Of a DNA stretch of 64,000 nt, positions 1 through 64,000 are shown one piece after another. The stretch is from NCBI GenBank assembly GCA_030267965.1, contig BRYA01000148.1:1-64000 (forward strand). The letters are read 5' to 3'. Position numbers and translations under genes: made by a program. Positions within the stretch are counted from its first letter, which is position 1. Every line of letters starts with the position of its first letter. The notes below the pieces were generated by a model. That model ran no database searches and was not told the origin of the DNA. It worked only from the letters and a program-made list of their open reading frames with translations. This stretch comes from Triparma columacea (taxonomy: Eukaryota; Sar; Bolidophyceae; Parmales; Triparmaceae).

Positions 1-114
1 CCCTTTACACCCTTTACACCCTTTACACCCTTTACACCCTTTACACCCTTTACACCCTTTACACCCTTTACTCCCTACACACCCTTTACTCCCTACACAC
101 CCTTTACTCCCTAC
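1..114. repeat. Telomere-like tandem repeat at the window end
   Basis: Positions 1-63 are seven perfect copies of the 9-mer CCCTTTACA. They are followed by two and a half copies of an 18-bp variant, CCCTTTACTCCCTACACA (64-114), then a C run. A C-rich strand reading inward from the left end is the orientation expected of a left chromosome end, the G strand being TGTAAAGGG. The unit is not the plant/algal TTTAGGG repeat, so true telomere versus subtelomeric satellite is unresolved. Confidence 0.6.
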
Positions 115-716
115 CCCCCCTTTACTACCAGATCAAAAAGTAACGGTTATCGTATCCCACACTCTACCTTCACACACACCTCACACTTACATCAACACAC
201 ACACACCTTACCCTTAAACCAACACACACACATACACACCTTCAACCATACTTACAAACACACACACACCATATCACCTTAAACCCTCCTCTCCTCTACT
301 CTCCCTCCTACTTCCTCTCTCTCCTCTACACAATCACACTCATCTATCCTTTATTCATCACCATTCATATCAACTACACTTCTATCATACTCACAAACCA
401 CTATAACACTTTCACAATTCTTCAAAACCCAATACACATCTACTACACTTCCATTATACTCACAAACCACTATAACACTGCCCACATCTTTCCAAAACTT
501 CATACACATCTACTACACTTTCACAATACTCACAAATTACTATAAGACTCCCTCAATACTTCTACTCCACTTTCACAATACTCACAAACCACTATAACAC
601 TCCGTTAGTACCCAACATATACTTAAAACACTTTGAAAATAATCACAGCTACACCAAATTAAATCAATTTCTCCTACAAATGTTGCTGCCCCTTTAGTTA
701 CTCCCCATCCTCATCC
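115..716. repeat. Subtelomeric AC-rich and degenerate repeats
   Basis: No gene is visible. Positions 170-275 are CA-rich simple sequence. Positions 365-605 hold about four degenerate copies of a roughly 60-bp unit centred on CTACACTT..ATACTCACAAACCACTATAACAC. The right part is the 3' flank of the next gene, whose stop codon is at 717-719. Confidence 0.6.
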
Positions 717-3700
717 TCATCTCCAATCGGCGCCTACACTGCTTACTTTAGACCTCCCACCTCCTACCCCTATAATAGCTCCACCATCAGCGCCTCCAAC
801 ACTTGCTCTCCTAATACTTGCTCTCAAAGCCCCTGCTAGACCACCCTCAGCTGTAGCGTCAATACTTGCTCTCCTAACACTCTCTCTTCTTCTTGCATCT
901 GCATCTGATGGAATAAAATCTACAGGTACTTTAGCCTTCATCACATCAGTGAACCAGTCTGGTTTCTCCTCTTCCCATTTAGCCCAGTTTAAGCCAACCC
1001 ATTTCTTAACTTCTCCTTCAATTGAGACCCATTGATGCCTTGAATGTGTAAAGATTAAAATCTTCATTTCATCACTTTCTTTTTCAAGGAAATATTCCAT
1101 TAATATATCCTTTCCTCTCTTCATGCTCCAGAAAGTTTGCAAGTACTTACTTTCAATGTTCCAAAAGAAAACAGCAAGGCATATGGTAGTTATTGGTATG
1201 ATATACTTCACTATAAATGATGCAATATCAATCGGGTTGTCATCTGCATAAGAAGAAAATAGATATATATATATTGACACTGGTAGACTTACCACTGTCA
1301 ACAGAAGACCAAACAACCAATAGGCTCCACCAACCTCATAAGGATGTCTAAACTGCACAATTGAAGTGAAGTCTGTGATGATCTTTACAATCACTCTCAT
1401 TAGAATACTGCTCACAATTTCTAAATTGCCCCCTAATGCTATCCAGTACCAAAAGTCACCCCTCAATATCTTAACCAACATGTAGAAGCCAAGGTCAGCT
1501 CCAATGTAGAGAAAGGCCCAACTACCTCCCATCAATCCAAGAAGAACTATTGTTGTACACCTTATTAGAAGCATCCCTGCTGACACCAGCAACAAGGACA
1601 CAAACACTAATGTTCTCTTGCTTGCATTTGCTGGTATATACCCATAGAAGGCTGGTGTTTCTTCTCTCTTAGCAGGGTCTGTGTCCCAGTCATAACTAAT
1701 TGTTGCTGAGGCAAAGCCTGTTGTAATTGCTGACACTGCAACTGAAAGCCATGCTGAAGTTCCAACATCTTTGTCACTTGTTGCTATAGCCATAAGTTGG
1801 ATGATCACTCCAGGGATTGCCTCAGCAAACATCTCAATAACTTTCATAACTGTCATCTCTACCATTGGGTCAGCTGCGGCCCCAACCTCTTGCTTTGCTC
1901 CAGTTGCTACCCTGTAAGCATCAACAGCAGGCTTGTACCCAAGCAAGATTGGAATCCACTCCCAAACCACCTTCTTCATCCCGAACTTCCTGTTCTGTCC
2001 CCAAACAGTAAACATCTGAAGCCCAATTGACGCTACCAAACTTGCCAAAGAAGCTTTGAAGTACCCATACTTCTTACCTCTCCTAAACATGTACATCACA
2101 TACACATCAGTCAGCAAATCAGTCATGCTTGTCACAGCACCAACTGTCACTCTCATCTGAAGCCCCCAAGGAGCTCCCCTCACTACGCCGTACCCAACAG
2201 CTACAAACATGGCGTTCATCCAAGGATACTCCTCAAAGAGCTCCCTTACAGCAGCATTCTGCAGACGCCACTGGTCGACACCTGCCTCCACAACTTTCCT
2301 ACTTTTCAAGCATGGAGTAAGGTTGTTCCCAATAACAATTGCCTCTTCCTCACCTATTTCGTCGAGTTTCTTTGACAATGGATGGTTCCTGCTAACCTCT
2401 CCAAGAACTGCACGCTTCAACACGGTCACAAACCAAGGGTACTTCTCAACCACCTCATTCAGTGCGCAGTTTTCTTTTGTAAAAGCAGACACTGCATCAT
2501 GCTTGCTCTTCTTCTTCTTTCTCTTTTCAACCCTCTGCATTAGTTCCTCACCAAAAAAATTTCCATCCTTTTCTTCTGCTTCTTCACTACAAAGAAGATT
2601 GGAAAAATAGATTGCAGCTTTGTTCCCTGCCTCTAGGTGACTCTTTAAGCTCGTCTCCACAATACTCTTGCTGCCCCCTCTATGCTCAACCTGAGCCATA
2701 AGCTCAATCTTGGTCTTCTTGTTTCCAAGTTTGGAGAATCTCCAAGTGGCAGTCACAAGTGGTGCTGCTGATGTTGTAGGATTGCAGGTAATCACCAGTG
2801 TTGTGTTATCTACCCTGAACACACTCATCCTTTCAACATCCCAGAAAAATGCTGCAACTTCCTTGTGGGATGCTCTTGCAGTTATTGAAGTCTTCCCCCA
2901 CCCAATTCCCTTCTCTGCCTTTATCATTGTCGTTCCACTCAATCCGCTACTGATCTCTTGAGCTCCGTCAATCTCTTCAAAGTGACTTTCAATCCCTGGC
3001 GCTCCCTCAACTGCAATTTCCTCAATTTTTTCAATAATCTGCTGTCTCTTGAAGGTGTCAATCTCTTTGCTCCTGTCAACTTTCTTTCGTAAAACTGAGA
3101 CAGCAGAAAGAAATTTAGGTCCCAATTTGTTCATTATTGCGCTAGGGACAAAACCACAAAGATCAACTTTTGAGATCATGGTGACCCTTGTCTGTGGGAT
3201 ATAGCCATTGATTGGATGCAGTGGCTCAAAGTACCAAGTTGTGTGAACAGAGCCCTCGACAGCCCCATTTTCCTCTGGAAAACCTTCAAGTTTATCCTGT
3301 GTGCTTGAAAAGTCTAAGAGTATATTACCGCCCTCTTTTTTGTAAATAACTTCAGTCTTGAAGTCCCTCTTACTGAGACCCAGAACTCCCAAACTCCTTC
3401 TAGTAAACCACAACATCTTGTGTTTGTTGACGTGCTTCACTTGGGTGTACACTCCCCGTGCAGAAGCTGTCTTGGCCATGTGTCTGCTGTGCGTTCCATA
3501 GAATTCTGACGCAGCGCATTCCTCAGCACTTGCATCAACTACCGTTACAGCTTTACATGTTGCAATGCTTTCTCCTTCTATGTGCACCCCTTTCATCTCT
3601 ACTCTCTTATCTGGGTTCAAAAGGCTGTAAAAGTTTGCACTTTCTTCGCACTTCTCATAGAATTCCTTCCCCTTCCCAATTGCCTCCTCCTCCTCCTTGG

Positions 3701-4862
3701 TATAATCTTGAGGCTCATTCTTGATGATATTTGCAAGGTATTCCAGCGCAGCCCTGTCAATCTTGTCATCACTCTGGTGAAACTTCTTCCGCAATTCAAT
3801 CATGTTGCTTGCATACCCAGTTGACAAGCGATTCATGATAAAGCTTGGCACAGAGCCCTTGATGTCCACCTTTGAAGCAAATGTGACTCTAGTCTGGGGA
3901 ACACCACCAGTGATTGTGAGTGCTTCAAACAGCCAGGTAGTTGTTGCAGATGCATACACAGTCCCTGATCCAGCAGCACCGATTCCCGGGCTTACACGAG
4001 AGATTCCTGACCTTATGCGTGCAATTCTTGTGTTTGTGCGAGCTATTCCCGATTTTGCTTGTTTAATACCTGCACTCAATGGGAAATCTTCATCAAGCAA
4101 GTTGGTGTCCTTGTACACGGTCCAACAGACCTTGTCTCCTTCCTCCTTTTGCCAGCAAGTAAAGCTTCTCCATTCTCTATCAGAAAGCCCTCGTACCCCA
4201 AGACTCCTCCTGTTTAAATAAAGCTGTGAGTGGCTGTTCAGCTTCTTTGTTTCGATCGCCTTGTACTTCTTCCTAAGCTTTGCCTTTTTCTCCCTTGAAT
4301 CCTTAATGAACTCATATGCCACACATTCTGCAAGTGAAGCATCTACGACAGTCTTGCACACGCCAACCACCAGGCCTTCACCCTCGAGGTGCACACCTTT
4401 CAACTTCACCCTGGCATCTGGACTCTTCAAATTCTTGAATTTCTTGCTTGCCATGCACTTCCTATAGAACTCTTTGCCGTCCCTCATAACCGCCTCCTCC
4501 TCCTCGGTGTAATCCTGTGGCTCATTCTTAATAATATTGGCAAGAGCCTCCAGCGCGGCTTGGTCAATCTCCTCATCAGTCTGTTTGGTGTCACCGACAC
4601 CGACGGGGGGCAGTTTGCTCTTCTCGACTTTTTCGTCCACCAGATTTTCGGCGTCGTCAAGCTCGTCGGGGGGATCGTAGACGCGAGTAACGCGTCCCTT
4701 CTCCATATCATTGTCATTGATCAACTCAATAATATCGCCAGGAGCACCAACAATCTCCTCGTTTACTTCGCCCTCGACGTCGACATTTTTTTCTTGGTCA
4801 GTGAGGCCCCTCTCGTTGTCATTTACGGCGATGACTTGCTCGTCCTTCTGCTTCATGCTCAT
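717..4862 (-). CDS. Triple START-domain / XK-related-like membrane protein
   Basis: Single 1381-residue open exon. Three START-like (StAR lipid-transfer fold) segments lie at about residues 157-357, 430-590 and 639-757. The first two sit in an internal duplication, as both are preceded by the near-identical linker ANIIKNEPQDYT. A polytopic domain follows at about 879-1244. Its motifs SMTDLLTDVY, YKPAVDAYR, EAIPGVIIQL and VQFRHPYEVGG recur in two other genes here (26549-28788 and 47173-51204). The order 'S-x2-D-x3-D, then E-x2-P before a QL helix, then a Ser-rich helix ending in SYD' recalls XK-related scramblases, but that link is inferred. The C-terminal tail carries repeated basophilic phosphosites (SVRRASIDA, IRRASVGG). 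Coupling lipid binding to membrane lipid movement is inference. The gene and START repeats are firm; the XKR assignment is moderate. Confidence 0.8.
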   Translation of the reverse strand: MSMKQKDEQVIAVNDNERGLTDQEKNVDVEGEVNEEIVGAPGDIIELINDNDMEKGRVTRVYDPPDELDDAENLVDEKVEKSKLPPVGVGDTKQTDEEIDQAALEALANIIKNEPQDYTEEEEAVMRDGKEFYRKCMASKKFKNLKSPDARVKLKGVHLEGEGLVVGVCKTVVDASLAECVAYEFIKDSREKKAKLRKKYKAIETKKLNSHSQLYLNRRSLGVRGLSDREWRSFTCWQKEEGDKVCWTVYKDTNLLDEDFPLSAGIKQAKSGIARTNTRIARIRSGISRVSPGIGAAGSGTVYASATTTWLFEALTITGGVPQTRVTFASKVDIKGSVPSFIMNRLSTGYASNMIELRKKFHQSDDKIDRAALEYLANIIKNEPQDYTKEEEEAIGKGKEFYEKCEESANFYSLLNPDKRVEMKGVHIEGESIATCKAVTVVDASAEECAASEFYGTHSRHMAKTASARGVYTQVKHVNKHKMLWFTRRSLGVLGLSKRDFKTEVIYKKEGGNILLDFSSTQDKLEGFPEENGAVEGSVHTTWYFEPLHPINGYIPQTRVTMISKVDLCGFVPSAIMNKLGPKFLSAVSVLRKKVDRSKEIDTFKRQQIIEKIEEIAVEGAPGIESHFEEIDGAQEISSGLSGTTMIKAEKGIGWGKTSITARASHKEVAAFFWDVERMSVFRVDNTTLVITCNPTTSAAPLVTATWRFSKLGNKKTKIELMAQVEHRGGSKSIVETSLKSHLEAGNKAAIYFSNLLCSEEAEEKDGNFFGEELMQRVEKRKKKKSKHDAVSAFTKENCALNEVVEKYPWFVTVLKRAVLGEVSRNHPLSKKLDEIGEEEAIVIGNNLTPCLKSRKVVEAGVDQWRLQNAAVRELFEEYPWMNAMFVAVGYGVVRGAPWGLQMRVTVGAVTSMTDLLTDVYVMYMFRRGKKYGYFKASLASLVASIGLQMFTVWGQNRKFGMKKVVWEWIPILLGYKPAVDAYRVATGAKQEVGAAADPMVEMTVMKVIEMFAEAIPGVIIQLMAIATSDKDVGTSAWLSVAVSAITTGFASATISYDWDTDPAKREETPAFYGYIPANASKRTLVFVSLLLVSAGMLLIRCTTIVLLGLMGGSWAFLYIGADLGFYMLVKILRGDFWYWIALGGNLEIVSSILMRVIVKIITDFTSIVQFRHPYEVGGAYWLFGLLLTVVSLPVSIYIYLFSSYADDNPIDIASFIVKYIIPITTICLAVFFWNIESKYLQTFWSMKRGKDILMEYFLEKESDEMKILIFTHSRHQWVSIEGEVKKWVGLNWAKWEEEKPDWFTDVMKAKVPVDFIPSDADARRRESVRRASIDATAEGGLAGALRASIRRASVGGADGGAIIGVGGGRSKVSSVGADWR

Positions 4863-5726
4863 GAGGGGGGGGAAGGCTGAAAGGTGGAAGGTTAGTTTTG
4901 GGATAAGTGAGATGTATTTTGAGACGGTATCGGTCGCGGCGAAATGATGAGGGGCAACAACAGTTGTAGCTAATTAATATACGGCAATTGATTCCAGTGC
5001 AGTCAACCAACCCCACCGTCCTGGTCGAGGCACCAAGGTGGGTTTGAGCTTGAGCTTAAACATATAATCATCTAGTATTATGATCCGATTATATTTTTAC
5101 GTTGCGGTCGTTTCTTCCTCAATTTACGTCTCATATCCCCCGAGCTTGGGCCTCCATGCAAATTCTTACCTTCAACGAAGCTTACAGGGGCTAATTCTAG
5201 GGGTTTACTTTGGCTGAGGACGGGTGGGGGAAAGGGGGGGAGGTGGTGAGGGATAAAGGGTGATAATATTTCTCAAAGAATCTCAGAAAGTCCGGGCGTA
5301 GGGTACTGTAAGCCCGGGAGTGTAGCTAAAATCCCCGTTGGGCCTCTCATGATGATATATAATCCGTGGAACCTCATATACTGGTCGGAGGTGGCGCCCT
5401 TGTGATATTTCTATTCACTGCCGGATATGTGTTTCTTTTGCATTAAACGCGCCAATTAATAGACAGTGGTCACTTCCCGTACGTCCTCACCTAAGTTTTC
5501 GCTTTGCTTGGTTATTTTCCTAAGTTGAAAAATGTGTTCATTAATCACAAAAAAAACTTAAGTTGACCCCCAAGTACGGCGGGCTAACCCACACCCAAAC
5601 CCTAAAGCCACCATTAAAAAAACCAAGAGAATCCTTTAAAACCCCGTCCTAGTATTAAATACACCTTTGTCGTCCCCCCACACCTCCCCCCCAACCCCCC
5701 TCTGCCGCCCACCCATCACCTTACAT
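4863..5726. other. Intergenic region, promoter side of START gene and 3' side of channel gene
   Basis: About 860 bp between the start of the START/XKR-like gene and the stop of the channel gene, both on the minus strand. I see no convincing ORF, tRNA or repeat. It should hold the promoter of the former and the 3' UTR and terminator of the latter. Confidence 0.5.
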
Positions 5727-8700
5727 TCAAGATAAGTGAGGGTTGTCCTCTTGCTCCCTAAACGCGACGGCTAGCCTGACATCTCCCTGCACCATCCTTT
5801 GGCTAGCCTTGTTGGCACCGAGCTTCTTCTTGAGAGGGAAAAATTTTGGCTTGCCATTCTTCAAATCATTGAGCTCTCGCCAGGACAGCTCAACCTGTCC
5901 CAGGAAGTGGCCTAAGCCCCTGCGATGTGCATGATACAGGCAAACTTTGAGCTTCGCAAGCTTGGCGTTCTGCGCTTCGCTGGCCCATAGAGGGCAATGA
6001 AAGGAGTTGGTCTTGCTGTTCTCCCACTTGGGGGAAGATGAGAGCCAGATGGTATCAGTCTCTCCAACTTTCTCCTCGTTCCAAAAAACTTGCCCGACGA
6101 TGAATGGGTCGGCTGTTCCGAAGAGGTGAGGAGCAGCAAGATCCTGCGCCCCCAATACCGCGACCTTGGCGTAGCGGCTTCCAGGAGGAGGTGCCATGAG
6201 CATTGTCATCCTCTTCCTGTCAGCCTCTTCGCTTCCAATTGTTTCAACGCTTCCGCCGTCGCTGCCCCTGCTTGCCAATGAGTTCCCGCCCTCAGGGAAA
6301 TGATCAACAAGCCCTGGAGCCCTTGGGATGCTCTCCTCGCCCTGAGGAGTGGCCACCCCGCCCCTTCCTATAAAGCTGAAGTTGCTGCTGAATAGGTTCT
6401 TATTCTTTGCTTCCCCCTTCTTATCAACGTCTGGAACTCCGCTGCCCCCGGCGCTCGCCAAAGCGGCTGTCGCTGTCTTCGTGTGAAAGAATGTTTCTTC
6501 AATCCTCTTTGACACCACCTTCATTTGCTTCTCGACATTCCCGAAGTGCTTCTCGTTGTGCTTCATGACTGCGGCGTTCTGCTTCGTTATCAGGTTCTCA
6601 ACGTTCTCCTCGAGCTTGTCGACCTTCTCTCCCATGGTGTCCTCCTTGGCAGTGTCGGAGACGAGGCACATGGCACGGTTCATTGGGAACCAACTCACGT
6701 CCATGTTATCCGTCTGCAAACGGACGAAAAGCTCCAGCCCATCGTCGTCGTCGCGGTCCTGCTCCCAAACAAAGATCATGAAGAATAGGTAGTTCCACAT
6801 GTTGTGGTCCTCCTTGATGTGCGTCTCGAAGCCCTTGGGTGAATCATACGCGCGGTCAAAGGTTACCTTCTCGTGGCCGCACACAAAGCACCTGTTGAAT
6901 GTGTCGTCTAAGCGCTCCATCTTCTTTTGCCTTAGCTCGGAGAACGTGTCGATAATGATACCAAAGACCACGTTGAGCAAGATGACCAAAACGAGAACAA
7001 AGTAGAGTAAGTCTAGAGCCGCCCTGATGTCTAGAGTGTTTGTCATTTGGTCACCGATACCACCGGAGCTTCTGAGCCCATAGTCAAGAGTTACTAAGAA
7101 GCAGTCATACATGGTGTCGCAGTGCATTAAATCTCCGTTGCTGAACTCATCGTGGAAGAAGAAGAAGATCATGGTCTGGAAGATGTTAATTGCAAAGGTC
7201 ATGAGCACGACGGTCATACTCAGCTGCTTTATCGGGTAGATTACGGCGTTTAGCACATCCCTCGTCGTGCTGTCTTTGATGATAACGTCCAGCAAGAGCA
7301 GGCAGCAGAAGTATGGATTGTTGATGCACAAGGTTGCGACGACCACATACACGAGGTAATACAGAGTCATACTGTCCGTTGCGGTGTAAATAAGACTGCC
7401 GACCTCGCTCATCTCCCTGTGCTCGATTCCAACCTGGTATCTCACGGGGCAACGTACCACGAGGAAGAGGATGAACACAAAGATGCTTGTCATGCACTGC
7501 AAGACATTTAGGAATTTTGTCATGACCCTGAAGAAGGTATTAAGCTCTGGCTCGGAGGGCCTGAAACACTGGTTCATCCCACACTGGCTTCCATCTGAGT
7601 CATCGCAAAGGTCGAGGCACCAAGCGGCGCCTTCCTTCGTGATGCCAACGTCATCCGCCGAAGGACACATACTCGTACCGTAGGCGAGAACTTCAAGGTA
7701 ATTCTTTTTAGGGATCGGAAGAGTCTGGTTGTAGATTGCCTCGTAATTGTCTACGGTATCCAAGATAGTTGTGACATTGCCAAACTGATCAACAGGCAGC
7801 GGCGGCCAGTCGCACTGCCAACTTCCCATCTTGCCAAGGTTTTCGAGAAAGGCAATCTGGTGGGTGGGAACGCCTCCACCATTCACCTCCCCGACATCAG
7901 CGCTAACTGCGAGATAGATGTTGGTCCCGCTATTATTAATCGTCGGCTCTGACCATTTGTACCCGGTAAGCAGCAGAAAATTGATCAAGCACGCGAGGAA
8001 GAAACTGATCCAGGTTGCCCTTTCCTGGTTCCCACGACTGAAGATGGAAGCAAGCCCGCTCTCCTTGAGAACCTGCTGGTGCCTTATCTCTATGTAAAGC
8101 ACCTTGGCTTCCTCCATTAGGCCAGTAAGTTTTGTTTCCTGGCTATCACGATTCACCTCCTCTACGAACTTTGTCTTACTCGCGTCGGCAAGATCGTGGC
8201 ACATTTCCGGGATTGGGAAGAACCTCCTCTGGAGGACACCGTTCCATATCACCTCGACACTTACAACGTCCGTGCCAAGAATCGCTTCGATCTCAGGAGG
8301 GAAAGTGATCTCGTCCCTCAAACTTGGTTTGTAATCGCAGAGCATCTGCATGAGAACAAGGGCCTCTGTCTGCACCTCCCCCATGCCTTCGTCTTCCTCG
8401 TCACTGTCCCCTTCTTTGCCGGCATCGTCGTCGCCTTCTTCTTCATTGTTTTCGTCATCCTCCTCTCCTGCAGATGGTTCCTCACCAGCCCCAGCGCAAG
8501 CCATTACTTGCAGCACGTCCAGGTGGATTACACTAAGAATCCTCTCGTAAATTTCGGACCCCTTGCTCTGCCCTTCGAGAAGAGCCTCGAAAATCTCGAG
8601 ACCTGTCTTCTTGAGTTCCTCCTCAGATTCCTCGTCGGCATCGTCGCCCCCTTTAATCCTCATCATCCTGTTGAGGATCTCAATCAGCTCAGTGTTCATG

Positions 8701-11700
8701 GCAAAGTGCTTCTGGTTCTCGACGCAGGGCCCTTGAATGACCTCCAAAATAGTGCCGGCAACCGCGATTCCGGCCTCCGTGCTCTCGGGGCAAGGATTCT
8801 TGCTTAGGAACGAAAGGTAGTTAACAAAGTCGTCCAAGAGGTTAAAGCTCCTTGGGTTGTTCGGCTGCTCCCTGCAAATGCCCTGGTTAGCGTCGAAATG
8901 CCCTTCGCTCATAAGCTGTATAGCGCGAATGAGGATGATACCGTCGGGCTGGGCAACGTCCTCCTCCTCCCTCTCGATGAGATCGGCAGAAACGTTCTTG
9001 GCGACATAATTGTCATGGTTGTACTTAACGTCGTAGCTCCCGTCCTCGTGGACCTTCTCGATGGTAGCCCTGAAAGTATCCTCGCTCCACTTCCTACTTT
9101 GCATGCCCATCTTCGTTCTCTGCCTCTTAGCCATGACCTCTTCGCCAATTTCAAGTGCGCTATCTTCGTCGTCGCCGCTATTGGTCATGCCGGCGCTCCT
9201 CGCTTTCTCTTTGGCCTCGTCCTCTGCCTCGATGACCTTGATCTGATGCCACTCCATCATCTTCCTGAGCCTGTTCCTTATCTCCTCAAAGAAATGGCCA
9301 GTGCCCCTTTGATTCAAGTGAGAGAAGATGGTCGCTTGAACCTTTTTGTTTCCGCCCTCCCTGAAAAGCAGGGCGACTAGCAAGTTAACGCCTTCCTCGA
9401 CAACAACTTCGTTCATGCCATCTGCAATTACGTCAAGGCAGAGGATTGTGGCTCCGCACTCGTCAAGGGTGTCCTGGACAGGGCCAGCAGCCTCGTCCTC
9501 CTCCTCCTCGCCGTCGTCGTCCCTCTCGTCGATGCCCATCTTTCCTGCATTTGGCCCTTCCCTCTTTTGAAAGCTCTCGGTCCACTTGGTCTCTATCAAG
9601 GCTCTTAGCAGCTGGATTGTCCAAATGGCAGTATCGATACACTCCCTTGGAATGAACTTCTTCCCCTTGTCCTTCTTGATCAGGTTCCTAGTGTGAAGTA
9701 TGAGCTTCTTCAAAGTCGGCTCGTACCTTATCTCGGCGATGACGTCGTCTGCCTGCCTTGGTAACTTATCTAGAAGCTCAACGAGGTGATCGGTTCGGTC
9801 TTCGGATATTTCTTCAGCCAGATCCTCGTCGTTCTCGAGCTCCCTGATGAACTTCTTCAAGCTGACAACTTCCTCGTCAGCCTTGTTGTCCTCGATTTCG
9901 TCCACGGGGTCGCCAATAAGAACGTCGACGTGCAGAGGGAGGTCAACAGCGGAGAGGGCATCAGAGCTCATGCTGATGCTGTCCATTGCCCTGTAAAGCC
10001 ACCTGTTCTGCTCGTCTGTAACCATGGGGCTCTTGAGGTCGTAAAGTGTCTTGTAGCTGTGGTAAAGGTCGTAAAAGATCTTGTCAATCCAGTGCATAGT
10101 GGCAGAGGAGTCATCGCCTTCCTCCTGTATGATGTCGTTGAGCTTGTCCTCGTTCCTGAACTCAGTTCCCTCGTAGTATCCTTCAAGGAATCCGTCCATT
10201 ACCTTGGCGCTAAGGAGAACGAAGTGCATCATCTTCCTCATCTCGTCAATACTGACATCTCCTCCGAGCAGCGCGTCAGCCATGGCCTTAGGGGGCTCCA
10301 CCATAGTCTTGAAGGCCTCCCATAGCTCAGGGGACTTGCTCAGTCCGGGGATGGCGATCTCGACCTCAACGTAGGCTTCGTAGAACAAGTTCATAAGGCC
10401 GATCTTCACGTCGATGATAGTATTCGGGTCAGCAATGGCCTTCATGATGTTCTCGTACTGGTAAAGACTCTGAAGCTTGGCCTCAACAGTTGTGATGTTA
10501 GCTCTGCCCACGGCGCACCCAGCCAAGATGTTAAGGAGCATGGTGTGGTACCTGAGCAAGGCGGGCGTCTGATTGGGAGGTGCCCACATCTCTTTGGCGT
10601 GCTCCTCGGCGAGCTCGTCCTCAAGATTTTCGGCGGAGGGAGGAGCGACATCCTTTCCGGACCTTATCTTCATCATGGCTATCCTCTCGGCGTACTCCTC
10701 CGAAGTAGGTTCCTGGCAGAGATAAAGGGTCTTGTGTACCCTGACGCTGCTAGTGAACTCCTTAATGATAGCGTACTGATGGCTGAGCTGATTGTAGTCG
10801 GCAAAAGATACGATCGATTCGATCAAGTCAAGGTAGTCTGGTTTTCTCCCATTGGTGGCGATCTTCTCTGCAAACTCGCCGATCAAGCTCTCGGGGAATT
10901 CCTTCATGAGTTTCTCGTTCTTCCTGAAAATCTGGGCAATCACCCTGGTCGAATCAATCTCATCGTCAATGGTCTCCTGAAGCAACTCGAGGTTCCTAAA
11001 GGCGAGAGCCTGGTTCTCCTCGTTGTCCCTGACGAACCAAGTGAGAAAGGTGTTGCATAGAAGAAGGATGCTGTGAACCTTCTCACTCTTGGTGGATCCA
11101 AGGGACTTCGATCCAAGGGATCCGACAGACACGGCGTCGTCGTCTTTTCCTTTCTGCTCGCCAACTGTCGAATTGTCATCGTCTTCATCGTCCTCGTCGT
11201 CGTCGTCGTCGTCATCATCGTCGTCGTCGTCGTCGTCGTCGTCGTCCAACTCGCCAGCAAGCTCCAAGACCGTCGCAGCGACCTCGAAAGCTCCGAGGTT
11301 CCTCAACACATTTTGAAGGTCGGTGTTTGCAACCTCGTCGCCTCCGTACTCCAGCGTATCGTTGCTAATCTTCAAGGTGTCCGTGAGATCTGCAAGGATT
11401 GTCAACACCTCGTCGCAAATCTCAAAGTCCTTAGGGCTCTCAAACTCGACCCAAAGTTCACTCTTCTCCGCATGTTCCTCAAGAAGCTTTAACTTAAGGA
11501 AGAGCTTGTCGTGAAGTTCTTCCTGCCAGTTCTTCGTGAGGAGCTGGACCTGCTTTAGATTGTCCATAAGGATGCGTTTTGTTGAATGGTGGACCATTAG
11601 GACCTGGAGAGAGTTCTGGACAAGGTCAGGGTAATCGTAGTAGCACAAGTCAATGAATATGTGCTCGAGATCGCCGGTGTTGTCGAGCTCAAGCTCCTTG

Positions 11701-14700
11701 CTGGATTCGATGACATTCTTGAAGATCTCTGTCGGGCTCTGCTTTAGCTCTCCCTTATGCCAGAGCTTAAAGCTGTTCATCATTTTGCTGACAGAAAAGT
11801 CCTGGGAGAGCCTAGTTATCTCCGAAAGGGCCTTGACCATCTCGACCATGGTTGAGAGCTGGTCCTCGGGGGTGCTGCTGAACCTCTTGGGGGCGGTCCA
11901 CTTGGGGTACAAAGCATCCTGCTTCTTGGTCATCTCGTTGACGAGCCTGGCAGCGCGAAGGATGCGGAAGAGCTTGGCGACACGAGCGATCCTGAGCATC
12001 TTGGTGAACCCTCCAACGTTGCCAGGCATGAAGCTTTTGCCGGCCTGCGATATGACAATGATAATAACGTCCATGGCGACAACTGCGACGTCCAAGTTGT
12101 GGAACTTATCCTTGAAGAATGTTCTGAACTTTTTCTTGACGACGGTCCAGCAATGCATGCGGAGTAGCAACTCAATCGCAAAGAGAGCAAAAGTGGTGTA
12201 CTCAAAAACGTCGTAAAAAATACCCTCGTCGTCATTGGCCATCTGATAACCAGAAACGGCGAGGCAGAGAAAAACAAGGCCGAGGACGAGAAACATCCAT
12301 CGGGTTCCGCTCATCGTCTTGAGCACCGGGATCTGCCACGGGATGTTCTGCTTGGCGAAATCGCCCTCGGGGGCAATCCTGATGGAGGCCCTGCCCCCTT
12401 TCTTGTGCGGAGACATGGCCGACACAGCCTCTTCCATGTCCTCGGCCGCATTCCTACGATCAAGAGACTTTATGATAGGGTTTACAATGTACTGGACTTG
12501 GGAAGAGGACGTGTAGAAGCGGAACTTCACGAGAAGCATGAGGGACTCCATCAGACGGCGGGTGAAAACGTTCCATGTCGCCCCGTCGATGAGGCTCTCG
12601 AGGTGTTCCGTTATTGCCTCCTGGAGGAAGGCAAACTTCTTGGCCCTAGATTTCTCTACGGAGGGAAGAGGAGTCGGTGAGTCGGGGTCAATCTTGGACC
12701 AGATCCGCGTCAAGGTTGGGAGGCGGACCATGTTCTGAGGGTATGCGTCGACGTAAAGACAGTTCATGAGGCGGGTGATTGCGGCACGGAACTCGTCCGG
12801 AAGTTTGTCGTCGCGCAGAATGCAAAGAAGCATATTGTAGGGAATGCGTTCCTCAAGGAACTGCATAGAAATGTAGTTCCTGTCTAGGCATGTCTCAGCG
12901 TACAGGTAGATCTGGGACACAAAATACTCGGCGACCATAAGCTTCCTGAGCTGAAGGGTGGAGATCTCCGAGGATGCTGCCTTGAAGGCCCTTGTACTTG
13001 CAGTCTTGCGAAACGCCCTGTTTCCAGCCATTGTCTTTCGGCCGGCGGTAGCCCCCCTCGCAGGAGTGTTCTTTGCCGCAGCCTCGGCAGCATCCTCAAT
13101 CATGTCGGCAGCATTGCCACCCTTCCTGCGGACCTCGGCAATAATGTCCTCGTCGGCAAGGATTTCCACGACCTCCTTGAGGGGGACGGTGGATTTGGCG
13201 TACAGGTGAATAGGGGAGAAGTCCTTAAAAGAATCGTGCCACTTGACGTTGATTGCCGGCTGGCCCCTCTCCTTCATTTCCCACCCGGACGTCGTCTCGT
13301 CAGCCTCGTAGGCTTCCACAGATTTCCACTTGCACTCCATACGGTTAACATCGTCAAGGTTGAGCTTGATAGTTAGTTTAGATTGCTACGGGAGGGTGAG
13401 AGAGAGAGAGAGAGAGAAAGAGAAGAGAAACGACGGCCGTAGGGTTGTGTTAGTGTTCACATTTCAAAGTGTTAAGCTGGTCGTTTTGTTCTTCATTCCT
13501 TACCTTCTCGAAGAACTGCTCGACGACAAGTCCCTGGTTCCCGTCCACGCCTTCACCGTTGCAGTTGCACGTCGCGCGGAGGAGGTTGATGTAGTTGGCG
13601 TTCATCTTGGAATTGCTGATCATTTCAACGAAGATTTTGATCTCCTTTGAGGTGACCTTCTCCTCCTGCAACTCCATGTTGGAACCTAGCATCTCCACCA
13701 CGCACTTTGTGGCGAGGGTGGAGGTCGACACATGCCTCAGAATGATGGCTAGGTTATTCGCGATGCTCATCTGGTTGACGTCGTTGTCATACATGGAGCA
13801 GAAAATTAACCAGAAGCAGGACTGGGAGTGGGAGTGGAGGGGGTGCGGCGGTGATTGGGGCGTTGGCTTTCGTCGTTGGTCTTCTCTTCTCCCCTCTCGG
13901 TGAGGGTTATCCCAATCTTACCTTGCTGACGTTCTCGATGACGGACTTGAGGAGGATCTCGTGCTCGCGGGTCTTCTTGAAAAGGTGCAACTCGTCCCTG
14001 GTGATGGCAAACGTGCGAAGGAGCTGCATGCAACAATCGAGAATATTCTGCTCCCTGAACAACTGCTGGCGGTTGCGGACGGTCTCTTTCATGATCTCGA
14101 CGTGGAAGGACGAGGATTGAAGATGTGCTAGGTCGTGCATGGAATACGAAAGTTCCTCGTCGAGCTTCAATGAGAGGGAGGGAGGATTGTAAGACATTTT
14201 ATTTTAGTTTGAGATGAGAGGCTCTGTCACTTGTTTTCCATGACCTATCAAAATCACTCGCTTTCAGGTACTTACCTCCCTCATGATGCAAAAGTTGGTG
14301 AGCTTTGCGAGAACTTCAAGGGTTTCTTCGAGCATTTGCGAGATGGTGATGAAGTCACGAGTCATGAAGGCACGCTTGAATTCGACAAGAACGGGAAGGG
14401 CGTCCATGCCGTACGTAACGTCGATCCTCCGTTTCTTGGGGACGCTCGTTATGATCATTGCGAGGGACTCTGACTTTTTGGGGATCCCAGCAACGTCAAA
14501 GACAGCCTTGTTCTGTGGAGACGAAAGTGTGGGTGGGGGTGTATGGGTTGGATAACCGGACGGTTTTGCATTTCATTGGATTGCATTGCATTGCATAACA
14601 GTATCATCATTTTTAAATGCATCAAACTATATTATCAAGCTCACCTGAATTTTCTCGTAGTTGTAGTCGCCGCGCTTGAGGAACCTGGCGTTGTAGGACT

Positions 14701-16455
14701 CCAAGAACATGGCCGAGATGTTCGGGATGCAGTTTTCCTGCGTCTGGGACCTGTGGTGAGCCGAGTGGAGCGTGAAGAGGGTGTTCGCGGCGTTTCCATC
14801 GGGGCAGGAAACGAACTTGTACTCTTCAGCTTCTCTGTGCTTGTTACTGTGGCCCTGAAGGGTAGAAATGAGGGCGGCGGACTTGTGCCACCTGGACATG
14901 GGCTCTACGGCGAGGTACTGGTGGGAGTTCATGTGCCTAAAGCGGTACTGCTCATCGTCGTACACGAGCTTGCCGCCATGGGTGGCAACCTTCTTCTCCA
15001 CCAGCCACATGCAGTTTGAGTCCACCTCTGACATGTCGAAGAAGGGCTCCATGAAAGCGTCCCTGGTGGCCTTTCTGGTCACACCTCCCTTGCTGCTGTC
15101 GTGCACTGACTGCCTGCGCTTCCCCGCGGAGAAAAAGTCAGTCTCCCCTGTGTTCGAGATGGGGGCTGGGAGGCGAAGGTAAGCCTTGGCCTCTGGGTCC
15201 ATTAGGAAGACAATGTCGTTGCAACGAATGTCAGTGTCGTCCTCAGGGGAAGCAGCGTCGAAGATGATAAGTTTCCAGGGGGTCTTCTCGAGAGAGCAGT
15301 TGACCTCCTTGTACTTGTTGTCCGTATTATCGACGGTTTTCTCAGAACAGTGAAGGAACTGAGGGGATGAGCGAGCGAGCGAGTGGGTTTAGTTGGTTCG
15401 TTAGTTGTGGGGCGTGTGGCGGTGGTTGCAAGAGGGGATTTTGCCTCACCTCGTTGTTCCTCTCCGACACCTTGAAGTACACGTCAGACGCGTTCCTCAC
15501 GATATCTCCCTCCTGGTCGATCTTGAGCCTCGGCATGACAGTGAGCCAACTAAGGCTGGAGCCCGACTCGTTGAGCATGACCACCAAATTCTCCCTCTCG
15601 GTCTCAGCCGTTTGGGTGGTGGTAATGGTGATGTATTTGGTGGATTTGACATGGCGGAGCTGGATCTGGTCACCATATCGGACCTCCTTGCCGATGGACT
15701 TCTCCATGTATGCCCGGTTTAATTCCTCCTCGTTGAGGCGGCCGTGCTCGAGGGCCTTGAGAAGATGGGATGTGTCGTCCTCGTCGTGGGTAGGGGTGCC
15801 AGACTGTGGGAGGAGAGGAGAGGAGAGGAGAGGGAGGGAAGGAAACAGAAGCGAGGAAAAAGTTAGGGGCTAAGAAAAGATGACAATGAAAGGGGGGAAT
15901 ATTTGCGCACCTCTTTGTCGTCTGAGGCCAACTCCCTCATAGAAGCACTCATATCCTGGGCATCATCGCCCTCTTCCTCCTGGGGATGGGGTAAATTAGG
16001 GATGCGATGTTGGGCGAAGGAGTCAGTTGGGTGCAGGGATGAGGGGGGGGAGGGAACAGGGCGCGAGGAGGAGCGCGCACGGACATGATTCCAATATTAA
16101 GGTTGGCACGGGGGAGAGAAGAGGGCGTAAAGGCCCTGGGAGTGTCAAATTTGAGACCTCAGCAATGGCTGTTGGGACGTACCATGGCTTCCTGCTCCTC
16201 CACAAACTCTTGCAGCTCGCGAGCTGCTGAGTACTGATTAGCGTAGCAAATCTGGAAGACTCCCTCGTCGTACATAGTAGGTTCAAGGTTGTACCTAATG
16301 ACATCGTCGAGAATTCCAGACGCTTGGAGAACGCCATGGCACTTGGCAGACTTAAGCAGGACATAATCTCCTATCTTTAAGGGAATCGATTCATCCGCGT
16401 CTTGATGTTGGTCGCCTGGAGTTTCAGGCTTCGCGTCTGGGTACGAATCCGCCAT
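5727..16455 (-). CDS. IP3/ryanodine-receptor-like Ca2+ release channel with voltage-sensor and C2 domains
   Basis: Eight exons, all in phase 0: 16455-16183, 15979-15911, 15803-15450, 15358-14645, 14512-14276, 14164-13922, 13821-13504, 13364-5727; about 3281 residues. The N-terminus is an IP3R ligand-binding/MIR region (IGDYVLLKS; YGDQIQLRHVKSTKYIT; VNCSLEKTPWKL). RIH segments follow (RQQLFREQNIL; LLRATCNCNGEGVDGNQ; YAETCLDRNYI). Residues ~1085-1218 form a complete voltage sensor: S2 FAIELLLRM, S3 FHNLDVAV, S4 RIARVAKLFRILRAARLV with a basic residue at every third position. Then come an Asp run (~1442-1465), a Tudor/SH3-like segment (~2160-2200, DGSYDVKYNHDN), an RIH-associated region (IQGPCVENQ) and a C-terminal pore domain with filter GLRSSGGIGDQ (~2835). 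Typical IP3R Cys-His tail: CFVCGHEK..HIKEDHNMWNYL. An unusual C2 domain closes the protein (~3132-3255). Expected to release Ca2+ from an internal store, possibly with voltage and lipid/Ca2+ input. Confidence 0.93.
11175..11250. repeat. GTC/GAC microsatellite encoding poly-Asp in the channel
   Basis: A GTC/CTC trinucleotide run on the plus strand encodes 17 consecutive Asp followed by mixed Asp/Glu in the minus-strand channel protein. It is in frame and likely length-variable. Such acidic runs may bind Ca2+ weakly, as in luminal Ca2+ buffers, but here the segment is probably cytosolic. Confidence 0.85.
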
Positions 16456-16607
16456 CGGCTACGATGGGGACAGTGGGTAATCGTTGTGCAGCTCAAAGCA
16501 ACGCTTTTCCTTTCGCAAGTTTGGACGGACAAGTCCGAACAAAGTTCCCAAAATCCCCCTTTTCGGACTTCCCACCAATTTATTGTCTCTCAAACTTCTG
16601 TGACAAA
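16456..16607. promoter_or_regulatory. Short shared promoter between channel and glycosylase genes
   Basis: Only 152 bp separate the divergent start codons of the Ca2+ channel (-) and the DNA glycosylase (+), so both 5' UTRs and core promoters must lie here. No specific element is recognised. Confidence 0.5.
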
Positions 16608-17748
16608 ATGAAGACTGATTATGAAAAGCTGCGTGAGTCGAAGATAGCGAGAAATAACGCGCATTTAGCATCCCTCGGACTAGCCAATGCAAGTGAGAAT
16701 ATGAGAAAGAATCTCGAGGCTGACCGTGCTAGGAAGAAGAGGAAACAGAGTCAACCAAAAGTAAAGCAGGAGCCAACGAGGAGGTGAGTTAGTTGGATCT
16801 GCTCATTTGTAATTGTGGCCGTGCTTTCTTACCACTTCCTTCTCCACAATCAGGTCTTCAAGAGCAGCCAAACCTCGCCGAATCTTGAATGTTGAGGCCT
16901 GGGGTGATCACGACGAGTACGACCCCCTCGATCATGATTATGTCTCCGGTAGTGATTCAGACGATGACGACTCTGACGGCGGTGGGGAGAAGAAAAGGAA
17001 GATAAAGAAGAGTAAGAGGGTCTCCCTATCACCCTCTTGCCCCAAGATCCCGAAACCAAGTGACCTTGAGAGGGTCGCAGAGGAGCTGACAAGACACAAG
17101 TCCAACCTAGCTGCCACAATATCCTCCTGCATAACCGTAAAGTCTGAATCTTCCATCGGCACGGAGGCTGAGTGCCACAACCTCACGGAGGCTGAGTGCC
17201 ACAACCTCTCCATAGCCCTCTGGGGTCTCTCCTGTTCCCCCCCCCCCGGTTGTTCATGGTCCGTATTCCTCAAGTCCCGACTCTCCACCCCCTCCCCCCA
17301 CCTCCCAACCCAGCATGCTCTCCTGCAGGAGAGGTTTGCAAACGACGGCTGGATGTTGCTCTGCGCCTGCGTGCTCATGACGAGGTGCAGCAGCAGCAAG
17401 ACGAAGGAGCAGTGCATCGGGGGTTTCTTCAAAATGTGCCCCAAGCCCAGCGACTTCGCCAACCTCGACCCAGAGAAGCTCAGGAAGACCGTTCATAGCC
17501 TGGGGTTCCAGGTCGACAGGGTGAGGTCCCTGGCCGCAGTCACAACAGCCTGGCTGACGAGGGGGGAGTTCGGGCTAGACTTGGTGCCGGAGGAAAAGGG
17601 AGGGATGAAGATTTGGGGAGCTGGGGCGTTCACGGTGGACTCATACTATCTGTTTGCAAAGGGAGACAAAGATTGGAAGATGCTGTGTGACATTGACGAT
17701 GTTAAGTGGTTCAGGGGGTGGTTGAGGGCTAGTGATAAAATGAAGTAA
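16608..17748 (+). CDS. MBD4-like HhH-GPD DNA glycosylase
   Basis: Two exons, 16608-16783 and 16854-17748 (phase 2), giving 356 residues. The N-terminal half is basic and low complexity, with an acidic Ser/Asp stretch and a KKRK-type nuclear signal. The C-terminal ~140 residues resemble the MBD4 glycosylase domain: DGWMLLCACVLMTRC aligns with the first helices, KLRKTVHSLGFQVDRV with the helix before the hairpin, WGAGAFTVDSYYLF with the helix-hairpin-helix, and CDIDDVKWFRGWL with the region holding the catalytic Asp. The family removes T or U from G mismatches, chiefly at deaminated CpG sites. No methyl-CpG-binding domain is seen. The start is the ATG before KTDYEKL; upstream in-frame sequence looks non-coding. 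Confidence 0.75.
17161..17208. repeat. Perfect 24-bp tandem duplication in coding sequence
   Basis: Two exact copies of a 24-bp unit (17161-17184, 17185-17208) duplicate TEAECHNL in the glycosylase linker, ahead of the catalytic domain. Identity of both copies points to a recent slippage event. Confidence 0.9.
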
Positions 17749-17756
17749 AGCGGATC

Positions 17757-19010
17757 TCAAACAACAACCTCGTCTTCTCTTATTATTCCATCGAGTGTGA
17801 CTTTGCTGTTAACCCCCCACCCTGCCGGCAGATTCTTGGGTTTAGCAACGTCCAAGAAGAACCTCCTCCAATACTTGACAAACTCTGCCAGCTTCCTCTC
17901 ACTCGTTTTCATCTCTTCCACAATTATCTCGGCCCCACCCTTGTACTTTGGATTCCGGGTCTTGTACCCGAGGTTTCCAAGTTCCTCCAAAGTTTTGTCG
18001 CATAATTTAGTTTCCTCGTCCTCCTCCCCCCCCCCCCTGCCAATCGACTTCAAATACTCTATCACAAACCTTTCATGCTCCCTCCTAACCTCCTCCGGCA
18101 TGTTCCCCCCATACTTTCTAATAGCGACCGCCTTACTCCTCGCCTCCATAGTTTCTCTATCAACCATCCACTCCCCCTCCACCTTACCTCCCTCCCCCTC
18201 AACCTTCCTCTTCCATCTTTCCTCCCCCTCCTTACAGACCTTCGTAATCTCCCTCCCAGTCCTCTTCTGTACGTCCACATAACAACCGCTGCAGACGAGG
18301 ACGACGTCGTGACTCATGTGGGACTTGAAACGACGAGGGAAGAGAGAGCGGAAGGAAGAGGGAACGACGTAGTGACGCATGAAACCTGGGTGGGAAGTCG
18401 AACATATGCAACACTCGTTCTTCTTTACACGCTTGTGGTAGAGATCGTCAGACGGGGAGGAGGAGGAGGAGGAGGAGGAGGAGGAGGAGGTAGGTTTCTT
18501 GTTCTCGGGTATGAAGTTAAGCCTTATCGTCCGAAATTCTTCCTCCCCTTGCTTGCAGTCCTTGTAGTCCTCCTTAGTCTCCATCTCCTCCCATGACCCC
18601 AGCCCCTTCTTTATGTACCAGTTGGCCTTCTTGTTGGAGATCGTACACAAGAATTCACCGGAAGGAGAGAGCATATGAACGTTATCGTACATCAGACGGG
18701 ACATTGTCAGCTTGGGGAGGAGGGCCTGGTATCTCTGGAGGGGGAAAGGGGGTTAGGGGGGCGATAATTGAAGCGCTGCAATGAGCAGGGAGGGGTGATT
18801 CACCTTTTGCTTCATCTCCTTTTGTCGCTTTAGCTTCTCTCGATGTGTTAGCTTTGAATATGGTATCTGTGAGGATGACTGGTGTGTCTCAGTATCATTT
18901 GAAGCATCTGATGAAATCTTTGAGGGAATATTGCGCGATTTTATTGTTGAAGAACGTATGAACCAGAGAAGCATCGATATTAAGAACTCCGCGGCCGCAA
19001 CATCTCTCAT
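17757..19010 (-). CDS. EXD2 C-terminal-like zinc protein lacking an exonuclease domain
   Basis: Two exons, 19010-18804 and 18734-17757 (phase 0), 394 residues. The segment MLSPSGEFLCTISNKKANWY followed by CCICSTSHPGFMRHYVVP and HDVVLVCSGCY resembles the region after the 3'-5' exonuclease domain in EXD2, where CxxC, HxVP and CxxC form an HNH-like zinc site. A Ser run (GGA microsatellite at 18457-18490) separates the two parts. The N-terminus starts MRDVAAAEFLIS, reminiscent of the last helix of an RNase D-type domain, but no upstream exon with the exonuclease core fits before the divergent gene at 19255. Either the protein is truncated or the first exon is mis-modelled. The stop codon lies 8 bp from that of the convergent glycosylase gene. 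Confidence 0.6.
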
Positions 19011-19254
19011 TTAATAAACTTTGAAATTTGCTCAATTTTGGAAATCCCTGATTTACCAATCAATAAAGACAAATAGGGGAAATTGAAATAGAGACGTTTG
19101 CAACACGATAAATTCCATATCGAATCTCCAACATCTATTGCCTCTAAACAATTTGATAGAGAAATAGCCCATCTCTCGGCCTCAGCATTCCGCAACTCTC
19201 CCTTCCTCCCACTCTAATAATCCGTAATCCCTCCCCCCATCAATAATTTCCTCA

Positions 19255-20283
19255 ATGTTCTCCGCAAACACCCAATTAAACCTGCGCGCCTCAAAGAAGC
19301 TCGTAATATCATGGGTAGAATCCCGTCTCCCCTCCCTAGCTCTCGACGCTGGTGTAACCGTCCTAGCAATGGAGGTAGCCTGTCGTGATCCCGGTTGCGT
19401 GCCCATCGAGACTTGCATCGTCATAGTATTCCCCACCCCTTCCCCAGGGGATGACTGGAACGAAGGGGGATTAATTGATGAGGGTATAGTTAAAGAGGGG
19501 AAGTACACTACCAAGGTATTGAAACCTATGAAGGACGTTAAAGAGGAGGACGTTGTTGCAAGCCTACCACCTGAACTTGGGGGGACTTTCAGCTTCAAGA
19601 ATGAGATGGTGAAGGTAAGGGACTTTGTGGTTAACCAGGTTAACCAGATTAGCAACGGGGTAGAGGACAAGGACGCGGCCGTGGAATTTCTTATTGAGAG
19701 TTTGAAGGAATTTAAGGACAGGGGGTACGAGAGCTGGGGGGTTGGGGAGGTTGTGGGGGGGGTCGAGGGGGGTGGGGGGGGAAGCAAGCAGGAGGTGGTT
19801 AAGGAAATGTCTAGTATACCACAACAGCAGTCTGGGGGTTTGTTCCTACCTCCGCAGCCTCCTCCCAGTGCGGAGGTAAACTCGTCCGTAGGAAGGCAAC
19901 CCTTGGTCGTCAGCTCTGTGCCTGGTGAGGGGATACCTCAGGTCGGTAACTTTGTAATAAAAAGGAGCTCAAACACCATCCTTCCTTCCCCACAACTCGA
20001 GCGTGGTAAGGTAGACGTTGTTGGTCCGGAGGCGGGGACAACAGAGGTACTCCCAAAGACCTCCGAAGGTACTGAGCGTGCCGCCATATTCCTAAAGCGT
20101 GAGATGGAGTCACAAATCGCCATGATGGAGGGGAGCAACATGACAGGTGGTGGTAGGGAGGCGACGTTGATGAGAGGACTTGAGGAAAGGGATAAATGCA
20201 AAAAGGGAGTAAGGAGAAGAGGATGCCCGTGCTGTGACCCGGATGATACGGATAATGTACTTGATATGATGATGAATATATAA
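19255..20283 (+). CDS. Conserved protein with CRDPGC-xP-xET motif and Cys-rich C-terminus
   Basis: Intronless, 342 residues. The N-terminal ~110 residues contain a motif (VACRDPGCVPIET) and a later KVLKPMKDVKEEDV that I associate with small uncharacterised bacterial and plant proteins of the type 'C-x-E/D-PGC-P-P/I-ET'; this is recollection, not a search. A Gly/Pro/Ser-rich middle follows. The C-terminal tail RRRGCPCCDPDD has three clustered Cys that could bind metal. Function unknown. It is transcribed away from the EXD2-like gene, with a 244-bp gap between starts, and converges on the DUF1499 gene. Confidence 0.7.
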   Translation: MFSANTQLNLRASKKLVISWVESRLPSLALDAGVTVLAMEVACRDPGCVPIETCIVIVFPTPSPGDDWNEGGLIDEGIVKEGKYTTKVLKPMKDVKEEDVVASLPPELGGTFSFKNEMVKVRDFVVNQVNQISNGVEDKDAAVEFLIESLKEFKDRGYESWGVGEVVGGVEGGGGGSKQEVVKEMSSIPQQQSGGLFLPPQPPPSAEVNSSVGRQPLVVSSVPGEGIPQVGNFVIKRSSNTILPSPQLERGKVDVVGPEAGTTEVLPKTSEGTERAAIFLKREMESQIAMMEGSNMTGGGREATLMRGLEERDKCKKGVRRRGCPCCDPDDTDNVLDMMMNI

Positions 20284-20392
20284 AGGGTGGTTTAAGAGAG
20301 GGGAGAAAAGGTTTTAGAGTACAAACAATCAACTGTTGTTCAGTAAATATGATGTTGTGTGTGTGTCTTAAAAGAGCCTTCACCCCAAACAG

Positions 20393-21220
20393 TCACCCCA
20401 TCTCAGCCCAGTTAAGTCCCCTCCTAATCCCTTCCATTCTCTTCCTATTACTATCCTTATCTCCCACCTGTTGTTGTAACGGGTAAACAAACACGCTCCT
20501 CCTACTACTGCTTCTTACTAATACTAAACCATCGACAACCCTCATTACAAACTGTAAATCATCCAAACAATTAGCATCACCAGGTGGGAAAACAGTGGGT
20601 ACAGTAAGGTGTAAATATTTCCAACCCTCCCCCTCAACCTCCGTTATTACATTTGAACCTTCAAGGGTAGATACTTGGGTTAGTAAGTTACTCCAAGCGC
20701 GATCTGGGGATGATGTTGAGGTTGAGAAGGACCATGGTGGTGTGAATTTAGATGGGTTTTTAACCGCCGATGATGACACTCCATTCTCATTCGCTGATAC
20801 TGATGAGAGGGAAGGAGGGGAAGAGGATGAGGGAAGAGGGGGAGAGGGGATGTGACCGAGACAGGTTACGGTGGTTGTGGAGGGGGAGGGGAGGACTGTA
20901 CAGAGCGAGCGACCTACGGTTGTTGCAGAGGGAGGGGGAGGGGTTGTTGGGGGTGTGTCTGGTGATGTTAGAGCTTGGGAGGGTAAGTTGATGGGGAGAA
21001 GTGGTAGGAGTAGAGGGGGGAGAGGTTTAATAAGTTTGGATATGAACGTAGATCTTGATTGTTGTTGTTGATGGTGTAGTTGTGTTGATGTTGTTGATGA
21101 TGATATCGATGATGATATTGTTGTTGATTTAAATGATGATACAAATAAGCTTTGAGGAAGCAATGTGATTATGATGAGCAAACACATAGGAGGAATCATG
21201 AATGACGAAGGAGGAATCAT
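20393..21220 (-). CDS. DUF1499 protein with plastid/thylakoid-type presequence
   Basis: One open exon of about 275 residues from the first ATG at 21220; ATGs at 21199 and 21187 are alternatives. The C-terminal ~110 residues match the DUF1499 pattern: PPWSF, VITEVEGEGWKYLHL, DLQFVMRVVDGLVLVRSSSR, DSNRKRMEGIRRGL. The N-terminus is an ER-signal-like hydrophobic stretch ending SLFVSS/F, compatible with a stramenopile ASAFAP-type plastid site. A second hydrophobic stretch ending PSQALTS resembles a thylakoid-lumen signal. A lumen location is inferred. The biochemical role of DUF1499 is unknown. A 21-bp near-duplication repeats MIPPSSF at the extreme N-terminus. Confidence 0.75.
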   Translation of the reverse strand: MIPPSSFMIPPMCLLIIITLLPQSLFVSSFKSTTISSSISSSTTSTQLHHQQQQSRSTFISKLIKPLPPLLLPLLPINLPSQALTSPDTPPTTPPPPSATTVGRSLCTVLPSPSTTTVTCLGHIPSPPLPSSSSPPSLSSVSANENGVSSSAVKNPSKFTPPWSFSTSTSSPDRAWSNLLTQVSTLEGSNVITEVEGEGWKYLHLTVPTVFPPGDANCLDDLQFVMRVVDGLVLVRSSSRRSVFVYPLQQQVGDKDSNRKRMEGIRRGLNWAEMG

Positions 21221-21489
21221 CAAACGCAAAGGAAGCAGCAGCAGCAGCAGCAAAACAAGAAAGCTTGTCGGTGTTGAGGTTGCACACTAAATTTTGCACT
21301 AATTTGCAAGGTTATGAGTAAGATAATGCACTACGTAGACAAAATATGCACTGCACACACTATACACACACTACACACACTCGTTTATCGTTTTATGTTG
21401 ATTAGGGCAAGAATCCTTTCCGATCTTTTATTCTTCAAATTCTTGATTCAACCTTTAAACCCTTTCCTAAACATCTGCTACTCATTACA

Positions 21490-23464
21490 ATGAGAAGGAT
21501 ACGTTCAAGCCGTTTAAATACACTCTACAACTACAAGAAGCACACCCGCTTTATCCCACAAACGCTCTTTAATGGCAAATTGAGAGACCTCTCCAGTGTC
21601 AGTTCAGATCAACCAAATCTACCTCCTTCCTCACCCCAGTCAATCCCAATCGAGCAGAAATTCGGGACAACAACTCGCCTTGCAGGGGGCATCCCCGACT
21701 TTGTAGAGAAGTGGAACCCGACCCTCTTTAAGCAGGTAGGATTAGGGCTTGGAGGAGCCTCCCTTCTTGGCTGGTATTTGCCCTATACCTACGGCTTGGA
21801 TCATATCTTCGCTCCCACGGCAATTACCTCGTTTACCGCGTTTTACCTTTCTGTTGGTTATTCAGGTAAGAGTGTGTAAACTTCCCAAATGTTATTCCCC
21901 ATTCCCTCATCTCACCTCCCATCACTCTTATTAGACCTCAACCAGACCACGCACACCTTACGTCGTAACTTCCCATTCCTCTGCCACCTGCGTTACCTCT
22001 TCGAGAGCATCCGTCCCGAGATCCAGCAATACTTCATCGAGTCAGACTCCGATAGCACTCCCTTCAGCAGGAGCATGAGGACTCAGGTGAGCCTTAATAT
22101 ATTTCCTCCCTCATGCCTGTAGCCTCCCCAATTTCTCAATCCCCCCCTCCCCCCCTCCCCAGATCTACAAGCGTTCCAAGGCCCAGTCCGACACCCGCGC
22201 CCTCGGCACCATGCGAAACGTATACGAGGAGGGTTACGAGTGGGGCGTACATTCCATGTTCCCCGTATCCCACCACGACGTACGCGTCAGAGTTACGGTG
22301 GGGGGGAAAGACTGTAAACAGAAGTACAGCGCGAGCATATTCAACATCAGCGCTATGAGCTACGGTGCACTCAGCAGTCAGGCTATAACAAGCCTTAACC
22401 TCGGTGCGAAGGGTGGGTTCTTCTACCACAACACAGGGGAAGGGGGACTGTCCAAGTTTCACCTCCAGGGTGGGGACCTTGTTTGGAACGTGGGTACTGG
22501 GTACTTTGCATGTGGATCTACGGTTAATGGGAAGAGAGTATTCAACCCTGATATGTTTGCGGAGAACGCGAATAGGGAGGAGGTTAAGATGATTGAAATC
22601 AAAATTAGCCAGGGGGCGAAACCTGCACACGGGGGTATACTACCTGCAGATAAAATCACGGACGATATCAGCGAAGCTAGGGGGTTAGGGGAAGGTGAGC
22701 ATATATATTTCCTTTCCCCCCCCCTCCCCCCCCCCCCTAACCCCTCCCTTAGGTCCCTGGACTGAGGACTGTGCTTCCCCACCATACCACGATGCCTTCT
22801 CCACCCCTCTCGGTCTCTGTCGTTTCATCTCAACCCTCCGCACTCTCTCAAACGGTAAGCCCATAGGTTTCAAGCTCTGCGTAGGTTCACCTACTGAATT
22901 CATGGCGCTCGTACACGCCATGAAAGAGACTGGTGTGTACCCTGACTTTATAACAGTCGATGGAAGCGAGGGGGGTACTGGTGCTGCTCCTCCTGAGTTT
23001 CAGGATAGTATGGGTATGCCCATGGCTGAGGGTTTACGGTTAGTTCATAACACACTAATCGGTGCAGGTGTTAGAGACAACGTGAAGCTGATTGCAGCGG
23101 GTAAGGTTTACAACGGATTCAGCCTCGTTAGAACACTAGCTAACGGCGCGGATATATGCAACGCAGCTAGGGCTTTCATGTTCTCCATGGGCTGCATCCA
23201 GGCTTTGAAATGCAACCAGAACACCTGCCCGACAGGAATCACTACGCAGGACCCGAGACTTAACGGAGGATTAGACCCGGGGAATAAGAAAGTTAGGGTC
23301 ACGAATTTTCATAAGGCTACGGTTGACGCAGCGGCGGAGATTATTGCGGCTATGGGACTTAAGAACCCGGAGGAGGTTACGGGGGAACACTTGTGGAAAA
23401 GGGAGAATGGCATACACGTAAAGGTGAGAGAGGGGTGTGTGTGGGGGGGGGGGGGGGGGGCNNN

Positions 23465-23496
<32 letters not shown>

Positions 23497-23652
23497 CCGA
23501 AAACCCCACTGTAGAGCTACGACGATATGCACACAAGCTACCTACCGATTCTCCAACACAACGACTTAGTTGAAGGGAGAGCTCCAATGAACGTTCAAAA
23601 GTGGTGGAAAGAGGGGGGGGAACTTATGAAGAAAATGGGGGAAGGGGAATGA
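21490..23652 (+). CDS. FMN-dependent glutamate-synthase-family oxidoreductase, membrane anchored
   Basis: Five exons: 21490-21865, 21935-22086, 22163-22694, 22753-23423, 23515-23652; 622 residues. The core matches the single-domain GltB2-type family: NISAMSYGALS, HNTGEGGLSKFH (FMN site), KISQGAKPAHGG, TVDGSEGGTGAAP, and CIQALKCNQNTCPTGI with the three cysteines that ligate the 3Fe-4S cluster in GOGAT. There is no glutaminase domain, so it is not a complete glutamate synthase; the physiological substrate of this subfamily is uncertain. The N-terminus is basic and amphipathic (MRRIRSSRLNTLYNYKK), followed by a hydrophobic segment (~72-115), consistent with mitochondrial import and membrane anchoring. 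The fourth intron contains an assembly gap inside G and C homopolymers. Confidence 0.9.
23441..23495. other. Assembly gap (3 N) inside a poly-G/poly-C intron tract
   Basis: A run of about 18 G, one C and three N (23462-23464) is followed by about 31 C. It lies in the last intron of the FMN oxidoreductase gene. The inverted G/C arrangement is a classic sequencing and assembly obstacle, so intron length here is unreliable; the flanking exons join cleanly in phase 0. Confidence 0.9.
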
Positions 23653-23772
23653 TTACGAAAGGTACGGAACAGTCTGTTTTTTCTTGTTCTCAAAAATGTA
23701 TTTTTTTTCTCCTTTCCCTTTCAGACTTCACCCCTCCTTCCCTCACTTTTCTTGGCCAGTCTAAACCCAACA

Positions 23773-26473
23773 ATGGAGCCTTCTGGTCTCTGCTGGGACG
23801 ACGAGGCGTTCCTCCAGTTCTGTGCTCTATGTATTGAGACGAAAGGCAATTTACCCCCTTTCTCTCGTAACTATGAGGTAATTTTTATTTCAGAGGTGGA
23901 AGAGCGGTGGCATTCGTCCCTCCTACCCCCTTTAATCAACCTCTAGAGATTTCCTAACTTTTCATCCTCTCTACTCTCTATCCAGCACAATTGGACGTTG
24001 TCGTACGTCGACACCAATTCCATACTAAACGGTTCACCTCCCAACCAAGCGCTTTCCAATCCTCACCTCACACGACTGGCTAATTTCACACACTACGCCA
24101 GGCACATTCCGCTGCACGGGAATTACCCCTTCAAAGGTACGGAGATGAAGTACATTGCCAAGGCGATGAAAGGGTTCGATGGGAGTTTTAAGTTCTCTCA
24201 GTTAAACAAGGCCAAGCTGAAGGCGGCACTTGAAGAGAGATTTACGATGACGTTTGGAGTGTCATCGCAGGAATCGGAGTGGGTCGCGATGAGGAAGCGG
24301 GAGTATATTAGAAGGGCGTTTGCTAGGATTCCAAGCGGAATCACTGACAAGGTTGAGGGAAGGATTGAGGTCTTCATAAGTGGAATGCTCAACAAGGTTA
24401 CCACACAGACCAGTAGTGAATTGGGCAAGAAGACATTGACAGAGGTAGGGGAGCAAAATGTGAGTGCCAGCGACACGGTGGCAGCGGCTTCATTCACTTC
24501 GCTCCTCCGGCTCTTCACCCCCTCCTCACCCCCTCCTCACCCCCTCTCCCTCCCCCCTGTCCCTCCCCCTCACAGACACTTATGAAGGGTATCAAAATTG
24601 TCGCGGCAAGGTTCTGGACTCATGACTCGAAGTCGGGGGACCTTGCCGTCGCGTTTTTGAGGATGATTCTAGCGAAAATGAAGGAGGGCGGTTTGGGAGG
24701 GGCGGATTTGGAACAATTCGCGGCGGAATTTGAGAAGCTTTACGGCGATAAGGCGGAGAGGATCAAGTTTGACGGCCAAGATGTTGGAGAGAAGAGGAAA
24801 AACGAGGGCACTGCCAATGGTCGGGAAAGTGCGAAAAGGAGTTCGCCAAATCCTCCGTTGGTCCGCCATTCACAAGCATCGACGACAACCACCACCACGA
24901 CGACTGCCACCTCCTCCTCTTCAACCACCACCACCACCACAACCACCACCGCTCCTTCGTCTGGTGGCGCAAGCAACCGATTCGCTCCGCAAAGTACTAA
25001 CAGTTTCGCTCTCCCACACTCCGGGTCCCTCGGACAAAGGTGAGGAGGAGCAGAGGAACGGGTTGGAGATTTGCTGTGTCCCAAAATGAGACTAACTAAC
25101 CCCCTTCGCTACTTTTCCCGCGTCTCCCCTACCAAACAGCAGCAGTCTAGTGGAAGAATCAAGGAATATGGCGGCCCATATTGCTGTGGGAATGATTACA
25201 TCCTCCGTGTCACGGCAGCAAATACCCGCTAACACCGCACTTGGGTCAAGTGGAGGCGGAGGGGGGGTGAAGGTGAGAACAGAGAAACAGAGAACAGAGA
25301 ACAGAGAACATACTTTGAGTGAAATAAAGTATAGCCGAAGACGCTAAACTGACTTCTCTTCGCCTCATTGCAGAGCGAACCATCCCGTGGTGAAGATGCC
25401 ATATCGGCCCTCCTTTCGAGGGAGCCTCTGAGCGACCGTGAATTCGCCATCGTGTCGAGATTGACAGAGATGGGATTCCCAAAGTTGGAAAGCATACAGG
25501 GATGCAGAGCGGCGGCTAGGAAGTTTCACCACGGGATGTACCCCTCGAATTGCAGCATTGTGGTTGATGAGGCAATGTGCCTCATTGTCGAGGAGATGGA
25601 GGAGAAGGTGAGATCGAGATGAGATGAGTGAGATGAGGAGGGAAAGAGTTGTGCTGACGGATAGATGGTATGGATTTTAAATTTATCTCACCCAATCGTT
25701 TTTGCTCGTCACAGACAATGACGGTGATGATGGACAGGGCTAGAGTTGAGAGTGAGAGGGAGAATGATAGGAGGGAGGAGGAAAGGAGAGAGAGAGAGAA
25801 AGAGGAGAGGAAGAAGGAGAGAGGGGGAAGAGGGGATACGGTGGACCAGGTGAGGGACATTGTTTGAACCGGATGTGCATGGAAATTATACCTTGCCCAT
25901 CGCCATCATCCTAACCCATGTCACTCTTCAATGCGCTCCTCGCACAGTTAATCCAAACTTTTGGTTCTTCGTCTGTAATTCTTCGCTCTCCCTGCTCCTC
26001 CCTCATGAAGGCGTCCCTTTCTGACGGGACCAGGAAGGCCTCATGCATCCGGATCCTCAACCTTGAGAGGAACGCCCAACGATGGTACGGTGTGAACTGC
26101 AGGGCCTACTTCCTCGCGACCCTACCGCAGAGAGTGGAGAGGATGGGAGGGACTAAGGAGGCCTGGGAGGAGGAAGTGAGAATACTGGAGAAGGCAATGT
26201 TTTCATTGAGCGAAGCGGGGGGCGGGGGGACGCCGAGGATTTTCGAGGATGCCCAGGATACATGCGGGGAACAGGTGAGAAATGAAAGTGTATCGAGAAG
26301 AAGAGCGATGCGCTGAACTAACTTACGATGCTCTCCTATCGTAAAAACAGCGAGGGGCGACCGAGGTCGCAGGAGAGGGCGAAGACGCGGAAGTTGTTAT
26401 TGTCAAGAAACCTGAGGTGGGCACGACGAAGGAGTCGAAAATGAAGGAGGCGCTCATAATTGAGATAGAATAA
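23773..26473 (+). CDS. Unknown multi-exon protein with UBA-like segment
   Basis: Eight exons by my reading: 23773-23877, 23986-24459, 24576-25039, 25140-25272, 25374-25607, 25715-25849, 25948-26274, 26351-26473; about 664 residues. A GTAGGG donor at 24445 is an in-frame alternative for exon 2. The first ~200 residues (HNWTLSYVDTNSILNG) form a conserved-looking helical region I do not recognise. A Thr run encoded by CAC/ACC repeats follows (24885-24955). Then comes a UBA-like helix set (VSRLTEMGFPKLESIQGCRAA), a short charged coil, and an alpha-helical domain (MKASLSDGTRKASCIRILNLERN). The UBA-like part suggests ubiquitin binding, inferred only. Confidence 0.65.
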
Positions 26474-26548
26474 ATATTTTCTCATATAAACTAAATGTAT
26501 AGACTAACTAATATATATATATATCACATAGTGCTGTGTCATTGTGCG

Positions 26549-28788
26549 TCAATCGGTGGTAGTTTCGGGATTGGATGCGAGGTTGGGGGCAATGACTGCG
26601 ACATCCGGAGCCGCCCCAAGAAAGACGCTCGACTTCCGCCTTCTCTTTTTGATGATTCGTTGTACCTCCTTACCACGAATTTTGGCGAGAATGTCCTTAT
26701 CCTCTACAAGCTCGTCCAGAATAGACGATTTTACGTCAGAATCAAACCACTCAGGGCTGCGATGAGAGAGAAATTGGAGAAGTGGGTGAATGGGTGAGCA
26801 AATGGTGTTCTTGCATGACGAGGAAGTGGAACTCTCACCTTTCGTGCAGCAATTTTGGAAGATTGTTCGTCAAAAAAGCCTTGACATCCTCGCCAATCTC
26901 TGGCAACCAGAGATAAACATTACAAATAAAGACGTCGAACTTTAATTCATCGTCGGCCTCCTTGAAATTATTTTGAATATAATCTCTCGCGCATTTCAAA
27001 CTTGTGAATGTGTGAAGGAATCTTTGATCCATGGAATAATAAAGGGCGATCACCGACATGAAGAGACAAAAGCAGCTGCTGCCCATGACTGCCCATACAA
27101 CCTCGTTCGACCAAACTCCTTTGCAGTCTTCCTGATCGTAAAGAGCTGCCAAAATGATCCCGCCGAGGGCCATCAAGAACATGCTGAAGGAAAACATTAT
27201 GCCTCCTACCTCCTGGGGGTGCCGAAATTGCACACACGCTGTCCAATCAGCGCCTAACTTCACAAATAGACGAACCATAAACGTACACACAAAGCCGGCG
27301 ATACCATAAATGGGAAGCCAGTACCGAATATCTCGTCTGAGATTTGCGATGGCAGCGTGAGAATTATTGCAGCGGTTGGAGAGATGGGGGGGGGGGGCGT
27401 CTCATCTCACCTCCATGTTTTGACCATAAGATAAAGAAAGAACTCAGCAATGAGCACCCCAATAGCAACCATTTTCCCCCCTAACATATACATGAGGACA
27501 ACAGACATTGCCCTGCAGGTGTAGTTAAAGAAGCTGATGGAGAACAAAGCGATCATACATTTCACCTTTGACTTCCTGTTGAGGGGTATGTATCCATAGA
27601 ACTTGTCTTTCGTCCTCCTTTCTATGGAAATGTCGTAATCATAGGAGATGAATGCGGACATTGCCGCCGCAGAAGACACGCTCGACAGAAAAGCCAATAC
27701 GGAAGTCTTGTCGAATTGGGTTGTCATGAGCGCAACAAGCTGGATGACCCCAGCTGCGACGATCGAAGCGACGGTGCAGGGGCTGCGTTAGTCAAGCATG
27801 AATAGATTGATTATGTACAACCATTTTTCTGTCTCGGCTGCGCCCCTCTGCTTTGCTTTTTTCTTCGCCCATTCTCTCTCTCACCTGGGACAGATTCCAT
27901 CACAAGCTCCGATATCCTCGCGCCTGGGAGGTGAAGGGGGGAAGGGGGGGGGGNNNNNNNNNNNNNNNNNNNNNNNNNNNNCGCATAAGCAAAGGGGTGT
28001 GAATCGAGCCGCTGTTGCAAAGCAGCCTTTCGCACATGATTGATTGACAGTCTCACCGGTCATCTCGAAGTAAAGGCTGAAATAGCGGTGATCCGATGGT
28101 GAGTGCATCTTTGCACCTGCCTTATTGACCCTCCAAATGTCGAATCCGGGTTTCAGGAAAGAGAACACGATGAGTTGCTGTACAGTTTGTGAAGAAGCAA
28201 AAGGGTTGAGCTTGAGCAGGCTGAAGCAAGTTGAAAAAAGTTAAACTGCGCCACAAACCGTCCCTGGCACGTAACTCCCGCCCCATATCTCACCTCTTGG
28301 CATTGCACTTTCCACGGCCGCTTTTTGTTTTGAAGATAAGCAAGGACACTCTGCCCCAACAAGTTCATCCCGATACACACAAGGGTGGCTACCGCGAAAC
28401 TTGTTCGATCGGTTTGAAAGAATTTGCGGGTCATGAAAATGTCTGTGATGGAGTCAGCAATTGAAAATGCTGCTGTCCCATACGACTCAATGGATTGGTA
28501 AAGTTTCGAGTCGATTTTTGGAATTTCTATTTTGCCTATAATAGAAATAGTCCTGCTGGCCCGAATCTCATTTTTTGTACTCTGGTTGTCGTCTTTAATT
28601 ACTTGGGCAGATTTTACTTGGGAAGTTGGAGTTTGGGATGAAAGAATTTTGCTCGTGTCAACGGAGTCAGGTAAGCCTTTTGGTGTTTCAGGTTCCGTTT
28701 CAGGTTCAGTTGTGGTGTGAACGCCTCGTACTTTGACAGAGTCGTGAGTGCTCACTGTGAAAACCGGGGTGACCTTGGAAGCAGCCAT
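26549..28788 (-). CDS. XK-related-like membrane protein without START domain
   Basis: Six exons: 28788-28294, 28177-28057, 27923-27885, 27753-27411, 27336-26839, 26756-26549; 567 residues. The last exon is not obvious because a TGA follows the GTGAGA donor at 26838; splicing at CAG/CCCTGA restores PEWF, matching KPDWF in the 717-4862 paralogue. Shared motifs in order: SIADSITDIF, KPGFDIWRV, ESVPAGVIQL, AFISYDYD, KFYGYIPLN, VQFRHPQEVGG. The N-terminal ~100 residues are hydrophilic and Thr/Ser rich, with no START. The C-terminal tail has RRRKSSVF, a basophilic kinase-type site. Proposed family role, by analogy with XK proteins only: lipid scrambling or another membrane function. Confidence 0.8.
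27943..27981. other. Assembly gap (28 N) next to poly-G in an intron
   Basis: Ns at 27954-27981 follow a G-rich run in the intron between exons 2 and 3 of the XK-related-like gene. Both gaps in the window abut G homopolymers. The flanking exons remain in phase (phase 1), so the coding model is unaffected. Confidence 0.9.
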
Positions 28789-28979
28789 GAGCTGTTACCA
28801 GGATCAAATCAACTTGTTTTGCAACATCCGAACAACTTGCAGGTGAGATTCCATGAGAGATCCACTTCCGGACTACTGTCTGTGAGTATAAAACCAAATT
28901 GATACAATTCTAAATATAAAACCAAGCGATCGTTGATTTAGAGAAGCTCCGCCCCCACCCACCCCGTCAGCTTCACTCG

Positions 28980-30775
28980 TCATTTCGTGAAACACGTCCT
29001 GCTATTTGTCCTTCCCCACCTCCTCCCCCTTTGCTTCTCCTCCAAGTCCTCCCTCATCGCCAGGGTTTTTTTATTCTCCGTCCTAATCCAGTTCTGGACG
29101 ATCTCGTAGCTCATGAACATCAGCGCAGAGTTAGGAACTACGCGCGCGACATGCGTTCCCATGCCTGCGTATATGCCTTTCCTCCCCTGCGCGATAGAGC
29201 GGCGAAGCGAGGGCAAAATGAGACGAGGGGTCAGCTGCACAGTACGTTGAGGGCGAGGGAAGCGGGGCGATGAAGGCCGCGGAGGTGTTCTCGTATCTGG
29301 AGGCTGAGCAGCCTTGGCGCGCCCCCCGATCACTTCCTCACCTCCTCCTTGAACACTGTGCCTATCGTCTGCCACATCCCGTTGTACTTGAACACCCCGG
29401 AACGAGCCTGCTCCCTCATTCTGGTCCTGGCCACCTCGTGGGGGTACGTTGTCACCGTCGCGACGCACTTTGACACCGCCGCGGTGCAGAAGAGGGTCAG
29501 AGGGGGGAGCTTTGAGACTGCAACAAACGAGCAAGGGGATGGAGGGAGGGGTTGTGTTCGGTTAGTGGAGGTGATATTTCAGACCGGCAGCCTTTCGATG
29601 TCCATGATGATATCTTCGTCTCTGCTTTGTGCTGCTTTAGCTTACTCATCAATTATATTTGTCTTCCGTTCTCACCTGACTTCATCCCCGCAGCCTTACG
29701 GCGGTTGTTCTCCCTGTCCACCAGCTTAGCCTTGAGCTTCTCGTAGAGGACGAACTGCACGCATCCCTCAGCGCAGCCCCAGTAAGAGGCCGTAATTCCT
29801 CTATAGAATCCGCCCAAGCCCTCTTCCTTGTAGATCGTCTTGACGGCGTCAGAGTAGGAGGTGTAGGCCTTTTGCCCAACCGTGGTGTCGCTGAGCAGCT
29901 GCATCCTTGTCTTCACCATCCAGATAGGGTTCGTGACCGTGTTGCTAGTGAAACCTGCCATGATCCCAGAGATAGCAGCGTTAAGCGATCCGAGGCCTAT
30001 CTTAGGTTTCAAGGTGTTCTTTGTAAGGTCGTAAGAGTAGAAGTAGACGGAACGGGCGGGAATTATGCCAACGAGGGTCGGGGGGAGGCCGCGCCAGAAA
30101 CCAGTGATACCGTCCGCCTTATATATCTCCTTTGCCACGCCGATGGGACTGTACATGCGAAGCGAGGAAAAGGAGACGGGAGAAGGGAAATAAGGGGGAA
30201 AGGATTGAGTTTTTGTGCCCAGTGGCAGTGTCTCCCCTATCATCGTCGTTGCGGCCAACTTCACTTCTCACCTGCCTTGGACCTTTGACATACCACCTAT
30301 TCCAGTTGAGGAAGATTGAAGCTGCGTCTTGATAACCTCCAGGGGGCTGGTGATTGTGGAGGAAATAGTCCCGGCTAACCCGCCGGATAGCAGGTTGAAG
30401 AGGTTAGGGTTATAAAGCTGACGTGAAGCAGGTATTGTGTCTGGGTGGAGAGGGTGAGAGAGAGAAGGGAGTTGCGTTAGTCATGGCCATTGGAATGCTT
30501 TAGAATGCCTTTGTGTTTTCGCTGAGTCTTTTCGTGTTCGGTGTGAATGTAAAAGATGATCACAGTGGCAATGTTTTCGCCCTTCCCAAAGAAGCCTAAT
30601 AAAGGCAATTATCTCAGTTGATGGCCTCAAACTTCATCGACATCACAGCTTGAGATTTCATGTTCCATTAGAGTTTAGATGTTTTTATAACTATAATAGC
30701 ATTGTACGCACCTATTTTCTTCCCATTAACACTAATTACAATCGATAGGATTGCAATTAAGAGGAGAAATCCCAT
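28980..30775 (-). CDS. Mitochondrial-carrier family, pyrimidine nucleotide carrier (SLC25A33/36, RIM2 type)
   Basis: Five exons: 30775-30712, 30440-30272, 30148-29676, 29517-29342, 29186-28980; 362 residues. Three carrier repeats are visible, with signatures [22 protein letters not shown] and [12 protein letters not shown]. The Trp in the second (PIWxVK) and PHEVxRTR in the third are characteristic of the pyrimidine nucleotide branch. The first exon encodes a hydrophobic leader [18 protein letters not shown] that looks like an ER signal peptide, unusual for a mitochondrial carrier. It may indicate plastid or endomembrane targeting, or a mis-modelled first exon. The family exchanges pyrimidine nucleotides across organellar inner membranes. 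Confidence 0.87.
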
Positions 30776-31015
30776 GCTGTTTTTTCCTGGCTTCAGCAGG
30801 CTTCAGAAAATTTTCTTTCGGAAAAAAACCTTTTTGTTCAGAGATTTACGCATACGTTGAATCACCTTTTTGTATCACTTTTTTGTAGAACATCGTAGTG
30901 TTGCTATAAGTTGCCCCAGAACCAGAACACAAGGCTTGTCAGTGCAAAGCCAACGCTCCAGCGGTTCTCATTTTCCGACAAACTGCCAGCCCTCATATTC
31001 ACGCTTTAGAAACAA

Positions 31016-32033
31016 ATGTCTGGCTTCACTGACTACTCCGGAAAGAAAGGGAGAGTGAAGTACGGTTTTTCAGGGGAGACAACTCAGTTCGAGGACGCTT
31101 TAATAAAACATAATGTGATCACCCGAGAGCAAGCCCTCCTCAACAAGGGAATGGACGAAGAGGACGTCGCGAAGCTGCTGGTTGAGGAGGCCATACAAGA
31201 GACGCCTGTCGACTATCACATCAAGGAAGTGAGGAGGACGGAAAGGGAGGCAGAGCTTGAGGAGGATTTAGAAGATGACGATGACTTGGAGGAGGTGAGG
31301 TTTGAGACCAGGCATAGCAAGCAGAGGCATCCAACCCACTAGATGCAGCTCGCTAACGCACGCGTCTATTCTTTTTGGCTGCTCTCTCTGCTCGCCCACC
31401 CTACCTCCCCTTCCACAGATGATGGCAGGGTTTAATGACGACTTTAACATGGAAAAGTACAAGGAGAAGAGGAAGATGGAGATCGTGAATGAGAGGAAGA
31501 AGGACGCGGCTGCGAAGGAGGCCTTCAAGAGGAAGTACAGATTCGGTGATTTCTCCGAGATCAATCGTGAGGACTGGCAGAGGGAGGTCAACGAGGGGAG
31601 CCTCAATGGGCAGTGGGTGGTGGTTGTCCTGACTTCGACGGCCGTGGAAGAGGCGATGGCGGTTGAGGCAAGCATGCAGGCTGTAGCGGAGAAATTCAAG
31701 TCCGTCAAGTTTCTGAAGATTAGGTCTACGTCTGCGATTGAGAAGTGGCCTGACGCAAACCTTCCCACGGTTTTCTGCTACGTCAACGGGGAGATGAACA
31801 AGCAGATGATCGGTAGCGAGCAGTGCGGAGGTCCCGGGACGAACGCCGGGAGGCTGGAGTGGAGATTGAAGAGGCTGGGGGTCTTGGAGGACAGCGTAAT
31901 GGTCAAGGACTCGCCCAGGACGGAAGGGGCGGTGGGGGAGAGCAACCCAAACAAGATGGGGGAGCTGGAGAGGAAAGGAATGACCATGATGGCCACATAC
32001 GGGACTGAGGACGACGAGGAAGTGTACGATTAG
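31016..32033 (+). CDS. PDCL3: Phosducin-like protein (PDCL3/PLP2 type)
   Basis: Two exons, 31016-31294 and 31419-32033 (phase 0), 297 residues. An N-terminal helical part (TTQFEDALIKHNVI) leads to an acidic stretch and a charged coiled segment (YKEKRKMEIVNERKK). A thioredoxin-like domain without the CxxC pair follows: FGDFSEINREDW, WVVVVLTS, VKFLKIRSTSAIEKWPDANLPT. That order is typical of PDCL3/viral-IAP-associated-factor proteins, which assist CCT chaperonin in folding actin and tubulin. It runs divergently from the carrier gene, with 240 bp between starts. Confidence 0.88.
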
Positions 32034-32135
32034 AGTTGTGAGACGGAAGGGCATGGGACGTGCAACCAAGCCGCACTTTTGTTGATTTTGAAAAGCAAAC
32101 CATTTTGGATACAATTTACAATCTTACAATCTATG

Positions 32136-34257
32136 TTATCGCCCTACAACAACGTTTAGTATCTCTCCATCCCGCATGCCCTCTCCGTCCCTTATTACAC
32201 ACCCGTCATCTCCCTCCACTGTCTTTATCTTGCCCTCGTCGCCTTCATCCATGCCTAACGCCGAACAGATCTTCTTCTTCATTATCGCTCCGTCGTCTGT
32301 AACCCCAAACGAGACACGGACTGGCGCCTCCGCTCGCTTCCCCTTCCTTTTCACGCCCACCAAGATCCTCCCAGAATCCTTGAATAGGGCTCTTCTTTCG
32401 TCCGCACCCCCGTCCGCCCAGTTCATGGATCCCCTATCCCCCCCACTGTTATCGAAACTTGGGCGCGGAGTCAGAACGTCGCGTAATTTCGAGAAGACCT
32501 CGCTCGCAGTCCTTGTCCTGCCTTTCCCTTCGGTGGCCTCTGCCGCTCTAATGCCCTCATAGACTAGCTTGACAGCACACAGAATCATTGGCCCAGCTAG
32601 AACTCCGTTCCTCCCGAAGCTGCGATAAGCGAAGCGATGAAGAGAGCAATGAGGAAAGCGATTCTGATTAGGATTGGGAGCGTGAAATAGCCAATCAACT
32701 AGATTGGGTTGCGTCGTATCGTAGGCAGCGTCGGTATTCCTCACCTCCTATACCCCATGAGGACCGAGAGGGACGTGAACATTGGGTTCACCATTCCGAC
32801 TTGTTTCCTCATAACCCGCTCGTCGCACCACGACAGTGCGGCCTTGACGCCGACGAAGCAGAGTAATCCCCTCGCCCACGCCCCCTCTATGACGAGGCAA
32901 AGCGCCCAAGGGACCGGGATGAGGAATGCGGGCGCAATGGGGAAGAAAGCTTGAAGAAAGCTGAGCCCCGCCGCGAGGAAGCTGTGCTTTGCTCCAAAGA
33001 GGGAGATGAACGATACGATGACTACGGCGTGCGTGGCTGCGAGCTTCAGGGGAAGGAGGAGGACGCCGCAGAGCATCTCTGAAATGTAGGACGGCGTTGA
33101 AGGAGGGAAGGACTGTGGGAGGAGGTCGGTGAAGAGCTTCGTCAGGGGATCATAAGGGGAGTTGAGGAGGAGCATGACAACAGAAACGAAGAGGATGAAA
33201 GAGGCGGCAGATTCGGAGAAGAGCGCAAACATTGAGTCTGTGAAGTTGATCAAAGTCGACGCCATCACCTTGCCACTCTTCGCCCCCACATTCATGTAGC
33301 TTGTCATCTCTGCGGAGGTGAGATTGAGGCTCATGATCGCTTCCTTGGCCGTCGCTGTGAGGTTGGAGAACGTTATGGTCGAAAATCCAATGGACGGTCT
33401 GTCGGTTCCCTCCTCCCCAGCCGCCCCGCTCATTATTCCCCTAGCCATAGGTTCTACTAGTCCCCACCACGTCGTGTTGCTGTAGGTTGCGTTAGCGTCC
33501 TGAATCTGCTCCGTGACGAGTCCGAGGACGGCGTCCCACTGGTCCCCGACGTCGTCCTCGAGCTCTCTCTTCGCCCACTTTCCGAGCCTCATAAAGGCGT
33601 GCGTCCCGTCAATGAGGCTTTGAATCACGATGTACGAGCAGAGGAATGTTGACGTCAGAAGCAACTCGGAAATCGTGAGGATTGAGGAGAGGGTGTCATC
33701 CGTGAGCAGGCGGTGGTACGAGAACAGGAGGCCCTTGTCAAAGATGTGAAGAGAGATGGCGACGAGAGTAAAGACTGCAATGAGCGGGGGAGGAGTGAGT
33801 GCGAAAAAATGTCGTTCTCTGCTCTTTCTTTTTGTGCATTCTCACCTACAGTTTTGAGCAACAGGAATGTGGGGTGGTAAAGGTGGTTAACGTACAGGTA
33901 CGTGGAAGACATCAGGATGAGGGCAACGAACGGGTGGTCGATCGTGGTTTGTAGAACGATCGTTGGGTCCGTGACGGCCTGGACAAGCGTTGAAGAACCG
34001 GACTTTAGCATAACTTGAATTTGAGAACTTACAGGAAGCGGGTCCGATGATATGGTTTGGAGTACGGCTTTTATTTGTAGTTTCCTACGGCGAACGATGG
34101 AGGATACGAGCAAAGCGACAAAAAGCACGTTGATTACTGGCCTGAAGAGGAGAAACGAGAAGTAAACTGTAGTCAGAACCAGCCCGACGGCAAGATTTCC
34201 AAAGCATACTCCTATCGTGTGTGTGAGGAGCTGAGATTGAGCGGCTGAAGTTGACAT
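32136..34257 (-). CDS. Multi-pass membrane protein, TMEM245/AI-2E-transporter-like
   Basis: Three exons: 34257-33846, 33774-32745, 32619-32136; 641 residues. Hydrophobic segments occur in both exons 1 and 2. The central luminal part has several N-x-T/S sites (NATYSNTTWW, NLTATAKE, NLTSAEM). The later segment LFGAKHSFLAAGLSFLQAFFPIAP resembles the re-entrant/TM region of the AI-2E transporter superfamily (TMEM245 in animals), with moderate certainty. The soluble C-terminal ~120 residues end in a small beta-rich, possibly ubiquitin-like, segment (KIKTVEGDDGCVIRDGEGMRDGEIL). Function in eukaryotes is poorly known. Confidence 0.65.
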
Positions 34258-34389
34258 GTGCCACAGACGTCGGGGGGGGGGGGGAGTTGAAGGGTGAGAA
34301 GAAAAACTTGAAGAATTCCAGCCTTCAAAATCATTACTTTTCAGAGAGGCTCTGTCCTCTCGTTAGGTAGCAAAACAAAAGTAATCCTC

Positions 34390-35429
34390 ATGATTCGGAA
34401 ACATGGCACCCCCTCCTCTGTCGTGAGCGCCCTCAATATTGCTCCAGCTGATAGAAATAGAGTGTTGGCAGAGGCCAGGGTACGGAGGAAGGAGGCAGAG
34501 TTCCTTGCGTCTAAGAGGTGCGCGCGTTGTTGGTTCTCGACCACAAACGGTTCGTGTTGTTGCATTTGCTCGAGGCTCCCTGCCCTCCGCTTCACCACCA
34601 ACACCCGCTTCATCATTTACCAGCACAACATCGAGCTCTTCAACTGCGGGGACGACGCCAAGCTCCTCCTCTGCGCGGCTGAAGATAGGACGGGCCTCTA
34701 CGTATATGGAAAGGAGGGAGACGAGGAGAGGATGGTTGATGAGGTATTCAAGAACGGTGGGTTGGAGAGGTGAGGCTTAGCGAAGATTAAGAGACGTGCG
34801 AAGAGACGAGTTTAACCTTTTCCCTCGTCGTTTCGCCCGTCGCAGGACACTCCTGCTATTCCCGGATGATAGGGCTCTCACTGTGGAAGGGGTTCGGGAA
34901 GGGTACGTTGAGAAGTATTGTAGGAGCACTGCGATTGATGGGTTTTCGGCTATCGAGCGAGGGATGTCGGAGGTCGCCCTGCACGAGAATGGGTTTGTGA
35001 AAGAGCCCTTGCAAATAATGGTCGTGGACGGAACATGGCGTCAGGTTAAAGCCATGGTGAAGGAGCTCGACCGTATGATTGAGAAAAACTTCCCCTCCTT
35101 GCCCCCCTTGACCCACGTCAAGCTCCTCCCAGACACACTCAGGTGAGACGTTCGTAGGTATTCGTTGTCCAACCCAGCAACCCTAACGAATTCGCCTTCC
35201 CTCCCCCCTCTCGCTTTCTTGTCACCTTAGCGTTTACGCCAGGACCCAGTCGCAGCAAGATAGAATCTGCACGATCGAAGCCCTCGCGCTCTTCCTGAAG
35301 GAGTGCGGGGAGGCAGACTTTGTCACTAACGAACTCATACAATACGTCAAGATCAACAACGAAAACCTCAGACCGAACAAGAAGGAGAAGGGGAGGAATA
35401 CAGTGGCAGCTAATTTAAAGCCGGGTTGA
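34390..35429 (+). CDS. DTW-domain tRNA-uridine aminocarboxypropyltransferase
   Basis: Three exons: 34390-34769, 34846-35142, 35231-35429 (phase 2 introns); 291 residues. An N-terminal zinc-type cluster (CARCW..CCCICSRLP) precedes the domain, and MVVDGTWRQVKAM carries the DTW signature. DTWD1/2 and bacterial TapT transfer the 3-amino-3-carboxypropyl group of S-adenosylmethionine to a uridine in tRNA. RTQSQQDRICTIEALALFL matches the conserved C-terminal helix region. Its start lies 132 bp from that of the TMEM245-like gene. Its stop is 5 bp from that of the convergent SET-JmjC gene. Confidence 0.88.
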
Positions 35430-35434
35430 TCTAT

Positions 35435-38400
35435 CTAAAACATGTAGCTAATGCTTAAACTCGTCGTCAGGCTTCTAACGTAGTGCCAGTCCCCTGCCGC
35501 AATGTACATTGCGTCCCCCGGCTGCAGGAGAACCTCCTCGTACTCCATCCCCAGGAAGGCTTCGTGTTTCTCCCCGTCCACGTCCTCCACCTCTACCTCG
35601 CTCATATTCCCCTGCCCCCCAGCCTTCCCCCCCCCACCCTTTAAGTACAGCCTTGCGGGTGGGGTGGAACCCTTCCTGTATACCCTGACGTACTTAGAAC
35701 CTACGACCTGTACGAAGATGTTCTCGTAGCTGTCGTAGTGCAGGGGGGTCTTCGTTCCCCCCGTACCTAGCCACGCCGTCACCTTTGTAGGGGACGAGTT
35801 TATGGCATCGAAGAGGGGGAGGGAGGGGGGGATCAAGGACTTGAGGGAGGGGATCTGGGTGAGGATGTCGTGCTGGGCGAGGTAGCAGACGCCGGAACCG
35901 GAAACGGCGGAGGGGTAGGACCACACACCGGCGAGGGAACTCGGGAGGAGGTATTCGGAGATGAAACTTTTCAGGGCCATTGTCTTCTCGCTGCGATCCG
36001 GGGGAGGGGGGAGGTGGGGGCGGTGCAATGAAAAATCAAGGTGAGGTTTTGCGTGTATCCTTTGCCTGCTTGCTTTCCTCCTTTGTTCCCCTCCCGCCCT
36101 CCGGCCCTTGCCTCACCTGACACCCTTTGACGCAGTCATGTTTCCAACCTCCACTGGTACGACCCTGTGTCCATGTTCCGTTGCAAGTTTCGTCAAGTCC
36201 CTTAGTTCATCTATCCCCTCCCATTCCCCCACGTATCCCGGGAGGTGGAATGACGATGAATCGGAGAACAGTGTTTTGAAGTCTTCCGGCTCTGCCTTCT
36301 TCAAATGCCGGGATATAGGGGACGACAGGCCTTCGGAAGAGAGGTGAATGAGAGCCTCCGGTCCTGACCAGTCTTTGACGGTGTAGCGAACGAGCGACGC
36401 GATTACAGCCTGGACCTCAGAGGGGGGCATGAACGAGGTCCGAGCCATGGGCTCTGCGTATTCCATGAGCTTCTTAACTGGCGACCGAGGGAGACCCATA
36501 ATGAACGCGAGGTCCAGGATATTGACGGACTCGATGAAGCGACGGGAAGAGGAGAGGGAGAGAGAGAGGAGGGTGGATACGGAGAAGAAGAGGGGGAGGA
36601 GAGTGGGGGGGTTGAAGCTTTTGTGGAGATTGAGGTGGGCCATGAGCTCAGCGTGGAGGTGGAGGGAGATTCTGAGGGTTGGGGGAGGGGTGGGGGGGGT
36701 GGGGGGGTTAACAAAAGGCAATCTCGTCGCATCTCGTTACCCCCTTGTCACCCTTTTCTCCCCCCCTCACCTCCGCATCCTGTCATAGTCTTTACTTCTA
36801 ACCGTCTCCCCAAGCTCCACCGCCTTCCCAACCACGTCCTCCGCTATCTCGCTCCTCGCGTCCGGGCTGTACCCCGAGTTTGCAAATTCCGAGATTAGGG
36901 GTAATGCAAAGGATGAGGTTTCGGGGTGGATCCCTGGGGGGAGGACTATTTGGGGCGCGCTTGGAGGTGGAGGGGGGGGCATATTATGGTCCGCTTCGGA
37001 GCAGTCGCTGTCTTGACCGAAAAGGTCATTGTCTTCGTCCTCGCTGTCGCTACTTCCGAACAGATCGACAATTTCTTTCGGCTCTCCACTCTCCCCGTTT
37101 TCCTCTCCTTCCCCCTCCCCCTCCTCCTCACCCCTCTCCTTGATACACCTCTGGCAGTCGCAAACGAACCCGTAAACCTCCAGCTCCTTCCTCCTCTCCC
37201 TCTCCTCCCCCCCGCTATCAACATAGCTGATCCTCATTTCCTCCCCCTCCCTAATATCCCTAATAGCCACCGCCTCCAGCACCAGTGGTCTTTCTCTTCC
37301 GTACCCCCCCGTGTACTGCACCATGACGTTGGGGTTACAGGAGTGGTTCATCTTGCAAGCGGTAGCGAAGAGGGCGGTGCCGTCGAGGGGGGGGGAGTAG
37401 AGGTCCCATTTAGTCTGGCAAGTTACAGCCGTAGAGGGGGGGCAGGATTCTAGGAGGGTCGAGAGGGGGGGAGGGGGGGGTAGGGGCTCGATAGACGAGC
37501 AGTCTGAGCAGGAGTCGTCGTCTTCTGCGTGGGAGTGTGAATGGGAGTGGGAATGGGAGTGGGGAGGATCTCCGCAATCTACATCGTTGCGATCGCCGCC
37601 ATCCGCCCCGTGGCCGTGGGAATGGTCGTGTGACGGGTGTTCGCAGTCCACTCCCTTGCATTCGCCTGAGGCTGCGCCCGGGTCTTCGTCTTCCGCAGCT
37701 CCAGTACCTTCGTCCTCCTCCCCCTGCCCCTCTCCCCCCTCCGCCTCCTCTCCCTCCTCTTCTTCCTCCACCTCTCCCCCCTCCACTCCCTCCCCCTCGT
37801 GCATCCCCTTAATCCACTCCTCCACCCCCTCAGTCTTCCCCTCCCAGCACTCCTCCAACCTAGCATGTCTACACCTAACCCCCACAGCGTTCTGCTCCAT
37901 CGTCCCTATAACCCTTCCTATAAAATCCTTATCGAACCACCTATCCCACTCATCCCTCCAACCCCCCTCCCCTACAGTTGAGAATATAGCCTCCCTCAAC
38001 ATTCTCCCTGCGGTTTCACAGATGTCCAAAAGAGTCTCCCTAAGTTCGTCTCTACCCCCCTCATCCTCCATCCCAAGCGTCGCGCACTCCCACCATGGTT
38101 CGTTTGTAAATTCCCTCCACTCCCCTTCGATTTCCATCACACCTTCTTCTTCCCTACCAACTTTTCCATGTCTAATGGAGGAGGCTATGAAACTGGAGAT
38201 AACGTTACCGACGAGCAGGAGTATCTCGTTCGTCCTTATCGCGTATACCTTGAACTTAACAATAGGGTGATCCTCTGCCCTACCATCGTCAGGTATTTTA
38301 CCAGTGCAGAGGTTAGAGTGACCGGATGTTAAGGAGAGGTTTAGACAGGATGATGAACAGTATAACATACCACAACCGTCTGGGCAGGGGTAGGTGGGGG

Positions 38401-38575
38401 TAGGGGGAAGCCAACTGGAGCAGTAACCGCATAGATGGTTGTAGCGGAGGTTATCTAAGGACTGGAGGAAGGCTAGGGGACGCTCTGTTAGGATTAATGT
38501 ACCTGATTTTATGTATGAAGTTGATGTTAGACAACGGCCGTATTTGGGTGAGTTTGTTCTTTTGTATAGTGCCAT
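35435..38575 (-). CDS. SET-MYND methyltransferase fused to KDM8-like JmjC oxygenase
   Basis: Three exons: 38575-36771, 36671-36117, 35990-35435 (phase 2 throughout); 971 residues. The first ~600 residues are SMYD-like: split SET domain (GRCLTSTSYIKSGTLI..), MYND zinc site (CGYC..CPDGCGMLYC..HSNLC), catalytic NHSCNPNVMV and IREGEEMRISYVD, and post-SET CDCQRC. An Asp/Glu/His-rich insert (HSHSHSHSH) splits SET. The C-terminal ~370 residues are JmjC of KDM8/JMJD5 type: HRVVPVEVGN, TPLHYDSYENIFVQV (HxD iron ligands), KYVRVY and GDWHYVRSL (distal His). ORFs alone suggest two genes, but the gap is 45 bp and holds a GTGAGG donor and pyrimidine-rich CAG acceptor that keep frame. The proline-rich start of the 'second gene' is the translated intron tract. 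Likely acts on proteins in chromatin or ribosome contexts. Confidence 0.8.
37495..37640. repeat. His-rich internal repeat in the SET insert
   Basis: Short GTGGGA-type repeats encode alternating Ser/His, and a second nearby Asp/His block (HPSHDHSHGHG) resembles it. Both blocks begin with DC and a Pro. They lie inside the variable loop of the SET domain and could coordinate Zn2+ or Ni2+. Confidence 0.7.
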
Positions 38576-39034
38576 TTGGTGTTGTGTGTGTGGTTGTAAG
38601 TTTGTTAGGGAAAGATATTGGAGGGTTTGTTGATGAGAAAGTCGATGGATGGGTTGATGGAGGTTGATTTTAAACGTTTTTGTGCTTTTAAATGGTCAAG
38701 ATGGGGCAATTAATGAGTGTTAAATGTCTGTATGATCCTATATATATGTGATATTATGCGTTTGTTGTTGAGCTTAGTATAATACTTCTACAGAGCAAAA
38801 GAGGCTTTTGCTTCGGTCGGATTTGCTCTCAATTAATTACCATTCCGAAGGTAAGGCTTTCCAAGAAGAGTCAAAACACGTCCTATAATACCCGGGTACG
38901 TCTTAAGAGATAGAACCTTTTCTCCAACCAAAAACTTATCGGCACAAGAGGGAGCGACGGAACGACGATCAGGGGGAAGGGGGTGATTCGGGAATTAGTC
39001 TGCATATTTTGGGATTTACAAACGTAACTGAATT
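38576..39034. other. Intergenic region with 5' boundary of duplicated zinc-finger flank
   Basis: 459 bp between two minus-strand genes. No ORF of note. From about 38870 to 39034 the sequence is closely related to 42545-42697, the matching 3' flank of the second zinc-finger gene. Confidence 0.6.
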
Positions 39035-40195
39035 TTAGTGCATAACGGAGTGATGTCGTTTGAGATTGCCTTTGTGCTTCGCTTTGTAGTCGCAGTCCTC
39101 ACAGTGGTGCCAGGTCACGTTTTTATTGTGGATGTATACACGATGCTTCTTGAGGTTACCTTTATCCTTCGCTTTGTAGTCGCAGTCTTCACAGTGGTGC
39201 CAGATCACGTTTTCATTGTGGATAACTGCACGATGCTGCTTGAGTTTGCCCTTTCGCTTCGCTTTGTAGTCGCAGTCCTCACAGTGGTGCCAGGTCACGT
39301 TTTCATTGTGAATACTTGCACGATGCCTGTTGATATTACTTTTATGCTTCGCTTTGTAGTCGCAGTCCTCACAGCGGTGCCAGGTCACGTTTTTGTTGTG
39401 GATTAATGCGCGATGTTGTTTGAGGGAGCCTTTTTGCTTCGCTTTGTAGTCGCAGTCCTCACAGTGGTGCCAGGTCACGTTTTCATTGTGGATGGATGCG
39501 CGATGGATCTTGAGGTAGCTTTTTTGCTTCGTTTTGTAGTCGCAGTCCTCACAGTGGTGCCAGATCACGTTTTCATTGTGGACATCTGCACGATGCCTGT
39601 TGAGAGAGCCTTTTCGCTTCGCTTTGTAGTCGCAGTCGTCACAGTGGTGCCAGGTCACGTTTTTGTTGTGGATATCTGAACGATGCTTCTTGAGAGCGCC
39701 TTTTTGCTTCGCTTTGTAGTCGCAGTCCTCACAGTGGTGCCAGGTCACGTTTTTATTGTGGATGTGTGCGCGATGTATCTTGAGGCAATGTTTCCAATTT
39801 GTCCTGTAGCTGCATCCACGTTCACTACAAACAAACTTCTTCCCATCCTTCACACTACCCACAGCTTGCTCTTTGACTTCTGCCTCTTCGTCACTATCCT
39901 CATCAATCGAGACTAGATCATCGTCATAGTCGTCGTCCTCCTCCTCCTCCTCTTCCTCCTCTTCGCTTTTGTTGCTGTTAGAGTCTATCGAACGCAAAAT
40001 CACTTCCTCCTCTTCACTACCCTCCTCCTTCTTACACACCCCACAAAGCAATGAGCCTCCACCCCATTCTTCTTCAAAGCTACTCTCACCCTCAACATCC
40101 TCCACCTTGCAACCAGCTTGATCAACCTCACCATAACCGCTGGGAAGCTCAATTTTCACCCTGCTCCTCTCTTCCTTCGTTGTTGTCTCCCTCAT
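39035..40195 (-). CDS. Nine-finger C2H2 zinc-finger protein, copy 1
   Basis: Open exon of about 386 residues from the ATG at 40195. The N-terminal ~120 residues are acidic (long Glu/Asp runs). Nine fingers follow: one degenerate-spaced leader (FVCSERGCSYRTNW) and eight near-identical 28-29-residue units of form WHxCEDCDYKxK-x7-H-x4-H joined by HNENVTWHH. The linkers are not the TGEKP type. Residues differing between units sit at the helix positions that would contact DNA. A paralogue lies at 42698-43759 and duplicated flanks on both sides show a segmental copy. A second open frame, overlapping the 5' end in a different phase, is conserved in both copies (see findings). Confidence 0.88.
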   Translation of the reverse strand: MRETTTKEERSRVKIELPSGYGEVDQAGCKVEDVEGESSFEEEWGGGSLLCGVCKKEEGSEEEEVILRSIDSNSNKSEEEEEEEEEDDDYDDDLVSIDEDSDEEAEVKEQAVGSVKDGKKFVCSERGCSYRTNWKHCLKIHRAHIHNKNVTWHHCEDCDYKAKQKGALKKHRSDIHNKNVTWHHCDDCDYKAKRKGSLNRHRADVHNENVIWHHCEDCDYKTKQKSYLKIHRASIHNENVTWHHCEDCDYKAKQKGSLKQHRALIHNKNVTWHRCEDCDYKAKHKSNINRHRASIHNENVTWHHCEDCDYKAKRKGKLKQHRAVIHNENVIWHHCEDCDYKAKDKGNLKKHRVYIHNKNVTWHHCEDCDYKAKHKGNLKRHHSVMH

Positions 40196-40762
40196 ATTCT
40201 TCAAGCTCTATTACGGTACCCTCAAGCTCCCTGAAAATGGCCTTCCAGTGTGTGAGATCTTCGGGGATGTTAGGGGCAAGCACTTGCAGATCCAAAATGG
40301 GGAGGTTCGGTAGGAAATCGAGGGAAATCGTTGATGAAATACGGCCAAAACCGCAAATGTCAAAATCACAGGGTTTTGTGAACGAGTACCCAAGAAAATA
40401 TCAACAGAGAAAAAGAGCCAGCTCCGAATTTTTTGCCAATTTATTTTGCAAGAACAATTCTTTCTCAAAAAAAGTCTAAACACGTCCTACGTCTTAAGTG
40501 ACAGAACCTTTTCCCAACAGGCTACTTTATCAAAGCAGGAATTCGGAAGGAAAGTAGACTAAGTCCGAAGAAGAAGTGAGGAATCCCCTTCCTGAGGCAA
40601 ACAGATAAACCGCTATCTTTTTTTTTTAGTACTTCCCCCCCCCCTTCCTGGCGTCTTCTATATCTTTCCGATTGAAGTCATCCCCGACAGTCGTACGGCA
40701 TATAGTTGCGATTTTGAAGAAGCTTTCCATCTTCCTGGGAAGGTTTTTACAGTTCACTAAAC
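40196..40762. other. Duplicated upstream flank of zinc-finger copy 1 and promoter of next gene
   Basis: 40196-40385 is highly similar to 43760-43945. It encodes, on the minus strand, a conserved open frame containing TKPCDFDICG and FLPNLPILDLQVLAPNIPED that overlaps the zinc-finger start out of frame. 40470-40540 repeats the CGTCCTACGTCTTAAGTGACAG element also present near 38880 and 42550. The remainder is presumed promoter of the plus-strand gene at 40763. Confidence 0.6.
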
Positions 40763-42349
40763 ATGACCTCCACGAAGGTTGCTCCACTTCCCGCCCAGTC
40801 TCCTCAAGTTTCCTCCCCCCGATCTGAGGAGACGCCAGTCGTCGAGAATGAGCTTGATAGAGAGCGGGAGGATGACGATAGCGAAGGTCGCGTTGGAGAT
40901 GAGGAGAACATGGAGAATGGCAAAGTTGAGGAGGAAGTTGCGAAGGCTGAGGATGGCAAGGAGGTGGATGACAACAAGGGAGGACCTCCTCCTCGACGGG
41001 GCAGCATCCTGGACTCTGTCCGTCGGGCATCTATCGATGCCGCGCTCGAAGTCGGGGCGCAACTTGGTGCCATCAGACCAGACACAGATGGTGTTAAGGA
41101 AGAAAAGCCCCAAACTAGCATCACCGTCATTGATAATCCGATATCTTTTTGGCGCCACACGCTCACCTCGAACGTGCAGGGACTGGCGAGCGCGTTGCCG
41201 TCGTGCTTTCTCATCCTTTTAATGAAATTCGTGAATTACAACCTTGTCAAGTTTGGAGGGTTCTTTGGTGACATGCACGTGGTGAGGTGCTTCGGGTGTC
41301 TCCTTTACGTGGATGCTATGATTTCGGTGGCAAGATGGGAAAGGGCGTTCACCAAACTGATGCTTCTTTGCAAAGTCCCTGGGCAAATCACATTCATGGT
41401 CGCAGTAAGCAGCGCCTTCGAGTGGAAGCTGGGGCCTTGGACGTTTGTCGTAGCGACGCTTGCATTTTCTTTCGGGGAGATGTGTACTTATATCATTGAC
41501 ATGCAGGAACAGCCTCGTCCTCCAGTGACCAAGTACATGGTCAAATGCCTCGTCCTCGGTTTTGTCGTACATGGGATCATCGTGTTCGTGATAAGCGCAT
41601 TGGTAGTCCCCACAAAGTACCTTGCAGAGTGGGAGAACGATATGGTGACAATGCTCGTGACTGGTATAGTCTTTCCGGTCATCATATTTCTCGTCAGAAA
41701 GGTATATGTCAGCTTCCTTCCAAAATTTGTCGCTGAAAAGGAAGGATGGTCGGATGAAAAGAAAGTAGAGTTCTTAACCACACTCCTTTCGGTCGGTTCT
41801 CTCGGGATCCTCCTCACGCCCTCCGTCCTGCTCTACTTCAATGCCAGTGTAAAGTATGCACTATTTTCGGCTTTGTGTCAAGTGTTCACTGAGGTGGGAG
41901 GCAAGGTTTGGACGGTATGGGCGACGAAAAAATTCGCTCGTTTCTCAGCCAGAATCAATCATGACATTGCAAATGAGAAGGACGACGACATTGGTTGGGC
42001 TGAACTGCTTCGACGGGCATTGGCCCTTCTTGCAATTCGCTACCACTCTGAAATTGTCGCCGAGAAGGGTTGCATAATCACAGCGTGTGAAATCGCTTTC
42101 CTCTACTTCCGCGATCAAGTCGGCACCTCTAGCACCGATCTTATTATAATCGGCTTTGTCTTCTACGTTTTCGAAATGATCACCGATTGCATCTTCGTAT
42201 GGGTGATGCACAACATGCTTGACGTTCCCATACTTTCCGCCGTCCCCCATTTCAAATTTCTGTCTACGTCGAATCTGCGAGCGCAAGCAGTTTTATCCCT
42301 AACATTCGTGGCAATGTCCAACTGCATCGCGATGGCATCTAGCGTGTAA
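40763..42349 (+). CDS. Unknown polytopic membrane protein with RRASIDA motif
   Basis: Intronless, 528 residues. An acidic, disordered N-terminus (~1-125) contains RRGSILDSVRRASIDA; SVRRASIDA is identical to a site in the C-terminal tail of the START protein at 717-4862. About nine hydrophobic helices follow between residues ~145 and 528, with conserved-looking loops WERAFTKLML and RYHSEIVAEKGC. I do not recognise the family. It sits between the two duplicated zinc-finger genes on the opposite strand. Confidence 0.75.
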   Translation: MTSTKVAPLPAQSPQVSSPRSEETPVVENELDREREDDDSEGRVGDEENMENGKVEEEVAKAEDGKEVDDNKGGPPPRRGSILDSVRRASIDAALEVGAQLGAIRPDTDGVKEEKPQTSITVIDNPISFWRHTLTSNVQGLASALPSCFLILLMKFVNYNLVKFGGFFGDMHVVRCFGCLLYVDAMISVARWERAFTKLMLLCKVPGQITFMVAVSSAFEWKLGPWTFVVATLAFSFGEMCTYIIDMQEQPRPPVTKYMVKCLVLGFVVHGIIVFVISALVVPTKYLAEWENDMVTMLVTGIVFPVIIFLVRKVYVSFLPKFVAEKEGWSDEKKVEFLTTLLSVGSLGILLTPSVLLYFNASVKYALFSALCQVFTEVGGKVWTVWATKKFARFSARINHDIANEKDDDIGWAELLRRALALLAIRYHSEIVAEKGCIITACEIAFLYFRDQVGTSSTDLIIIGFVFYVFEMITDCIFVWVMHNMLDVPILSAVPHFKFLSTSNLRAQAVLSLTFVAMSNCIAMASSV

Positions 42350-42697
42350 TTGTGAGAAATAAACAAACAAACGACATTGCATACAAATCAAGGGGGGCTT
42401 CGTTTCAAAACTAAAAATACGCACGTACGCTGGGGCCATGACACGTACGCTGGGGCTATGACACGTACGCTGGGGCCATGACCATACCTAAAAACGCAAA
42501 GCTCGGAAAAAGCCCTGTATTGGCTTTCTGAGAAAAAAAATCAAAAAGCGTCCTACGTCCTACGTCTAAGTGACAGAACCTTTTTCCAACCAAAAACTTA
42601 TTGAGACAAGAGGGAGTGACGCGGAACGACGATCAGGGGAAGGGGGTGATTCGGGGATTATCTGCACATTTTTGGATTTACAAACGTAACTGAATTT
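42350..42697. other. Intergenic region with 20-bp repeat and duplicated flank
   Basis: The 3' side of the membrane protein gene and the 3' side of zinc-finger copy 2 converge here. It contains the 20-bp tandem repeat described separately and, from about 42545, sequence related to the 3' flank of zinc-finger copy 1. Confidence 0.6.
42421..42480. repeat. Three tandem copies of a 20-bp unit
   Basis: Unit ACACGTACGCTGGGGCCATG repeated three times with one or two substitutions. Each copy contains ACGTACG-type palindromic sequence. It lies between two convergent genes. Confidence 0.9.
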
Positions 42698-43759
42698 TTA
42701 GTGCAGTGAGGCGCGATGTCGTTTGAGATGTGCATTTTGCTTCGCTTTGTAGTCGCAGTCCTCACAGTGGTGCCAGGTCACGTTTTCATTGTGGATTAAT
42801 GCGCGATGCTGCTTGAGTTTGCCTTTTTGCTTCGTTTTGTAGTCGCAGTCCTCACAGTGGTGCCAGGTCACGTTTTCGTTGTGGATATCTGCGCGATGCT
42901 TCTTGAGGTGGCTTTTTTGCTTCGTTTTGTAGTCGCAGTCCTTACAGTGGTGCCAGGTCATGTTTTCGTTGTGGATCAATGCGCGATGCCTCTTGAGATT
43001 GCCTTTGTGCTTCGCTTTGTAGTCGCAGTCCTCACAGTGGTGCCAGGTCACGTTTTCATTGTGGATTAATGCGCGATGCACCTTGAGTTCGCCTTTTCGC
43101 TTCGCTTTGTAGTCACAGTCCTCACAGCGGTGCCAGGTCACGTTTTTGTTGTGGACGGATGCGCGATGTCGTATGAGATGTGCATTTTGCTTCGCTTTGT
43201 AGTCACAGTCCTCACAGTGGTGCCAGATCACGTTTTTGTTGTGGATGGATGCGTTATGCAGCTTGAGATGACATTTTTGCTTCGCTTTGTAGTCGCAGTC
43301 CTCACAGTGGTGCCAGGTCACGTTTTCATTGTGAATACTTGCACGATGCTGCTTGAAGCAAAATTTCCAGTTTGTCCTGTAGCTGCACCCAGGTTCACTA
43401 CAAACGAACTTCTTCCCATCCTTCATACTACCCACAGCTTGCTCTTCGACTTCTGCCTCTTCGTCACTATCCTCATAGATCGAGACTACATCCTCGTCCT
43501 CCTCCTCTTCTCTGTCGTCGCTGTTAGGGTTTATCAAACACAAATCCACTTCCTCCTCTTCACTACCCTCCTCCTCCTTACAAACTCCACAAAGCAACGC
43601 TGCTCCTCTCCCCCCTCCCCCACCAACGTCCTCATCTTCCACTTCTTTCTCACCCTCAACTTCCTCCACCTTGCAACCAGCTTGATCAACCTCACCATAA
43701 CCTCTGGGAAGCTCTATTTTCACCCTGCTCCTCTCCTCCTTCGTTATTGTCTCCCCCAT
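42698..43759 (-). CDS. Eight-finger C2H2 zinc-finger protein, copy 2
   Basis: Open exon of about 353 residues from the ATG at 43759. Paralogue of the gene at 39035-40195: the N-terminus GETITKEERSRVKIELPRGYGEVDQ is shared almost exactly, the acidic region is shorter, and eight fingers follow. Unit identity is highest in the linker and lowest at helix positions (KQKCHLKL, KQNAHLIR, KRKGELKV and so on), the pattern expected if DNA specificity diversified. It differs from copy 1 by one finger. Confidence 0.88.
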   Translation of the reverse strand: MGETITKEERSRVKIELPRGYGEVDQAGCKVEEVEGEKEVEDEDVGGGGGRGAALLCGVCKEEEGSEEEEVDLCLINPNSDDREEEEDEDVVSIYEDSDEEAEVEEQAVGSMKDGKKFVCSEPGCSYRTNWKFCFKQHRASIHNENVTWHHCEDCDYKAKQKCHLKLHNASIHNKNVIWHHCEDCDYKAKQNAHLIRHRASVHNKNVTWHRCEDCDYKAKRKGELKVHRALIHNENVTWHHCEDCDYKAKHKGNLKRHRALIHNENMTWHHCKDCDYKTKQKSHLKKHRADIHNENVTWHHCEDCDYKTKQKGKLKQHRALIHNENVTWHHCEDCDYKAKQNAHLKRHRASLH

Positions 43760-44068
43760 ATTCTTCAAGTTCTATTACGGTACCCTCAAGCTCCCTGAAA
43801 ATGGCCTTCCAGTGAGTGAGATCTTCGGGGATGTTAGGGGCAAGCACTTGCAGATCCAAAATGGGGAGGTTCGGTAGGAAATCGAGGGAAATCGTTAATG
43901 AAATACGGGAACACCCGCAGATGTCAAAATCACAGGGTTTTGTACACGATAACCCAAGAAATTCTACAGGGCACTTTTCTCTTTTGTCTCCCTCATTTCT
44001 GAACACATACACACACACTCTCTCTCTCTCTACACACACACGCACACAATCTTCATCTCAAAATCATA
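43760..44068. other. Duplicated flank of zinc-finger copy 2 and promoter of next gene
   Basis: 43760-43945 matches the 5' flank of zinc-finger copy 1, including the overlapping open frame with TKPCDFDICG. 44000-44047 is CA/CT simple sequence just upstream of the next plus-strand start. Confidence 0.6.
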
Positions 44069-44932
44069 ATGAGAACATTAGTCATTGTAAACCTACAGCA
44101 AGCTGTAACCCTTGCATTATTCATCCTATTTGCGACTACCAGAATCAGCGATGCTTTCTCTCCTGCTTTCACTCCTGCTTTCACTCACCACACACGACCT
44201 TTGCATATAAACCATGTTGGAAAACATGTTGGAAAGCATGTTGGAAAACATGTTGGCGACACTACCTTTCAGGGTACACTTACTCAAATGAGCATTCATG
44301 GTCCAATTCACCTCGAAGATTTCACCTCTCTTGACAGAGTAAAGCTAAGAATCGACGGCTTCGGTACCTACGCAGTGGTTTCCGCCTTGATCCTCAACGC
44401 CTGTCTCCGTGTCTTCACATCCACCACCACAACCACAGTAACCAAGATATCCCCCGACGGTACCAAGGTCCTAACCACTCCCCTTTCCTCCACCCTCTTC
44501 CTCTCCACCACTGCCCTGACGTTCCTACAAGCCCTCCACTCCACCATAGTCTTCACCCTAATCCCCATCTACGCAAAGACGTGCCTAGGCCTGGGTCTCG
44601 ACTTGGCCCTAACGAAGTTCCTGAAAGCCACTTCCCTGCACAGGAAGATTGGGTTCAACTGCTTCGTGGGCTCCATCTCAACGTTCCTGCTTTCGTTCTC
44701 ATCAGCGTTCTATATTAAGGTCGTCCACCTTCCCATGGCCGAGGCTTCGCGGGCAGAGGAGGTCCAAGAGGTCAGGGATGAGGTCGCCCGAGGCCGCCGC
44801 CATGAGATCAGAACATCAAGGGGTGGCAGAGCCCTGGTAGTTATGACGGCCCTCGGGGGTCTGTCTCTTCTGCTAGCTTGGAGAGACATTATGTGCAAGG
44901 CCCAGTCTATCATATTCTCGCCCATTTTGTAG
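44069..44932 (+). CDS. Plastid-targeted membrane protein of unknown function
   Basis: Intronless, 287 residues. The signal-peptide-like start (LFILFATTRISDA) is followed by F in DAFSPAF, an ASAFAP-type cleavage site for import into a complex plastid. Two tandem 12-bp repeats follow, giving PAFT twice (near 44162) and HVGK four times (44213-44260). Two hydrophobic segments lie at ~100-170 and another at ~195-215, with a final one near 255-270. A charged coil (EEVQEVRDEVARGRRHE) faces one side. No family recognised. Confidence 0.7.
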   Translation: MRTLVIVNLQQAVTLALFILFATTRISDAFSPAFTPAFTHHTRPLHINHVGKHVGKHVGKHVGDTTFQGTLTQMSIHGPIHLEDFTSLDRVKLRIDGFGTYAVVSALILNACLRVFTSTTTTTVTKISPDGTKVLTTPLSSTLFLSTTALTFLQALHSTIVFTLIPIYAKTCLGLGLDLALTKFLKATSLHRKIGFNCFVGSISTFLLSFSSAFYIKVVHLPMAEASRAEEVQEVRDEVARGRRHEIRTSRGGRALVVMTALGGLSLLLAWRDIMCKAQSIIFSPIL

Positions 44933-45137
44933 TTTTGAATTATAGTACATCTATATCACACAGCCCCAAAGGGACATGGAGTAAGTTAGATAACGATATC
45001 TAATTTACAATTAAACACCGACCGCATTCGTCCCCATCCCCTCTCCCCCCCTGATTTGGCCTTTTTTTGGCACACTTTTGCAGCCTTTTCCCAAATTCCA
45101 AATTAAGCTGTTTGGCGACGAATTAGGGAATTTCAAC

Positions 45138-46778
45138 ATGCTAGATTCAACAACGAAGCAAATACGCGAGGCATTAGTTACAAATTGCGTTGGATTATCC
45201 CCCTTAACAACATTACTTCATGTCCTCCTCCCTCCTATCATTGGTTTATGTTTCTATTATGCTCTAATACCACGCGTAAATGCCATATTTGCTAAACATT
45301 CGGGGAGATACTCTGCTAAACGTGAGGATAAAACTGCTAAAAACAAAGATAAGCTCAATATGGGCGATAAAAATGACAACAAGAACAACAAGAACAACAA
45401 TCAACGCATAATACCAATTGTTCACGCCATTGTTGAGTTTCTATGCATATGGATTACTGTACTAATATCACAAGTCCCCCTCCTATACGCCTACAACCTA
45501 TACAATCACAACAACAACAACGACAACAACAACAATTCACTGCCTTCTACAACCCCAAGCACCACCTTTGACTTCAACTACCTCACGAACTACATAACTA
45601 ACTACATATCTCCTCCAACTCCTCCAACGCCCTCTCACATCTCTCCTTACCTTACCCTTCTTACCCAAACAACCCCCATAACCATCCTGTTAACCACTCT
45701 CCTTCCCCTCCTCCTCCTCCTCCTCCCCTCCTCCTCCGAAACAAAATCACCCTCCTCAAAGTGTAAATCCCCTCAAATAACCCTCCTCCGTTCCTACCTC
45801 CTCTTAATGACCTTCACCTCAATCCTAGCCGTAGATATCCCGAGTCTCTACCCTCGAGGTTTTGTAAAAACCGAGTTATCAGGTTACTCATTAATGGACC
45901 TCGGTACAGGCGCAAGTTTATGGTCCGCCGGTTTAGTATCTAAATTATCTCTCCCCCCCCCATCCCCCTCCTCTCCCTCAACCTCTCGTTCATCACCCCT
46001 AAAATCTAACCTTAAAAAAGTCCTCCCCCTCCTAATAGTAGGACTCCTTCGTTCCGTGGTCTTATCATTTATCGGTTACCAGTCACACGTAACCGAGTAC
46101 GGAACAACCTGGAATTTCTTCTTCACTTACGCCTCCTGCATAATACTCGGTAACCTCTGTCCCCACCTTTTCGGTTTACAAAACTACACCATATTACTGC
46201 TAACGGTTACCGGTGTTTACAACCATGGTCTAAGGTCTAACCTTGGTGTCTGGTTAATAAACGCTGGTAGGGATGGGTTTATCGAGTGTAATAGGGAGGG
46301 TATACTCGGCGTGTTAGGTTACGCTTTAATCTACCATTTCGGTTTGCTTTACGGTAAAATCATTAGACCGGGGGGGAGCGGAAGGTTTGGGAGAATATTG
46401 GTGGGGGGGGTTACGTGGGTTGTGTGGGCGGGGATGGAGATGTTTGGGATTAGAGCTAGCAGGAGGGAGGTTAACTTTACGTACGTACTCTGGGTTCAGG
46501 GGGTATGCACAACGCTCCTTCAAGCGCTGGAGGTTGTAGTGGGGGAGGGAGGAGGGGAGATGGTACCGGAAGGGATGGAGGGGGCGAACAGGAAGGGGAT
46601 GGTTGTATTCATGGCGGCGAACTTAGGGACGGGGGCGGTTAACCTTATCTGTCAAACGGAGAGGATGGACAAGGGGGAGGGGATGATGGTTATGGCCATG
46701 TATCTAGCAGCGATATTCGGAATTTCAAGGTACGGGGTAGGAGGGGGGGAGGAGGGAGGAGGTGTCAAGGTCGATTAG
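45138..46778 (+). CDS. PIGW: GPI-anchor inositol acyltransferase (PIG-W/GWT1)
   Basis: Intronless, 546 residues from the ATG at 45138; the in-frame sequence upstream to 45078 begins with TTG and is not needed. Family landmarks: VTNCVGLSPLTT near the start, AVDIPSLYPRGFVKTELSGYSLMDLGTGASLWSAGLVS, and YQSHVTEYGTTWNFFFTYA. About twelve hydrophobic helices are visible. PIG-W palmitoylates the inositol of GlcN-PI in the ER during GPI anchor synthesis. A local Asn-rich run (NNNNDNNNNN) and poly-Leu stretch lie in loops and are lineage oddities. Confidence 0.93.
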   Translation: MLDSTTKQIREALVTNCVGLSPLTTLLHVLLPPIIGLCFYYALIPRVNAIFAKHSGRYSAKREDKTAKNKDKLNMGDKNDNKNNKNNNQRIIPIVHAIVEFLCIWITVLISQVPLLYAYNLYNHNNNNDNNNNSLPSTTPSTTFDFNYLTNYITNYISPPTPPTPSHISPYLTLLTQTTPITILLTTLLPLLLLLLPSSSETKSPSSKCKSPQITLLRSYLLLMTFTSILAVDIPSLYPRGFVKTELSGYSLMDLGTGASLWSAGLVSKLSLPPPSPSSPSTSRSSPLKSNLKKVLPLLIVGLLRSVVLSFIGYQSHVTEYGTTWNFFFTYASCIILGNLCPHLFGLQNYTILLLTVTGVYNHGLRSNLGVWLINAGRDGFIECNREGILGVLGYALIYHFGLLYGKIIRPGGSGRFGRILVGGVTWVVWAGMEMFGIRASRREVNFTYVLWVQGVCTTLLQALEVVVGEGGGEMVPEGMEGANRKGMVVFMAANLGTGAVNLICQTERMDKGEGMMVMAMYLAAIFGISRYGVGGGEEGGGVKVD

Positions 46779-47172
46779 GCAGGATAGGAAGTGGAGGGGG
46801 GGGGTTCGGCGGAGTGTGATAATGCCGGGAGTAAGACTTAGCGCGCATTGTATATTTGCCAAACGAAAACAAAACAACGACAACGCTTGCTATGTCATCT
46901 TCTTTGGGATCCAACCCTATTCTCTCCTGTCGAAAAACACTGTTTTCAGACTACCTTGGTTGCATTTAGGTTGGGTGTAATCAGGTCGCAAACGTTGAGT
47001 TTGAGCTGTGGCATATGTAACAGAGCCGTGCAATAGTGAGGTCGTGTTCATAATAAAATACTTTTCACGGTTTCAGGTTCCGCACAGTATGTACACAGTC
47101 ATTTTGGCTTACTTGGTATGACGCCCAACGTGAAATTAAGCGCAGTCCCTTCTTATCTCCACATCGCCATAA
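46779..47172. other. Convergent intergenic region
   Basis: 394 bp between the PIG-W stop and the stop of the receptor fusion gene. No ORF, RNA gene or repeat that I can support; presumably two 3' UTRs. Confidence 0.5.
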
Positions 47173-50100
47173 TCAACCGCTCATCCCCCCTTCTTCATCC
47201 TCCTCTTCGATAACGACACCAACCTTCCTCCCCCCGCCAACTTCCATGTCTTCGTCTTCATCCTCCTCATCCTCCTCTTCTTCAATGCCCAAACTCATCC
47301 TCAAACTCATGCTATTCCTTCTACCCCTACTAGCCTTGTCCCCCAGTTCCAGTGCCCTCTTCGCCCGCAAGGCGTTTGCTTTCCCTTCCAGCATGTCGTC
47401 GGGGATGTTTGCCAGGAAGAGGTCCGACCACCACAGTGGCTTCTCCTCCACCCAGTCCAAGACGTTGTCTTGTACATATGCCTTCACGTCGTCTCTGAAG
47501 TGGGCGTAGCATGACTCGTGATGCGTAATGGTGTACGAAAGTTTAACGTCTGGTTCTGATCGTTTGTAGAATATCCTCTCTGCCTGGTCCGCTCCTGTTT
47601 CCAAGGAGAAGAAAGTGGAAACGTGGCTGCGATTGATGCTGAGGAAGAACGACACGAAGAATATCACAAGTATACCATTGCAGGCGACTACAAAGGGCCA
47701 AACCACCTCACCATTAAGTCCTCCACCACTCCCTCCGCCAAGATACACGGCCGCGACAACAAAAGTTGCGCACTGGTTGAATATGAGATTTCCAGTGAAT
47801 CCCGCGCCACCCATCCCCAATGGTATAATTGCCTCCATCCATGCTGTGAAATCCGTAGTTGTTTTCGCCATAATGTGCCAGAGGACTATCAAGAGTAATG
47901 GGGCATCATGGAGGTAGAAGTCACCTCTCCTGAGAAGCTTTCGCGCAAAGAGCAGCAACATTGGGATCACGAAGTACAGGACGAGAACTACAAAGCCCAT
48001 CTTCCGAAGAAGAATCACGTTGAAAATTTGGGATGCCATCGTACACGCTGATATACCCATCATGAGTACTAAGACAAGAATCCGGTTCTTGTCTGGAATC
48101 ATTCCATATGTCTTGGGGTCTTCTCGTCTATTCAAAGGGTTGACGTCCAAATCATATGTGAGTGACTGCATCGCGAAGCTAGTGGCCATTATTGACATCG
48201 CGAGGGACGAAAGCGAAGTAAACGAAACTGCCTCGCTGTCGCTGATGCGCCCGACGATAAATGTCGCCTGGACGACAGCACCGGGGATTGCCTCCGTGAA
48301 TGTCTGAGAGGGAGTTTGTGACAGGCTAGTTAAGAGGCGGCGAAGGGTTTGATGGTGTTCATGTGGGGACAAAGGGACTCACCTCCAAGAGCTTAGTTAT
48401 CAGCATCTCGATTTCCGGAGAGATGTTCTCGTAAAATTCCTGCTCCCCTCTTATCACCCGGACTGCGTCTTGTGCGGGTTTGAGGCAGAGGATTGTTAGA
48501 AGCATTTCCTTTGCCATCACCTTCGGTCGCTTGCGCCTCTGAAAGAACACGACGACAAGTTGTAAGATGATATTAAGCACAATCATGCATAATATTGCCC
48601 TTGCCTTGATATTCTCGCCAGTAGCAAAGAGTTCAGTGATAATAAATATGTCGGAGCCCATATCGAGGAGGGAGAAGGAAGTGCCCAGGAAGACACGGAA
48701 TTTCAAGCCCAAGTCGGCAGTAGCGAGCTTTTTACGCGCTACTACTTCGAGAAAGGGCCGAAAGAAGGAATACCTCTCGTCGAGCTCCCGCATGCTGGGG
48801 AATGTCAAAATGAACTCATCCACCGCAGCAGCAGCGGTGAGGTTGCCGATGATGAGGGAGCTCATTGTCTTGCCAATCCTACGTCCATCAGCCTCAGTGA
48901 TGTCCGCCAGCGGCTTGTCCACCTTACATGGTGTTGCAAGTTGATTCCTCAGTATATTCATCAGCATCGGCGCGAATGCCTTATACTTCCCATGAAATTC
49001 CCTCAGAGCACGATTTTTCTCCATCATCACCGTTAATGCTAGCTGCCCCATTGCATGTCTGCTTTTACTCCCAACCATGAACGCGTCCATCGAGTCCATC
49101 AGCATCGTGCCCATTGCGGTGCCGTCTTCAACGTCAAGCTCATCAAGCTTCCGGAGGTTTTGGAAATACCGCTGCACCTGGCTCACCGCGCGCACTGTCA
49201 TGGGCTTGCACATTTTCTCATTCTCCATCACAACCGAGTGCGTCTTGAAGTCCATCTGAGCATACAGCTCGATGGTGGTTTTCTGTTGCCCGACCGCCTT
49301 GTTCTGGCCAAGCTCCATCTGTCGTGTCGAGATTCTCTCTGCCTTGATTCGAAACACCATCGCGTTGCTAGCTCGCACTCGGTGATCCTCCTCTGGTGCA
49401 TTGGAATGTGTAGTGGGGAGCACAACATACAAAATATCGCCTTTGCCGTCCAACCTGCTGCAGGTTTGTCTACTGACGACAGTGCGATCGCGGAACCTGC
49501 CAGTAGGGATTCGATATGTCGACAGCGTTGTTATCGAACGCATCGCCCCCATCTCCCCCTCCTCTTGTTCGACTTTGAAGTGGTCGCGCACCATCATATC
49601 GTTTTCAGCTGCCTTGCTGAAGTAGGCCGAGTCAAAGTCGTGAAGGAAGCACGCAACGTCGATGGGGCTCGCTCGTACCTTGACAGTGGCCTTGAAGGTC
49701 TTTCTCCCTTCATCTCCCCAAGTGCAACTCTCCAATTCTACTAACCCATTGCTCTGCTCGAGAGGCTCCATGCGAGGTTCCGCATCCACTATTATCTCTC
49801 TCCCTCTCTGCAGGGCATCCCTCTCCTCGTCAGTCTCGTCGCTGTCGCCTTGGTCTATATGGTTGAAGAGACGCTCTCTGATCTCACCCCTAGAAGTAGC
49901 GTCACCCAACCGCGCTTCCTCTTCCATATCTCTTCTTGACCCTTGGACTTCACCGTCCCAGTGAGAGACTCGGCTGCCCTTGTGCCTCTGCTTGCGCGTG
50001 CTACCTATCACCGACACTTTCGTCTGGAACGTTGACGCTGTGTGTGTCACTGTGGAGCCGACGATCCTGCGAGCGTTACGTTTGCGACGGCCAAATAAGA

Positions 50101-51204
50101 GTCCCCGCGCCTGCTTTTGTAGCTCAGGCTCAAAGTATAGATTCACGATTGGATTGATTGAGGTCATGGAGACGTTGAGGTTAAGAAAGGATAAGAACCT
50201 GTGGGAGCGGTCGGTAGAAAGATGTGGAAGATGTGTTAGATGGGACACCCCTACGCCCCCTTCGTCGCCCAACGACTTACATGGGAGGCCAGTAGCTGCT
50301 GCCAATCCCGAAAGGGAATAAGACGAAGAAAATTGCGTTGATGGCCCAGCAGGCTAAAAATAGCGCCGTGACGGTAATTGCGAACCAAGTCGCCCTTCGC
50401 TCGGCCTGCACGGCGGCCTTTTTTGTGCTACCCGTGCTTGAGGATGCCAGGAGGTCGCGAGTGATCTTGAGGGACTTGTAGGAGGTGAAAATCACAAGGA
50501 GGAGGCAGAAGGAGAAGTATGCTGTGTTCGCAACGGCGAACAAATCGTGCTTGAGAACGCCCTCGCCGCCAGTGGCGAAGCACATGGAATTGGTAAATAT
50601 CGGCGCATAATGGCCGTATTCCGAGCTGGTGAGGACGGGTAGTGAAGCGTGGAGTAAGAGTCCAGGGGCGACGACGTCTGTGTGTGCGGGAAGGAGTAAG
50701 TTGGGGTTGCATGGTGGAGGAACGAGGAGGGAGTCGTGACTTACATTTGAAGATCCTCCAGTGTGGGGCGACGCTGTTCTTGGCGACACTACCACCGTCG
50801 TTGTTCCTGAGCAACCGAAGCCTGTAGAACCGCTCCCACACGAGCCCAGTGATGGCGCTGAACTGTAAGGTGCTCACAAAGTGGAGCGCAACGCCGTTGA
50901 ACTGGCAAACAGCAAAGCTAGGAACCTGTCGCCGCTGCAGATTCAGGGCCGAGAGCACGAACCTCGCGGAGAAGAATGCCAGGTCGACCCAACACTGGAT
51001 CCGCTGCCCGTGGCGATGTGCATGATTGCCACGGCTACCTCTGCGGTAGAAGCAAAGGAGGAGGAGAGAAGTGATCCCCATCCCCAGTAGGTACAGGCAC
51101 AGCTCAAGGGACACGAATCCCTGTCGAGTAGGAGTCATGAGGGGGGGCATCGGATGGGTCGAGTTGTTCCAGTTGTAGCCGTAGAGATCGGCATAGGAGG
51201 CCAT
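47173..51204 (-). CDS. GPCR-like 7TM / START / XK-related-like fusion protein
   Basis: Four exons: 51204-50745, 50677-50281, 50198-48383, 48303-47173; 1267 residues. Residues ~1-320 form a seven-helix receptor-like domain: N-terminal N-x-S/T site (NNST), TM3 Cys (FAVCQFN) with an ECL2 Cys (NSMCFA), WERFYRL at the end of TM3, CWAINAIFF in TM6, and NPIVNLYF closing TM7. A basic tail follows. Residues ~437-635 form a START-like domain (SPIDVACFLHDFD..). About 782-1160 form the XK-related-like domain: LLDMGSDIF, KPAQDAVRV, ETFTEAIPGAVVQ, SLTYDLD. The C-terminus has a RRNSMSLRMS site and an acidic end. TM7, START and the first helices of the last domain lie in one uninterrupted exon, so that fusion does not rest on splice prediction. 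Probable role: ligand-gated control of a lipid-handling membrane module (inference). Confidence 0.87.
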
Positions 51205-51541
51205 CGTTTGGAGGGGCCTTGTGGAAGGTTGGTCGTCGCAGGGGGGTTGAGAAGTGGGCTGTTTTGGGGTTGTTGGCTAGGGGGTGGCATACACGCGCGA
51301 CACTAGTTAAGGAGTACCAGTATGCTGCGGCACTAAGGGTGAGAGGGAGGGGTCAGAGCCCAAACTTGATTCTCAACTCCGAACTGTATTTATTCTGACA
51401 ATCCGGGTCATTCCGTGCGCAAGGGTGAGAGCAAAACTTGTTTTTGGCAAATAAATTGAAACACAAATCCAGCACTTTTTTGAGCCCGCCCTGCCCAAAT
51501 CGTGACACATGAGCAACCCGGAGTTTCTATAAAAACGGCGA
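51205..51541. promoter_or_regulatory. Divergent promoter region
   Basis: 337 bp between the start codons of the receptor fusion (-) and the next membrane protein (+), so both promoters are here. No recognisable element. Confidence 0.45.
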
Positions 51542-53038
51542 ATGAGCGAAACATCTCCCTCTCAACCCTCAACCCCAGCTGACCTGGCCTCTACTGTTGC
51601 AGATGAAGCTCCTCCCCCGCCTGCCGCCTGGCTCCGTCCAGCCGCGTTGCTCTTGTCCGATGCTGTCTCATACATTGCCTCCCAAATAACCGGCCCTGCC
51701 TCCCCACCCCCTCCCCACCTCGAACCCTTGATGAACTTCCTCAAGGCTCAGGGGCCTACCAAGAACATCATCAAACCTTCCGACCCTACTCTCGTCGACG
51801 AGGAGACCACGGTCGATGTAGTCACTGAGCGTCCTCTCCTTGATGCATCAAAATATTCCATAAACGATCGGACAAAAAGAAGGCGGTCAAGCGTGTCTAT
51901 CGGCTCGCAAGTGGAGATGGTAGAAAGGGAGTTTACGGTTGGGGACAAGAACAGCAGCCAGGTTGCACCCTTCGGTGACGAAGCATCTTATAGTGAGCGC
52001 ATCACTCCTAATGTGTCGGCATCAGTGACTGAGAAGGTAATCGGAGAATATTCAACCGTGCCGACCTCGACGATTGTGGTCTTCGAGCCGAAGCTCGAGG
52101 GAGGCATGCTCAAGGATGGTGTAGTACTGAAGGACCTAGTGCGGAACACCAGAGGCCTGGGGAGCTTCGTAGAGGGTTTCCTTCAGCCCATCGGTGCTTT
52201 TCTTACTTTCATACCTGCGCCGTTACTTCCTTTGTGGGGGCCATTTGCGATCGCGGGCTTGACAAATACAAGCCTTGGTGACGGAACAGAGAGCATCACC
52301 AAGGCCTCTGTAGTCATATTGATGTTGTCTGGTATTGGCGGCTCGGTTTTTTGTTGCATTATGGCCATGGACTATCATGTCGGCACCTTTTCCCTCATCA
52401 TTCGAAATGCCAAGCTGACGATTCTTCTCAACATTGGCAGTCGTCTCGTGTATACTGTCGCTGCCATTATCCACTACCCTCACGCCGCAAACGTTTGCTG
52501 TTTAGTTGGCCAGCTAATAACGACAGTTAACTATAGCTTCATGGACGCGCTGAAAGTAACCCAAATGATGCGCTTTACTGAGGAGGGTTACAAGGCCGCG
52601 TTTGGGAGCGCCATCGCTGGTTTTCTAAATTTTTGTGTGTTCGTATTCAACTTTATCTTCGAGTTGTGCCGGCACTTTGCTATCCTCAAGTTGATGAGTG
52701 ATAGCGACGAGGTGAACGTGGTTGCGGTGTTGCCTGCGAGACTGTTCGGTAGTGAGCTCGTCATCACAAACTTGAATCTCATGAACGTCACATTCACGAC
52801 CTCCATGGTGCTGTACTTGAGGTCTATACTACTGACATTTAGCACCGGGGGCAAACGATTTGTGGTCCTCAACACGCCTATCAACTTCAAAGCTGTCTAC
52901 AGACCAACGGCGCTGCCGATAATAGGAGACGAAGATCCACCTCCTGACGGAATAGGAGACGAAAACCGTGAGGATCCGCAACCTGACGGTATATCAGACG
53001 AAGACCCACCAGGCGAGGATCCGCAACCTGAGGAATAG
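51542..53038 (+). CDS. Unknown polytopic membrane protein with acidic Pro-rich repeat tail
   Basis: Intronless, 498 residues. A hydrophilic N-terminus (~1-205) includes KRRRSSVSIGS, a basophilic phosphosite-like run. About seven hydrophobic helices lie between ~215 and 440 (GAFLTFIPAPLLPLWGPFAIAG; VVILMLSGIGGSVFCCIMAM). The C-terminus is built of degenerate 10-13-residue repeats (DEDPPPDGIG, DEDPPGEDPQP). Family not recognised. Divergent orientation from the receptor fusion gene suggests possible co-regulation. Confidence 0.7.
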   Translation: MSETSPSQPSTPADLASTVADEAPPPPAAWLRPAALLLSDAVSYIASQITGPASPPPPHLEPLMNFLKAQGPTKNIIKPSDPTLVDEETTVDVVTERPLLDASKYSINDRTKRRRSSVSIGSQVEMVEREFTVGDKNSSQVAPFGDEASYSERITPNVSASVTEKVIGEYSTVPTSTIVVFEPKLEGGMLKDGVVLKDLVRNTRGLGSFVEGFLQPIGAFLTFIPAPLLPLWGPFAIAGLTNTSLGDGTESITKASVVILMLSGIGGSVFCCIMAMDYHVGTFSLIIRNAKLTILLNIGSRLVYTVAAIIHYPHAANVCCLVGQLITTVNYSFMDALKVTQMMRFTEEGYKAAFGSAIAGFLNFCVFVFNFIFELCRHFAILKLMSDSDEVNVVAVLPARLFGSELVITNLNLMNVTFTTSMVLYLRSILLTFSTGGKRFVVLNTPINFKAVYRPTALPIIGDEDPPPDGIGDENREDPQPDGISDEDPPGEDPQPEE

Positions 53039-53214
53039 CGAGCCCGACATTTCCGTAAAATTCATGTAAAGTGTCTGTTTCATATCCAAATTCCCCTTCC
53101 TTACTTCCCCCCCTTCCCCCTTTCCAACTTTCCAACCGTCTGAAAAAGGGCAAAGTCCAAACAATTTCCTCTTTAAAATTAAATCCCTTCTCCTCCCTCC
53201 ATCCTTCCCTCCCC

Positions 53215-54048
53215 ATGTCATCAGTCCTATCAATGCGTGGTATATCATCCCGTGAGGGTGGTGCAAAGTCCGTATTATCCCTCGGTTTAACAGAAGGTAC
53301 AGGGAAGGTTGAGGGTGTTAAGATCGATATGGATAACGTACATAATTGTAGCTTGTACGAACTTAGACAGGTTAGTTTTTAAGGATGGATTGTTTTTTGG
53401 GAGATACGGGGAGAGGGGGGAGGGAGGGGGAGGGGGATAGAGGAGAGAGGATTGGGTTTTATTTCAAGTTTCCGACTCTTGTTCGCGGTTTGAGTTTTCT
53501 AAATACTGACTCCATCACTTGCATATTCTGATATCTTCCTCCCGCCCCGCCCCCTCACCCTTAATATCTCCGTCGGTTCTTAGTCCCTGATGAAGAGAGG
53601 TCACTTCCTTGAGGATTACAAGGGTCCGATAACGTTTGAGATTCTCTTATCCAAGATGGTATCATGTCTCCAGGATGATCTCGCCGCTGAGACCACCGCC
53701 AAGCTCGCCGTCTCTGAGAAGGAGAAGCTCGGCGACGTCAAGGATGATGGAACGGTAGAAACATTGTCTGAGAAACTTGCTAGGAAAAAGGCCGAGAGGA
53801 AAAGGGAGGCTGAGGAAAGGAGCAGGATTAGGCAGGAGGAGAGGGGTTACTTTAAGGAGAAGGAGAAGCTTAATGTAGAGGCTGTGGAAAAGAAGAGGGA
53901 GAAAATGGAGGAGAGGAAAATTATTGGAGAGGTTGAGGGGGGGGAGAAGGAGGAACAGACGGAACAGACGGAAGAGGAGGGGGATGGGAAGACGAAAGAC
54001 CCTTTCGGACTCAAGTTCAGGAGCAAGATCGGTGGGTGCTACTCTTAG
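53215..54048 (+). CDS. Small coiled-coil protein of unknown function
   Basis: Two exons, 53215-53370 and 53584-54048 (phase 0, donor GTTAGT), 206 residues. The segment SLYELRQSLMKRGHFLEDYKG forms the conserved core across the splice junction. A long charged helix (LARKKAERKREAEERSRIRQEE) and a C-terminal DPFGLKFRSKIGG motif follow. I do not recognise the family; a cytoskeletal or ciliary adaptor is only a guess from composition. Confidence 0.65.
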
Positions 54049-54239
54049 AATAGGGATAGGAGTAGTAATAATCAGAACTTCTTCTTATAGAAAACCTCCT
54101 TTTCTTAACTCATCCCCCGTTCATGCTTGCTCATGCTCAGTTTGCCATTCCGGCTTGCTGGCATCCTCTCCCCCCCTCCCTCTCCCCTCCTTCCTTTTCC
54201 CCCTCGAAAAAAATGTAGTCCGTTTCTTCTCTCTCCCCT

Positions 54240-55082
54240 TTAGATCCACCACGGCTTAAGGTCAGTCCTAAAGTCAGTTTCGGTCCACGGTGTGTAAGTG
54301 ATAACATCCGAGTCGGAGACGGCCACGTGGGCGAGTGCCAGACTTAGGGGGGCGGGACCGCGGACGACCTTGCCGGTGGAGTCGTACTGGGAACCGTGGC
54401 AGGGGCACATGAACTTGTTCGCGGAGGCTACCCATGGGACCACACAACCAAGGTGAGTGCAGACGGCGTTCAGACCGTACTGGTGGGGGGAGGGGGGAGG
54501 AGGGGGGGGGGGGGGTTAGGTTAGGGGTGCATTGTTGTAGTTGTTGATTCCCAGTATGGTTGTTTGGCAGCCACTTCCAGATTGCTGGTGGCGCGTCGCT
54601 GAAATGCAAGTCGCACATCCACACTCAACCATCCATGCGGTATGGTATCATGATCGAAATAAAAGTCCCCCCCCGCGCTTGTTGCTCGTTTTCCCTTTCC
54701 CTCCCCCCCCCCTCTCAGCACGCCAACTTACATTCTCGATAGACTTATCCTCCTTGACGATAAGGTAAGTCGCGTCCCCCTTGAGTCCCTGGGTGAGGCT
54801 GTGGTCCCCCGGTGGGTGAGACGCCAGCCATCCCGTCTTGGTAACGTCGTTACCCAGGGCGTCCTTAGCTGAGACGCCTCCTCCTCCACCGCCGGCTGAG
54901 GGGGGGTAGAAGAAGGCGACGAAGGGACCACCGAGACCGGCGATTGTGGCGCCGGCGGAGGATACTAGGATGAGGTTCATGAGGTTGCGACGCTCCATGT
55001 CGGGGACGAAGGCATCTGCCTCGGCAGTGAGGGATGTGGTGGATGGGGTGGAGATGGGTGATGAACGGGGTGTGATAAAGGA
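54240..55082 (-). CDS. petC: Cytochrome b6f Rieske iron-sulfur protein (PetC), 5' exon missing
   Basis: Two exons are clear: 55082-54732 and 54479-54240 (phase 0), about 196 residues. The Rieske cluster motifs CTHLGC and CPCHGSQYD are intact. The hydrophobic thylakoid anchor ([22 protein letters not shown]) follows ERRNLMN. Just before it is ADAFVPDM, the plastid cleavage site typical of complex-plastid PetC. Upstream of 55082 an acceptor (TTTAG) follows an in-frame stop, so the signal-peptide exon with the true ATG must lie further upstream; I could not identify it confidently. The protein carries electrons from plastoquinol to cytochrome f. Confidence 0.93.
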
Positions 55083-55390
55083 CTAAATAGGGTGTATTTT
55101 AGGGGTATTGAGGGTATGGTGAGGTGTGTGTTAGTATGATTGTGAGTGTGATGGTATTAAAAGTGTTTTAGCGTAGATATTAGTCCCAAATTAGTCCCAA
55201 ATTAGTCAAAGGTTTGAGGTCAATGTGGTCGAAAAGGTGTTGTTCTCTCCATTTATTTTTCTTATTTACAGCCATAATGACTATTGATGCTGTGTACACG
55301 ATGACTATGTGAATTCGTACGCATGTGTATGTATATAAAGGAATATAACAGGTTTTAAGGTTGAAATGGAGAGGTATCGATGTCGGACCG
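55083..55390. other. Intergenic/5' region of petC
   Basis: Should contain the missing first exon and promoter of petC and the promoter of the small plus-strand ORF. A 12-bp direct repeat (ATTAGTCCCAAA) occurs at about 55180-55203. No convincing signal-peptide exon is visible. Confidence 0.45.
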
Positions 55391-55660
55391 ATGGGTGTAG
55401 CTTGTTATGTCATTTATATCCCCCTAACTATCTATCAGTGTACATACTATATTTTAGAATCACTTACTCTTGGTGTAAAACCTGAAGCCGTAGCTAAAAG
55501 TAGACAAAGTATAGAACAGCGCATAATACAGAGAACAATGCGCTGCCGTGGCGAACCAAAAATCGCAAAAAAAGAAAAGAAGGCTCGTCTGGTGGGAAGC
55601 GAGTGTGCTACGAAGGAATTTGTTGCCATTTCCAGGAGAAAACCCGATGTTGAGGAGTAA
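55391..55660 (+). CDS. Small hypothetical protein with one membrane segment
   Basis: 89 residues from the ATG at 55391 (upstream in-frame TTG ignored). A hydrophobic N-terminus (MGVACYVIYIPLTIYQCTYYIL) precedes a basic tail (KKEKKARLVGS). Amino-acid composition looks coding, but there is no recognised family and no other support. Confidence 0.35.
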   Translation: MGVACYVIYIPLTIYQCTYYILESLTLGVKPEAVAKSRQSIEQRIIQRTMRCRGEPKIAKKEKKARLVGSECATKEFVAISRRKPDVEE

Positions 55661-55745
55661 TGAAATTGGCGAAGGCCTTTTGCAAATTAACGCAGTGCGG
55701 TTTATCACAAACCAAAAAATTACCAAAAAAGAACATTCTCCCCTC

Positions 55746-56808
55746 TCAAATTACGCTTTCCGAGTCCGTTTCCTTCATCTCTACCTCTCCCTCCTTCTCT
55801 CTCACCTCCCAATCAAGTTCTTCCTTAACAATAACCTTCTTCCCGCACATAAGTCCCGCTCCCTGATCGTTAATCCTCTCCGTAATCCCCGCTGCCACCA
55901 CGCTACTAACCGTACCCGCAACCATGCACGCCGCCAGTCCCAGCCTCCCGTCCGTACCCTGATAAACGCCCTCGTAAGAACCGACGTAACTGTAGAGGAC
56001 ACCACTACCTAATGTACCCAGGAGCCTACCGGCCGCATTCGACATGTAGTAGAAACCTTGGGAAGGTGAGGGAGGGAGGGTTGAGTTTTGTGGGGGTTAG
56101 AGTGTATTATCTTCGCGTGCCAACGGCGTGGAGTATCAAGTACGGAAGGTCCCTAAGTTTTGTGTTTCCGATTGCACCTAACATAGAATCCTCTCCCTCG
56201 CCCCCCACCATTCTCCCCCGTTCAGTTATTCTGTCTCGTTGCACGAGCCCAAGTCTCACCTACGGACACTGCGACCTTCTCCCTCTTCGCGTACTTGACG
56301 ACAAGGTAGCTATGTATGGATGAGTTGACTGCGAATATAACAGCGAACGTAACCACGATCGTAATTAACCACGCAATCATACCACCCCTGTCGTAATCAG
56401 TGAAGCTGGGAGCAACGTAAAGGGCAATCGAAAATACTAGGGTTGGGAAAATGTTCACGGTTCCCCAGAGGACTTCGGTGAGCTGCGACACACGGTGAGG
56501 GAAGCGAGGGAAGCGAAAAATCCATCACCCAAGAAAACAAAGAGTAAGGTTGGGAAACGGAGATTTTAAACCGCCCTTCAATCAAAACCCCCCTCTTCCC
56601 CGCGCTCTCACCTTGTTGGGGGGTGTCTGGTTAAGCGGCCCTGTAACTAGCTGTGGTGTCCACGACTGAACCTGGCCGTATAGGATAATGTACGCCCCCA
56701 AGATCGCGCCTACGAGGATGCGTGAGAAACCTAGTCCTCCGCATCCTGGGAGAACGGGAGGGGGGTATAAGGTTATGGTGTGAGTGGAAAAGCTTCGTCT
56801 TCTCTATG

Positions 56809-56848
<40 letters not shown>

Positions 56849-58073
56849 CCTCTCTCTCTCTATCTCTCCCTCTCTATCTCTCCCCCCCCCCTACACACAC
56901 CCACAAAAAACAAACAAACGCTCACCTCCTCCAACGTTCTGATTAACGCACATCCCCCCCTCACACATTGCCCCCGGCGTGCACTGGTCCACGTTGCTGC
57001 ACGTGAAGCCTGCCCCCAGCTCGTCGCAGCGTGGGCTACGGAGGTAAAACGGCAAAGGTACCTCGAACCAGAAATCCCGGCTAGCGAAAAGGAATAACCT
57101 AGCGAGGCTGAGGTAGTTTAGGTTCCTGTTATCGAGCTTGAAGATCTCCGAGAAGTTTGCGTTTGACTTCTTTGCCGTACCTAGAGACTTTTCCAGCCCA
57201 AATATAGCGAACGGTAGAGCTGCGATTATCAGGAACATCATTACACCAAGAGCTAGGTAGTAGTTAACCTGAACAAGCGCGCTACCTAGGAAGTAACCCA
57301 CGCCCTTGAGTGAGTTCTTCATCCCCGTTAGCACGCTTACGAGTTTGAAAAGCCTCGTCCTCTGACCTTCCTTAGTGACGAGTTTAGTGACGGTTTTACC
57401 ACCGAGCTTTGTCAAGTCCTTGGCGATACCACCGAACATTGATGCGAAGGTTACGTAAATTATCGCCTTGCTTTTCTCCCAATTCTCGTCCCATGCAAAC
57501 AACAGACCGTACGAGAAAAGCTGTAAGCAAAGTCCTGTAATAAGTGTGCTTTTAATACCCCACCTCGCCCCCGCAACGCCAGCCCCTAGGTTAGTGAAAA
57601 CTCCGGCGAGCTCGTAGAGAGTGAAGGTTATTGCTACCTCCATTGCGGAGAATGATTGGGAGTATGCGAAGAGGAGGATTATCATACGGATCGCACCGTC
57701 GGTTATGGTGAAGAGGAGGTAGCAGATTGTTATTATGTAGAATGGTTTTCTAGGGGTTTTTTGGGGGGGGGGAGGGAGGGAGGGAGGGTTAGGAGGGGGA
57801 TGAGATAAAAAGATTCGTCGAGTTCGTCCATCGCTCGCTCGTTTCGTCACTTGGTCCTTCCTTCCTACGCACTCACAGCGATGGGTCCTTCTCTTCCTCT
57901 CCAGCATTGTTGTCTCCACTACTATTGTTGTCTCCACCACTACTGTTGTCTCCACTGTGAATGACGATTGTGTATTTAGCATCATCTGCTACCTCCTCGC
58001 TCTCCTTCCCTACGGTGGTTTGAAGTGATTTGTCTATCCCTACGGTAGAAGAGGCATCTTTGAGAAGGGCCAT
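55746..58073 (-). CDS. arsJ: ArsJ-type MFS organoarsenical efflux permease
   Basis: Five exons: 58073-57877, 57749-56926, 56745-56612, 56482-56260, 56056-55746; 562 residues. The MFS core matches ArsJ: DGAIRMIILLFAYS, LYELAGVFTNLGAGVAGARWGI, GGIAKDLTKLGGKTVTKLV, LTGMKNSLKGVGYFLGS, RDFWFEVPLPFYL, and FYYMSNAAGRLLGTLGSGVLY. Bacterial ArsJ exports 1-arseno-3-phosphoglycerate, made when GAPDH uses arsenate in place of phosphate, giving arsenate resistance. The neighbouring divergent gene is a GAPDH of the matching type. Extras relative to the bacterial form: a 65-residue hydrophilic N-terminus and a Cys-rich insert (CDELGAGFTCSNVDQCTPG.., eight Cys) in one loop. The introns show it is an established eukaryotic gene. 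Confidence 0.85.
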
Positions 58074-58487
58074 GACGATGGTGATTTGTAAGGTTCTAAA
58101 AAGGCTTGAGGGAGATAATTAGGAGTAGGAAGTTGATGGTATTGATTTGAATGGGAGGTGAATGACAGGATTGGTGTGATATGTTGACCAAATCGGCTAT
58201 TTGTGTGCAAATTGTAGGGATTCCTTTTGTGAATCTGACCACCATTCTCAGAGGCTGATCCCTTGTCATTTCCTTCTTCTTCTCTTTACCATAACCAAAG
58301 TCCATTGTTAAGGTGTGTTTAACGTTATTCTCGTCCAATTAACTACCATATCATCGGCTTGTTGGCTTCAACTTGCGAATATAGACTTATTTATTGGATC
58401 TTTGGAATCTGGCGACTATCTCGTTCCTCTCCTCACCCTTCCTCACCCCTCCTCTCCCCTCCTCACCCAACCCTCACAGATAACAAA
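58074..58487. promoter_or_regulatory. Bidirectional promoter region of arsJ and GAPDH genes
   Basis: 414 bp between divergent start codons. The right third is a C/T-rich tract (58425-58480) directly before the GAPDH ATG. No arsenic-responsive element is known to me in such algae, so none is called. Confidence 0.45.
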
Positions 58488-59680
58488 ATGTCAACTGAAA
58501 TATGCGTTAACGGCCTCGGCCGCATTGGTCGTCTCCTAATTCGCTGCCTCCATTCAGACCCCACAATAAAAATATCCCACCTCAACGACGTCTGCTCCAT
58601 CGAGTCCGCAGCCTACCTCCTCCAATACGACACCGTCCACGGCACATGGGACAAGAAGGTCGCAATCGAAGGCGATAACATCGTCATCGACGGAGTCCCG
58701 ATACCATTCACTTCCAACCCTGATCCTGCAACCCTGACCATGTCAACAAAGATTTCAATGGTAGCCGATTGCACGGGGAAATTCCTAAAGGTAGCAGGGC
58801 TCAAGGTGAGAGCATCGCGCGTAAAATTCACAAGCAGCTCCTAGAAATTGGGAATGTTGCATGTCGCCTTGGCGTAACATTGGTTTCAGATCGCTCAAAG
58901 AATCTGTATCTAACCTCCAAATGCATACATCTTTCTCCCCATTCACCCTTTGCCTCGTCGTAGTCTGCCTACCTCGAGAACCCCAACTACGGTCACATCA
59001 AGAAGGTAATCGTCAGTGCTCCCGTCAAGGAGGCTGAGGCTCTCAACGTCGTCATAGGTTGCAACGAACACAAGCTCACTGACGAAATTCAGATAATCAC
59101 AAACGCCTCCTGCACGACCAACTGCATCGGCCCGGTCGTTAAGGTAATAATGTCCTCCTTCGGCATCAAGCACGGGTGCATAACCACATGCCACAACGTA
59201 ACCGGCACCCAAACCCTAGTCGACATGCCCAACACTAAGAAGTCGGACCTCAGGAGGGCTAGGAGCGGCATGTGCAACCTCTGCCCCACGAGCACCGGGA
59301 GCGCTACGGCGATAACCGAAGTGTACCCTGAGCTCAAGGGTAAGATGAACGGACTGGCCATACGAGTGCCCCTACTTAACGCATCGATTACCGACTGCGT
59401 TTTCGAAGTCGAACGTCCCGTCACGCGGGAGGAGGTCAACAAGGCTCTCTCGGACGCCGCTTCCGGGGAGCTCAAGGGTATCCTCGGGTTCTCCACGGAA
59501 CCCCTCGTCAGCACTGACTACGTTAACGATGAGAGGAGCAGTATTGTCGACGCGCTAAGCACGATGGTCATCGACGGTACTATGGTTAAGATTTACGCGT
59601 GGTACGATAACGAGTATGGGTATAGTAAGAGGATGGCGGAGCTTGTCAGCATGGTAGCGGAGAAATTCGTGAGGAAGTAA
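58488..59680 (+). CDS. ArsJ-associated-type glyceraldehyde-3-phosphate dehydrogenase
   Basis: Two exons, 58488-58805 and 58964-59680 (phase 0), 344 residues. NAD-binding NGLGRIGR, catalytic SCTTNC, catalytic His in [12 protein letters not shown], and WYDNEYGYS are intact. The segments [38 protein letters not shown] and [19 protein letters not shown] (given here in part) are the style seen in GAPDHs encoded beside arsJ in bacteria rather than glycolytic GapC. No transit peptide is visible, so a cytosolic location is likely. With arsenate it should form 1-arseno-3-phosphoglycerate for export by the divergent neighbour. Assignment to this subfamily rests on recalled family features. Confidence 0.9.
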
Positions 59681-59847
59681 GGGGGAGGAGAAGGGGTTTA
59701 ATTTTAAGACAAGGGTTAGGAAGTGCAAAGCAAACAAAACAGCGTGGGTTTGGTGGGGATTAAGGAGGGCGGGTGAGGGGGGGGAACCACTTATCAAATC
59801 CGAATCAAGGGTTCAAGTTCTGATAAAAAAGTCACAAGAAAACCAAA

Positions 59848-61786
59848 ATGAAAATTCTCAACCATCTTAGTCTAATACTACTTGTATTACCCTCACTACA
59901 AGCTTACAGAATTCCATTTACCTCACCAAGAGATCGTTTGCTAAATAAGGTGCGTGATTCGTTCAAAAACAAACACCCAAACATGACTCGATATGTTCCA
60001 CCCCTTCTTACACTCCTCTCTTACACTCCTCTTACACACATCCTACATCACATCCTACATCGTATCCTACATACCTCCAATATCGTTCCTAAATCCCTCC
60101 TACAAACCCTCTCTCTTATAATCTAACAGCCATACACTGATCCAGTACTTGTTGACCCAAATGCTGAGGATAAAGCCAAGGCGTCCCCACTGGAGATTAC
60201 CGCAGAAGGGTACCTGAGAACAGGAAGCATCAACAGGTGAGAAAAGGGAAGAAGGGGGGGTGTGGGGGGGGAGAGAGAAAGAGAGAGAAGAGGAGAGGAG
60301 AAGACAGCCTCGTGGAAGAGGCATGCGCATACGCCCAATTCCTCGTAACTCATCCTCACTCCCACACACACAACCAACAACAACACTAACACCACCAAAT
60401 TTCATAGGCTCGTCGCCAAATCCCCAGATTCCAACAATTACTACCTCGGAACAACCTCCACTTACCTCGACCTCGTTGACTCCAAGGTACGTGTCAAGAT
60501 GAATAAATTAATATACTACAACCCCCCCCCCCCCATCCAACACATCCTGCTTCCCCCCCACCCGCACCACACACGCAGACGTCCCCTACCCCCCCCCCAA
60601 CCCCTCCCCGTGCCTTCTTGATCCCCCCCCCCCGTGTTCCCTCCCTCCCCCGTTGGTTGTCCTCCTCTCTTATGCTACCATTAAATGAAGAAGAAGAAGA
60701 GGTGGACTCGACAGTGGACGATACTTACATCCCAATGAGGGACCTCTTCACGAACCCCCTAGTATCCTTTGCCTATGAGCGTGGTTGGCGTCAAGGTTTC
60801 GCAGCCGCCGGTTTCCCCGGTCCTGACGTCGAGTATAACATGGTAAAATCCTTCTTCGAACAGGGTCCCACTTCAGTGGTTGCCGACATGAGCTGCGGTA
60901 GCGGTCTTATGACGAGGAGGTTCGCTCTTGACGAGTCAGGTTACATAAACAGGTTGATAGCCTTTGATTTCTCAGACAGTATGCTCCGCGAGACCTCCAG
61001 GCGGTACCTCAAAAGCCTTCCCTCCGCCGAGGCGGACCCGGGCACCGTAACGAGGGTTGACCTGGTCAGGGCTGACGTGGGGAACATGCCGACGAGGACG
61101 GAGGGAATTGACGCGGTTCATGCGGGGGCGGCTATGCATTGCTGGCCTGATGTTGAAGGAGGACTTAAAGAGGTGAGCTGAGGGGGATAAATTCTGACGG
61201 GTGGGGGGGGGGGGGGGATATTGAGGGTTCGAAACCAACGCTGGAAAAATGCATATAAACTAACCCGGGCACGCAGATCCACAGGTCCCTCAAGCCAGGA
61301 GGTCGTTACTTTGCTAGCACATTCCTAGCCCCCTACTTCCGCAATGTCGCCGGCACCACGCCCGGCGACTTGAAGAGCCAGAGTTTCCAGCTCTTTGAGA
61401 GCGCCGAGGAGCTTAAGGCCATGGTTGAAGAGGCGGGGTTTGAGGAGGTGGAGGTAAACATCGAGGGGAAGGCGTGTGCTATCATCAAAGCGAGGAAGGC
61501 GGGGGGAGAGAGAGAGATGGAGTTGAAGGAGGAGGAGAAGGAGGAGGAAAAGGAGGAGAAGGAGAAGGAGGACGAGGAGGATAAGGGCGATGAGAAGGGT
61601 AAAAATATCACCAAGGCGAAGGGAAAGGCGAAGGAGAAAGCAACAAAGGCTAAGGGGAAAGCAAAGGGAAAGGCTAAGGGGAAAGCGAAGGGAAAAGGAA
61701 ACGAAAAGGATGTGGTGAACAAGGCTGACGCAGGGAAGACGACGCCATCCAGCCTCTCACCCCCAAACCCCCCCCCTTTCGAGTAA
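59848..61786 (+). CDS. Plastid SAM-dependent methyltransferase (At1g78140/At2g41040-like)
   Basis: Five exons by my reading: 59848-59949, 60130-60236, 60408-60486, 60702-61172, 61277-61786; 422 residues. The start of exon 4 is the least certain. Features: signal peptide (LSLILLVLPSLQA), a short plastid linker, a zinc-ribbon-less N-terminal region, then TNPLVSFAYERGWRQGFAAAGFPGPD, motif I ADMSCGSGLMTRRF, IAFDFSDSMLRE, GIDAVHAGAAMHCWPD and SLKPGGRYFASTF. These match the plastoglobule-associated plant methyltransferases, whose substrate is unknown. The C-terminal ~95 residues are an unusual Glu/Lys run followed by KAKGK repeats like a histone H1 tail. Confidence 0.85.
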
Positions 61787-61824
61787 TAAGGTTCTGTAGT
61801 GTTCTATTTGGAGCAAGGCCTTCT

Positions 61825-63844
61825 CTAGCTTACGTCCCCCTCCTGCTTTAATATCACGTCCCCCTCCTGCTTTAATATCATCTCCGGCCACTCCTCCATG
61901 ATGTTAACTACAAACTCCCCAAACAAGCTATTAGCCCAAGCAAACCAACTCCTCGTAAATACATTTGCGTCGTCCTTCCAGAAGCTCTCGTGCATGAAAC
62001 CCGTCCCCGCCGTCGCCTCCACCAGCATGTCCAAGCACTTCTTGACCTCCCCCCCATCCAAGCTAGTCATGCCCCTCACAATAACGCCCATAGGCCAAAT
62101 GTAACCATATCCAACGTGAGGACCGCCAACGCCCTCGCCGGCGGAACCGGAGAAGAAGAAGGGGTTGGTAGACCTGCTAAGGATGGCCTCCCTAGTGTTC
62201 AGGTAAATCTCGTCGTCTCTGTCCACGAAGCCAAGGTACGGCAGCGCCAGCAGGGAGGGAACGTTGGCGTCGTCCATGAATAATGAGTTACCGAAACCGT
62301 CAACCTCGTAAGCGAACACCCTCTTACCAGTAACACGGTGGGTGATCACGCCGTGGGCGTATATTCCGGACTCTATATCGTCCGCCAAGGTTTGCATCCT
62401 CCCCGCTAGTTCCCGCTGCTCGTCCTCGGTAACGTCAGGGTTGGGGGATAGGGTAGAGGTTATAAGATTAGAGACGTGACGGAGCTCGACGCAGGCCATG
62501 GCGTTGGCCGGGATCAAGAAAGGGTAGGTAACGGCGTCGTCTGAGGGACGGAACTGGCACTGTTTGAGAGGGGGTTTGGGAGAGGGGGGGAGGGGGGGAG
62601 GGGGGGGGGAGTTAGAAGAGAGGACGACGGAACAAGACACCATCTTCATCCCCACCCTATAACCCTACCCCCTCTACCACCACAACCCATCGCCATAAGC
62701 ATACACACCTTGCTCATCCCCGTCCTCGCGCAAGGCGCGCCCTTCCCTCCCTGCATTAGCGTGTCGGTCGCCGCCTCCGTGGTCCTCTGGAACTCGTAGT
62801 TAACCCTCCTCTCCCCCTCGTCCTCGTCCGTGCTCTGCTGCTGGTCGACCATCGTATCCACGGCGGCGGAAATGGCGCGGAGCCAGAGGGACTTTGAGGA
62901 AGGACCGGAAGGACCCTGGAAAAGATGGGTGGAACCGGAGGAGTGGACAAGACGGGAGAGCTTGAGGAAGGCGGCGAGACTGTCCAGCTCGTACTTGCCC
63001 TCGAAGGTGGAGTTGCTCATCTTGGGGATCCGAGAGTCAGATGCGTGCTGAAGGGGTTTGGAAGGGGAGGGAAGAGAGAGAGGGAGAGGCGAGGGGAGAA
63101 GCGATGGTTGGCTTGTGGAATGGTTGGTGTAAGTCCCCCCTCCCCGACCCCCCCTTTCCCCCTCACCTCACTAGCCTGGCTGGCGTCAAAGTTGAAGGCG
63201 TTTGCGTAGCTATCTATAAGGACGCTCCTACTCATCCTCATGACGAGGTTGGAAAGGAGGAGATCGAGGGAATCGTCCGACTTTATGAAGGGGAGGAAAG
63301 GGAGGACCTGGTTGCACGAGTCTCGCAGCCACATGGCGTCAATATCGCCCGTGATTATGAAGGTGTCAGAGGAGGAGTGGAAACCCACTGTGGTGTCAAG
63401 AGTGTTGGGGAACGTGTTCGAGAAGAGCTGAGAAGGGGGGGGGTGTTAGTGGAGCGCAGAGAGGCACCGGAGGGGGATAGGCTACCGCGAATGTCGGATA
63501 GATATGTAGTCAGGACGGCGTAGTTGTTTTTGGTCTAATGTGTGTGTGTGTGTGTGCTAGTTAACCCCAAACGGGGCAGAAGGTTGGAAGTTGTTGTCTT
63601 GTAAATTCCTCAGCCTCCATCCCCCGGAGCACCAACTTACTCTTCCGAGATCCTCGTCCTGGAACTGTTCAACAACAGATTGCAAATAGGTGTCAACGGA
63701 ATCAGAGTGAAAAGTTCGATTTTCATATGCTGGCCGACCATCCGGAACATCCACAGCGGTAGAGCCAAGGTATGATGTAGTCGTGGAGATGAGGAGGAGG
63801 AGGAGGAGGGAGGGGCGAGCGCGGGGAAGAGGGGAGAACCTCAT
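61825..63844 (-). CDS. Glycoside hydrolase family 125 (exo-alpha-1,6-mannosidase type)
   Basis: Four phase-0 exons: 63844-63641, 63427-63167, 63047-62709, 62559-61825; 512 residues. A signal peptide (SLLLLLLISTTTSYLGS) indicates the secretory pathway. GH125 landmarks: LFSNTFPNTLDTTV, TGDIDAMWLRDSCNQVLPF, FEGKYELDSLAAFLKL, YEVDGFGNSLFMDDANVPS, and GYGYIWPMGVIVRGMTS. The GDIxAMWLRDS Asp is expected to be the general acid, by analogy. Probable role: trimming of alpha-1,6-linked mannose on glycans. The stop is preceded by a perfect 24-bp duplication. Confidence 0.92.
61832..61879. repeat. Perfect 24-bp tandem duplication at the end of the GH125 gene
   Basis: Two exact 24-bp copies (61832-61855, 61856-61879) duplicate ILKQEGDV at the C-terminus. 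The reading frame and stop are kept. Confidence 0.9.
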
Positions 63845-63916
63845 CCTTGGAGCTTGGGCTTTTGTGCTTTTGTTCGATTTTGGATTTTAGATGGATAGAA
63901 TATTGAAGGGGGCAGG
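63845..63916. promoter_or_regulatory. 72-bp divergent start-to-start spacer
   Basis: Only 72 bp separate the GH125 ATG (-) and the next ATG (+), implying a very compact bidirectional promoter or overlap of 5' UTRs with the neighbouring coding region. Confidence 0.45.
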
Positions 63917-64000
63917 ATGATGAAAGCGCTCCTCCTGAGTGCAATCCTGGTGCTCTTGCTAGGTCGGGCAATCTCCGACCTGACTACGGAGGTTAAAATC
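63917..64000 (+). CDS. Start of a secreted/ER protein, cut by the window end
   Basis: 28 codons: MMKALLLSAILVLLLGRAIS followed by DLTTEVKI, open to the last base. This is a clean signal peptide. The following TTEVKI is compatible with the start of an ER FKBP-type prolyl isomerase, but too little is present to say. Confidence 0.5.
   Translation, partial: MMKALLLSAILVLLLGRAISDLTTEVKI

Follow-up and report, generated by a model that had tools for sequence, protein, structure and literature searches.

GPCRs usually act via diffusible partners. Published fusions of GPCRs mostly attach enzymes, and six types of GPCR-bigram are named for oomycetes and amoebae (GPCR-PIPK, GPCR-INPP, GPCR-TKL, GPCR-AC, GPCR-PDE, and AP-GPCR) in the available parts of the two reports (PMC5784254; PMC6033456). 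In these proteins a 7TM domain is combined with an accessory domain in a single chain, several bigrams concern phospholipids, and the accessory domain is described as catalytic (PMC6033456). Scrambling of phospholipids has also been described for class A GPCRs, of which, as far as the accessible text of PMC10874734 goes, the 7TM bundle itself scrambles constitutively. Among XK-related scramblases, Xkr8 has basigin as its partner and depends on kinases or caspases for activation; residues D26, D30, K134, E137, E141, and R183 are given as essential for scrambling by Xkr8, the R183A mutant retaining cinnamycin-induced killing (PMC8500837, available part). Here, a gene of the marine alga Triparma columacea is suggested by its sequence to join a 7TM receptor, a START domain, and an XKR-like domain, giving a receptor with the potential for direct movement of membrane lipids.

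The product of this gene resembles the GPCR-bigrams, but with lipid-handling domains, one START-type and one scramblase-type polytopic, in place of a catalytic one. By Pfam scans no enzyme family was detected over cut-off on the C-terminal side of the 7TM domain, where only START/XKR-type regions were recognised. START or XKR appears in none of the six bigram types in the parts of PMC5784254 and PMC6033456 at hand, in line with the original prediction that no fusion with START plus XKR was known, and no GPCR-START-XKR fusion was found among the matches listed for the open-access literature without supplements. Multidomain START proteins of Parmales have been described (PMC10328945), and the C-terminal half of the fusion belongs to a large START-XKR family; the START section of that paper, in the part available, mentions no GPCR-START protein, and the term "XK-related" occurs 0 times in its main text. 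As in the class A GPCR scramblases (PMC10874734, in part), a class A bundle and, presumably, phospholipid scrambling would be combined per molecule, whereas in the present protein the bundle is joined to a distinct domain of XKR type.

Within the window, the 64,000-nucleotide stretch of contig BRYA01000148.1 that was analysed, the TrCOL_g8199 locus lies on the minus strand from 51204 down to 47173, as originally predicted, and is composed of 4 exons coding for 1267 aa. The translation of the gene model is identical over 1267 aa to the public protein TrCOL_g8199 of T. columacea. Exon 1 (50745 to 51204; aa 1-153) carries the start codon, the extracellular N-terminus, TM1-TM3, and intracellular loop 2, and exon 2 (50281 to 50677; aa 154-286) carries TM4-TM6, including Cys186 of ECL2 and CWAIN in TM6. 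Exon 3 (48383 to 50198; aa 286-891) encodes TM7 (NPIVNLYF), a basic tail, a linker, START, and the first XKR-like helices, and exon 4 (47173 to 48303; aa 892-1267) the remainder of the XKR-like domain and the tail, all on the minus strand. The introns of 67, 82, and 79 bp (phases 1, 2, and 0) have the donors GTAAGT, GTAAGT, and GTGAGT, respectively, and CAG acceptors. Splicing of exon 1 to exon 2 gives an uninterrupted TM4, and excision of intron 3 joins E891 and E895, restoring a motif of the family. Exon 3 is an open frame, stop-free from TM7 to START, and as TM7 and START are both located in this exon, the receptor is inseparable from the lipid module. The earlier statement that the 7TM domain continues in the same open exon into START and the polytopic domain is exact from TM7 through START to the initial helices of the XKR-like domain; TM1-TM6 are encoded by exons 1 and 2, and the rest of the XKR-like domain by exon 4. 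At the level of the gene model, the receptor-START-XKR-like fusion is confirmed as an observation.

Class A GPCRs are marked by a Cys pair between TM3 and ECL2, an acidic residue followed by Arg at the TM3 end, CWxP in TM6, and NPxxY in TM7. The receptor region of the fusion (50096 to 51123, introns included, minus strand; aa 28-320) was examined for these features, and 7 hydrophobic segments were detected within aa 1-305. With TM borders partly set by hand, K+R numbered 5, 5, 7, and 8 in the predicted inside loops (total 25) and 1, 2, 1, and 0 outside (total 4); this positive-inside pattern predicts an N-out/C-in topology, which would place START in the cytosol. The motifs noted at the outset were all found, namely C100 plus C186, CWAIN at 263, and NPIVNLYF at 301. 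C100, C186, E124, and R125 are invariant in all three sequences, the last two lying in ERF at 124 of the T. columacea fusion. The TM6 motif is CWAIN or CWTIC in T. columacea and CWSPV in Tetraparma, and the TM7 motif is NPIVN in the former and NSFIS in the latter. Against Pfam 7tm_1 (cut-off 30.5 bits), the T. columacea fusion fell just short, with 28.5 bits (E 1.4e-6) for the 7TM part and 25.2 for the whole protein, but the expected match was obtained for the Tetraparma gracilis counterpart with 39.0 bits. PF00001 is precomputed in the protein database for both proteins, and a profile of the three 7TM sequences matched the kappa opioid receptor (E 1.1e-4). These findings support a class A-like 7TM receptor domain with class A motifs partly kept.

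The START domain is located at 49088 to 49819 (minus strand; aa 413-656). By hhalign against Pfam-called START domains, 8 of which are from T. columacea's own genome, it gave probabilities of 98.8 (11 sequences) and 95.9 (3 sequences) over 172 columns, with 0.1 for each of the 7TM, XKR, and reversed controls. A Pfam scan of the exon 3 and exon 4 ORFs reported no family (exon 3: E up to 1); the predicted START profile match was obtained as profile-profile homology, but not as a direct Pfam match in the protein itself. A search of PDB with the START of the fusion alone yielded no START protein and a single chain, of a T-cell receptor, at E 0.2. Three START matches in the PDB search with the family profile were set aside: they fall on START repeats of the relatives (profile positions 96-500), upstream of the stretch of the fusion (528-743), and are therefore no evidence for its own START. 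The profile alignment supports a START-family domain between the 7TM and XKR-like domains, for which we infer lipid binding. A linker block, GSRVSH, is invariant in the 3 public fusion proteins of Triparma and Tetraparma, much as GPCR-PIPK has the conserved linker block LRxGI (PMC5784254, available part).

The XK-related-like polytopic domain extends from 47632 to 48778 (intron 3 included, minus strand; aa about 760-1115). In its first helix, D798-x3-D802 (48650 to 48664, minus strand) corresponds to Xkr8 D26/D30, and E883, K888, E891, and, beyond intron 3, E895 (48292 to 48409, minus strand) correspond to D129, K134, E137, and E141 at the Xkr8 spacing of 5, 3, and 4, D129 being replaced by E. 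Five of the 6 essential Xkr8 residues are matched at the same spacing; a counterpart of R183 was not found in the family alignment of 43 rows. In this alignment, D-x3-D is present in 43/43 rows, the K134-like Lys in 39/43, and the E137-like and E141-like residues in 40/43 each. RRxS/T was detected within the last 120 residues in 30/43 rows, versus 3.7 in shuffled tails. Pfam XK-related (cut-off 24.8 bits) gave no match in the fusion protein (P0001) and 17.1 bits (E 0.0029), below cut-off, for the paralog P0003. The family profile matched one XK-related PDB sequence, 7p14, which we take to be rat Xkr9, within the XKR region of the fusion (E 0.0036). The XK-related profile match foreseen for this domain was obtained with relatives in the same genome, which exceed the Pfam cut-off, and in PDB with the family profile, but not in Pfam with the fusion itself. 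The likeness to Xkr8 and 7p14 in charged-residue spacing and profile match (PMC8500837, in part) supports an XK-related-type polytopic domain in the fusion; it differs from Xkr8, with its kinase or caspase activation and its basigin partner, in being preceded by START and a receptor domain.

The counterpart in Tetraparma gracilis has the same domain order at 42-45% identity, indicating that the fusion is not recent. T. columacea also carries an intact paralog (C155) with the same domain order and the same 4 exons. As the counterpart in another genus and the intact paralog both keep the order, it is more than chance. In a third T. columacea copy, about 3.9 kb inserted between TM6 and TM7 interrupts the 7TM domain, and because of this insertion P0003 is annotated from TM7 onward only. 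Of 5938 candidates in a search with aa 1-345, 3 proteins matched (two from T. columacea and one from Tetraparma); when 7997 proteins were scored against aa 420-1180, these 3 were recovered again and no others. The search for the same order elsewhere thus succeeded in T. gracilis, but no fusion was found in T. laevis, T. strigata, or T. verrucosa, whose proteins are in the database, by searches confined to proteins that have 5-residue words in common with the query and are 0.55-1.75 times as long, which does not prove absence. Between the paralogs, dN/dS for the 7TM domain (aa 28-320) was 0.29 (dS 0.53, dN 0.15), a pattern of purifying selection, and was laxer outside it, at 0.78 for the linker, 0.52 for START, and 0.56 for XKR.

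The proposal that a receptor is physically linked to the binding and movement of membrane lipids is borne out as to the linkage, found in one chain and in a second genus; that the protein senses a ligand, binds lipid, and moves it is an inference. The best explanation is a single-chain receptor-effector in which the receptor would drive lipid movement by START/XKR (probability about 0.5). Its likeliest mechanism, judged from the domain arrangement, would be receptor-gated lipid scrambling. An outside cue would alter the 7TM bundle, and since START is attached directly to TM7 and is in turn continuous with the XKR-like domain, both could receive this change without a diffusible messenger. START would hold or deliver lipid at the inner leaflet as a clamp or loader, and the XKR-like domain would open a charged path of the Xkr8 type and shift phospholipids between leaflets, altering the lipid state of the cell surface or, locally, of the inner leaflet. 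RRxS-type kinase sites in the tail could give a second control, and G-protein coupling may run alongside, G-alpha genes being present in the T. columacea genome. More tentatively, we propose a ligand-gated phospholipid scramblase in the full sense, with a covalent effector, START as loader or clamp, a leaflet change in one step, and the same module on more than one kind of Parmales surface receptor. If true, the union of a GPCR with a scramblase-type domain would represent a direct route from receptor to bilayer and a natural single-chain system for asking how XKR scramblases are gated.

Some XK-family members do not scramble, and in a real fusion START-XKR might instead be a lipid sensor or scaffold, which would read the lipid state to modulate or position the receptor, or bring partners together at a membrane contact site. 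The lack of an R183 counterpart in the alignment agrees with such a role, and the large size of the START-XKR family, with START-profile matches at several places in many members, suits lipid sensing; the 5 essential Xkr8 residues retained argue against it, and we regard this role as rather unlikely. Less probable again is a subtelomeric accident, by which a START-XKR gene captured 7TM exons, leaving the 7TM domain as a mere anchor or an ordinary GPCR with a passive START-XKR. START-XKR genes are indeed crowded at contig ends, and the fusion genes on both other contigs adjoin a member of the family (by BLASTP, the neighbour on C347 is up to 81% identical to the family protein P0060, and that on C155 47% to the window gene at 717-4973). 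Furthermore, dS between the paralogs falls from 0.44-0.64 (aa 1-270) to 0.06-0.14 (aa 361-810), a drop of the kind that recombination or gene conversion would produce, and one copy is broken. No Parmales paper was among the matches listed for a subtelomeric gene family in the open-access literature. The order shared with T. gracilis at its level of divergence, the purifying selection on the 7TM domain, and the conserved linker block are all against a mere accident.

A gene-model artefact, the predictor having merged two adjacent genes, might be suspected because the T. columacea and Tetraparma models were made by BRAKER2 without RNA-seq (PMC10328945, available part) and the P0003 model begins at TM7. 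This short model is accounted for by the insertion, and the splice sites of the fusion gene are canonical and retained in the C155 paralog. In addition, removal of intron 3 restores the E891-E895 motif. Artefactual fusion was rejected as highly improbable, since TM7 and START share one open frame of exon 3 and the order recurs in the paralog and another genus.

By BLASTP of the fusion against the 472 ORFs (60 aa or more) in the window, two relatives were identified, as had been claimed from the sequence. One, a START-XKR gene that lacks a 7TM domain and lies at the end of the contig (717 to 4973, minus strand; 1418 aa ORF), matched at E 3e-59 and scored 29.2 bits for Pfam XK-related, over its cut-off, and 15 bits for START, below the cut-off of 22. 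The other, an XKR-like gene split over several ORFs (26835 to 28794, minus strand), matched at E 2e-7 and 2e-5, with 14.5 bits for XK-related, below cut-off. Pfam 7tm_1 was absent from all 78 START-XKR relatives scanned, many of which are fragmentary. In the transcriptome-derived Bolidomonas protein P0058, a START-like/XKR C-terminal half (START weakly supported at E 1; XK-related 12.2 bits) is combined with a different membrane domain, which had no Pfam or PDB match. As the membrane domain at its N-terminus gave no meaningful alignment to the 7TM domain, P0058 was rejected as a further fusion of a GPCR. In T. columacea, Cys-rich surface proteins have a domain related to this N-terminal one as their membrane part, as expected if the START-XKR module serves receptors. 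Parmales, which are the sister group of diatoms, may thus bear START-XKR modules on membrane proteins of more than one kind.

The gene encoding the fusion of a 7TM receptor with START and XK-related-like (XKR) parts occupies 51204-47173 of the minus strand and comprises four exons (51204-50745, 50677-50281, 50198-48383, and 48303-47173) separated by canonical introns of 67, 82, and 79 bp. Its 1267-aa translation is identical to TrCOL_g8199 (P0001) of Triparma columacea; in PMC10328945, the gene models of this species and of Tetraparma are described as predictions without RNA-seq. As originally noted, the 7TM domain runs on in the same open exon, from TM7 onward: exon 3 carries TM7 plus START in a single open frame, and thus a receptor lacking exon 3 would have six helices.

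Hydropathy analysis indicated seven segments within aa 1-305. With TM borders partly set by hand, 25 Lys and Arg residues were counted in the predicted inside loops vs 4 outside, predicting an outside N-terminus and an inside C-terminus, and therefore START inside the cell. The Pfam 7tm_1 scores for the 7TM part (28.5 bits, E 1.4e-6) and the whole protein (25.2 bits) were below the cut-off of 30.5, while the Tetraparma gracilis counterpart, already labelled as GPCR family by UniRef, reached 39.0 bits. The best PDB match of the three-sequence 7TM profile was the kappa opioid receptor (E 1.1e-4). D74, C100, E124, R125, and C186 were invariant across the three fusion sequences, C100 and C186 being the expected TM3/ECL2 cysteine pair; CWxP and NPxxY were kept in part only. 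The T. columacea genome carries other 7tm_1 matches (best 60.6 bits, contig C695) and two near-full-length G-alpha matches (contigs C46 and C82).

The START assignment was supported by profile-profile comparison but not by direct Pfam search, which reported no family on the exon 3 ORF. A START profile was built from ten Pfam-recognised domains (eight loci of the T. columacea genome and pieces of P0076 and P0077). Against this profile, aa 413-656 gave a probability of 98.8 once nine relatives had been added to the query, 11 of the 12 sequences being used; a query of just the three fusion sequences gave 95.9. Both alignments spanned 172 columns. The controls (7TM alignment, XKR alignment, and reversed START alignment) gave 0.1 each. 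PDB search using the START part alone found no START protein.

The XKR claim was supported by a PDB sequence match of the family profile and by Xkr8-like residues, but not by Pfam, which gave no XK-related match on P0001; P0003, the short public model of a paralog, scored 17.1 bits vs the cut-off of 24.8. The C-terminal half of the fusion aligned with family members lacking 7TM with E down to 4.5e-78, and the T. columacea genome contained 120 XK-related rows at E<=0.1, of which 118 were flagged above cut-off, some only when combined with in-frame neighbours. At E<=1, the profile of A3, a 43-row alignment of the START-XKR family, had four hits among PDB sequences: three were START proteins and one was the XK-related protein 7p14 (E 0.0036). 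The 7p14 match was located at profile positions 873-906 and 959-1014, inside the fusion XKR region (870-1021). Since the START matches (96-500) fell upstream of the fusion START (528-743), on repeats of relatives, only the XK-related one supports the fusion protein. PMC8500837 reports that D26, D30, K134, E137, E141, and R183 of Xkr8 are essential for scrambling, that R183A retains cinnamycin killing, and that D129 takes part in a stabilising salt bridge. In P0001, D798/D802 and E883/K888/E891/E895 show spacings equal to their Xkr8 counterparts. Within A3, the D26-like and D30-like residues and Glu at the D129-like position were present in 43/43 rows, K134-like Lys in 39/43, and E137-like and E141-like residues in 40/43 each; R183 had no clear counterpart. 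Intron 3 lies between E891 and E895, and the motif is thus rebuilt by splicing.

The domain order, predicted topology, and conserved residues found here fit a model in which a conformational change of the receptor would be transmitted straight to a lipid clamp and a scrambling path. Alternatively, the START-XKR half may sense or scaffold without moving lipid. This model infers that a ligand exists, that gating is direct, that lipid is bound and scrambled, and that tail sites contribute; the architecture, predicted topology, residue conservation, and selection on 7TM come from the sequences themselves. RRxS/T was present in the last 120 residues in 30 of the 43 A3 rows, vs 3.7 expected from shuffled tails, and takes the form RRNS in the fusion protein.

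The fusion order, for which a search of other Parmales had been suggested, was present in Tetraparma gracilis TeGR_g15167 (1244 aa, 42-45% identity), in which an invariant GSRVSH block between TM7 and START is also kept. Two further copies were detected in T. columacea, on contigs C155 and C347. The C155 paralog is intact (1273 aa) with the same exon-intron structure. Its comparison with the fusion gene, using our own NG86 script, gave dN/dS of 0.29 for 7TM (dS 0.53, dN 0.15), pointing to selection on this part, and 0.78 for the linker, 0.52 for START, 0.56 for XKR, 0.45 for the tail, and 0.42 overall. In the C347 paralog, about 3.9 kb of inserted DNA (locus L051, about 3990-7830), containing ORFs, splits 7TM between TM6 and TM7, explaining the short model P0003. 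Paralog dS decreased from 0.44-0.64 over aa 1-270 to 0.06-0.14 over aa 361-810, a sign that the 3' part may have undergone recombination or gene conversion.

By protein search with shared 5-residue words (candidate lengths 0.55-1.75 times the query), the fusion was found in T. columacea and Tetraparma gracilis only. Among 78 START-XKR relatives retrieved with the minus-strand window gene at 717-4973, XK-related matched 43 and START 15, and 7tm_1 none at E<=0.001; many of these relatives lie on contigs only a few kb long and may therefore lack N-terminal exons. The transcriptome-derived Bolidomonas protein P0058 carries a different membrane domain, followed by a C-terminal half of XKR type that aligns with residues 588-1223 of P0001 at 25% identity (E 4e-52); its START is weakly supported. 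In T. columacea, relatives of this other membrane domain make up the membrane portion of Cys-rich surface proteins located close to contig ends, so that the module seems to occur on two or more kinds of membrane protein. L059 and L061 (contigs C70 and C365) represent this second contig-end family; read by eye, it has a large Cys-rich ectodomain, a membrane domain, to which that of P0058 is related, and a cytosolic tail. The closest known kind is the GPCR-bigram, of which six types are described for oomycetes in PMC5784254; its definition, as worded in PMC6033456, requires a catalytic accessory domain, whereas no such domain was found in the fusion protein. The fusion protein could be among the entries of Supplementary Data 4 of PMC10328945.

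START-XKR genes, including that at 717-4973, are crowded at contig ends and transcribed toward the end. As counted in rows rather than genes, 73 of 74 minus-strand XK-related rows lay within 6 kb of the contig start, the 46 plus-strand rows being outside this count, and for 19 of 20 located family matches without 7TM the distance to the downstream contig end was <4 kb. TTAGGG repeats were present at the four examined ends (C71, C527, C489, and C651), and together with this crowding the family looks like a subtelomeric multigene family. Among the telomeric ends listed, at least 12 of 32 starts and at least 5 of 28 ends had a START-XKR gene within 8 kb. START-XKR genes also lie on the contig-end side of both fusion paralogs, at the start of C347 (L053; 81% identity over 336 aa to the family protein P0060) and of C155 (L054; 47% over 221 aa to gene 717-4973). 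TTAGGG arrays were located near base 1 of C70, C71, and C75, with second arrays at about 75.5, 84.3, and 67.7 kb. On C147 (80.9 kb), the contig of the fusion gene, the right end carries a TTAGGG array and the left end a CCCTTTACA array. The T. columacea genome may be divided among many very small chromosomes; the Parmales assembly N50 values of 52-83 kb given for six of eight species in PMC10328945 would fit this.

Elsewhere in the window, the minus-strand 2552-aa ORF at 5727-13385 contains RIH, RIH-associated, and ion-transport domains plus a C2 domain and is, as judged from these, a C2-bearing channel of ryanodine/IP3-receptor-like type. Two apparent polytopic proteins are encoded on the plus strand at 51533-53038 and 40718-42349, both without Pfam match at E<=0.01. 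Two minus-strand zinc-finger-like genes (39035-40207 and 42698-43771), read by eye, carry long arrays of near-identical HCEDCDYKAK...H units and are apparently a local duplication.
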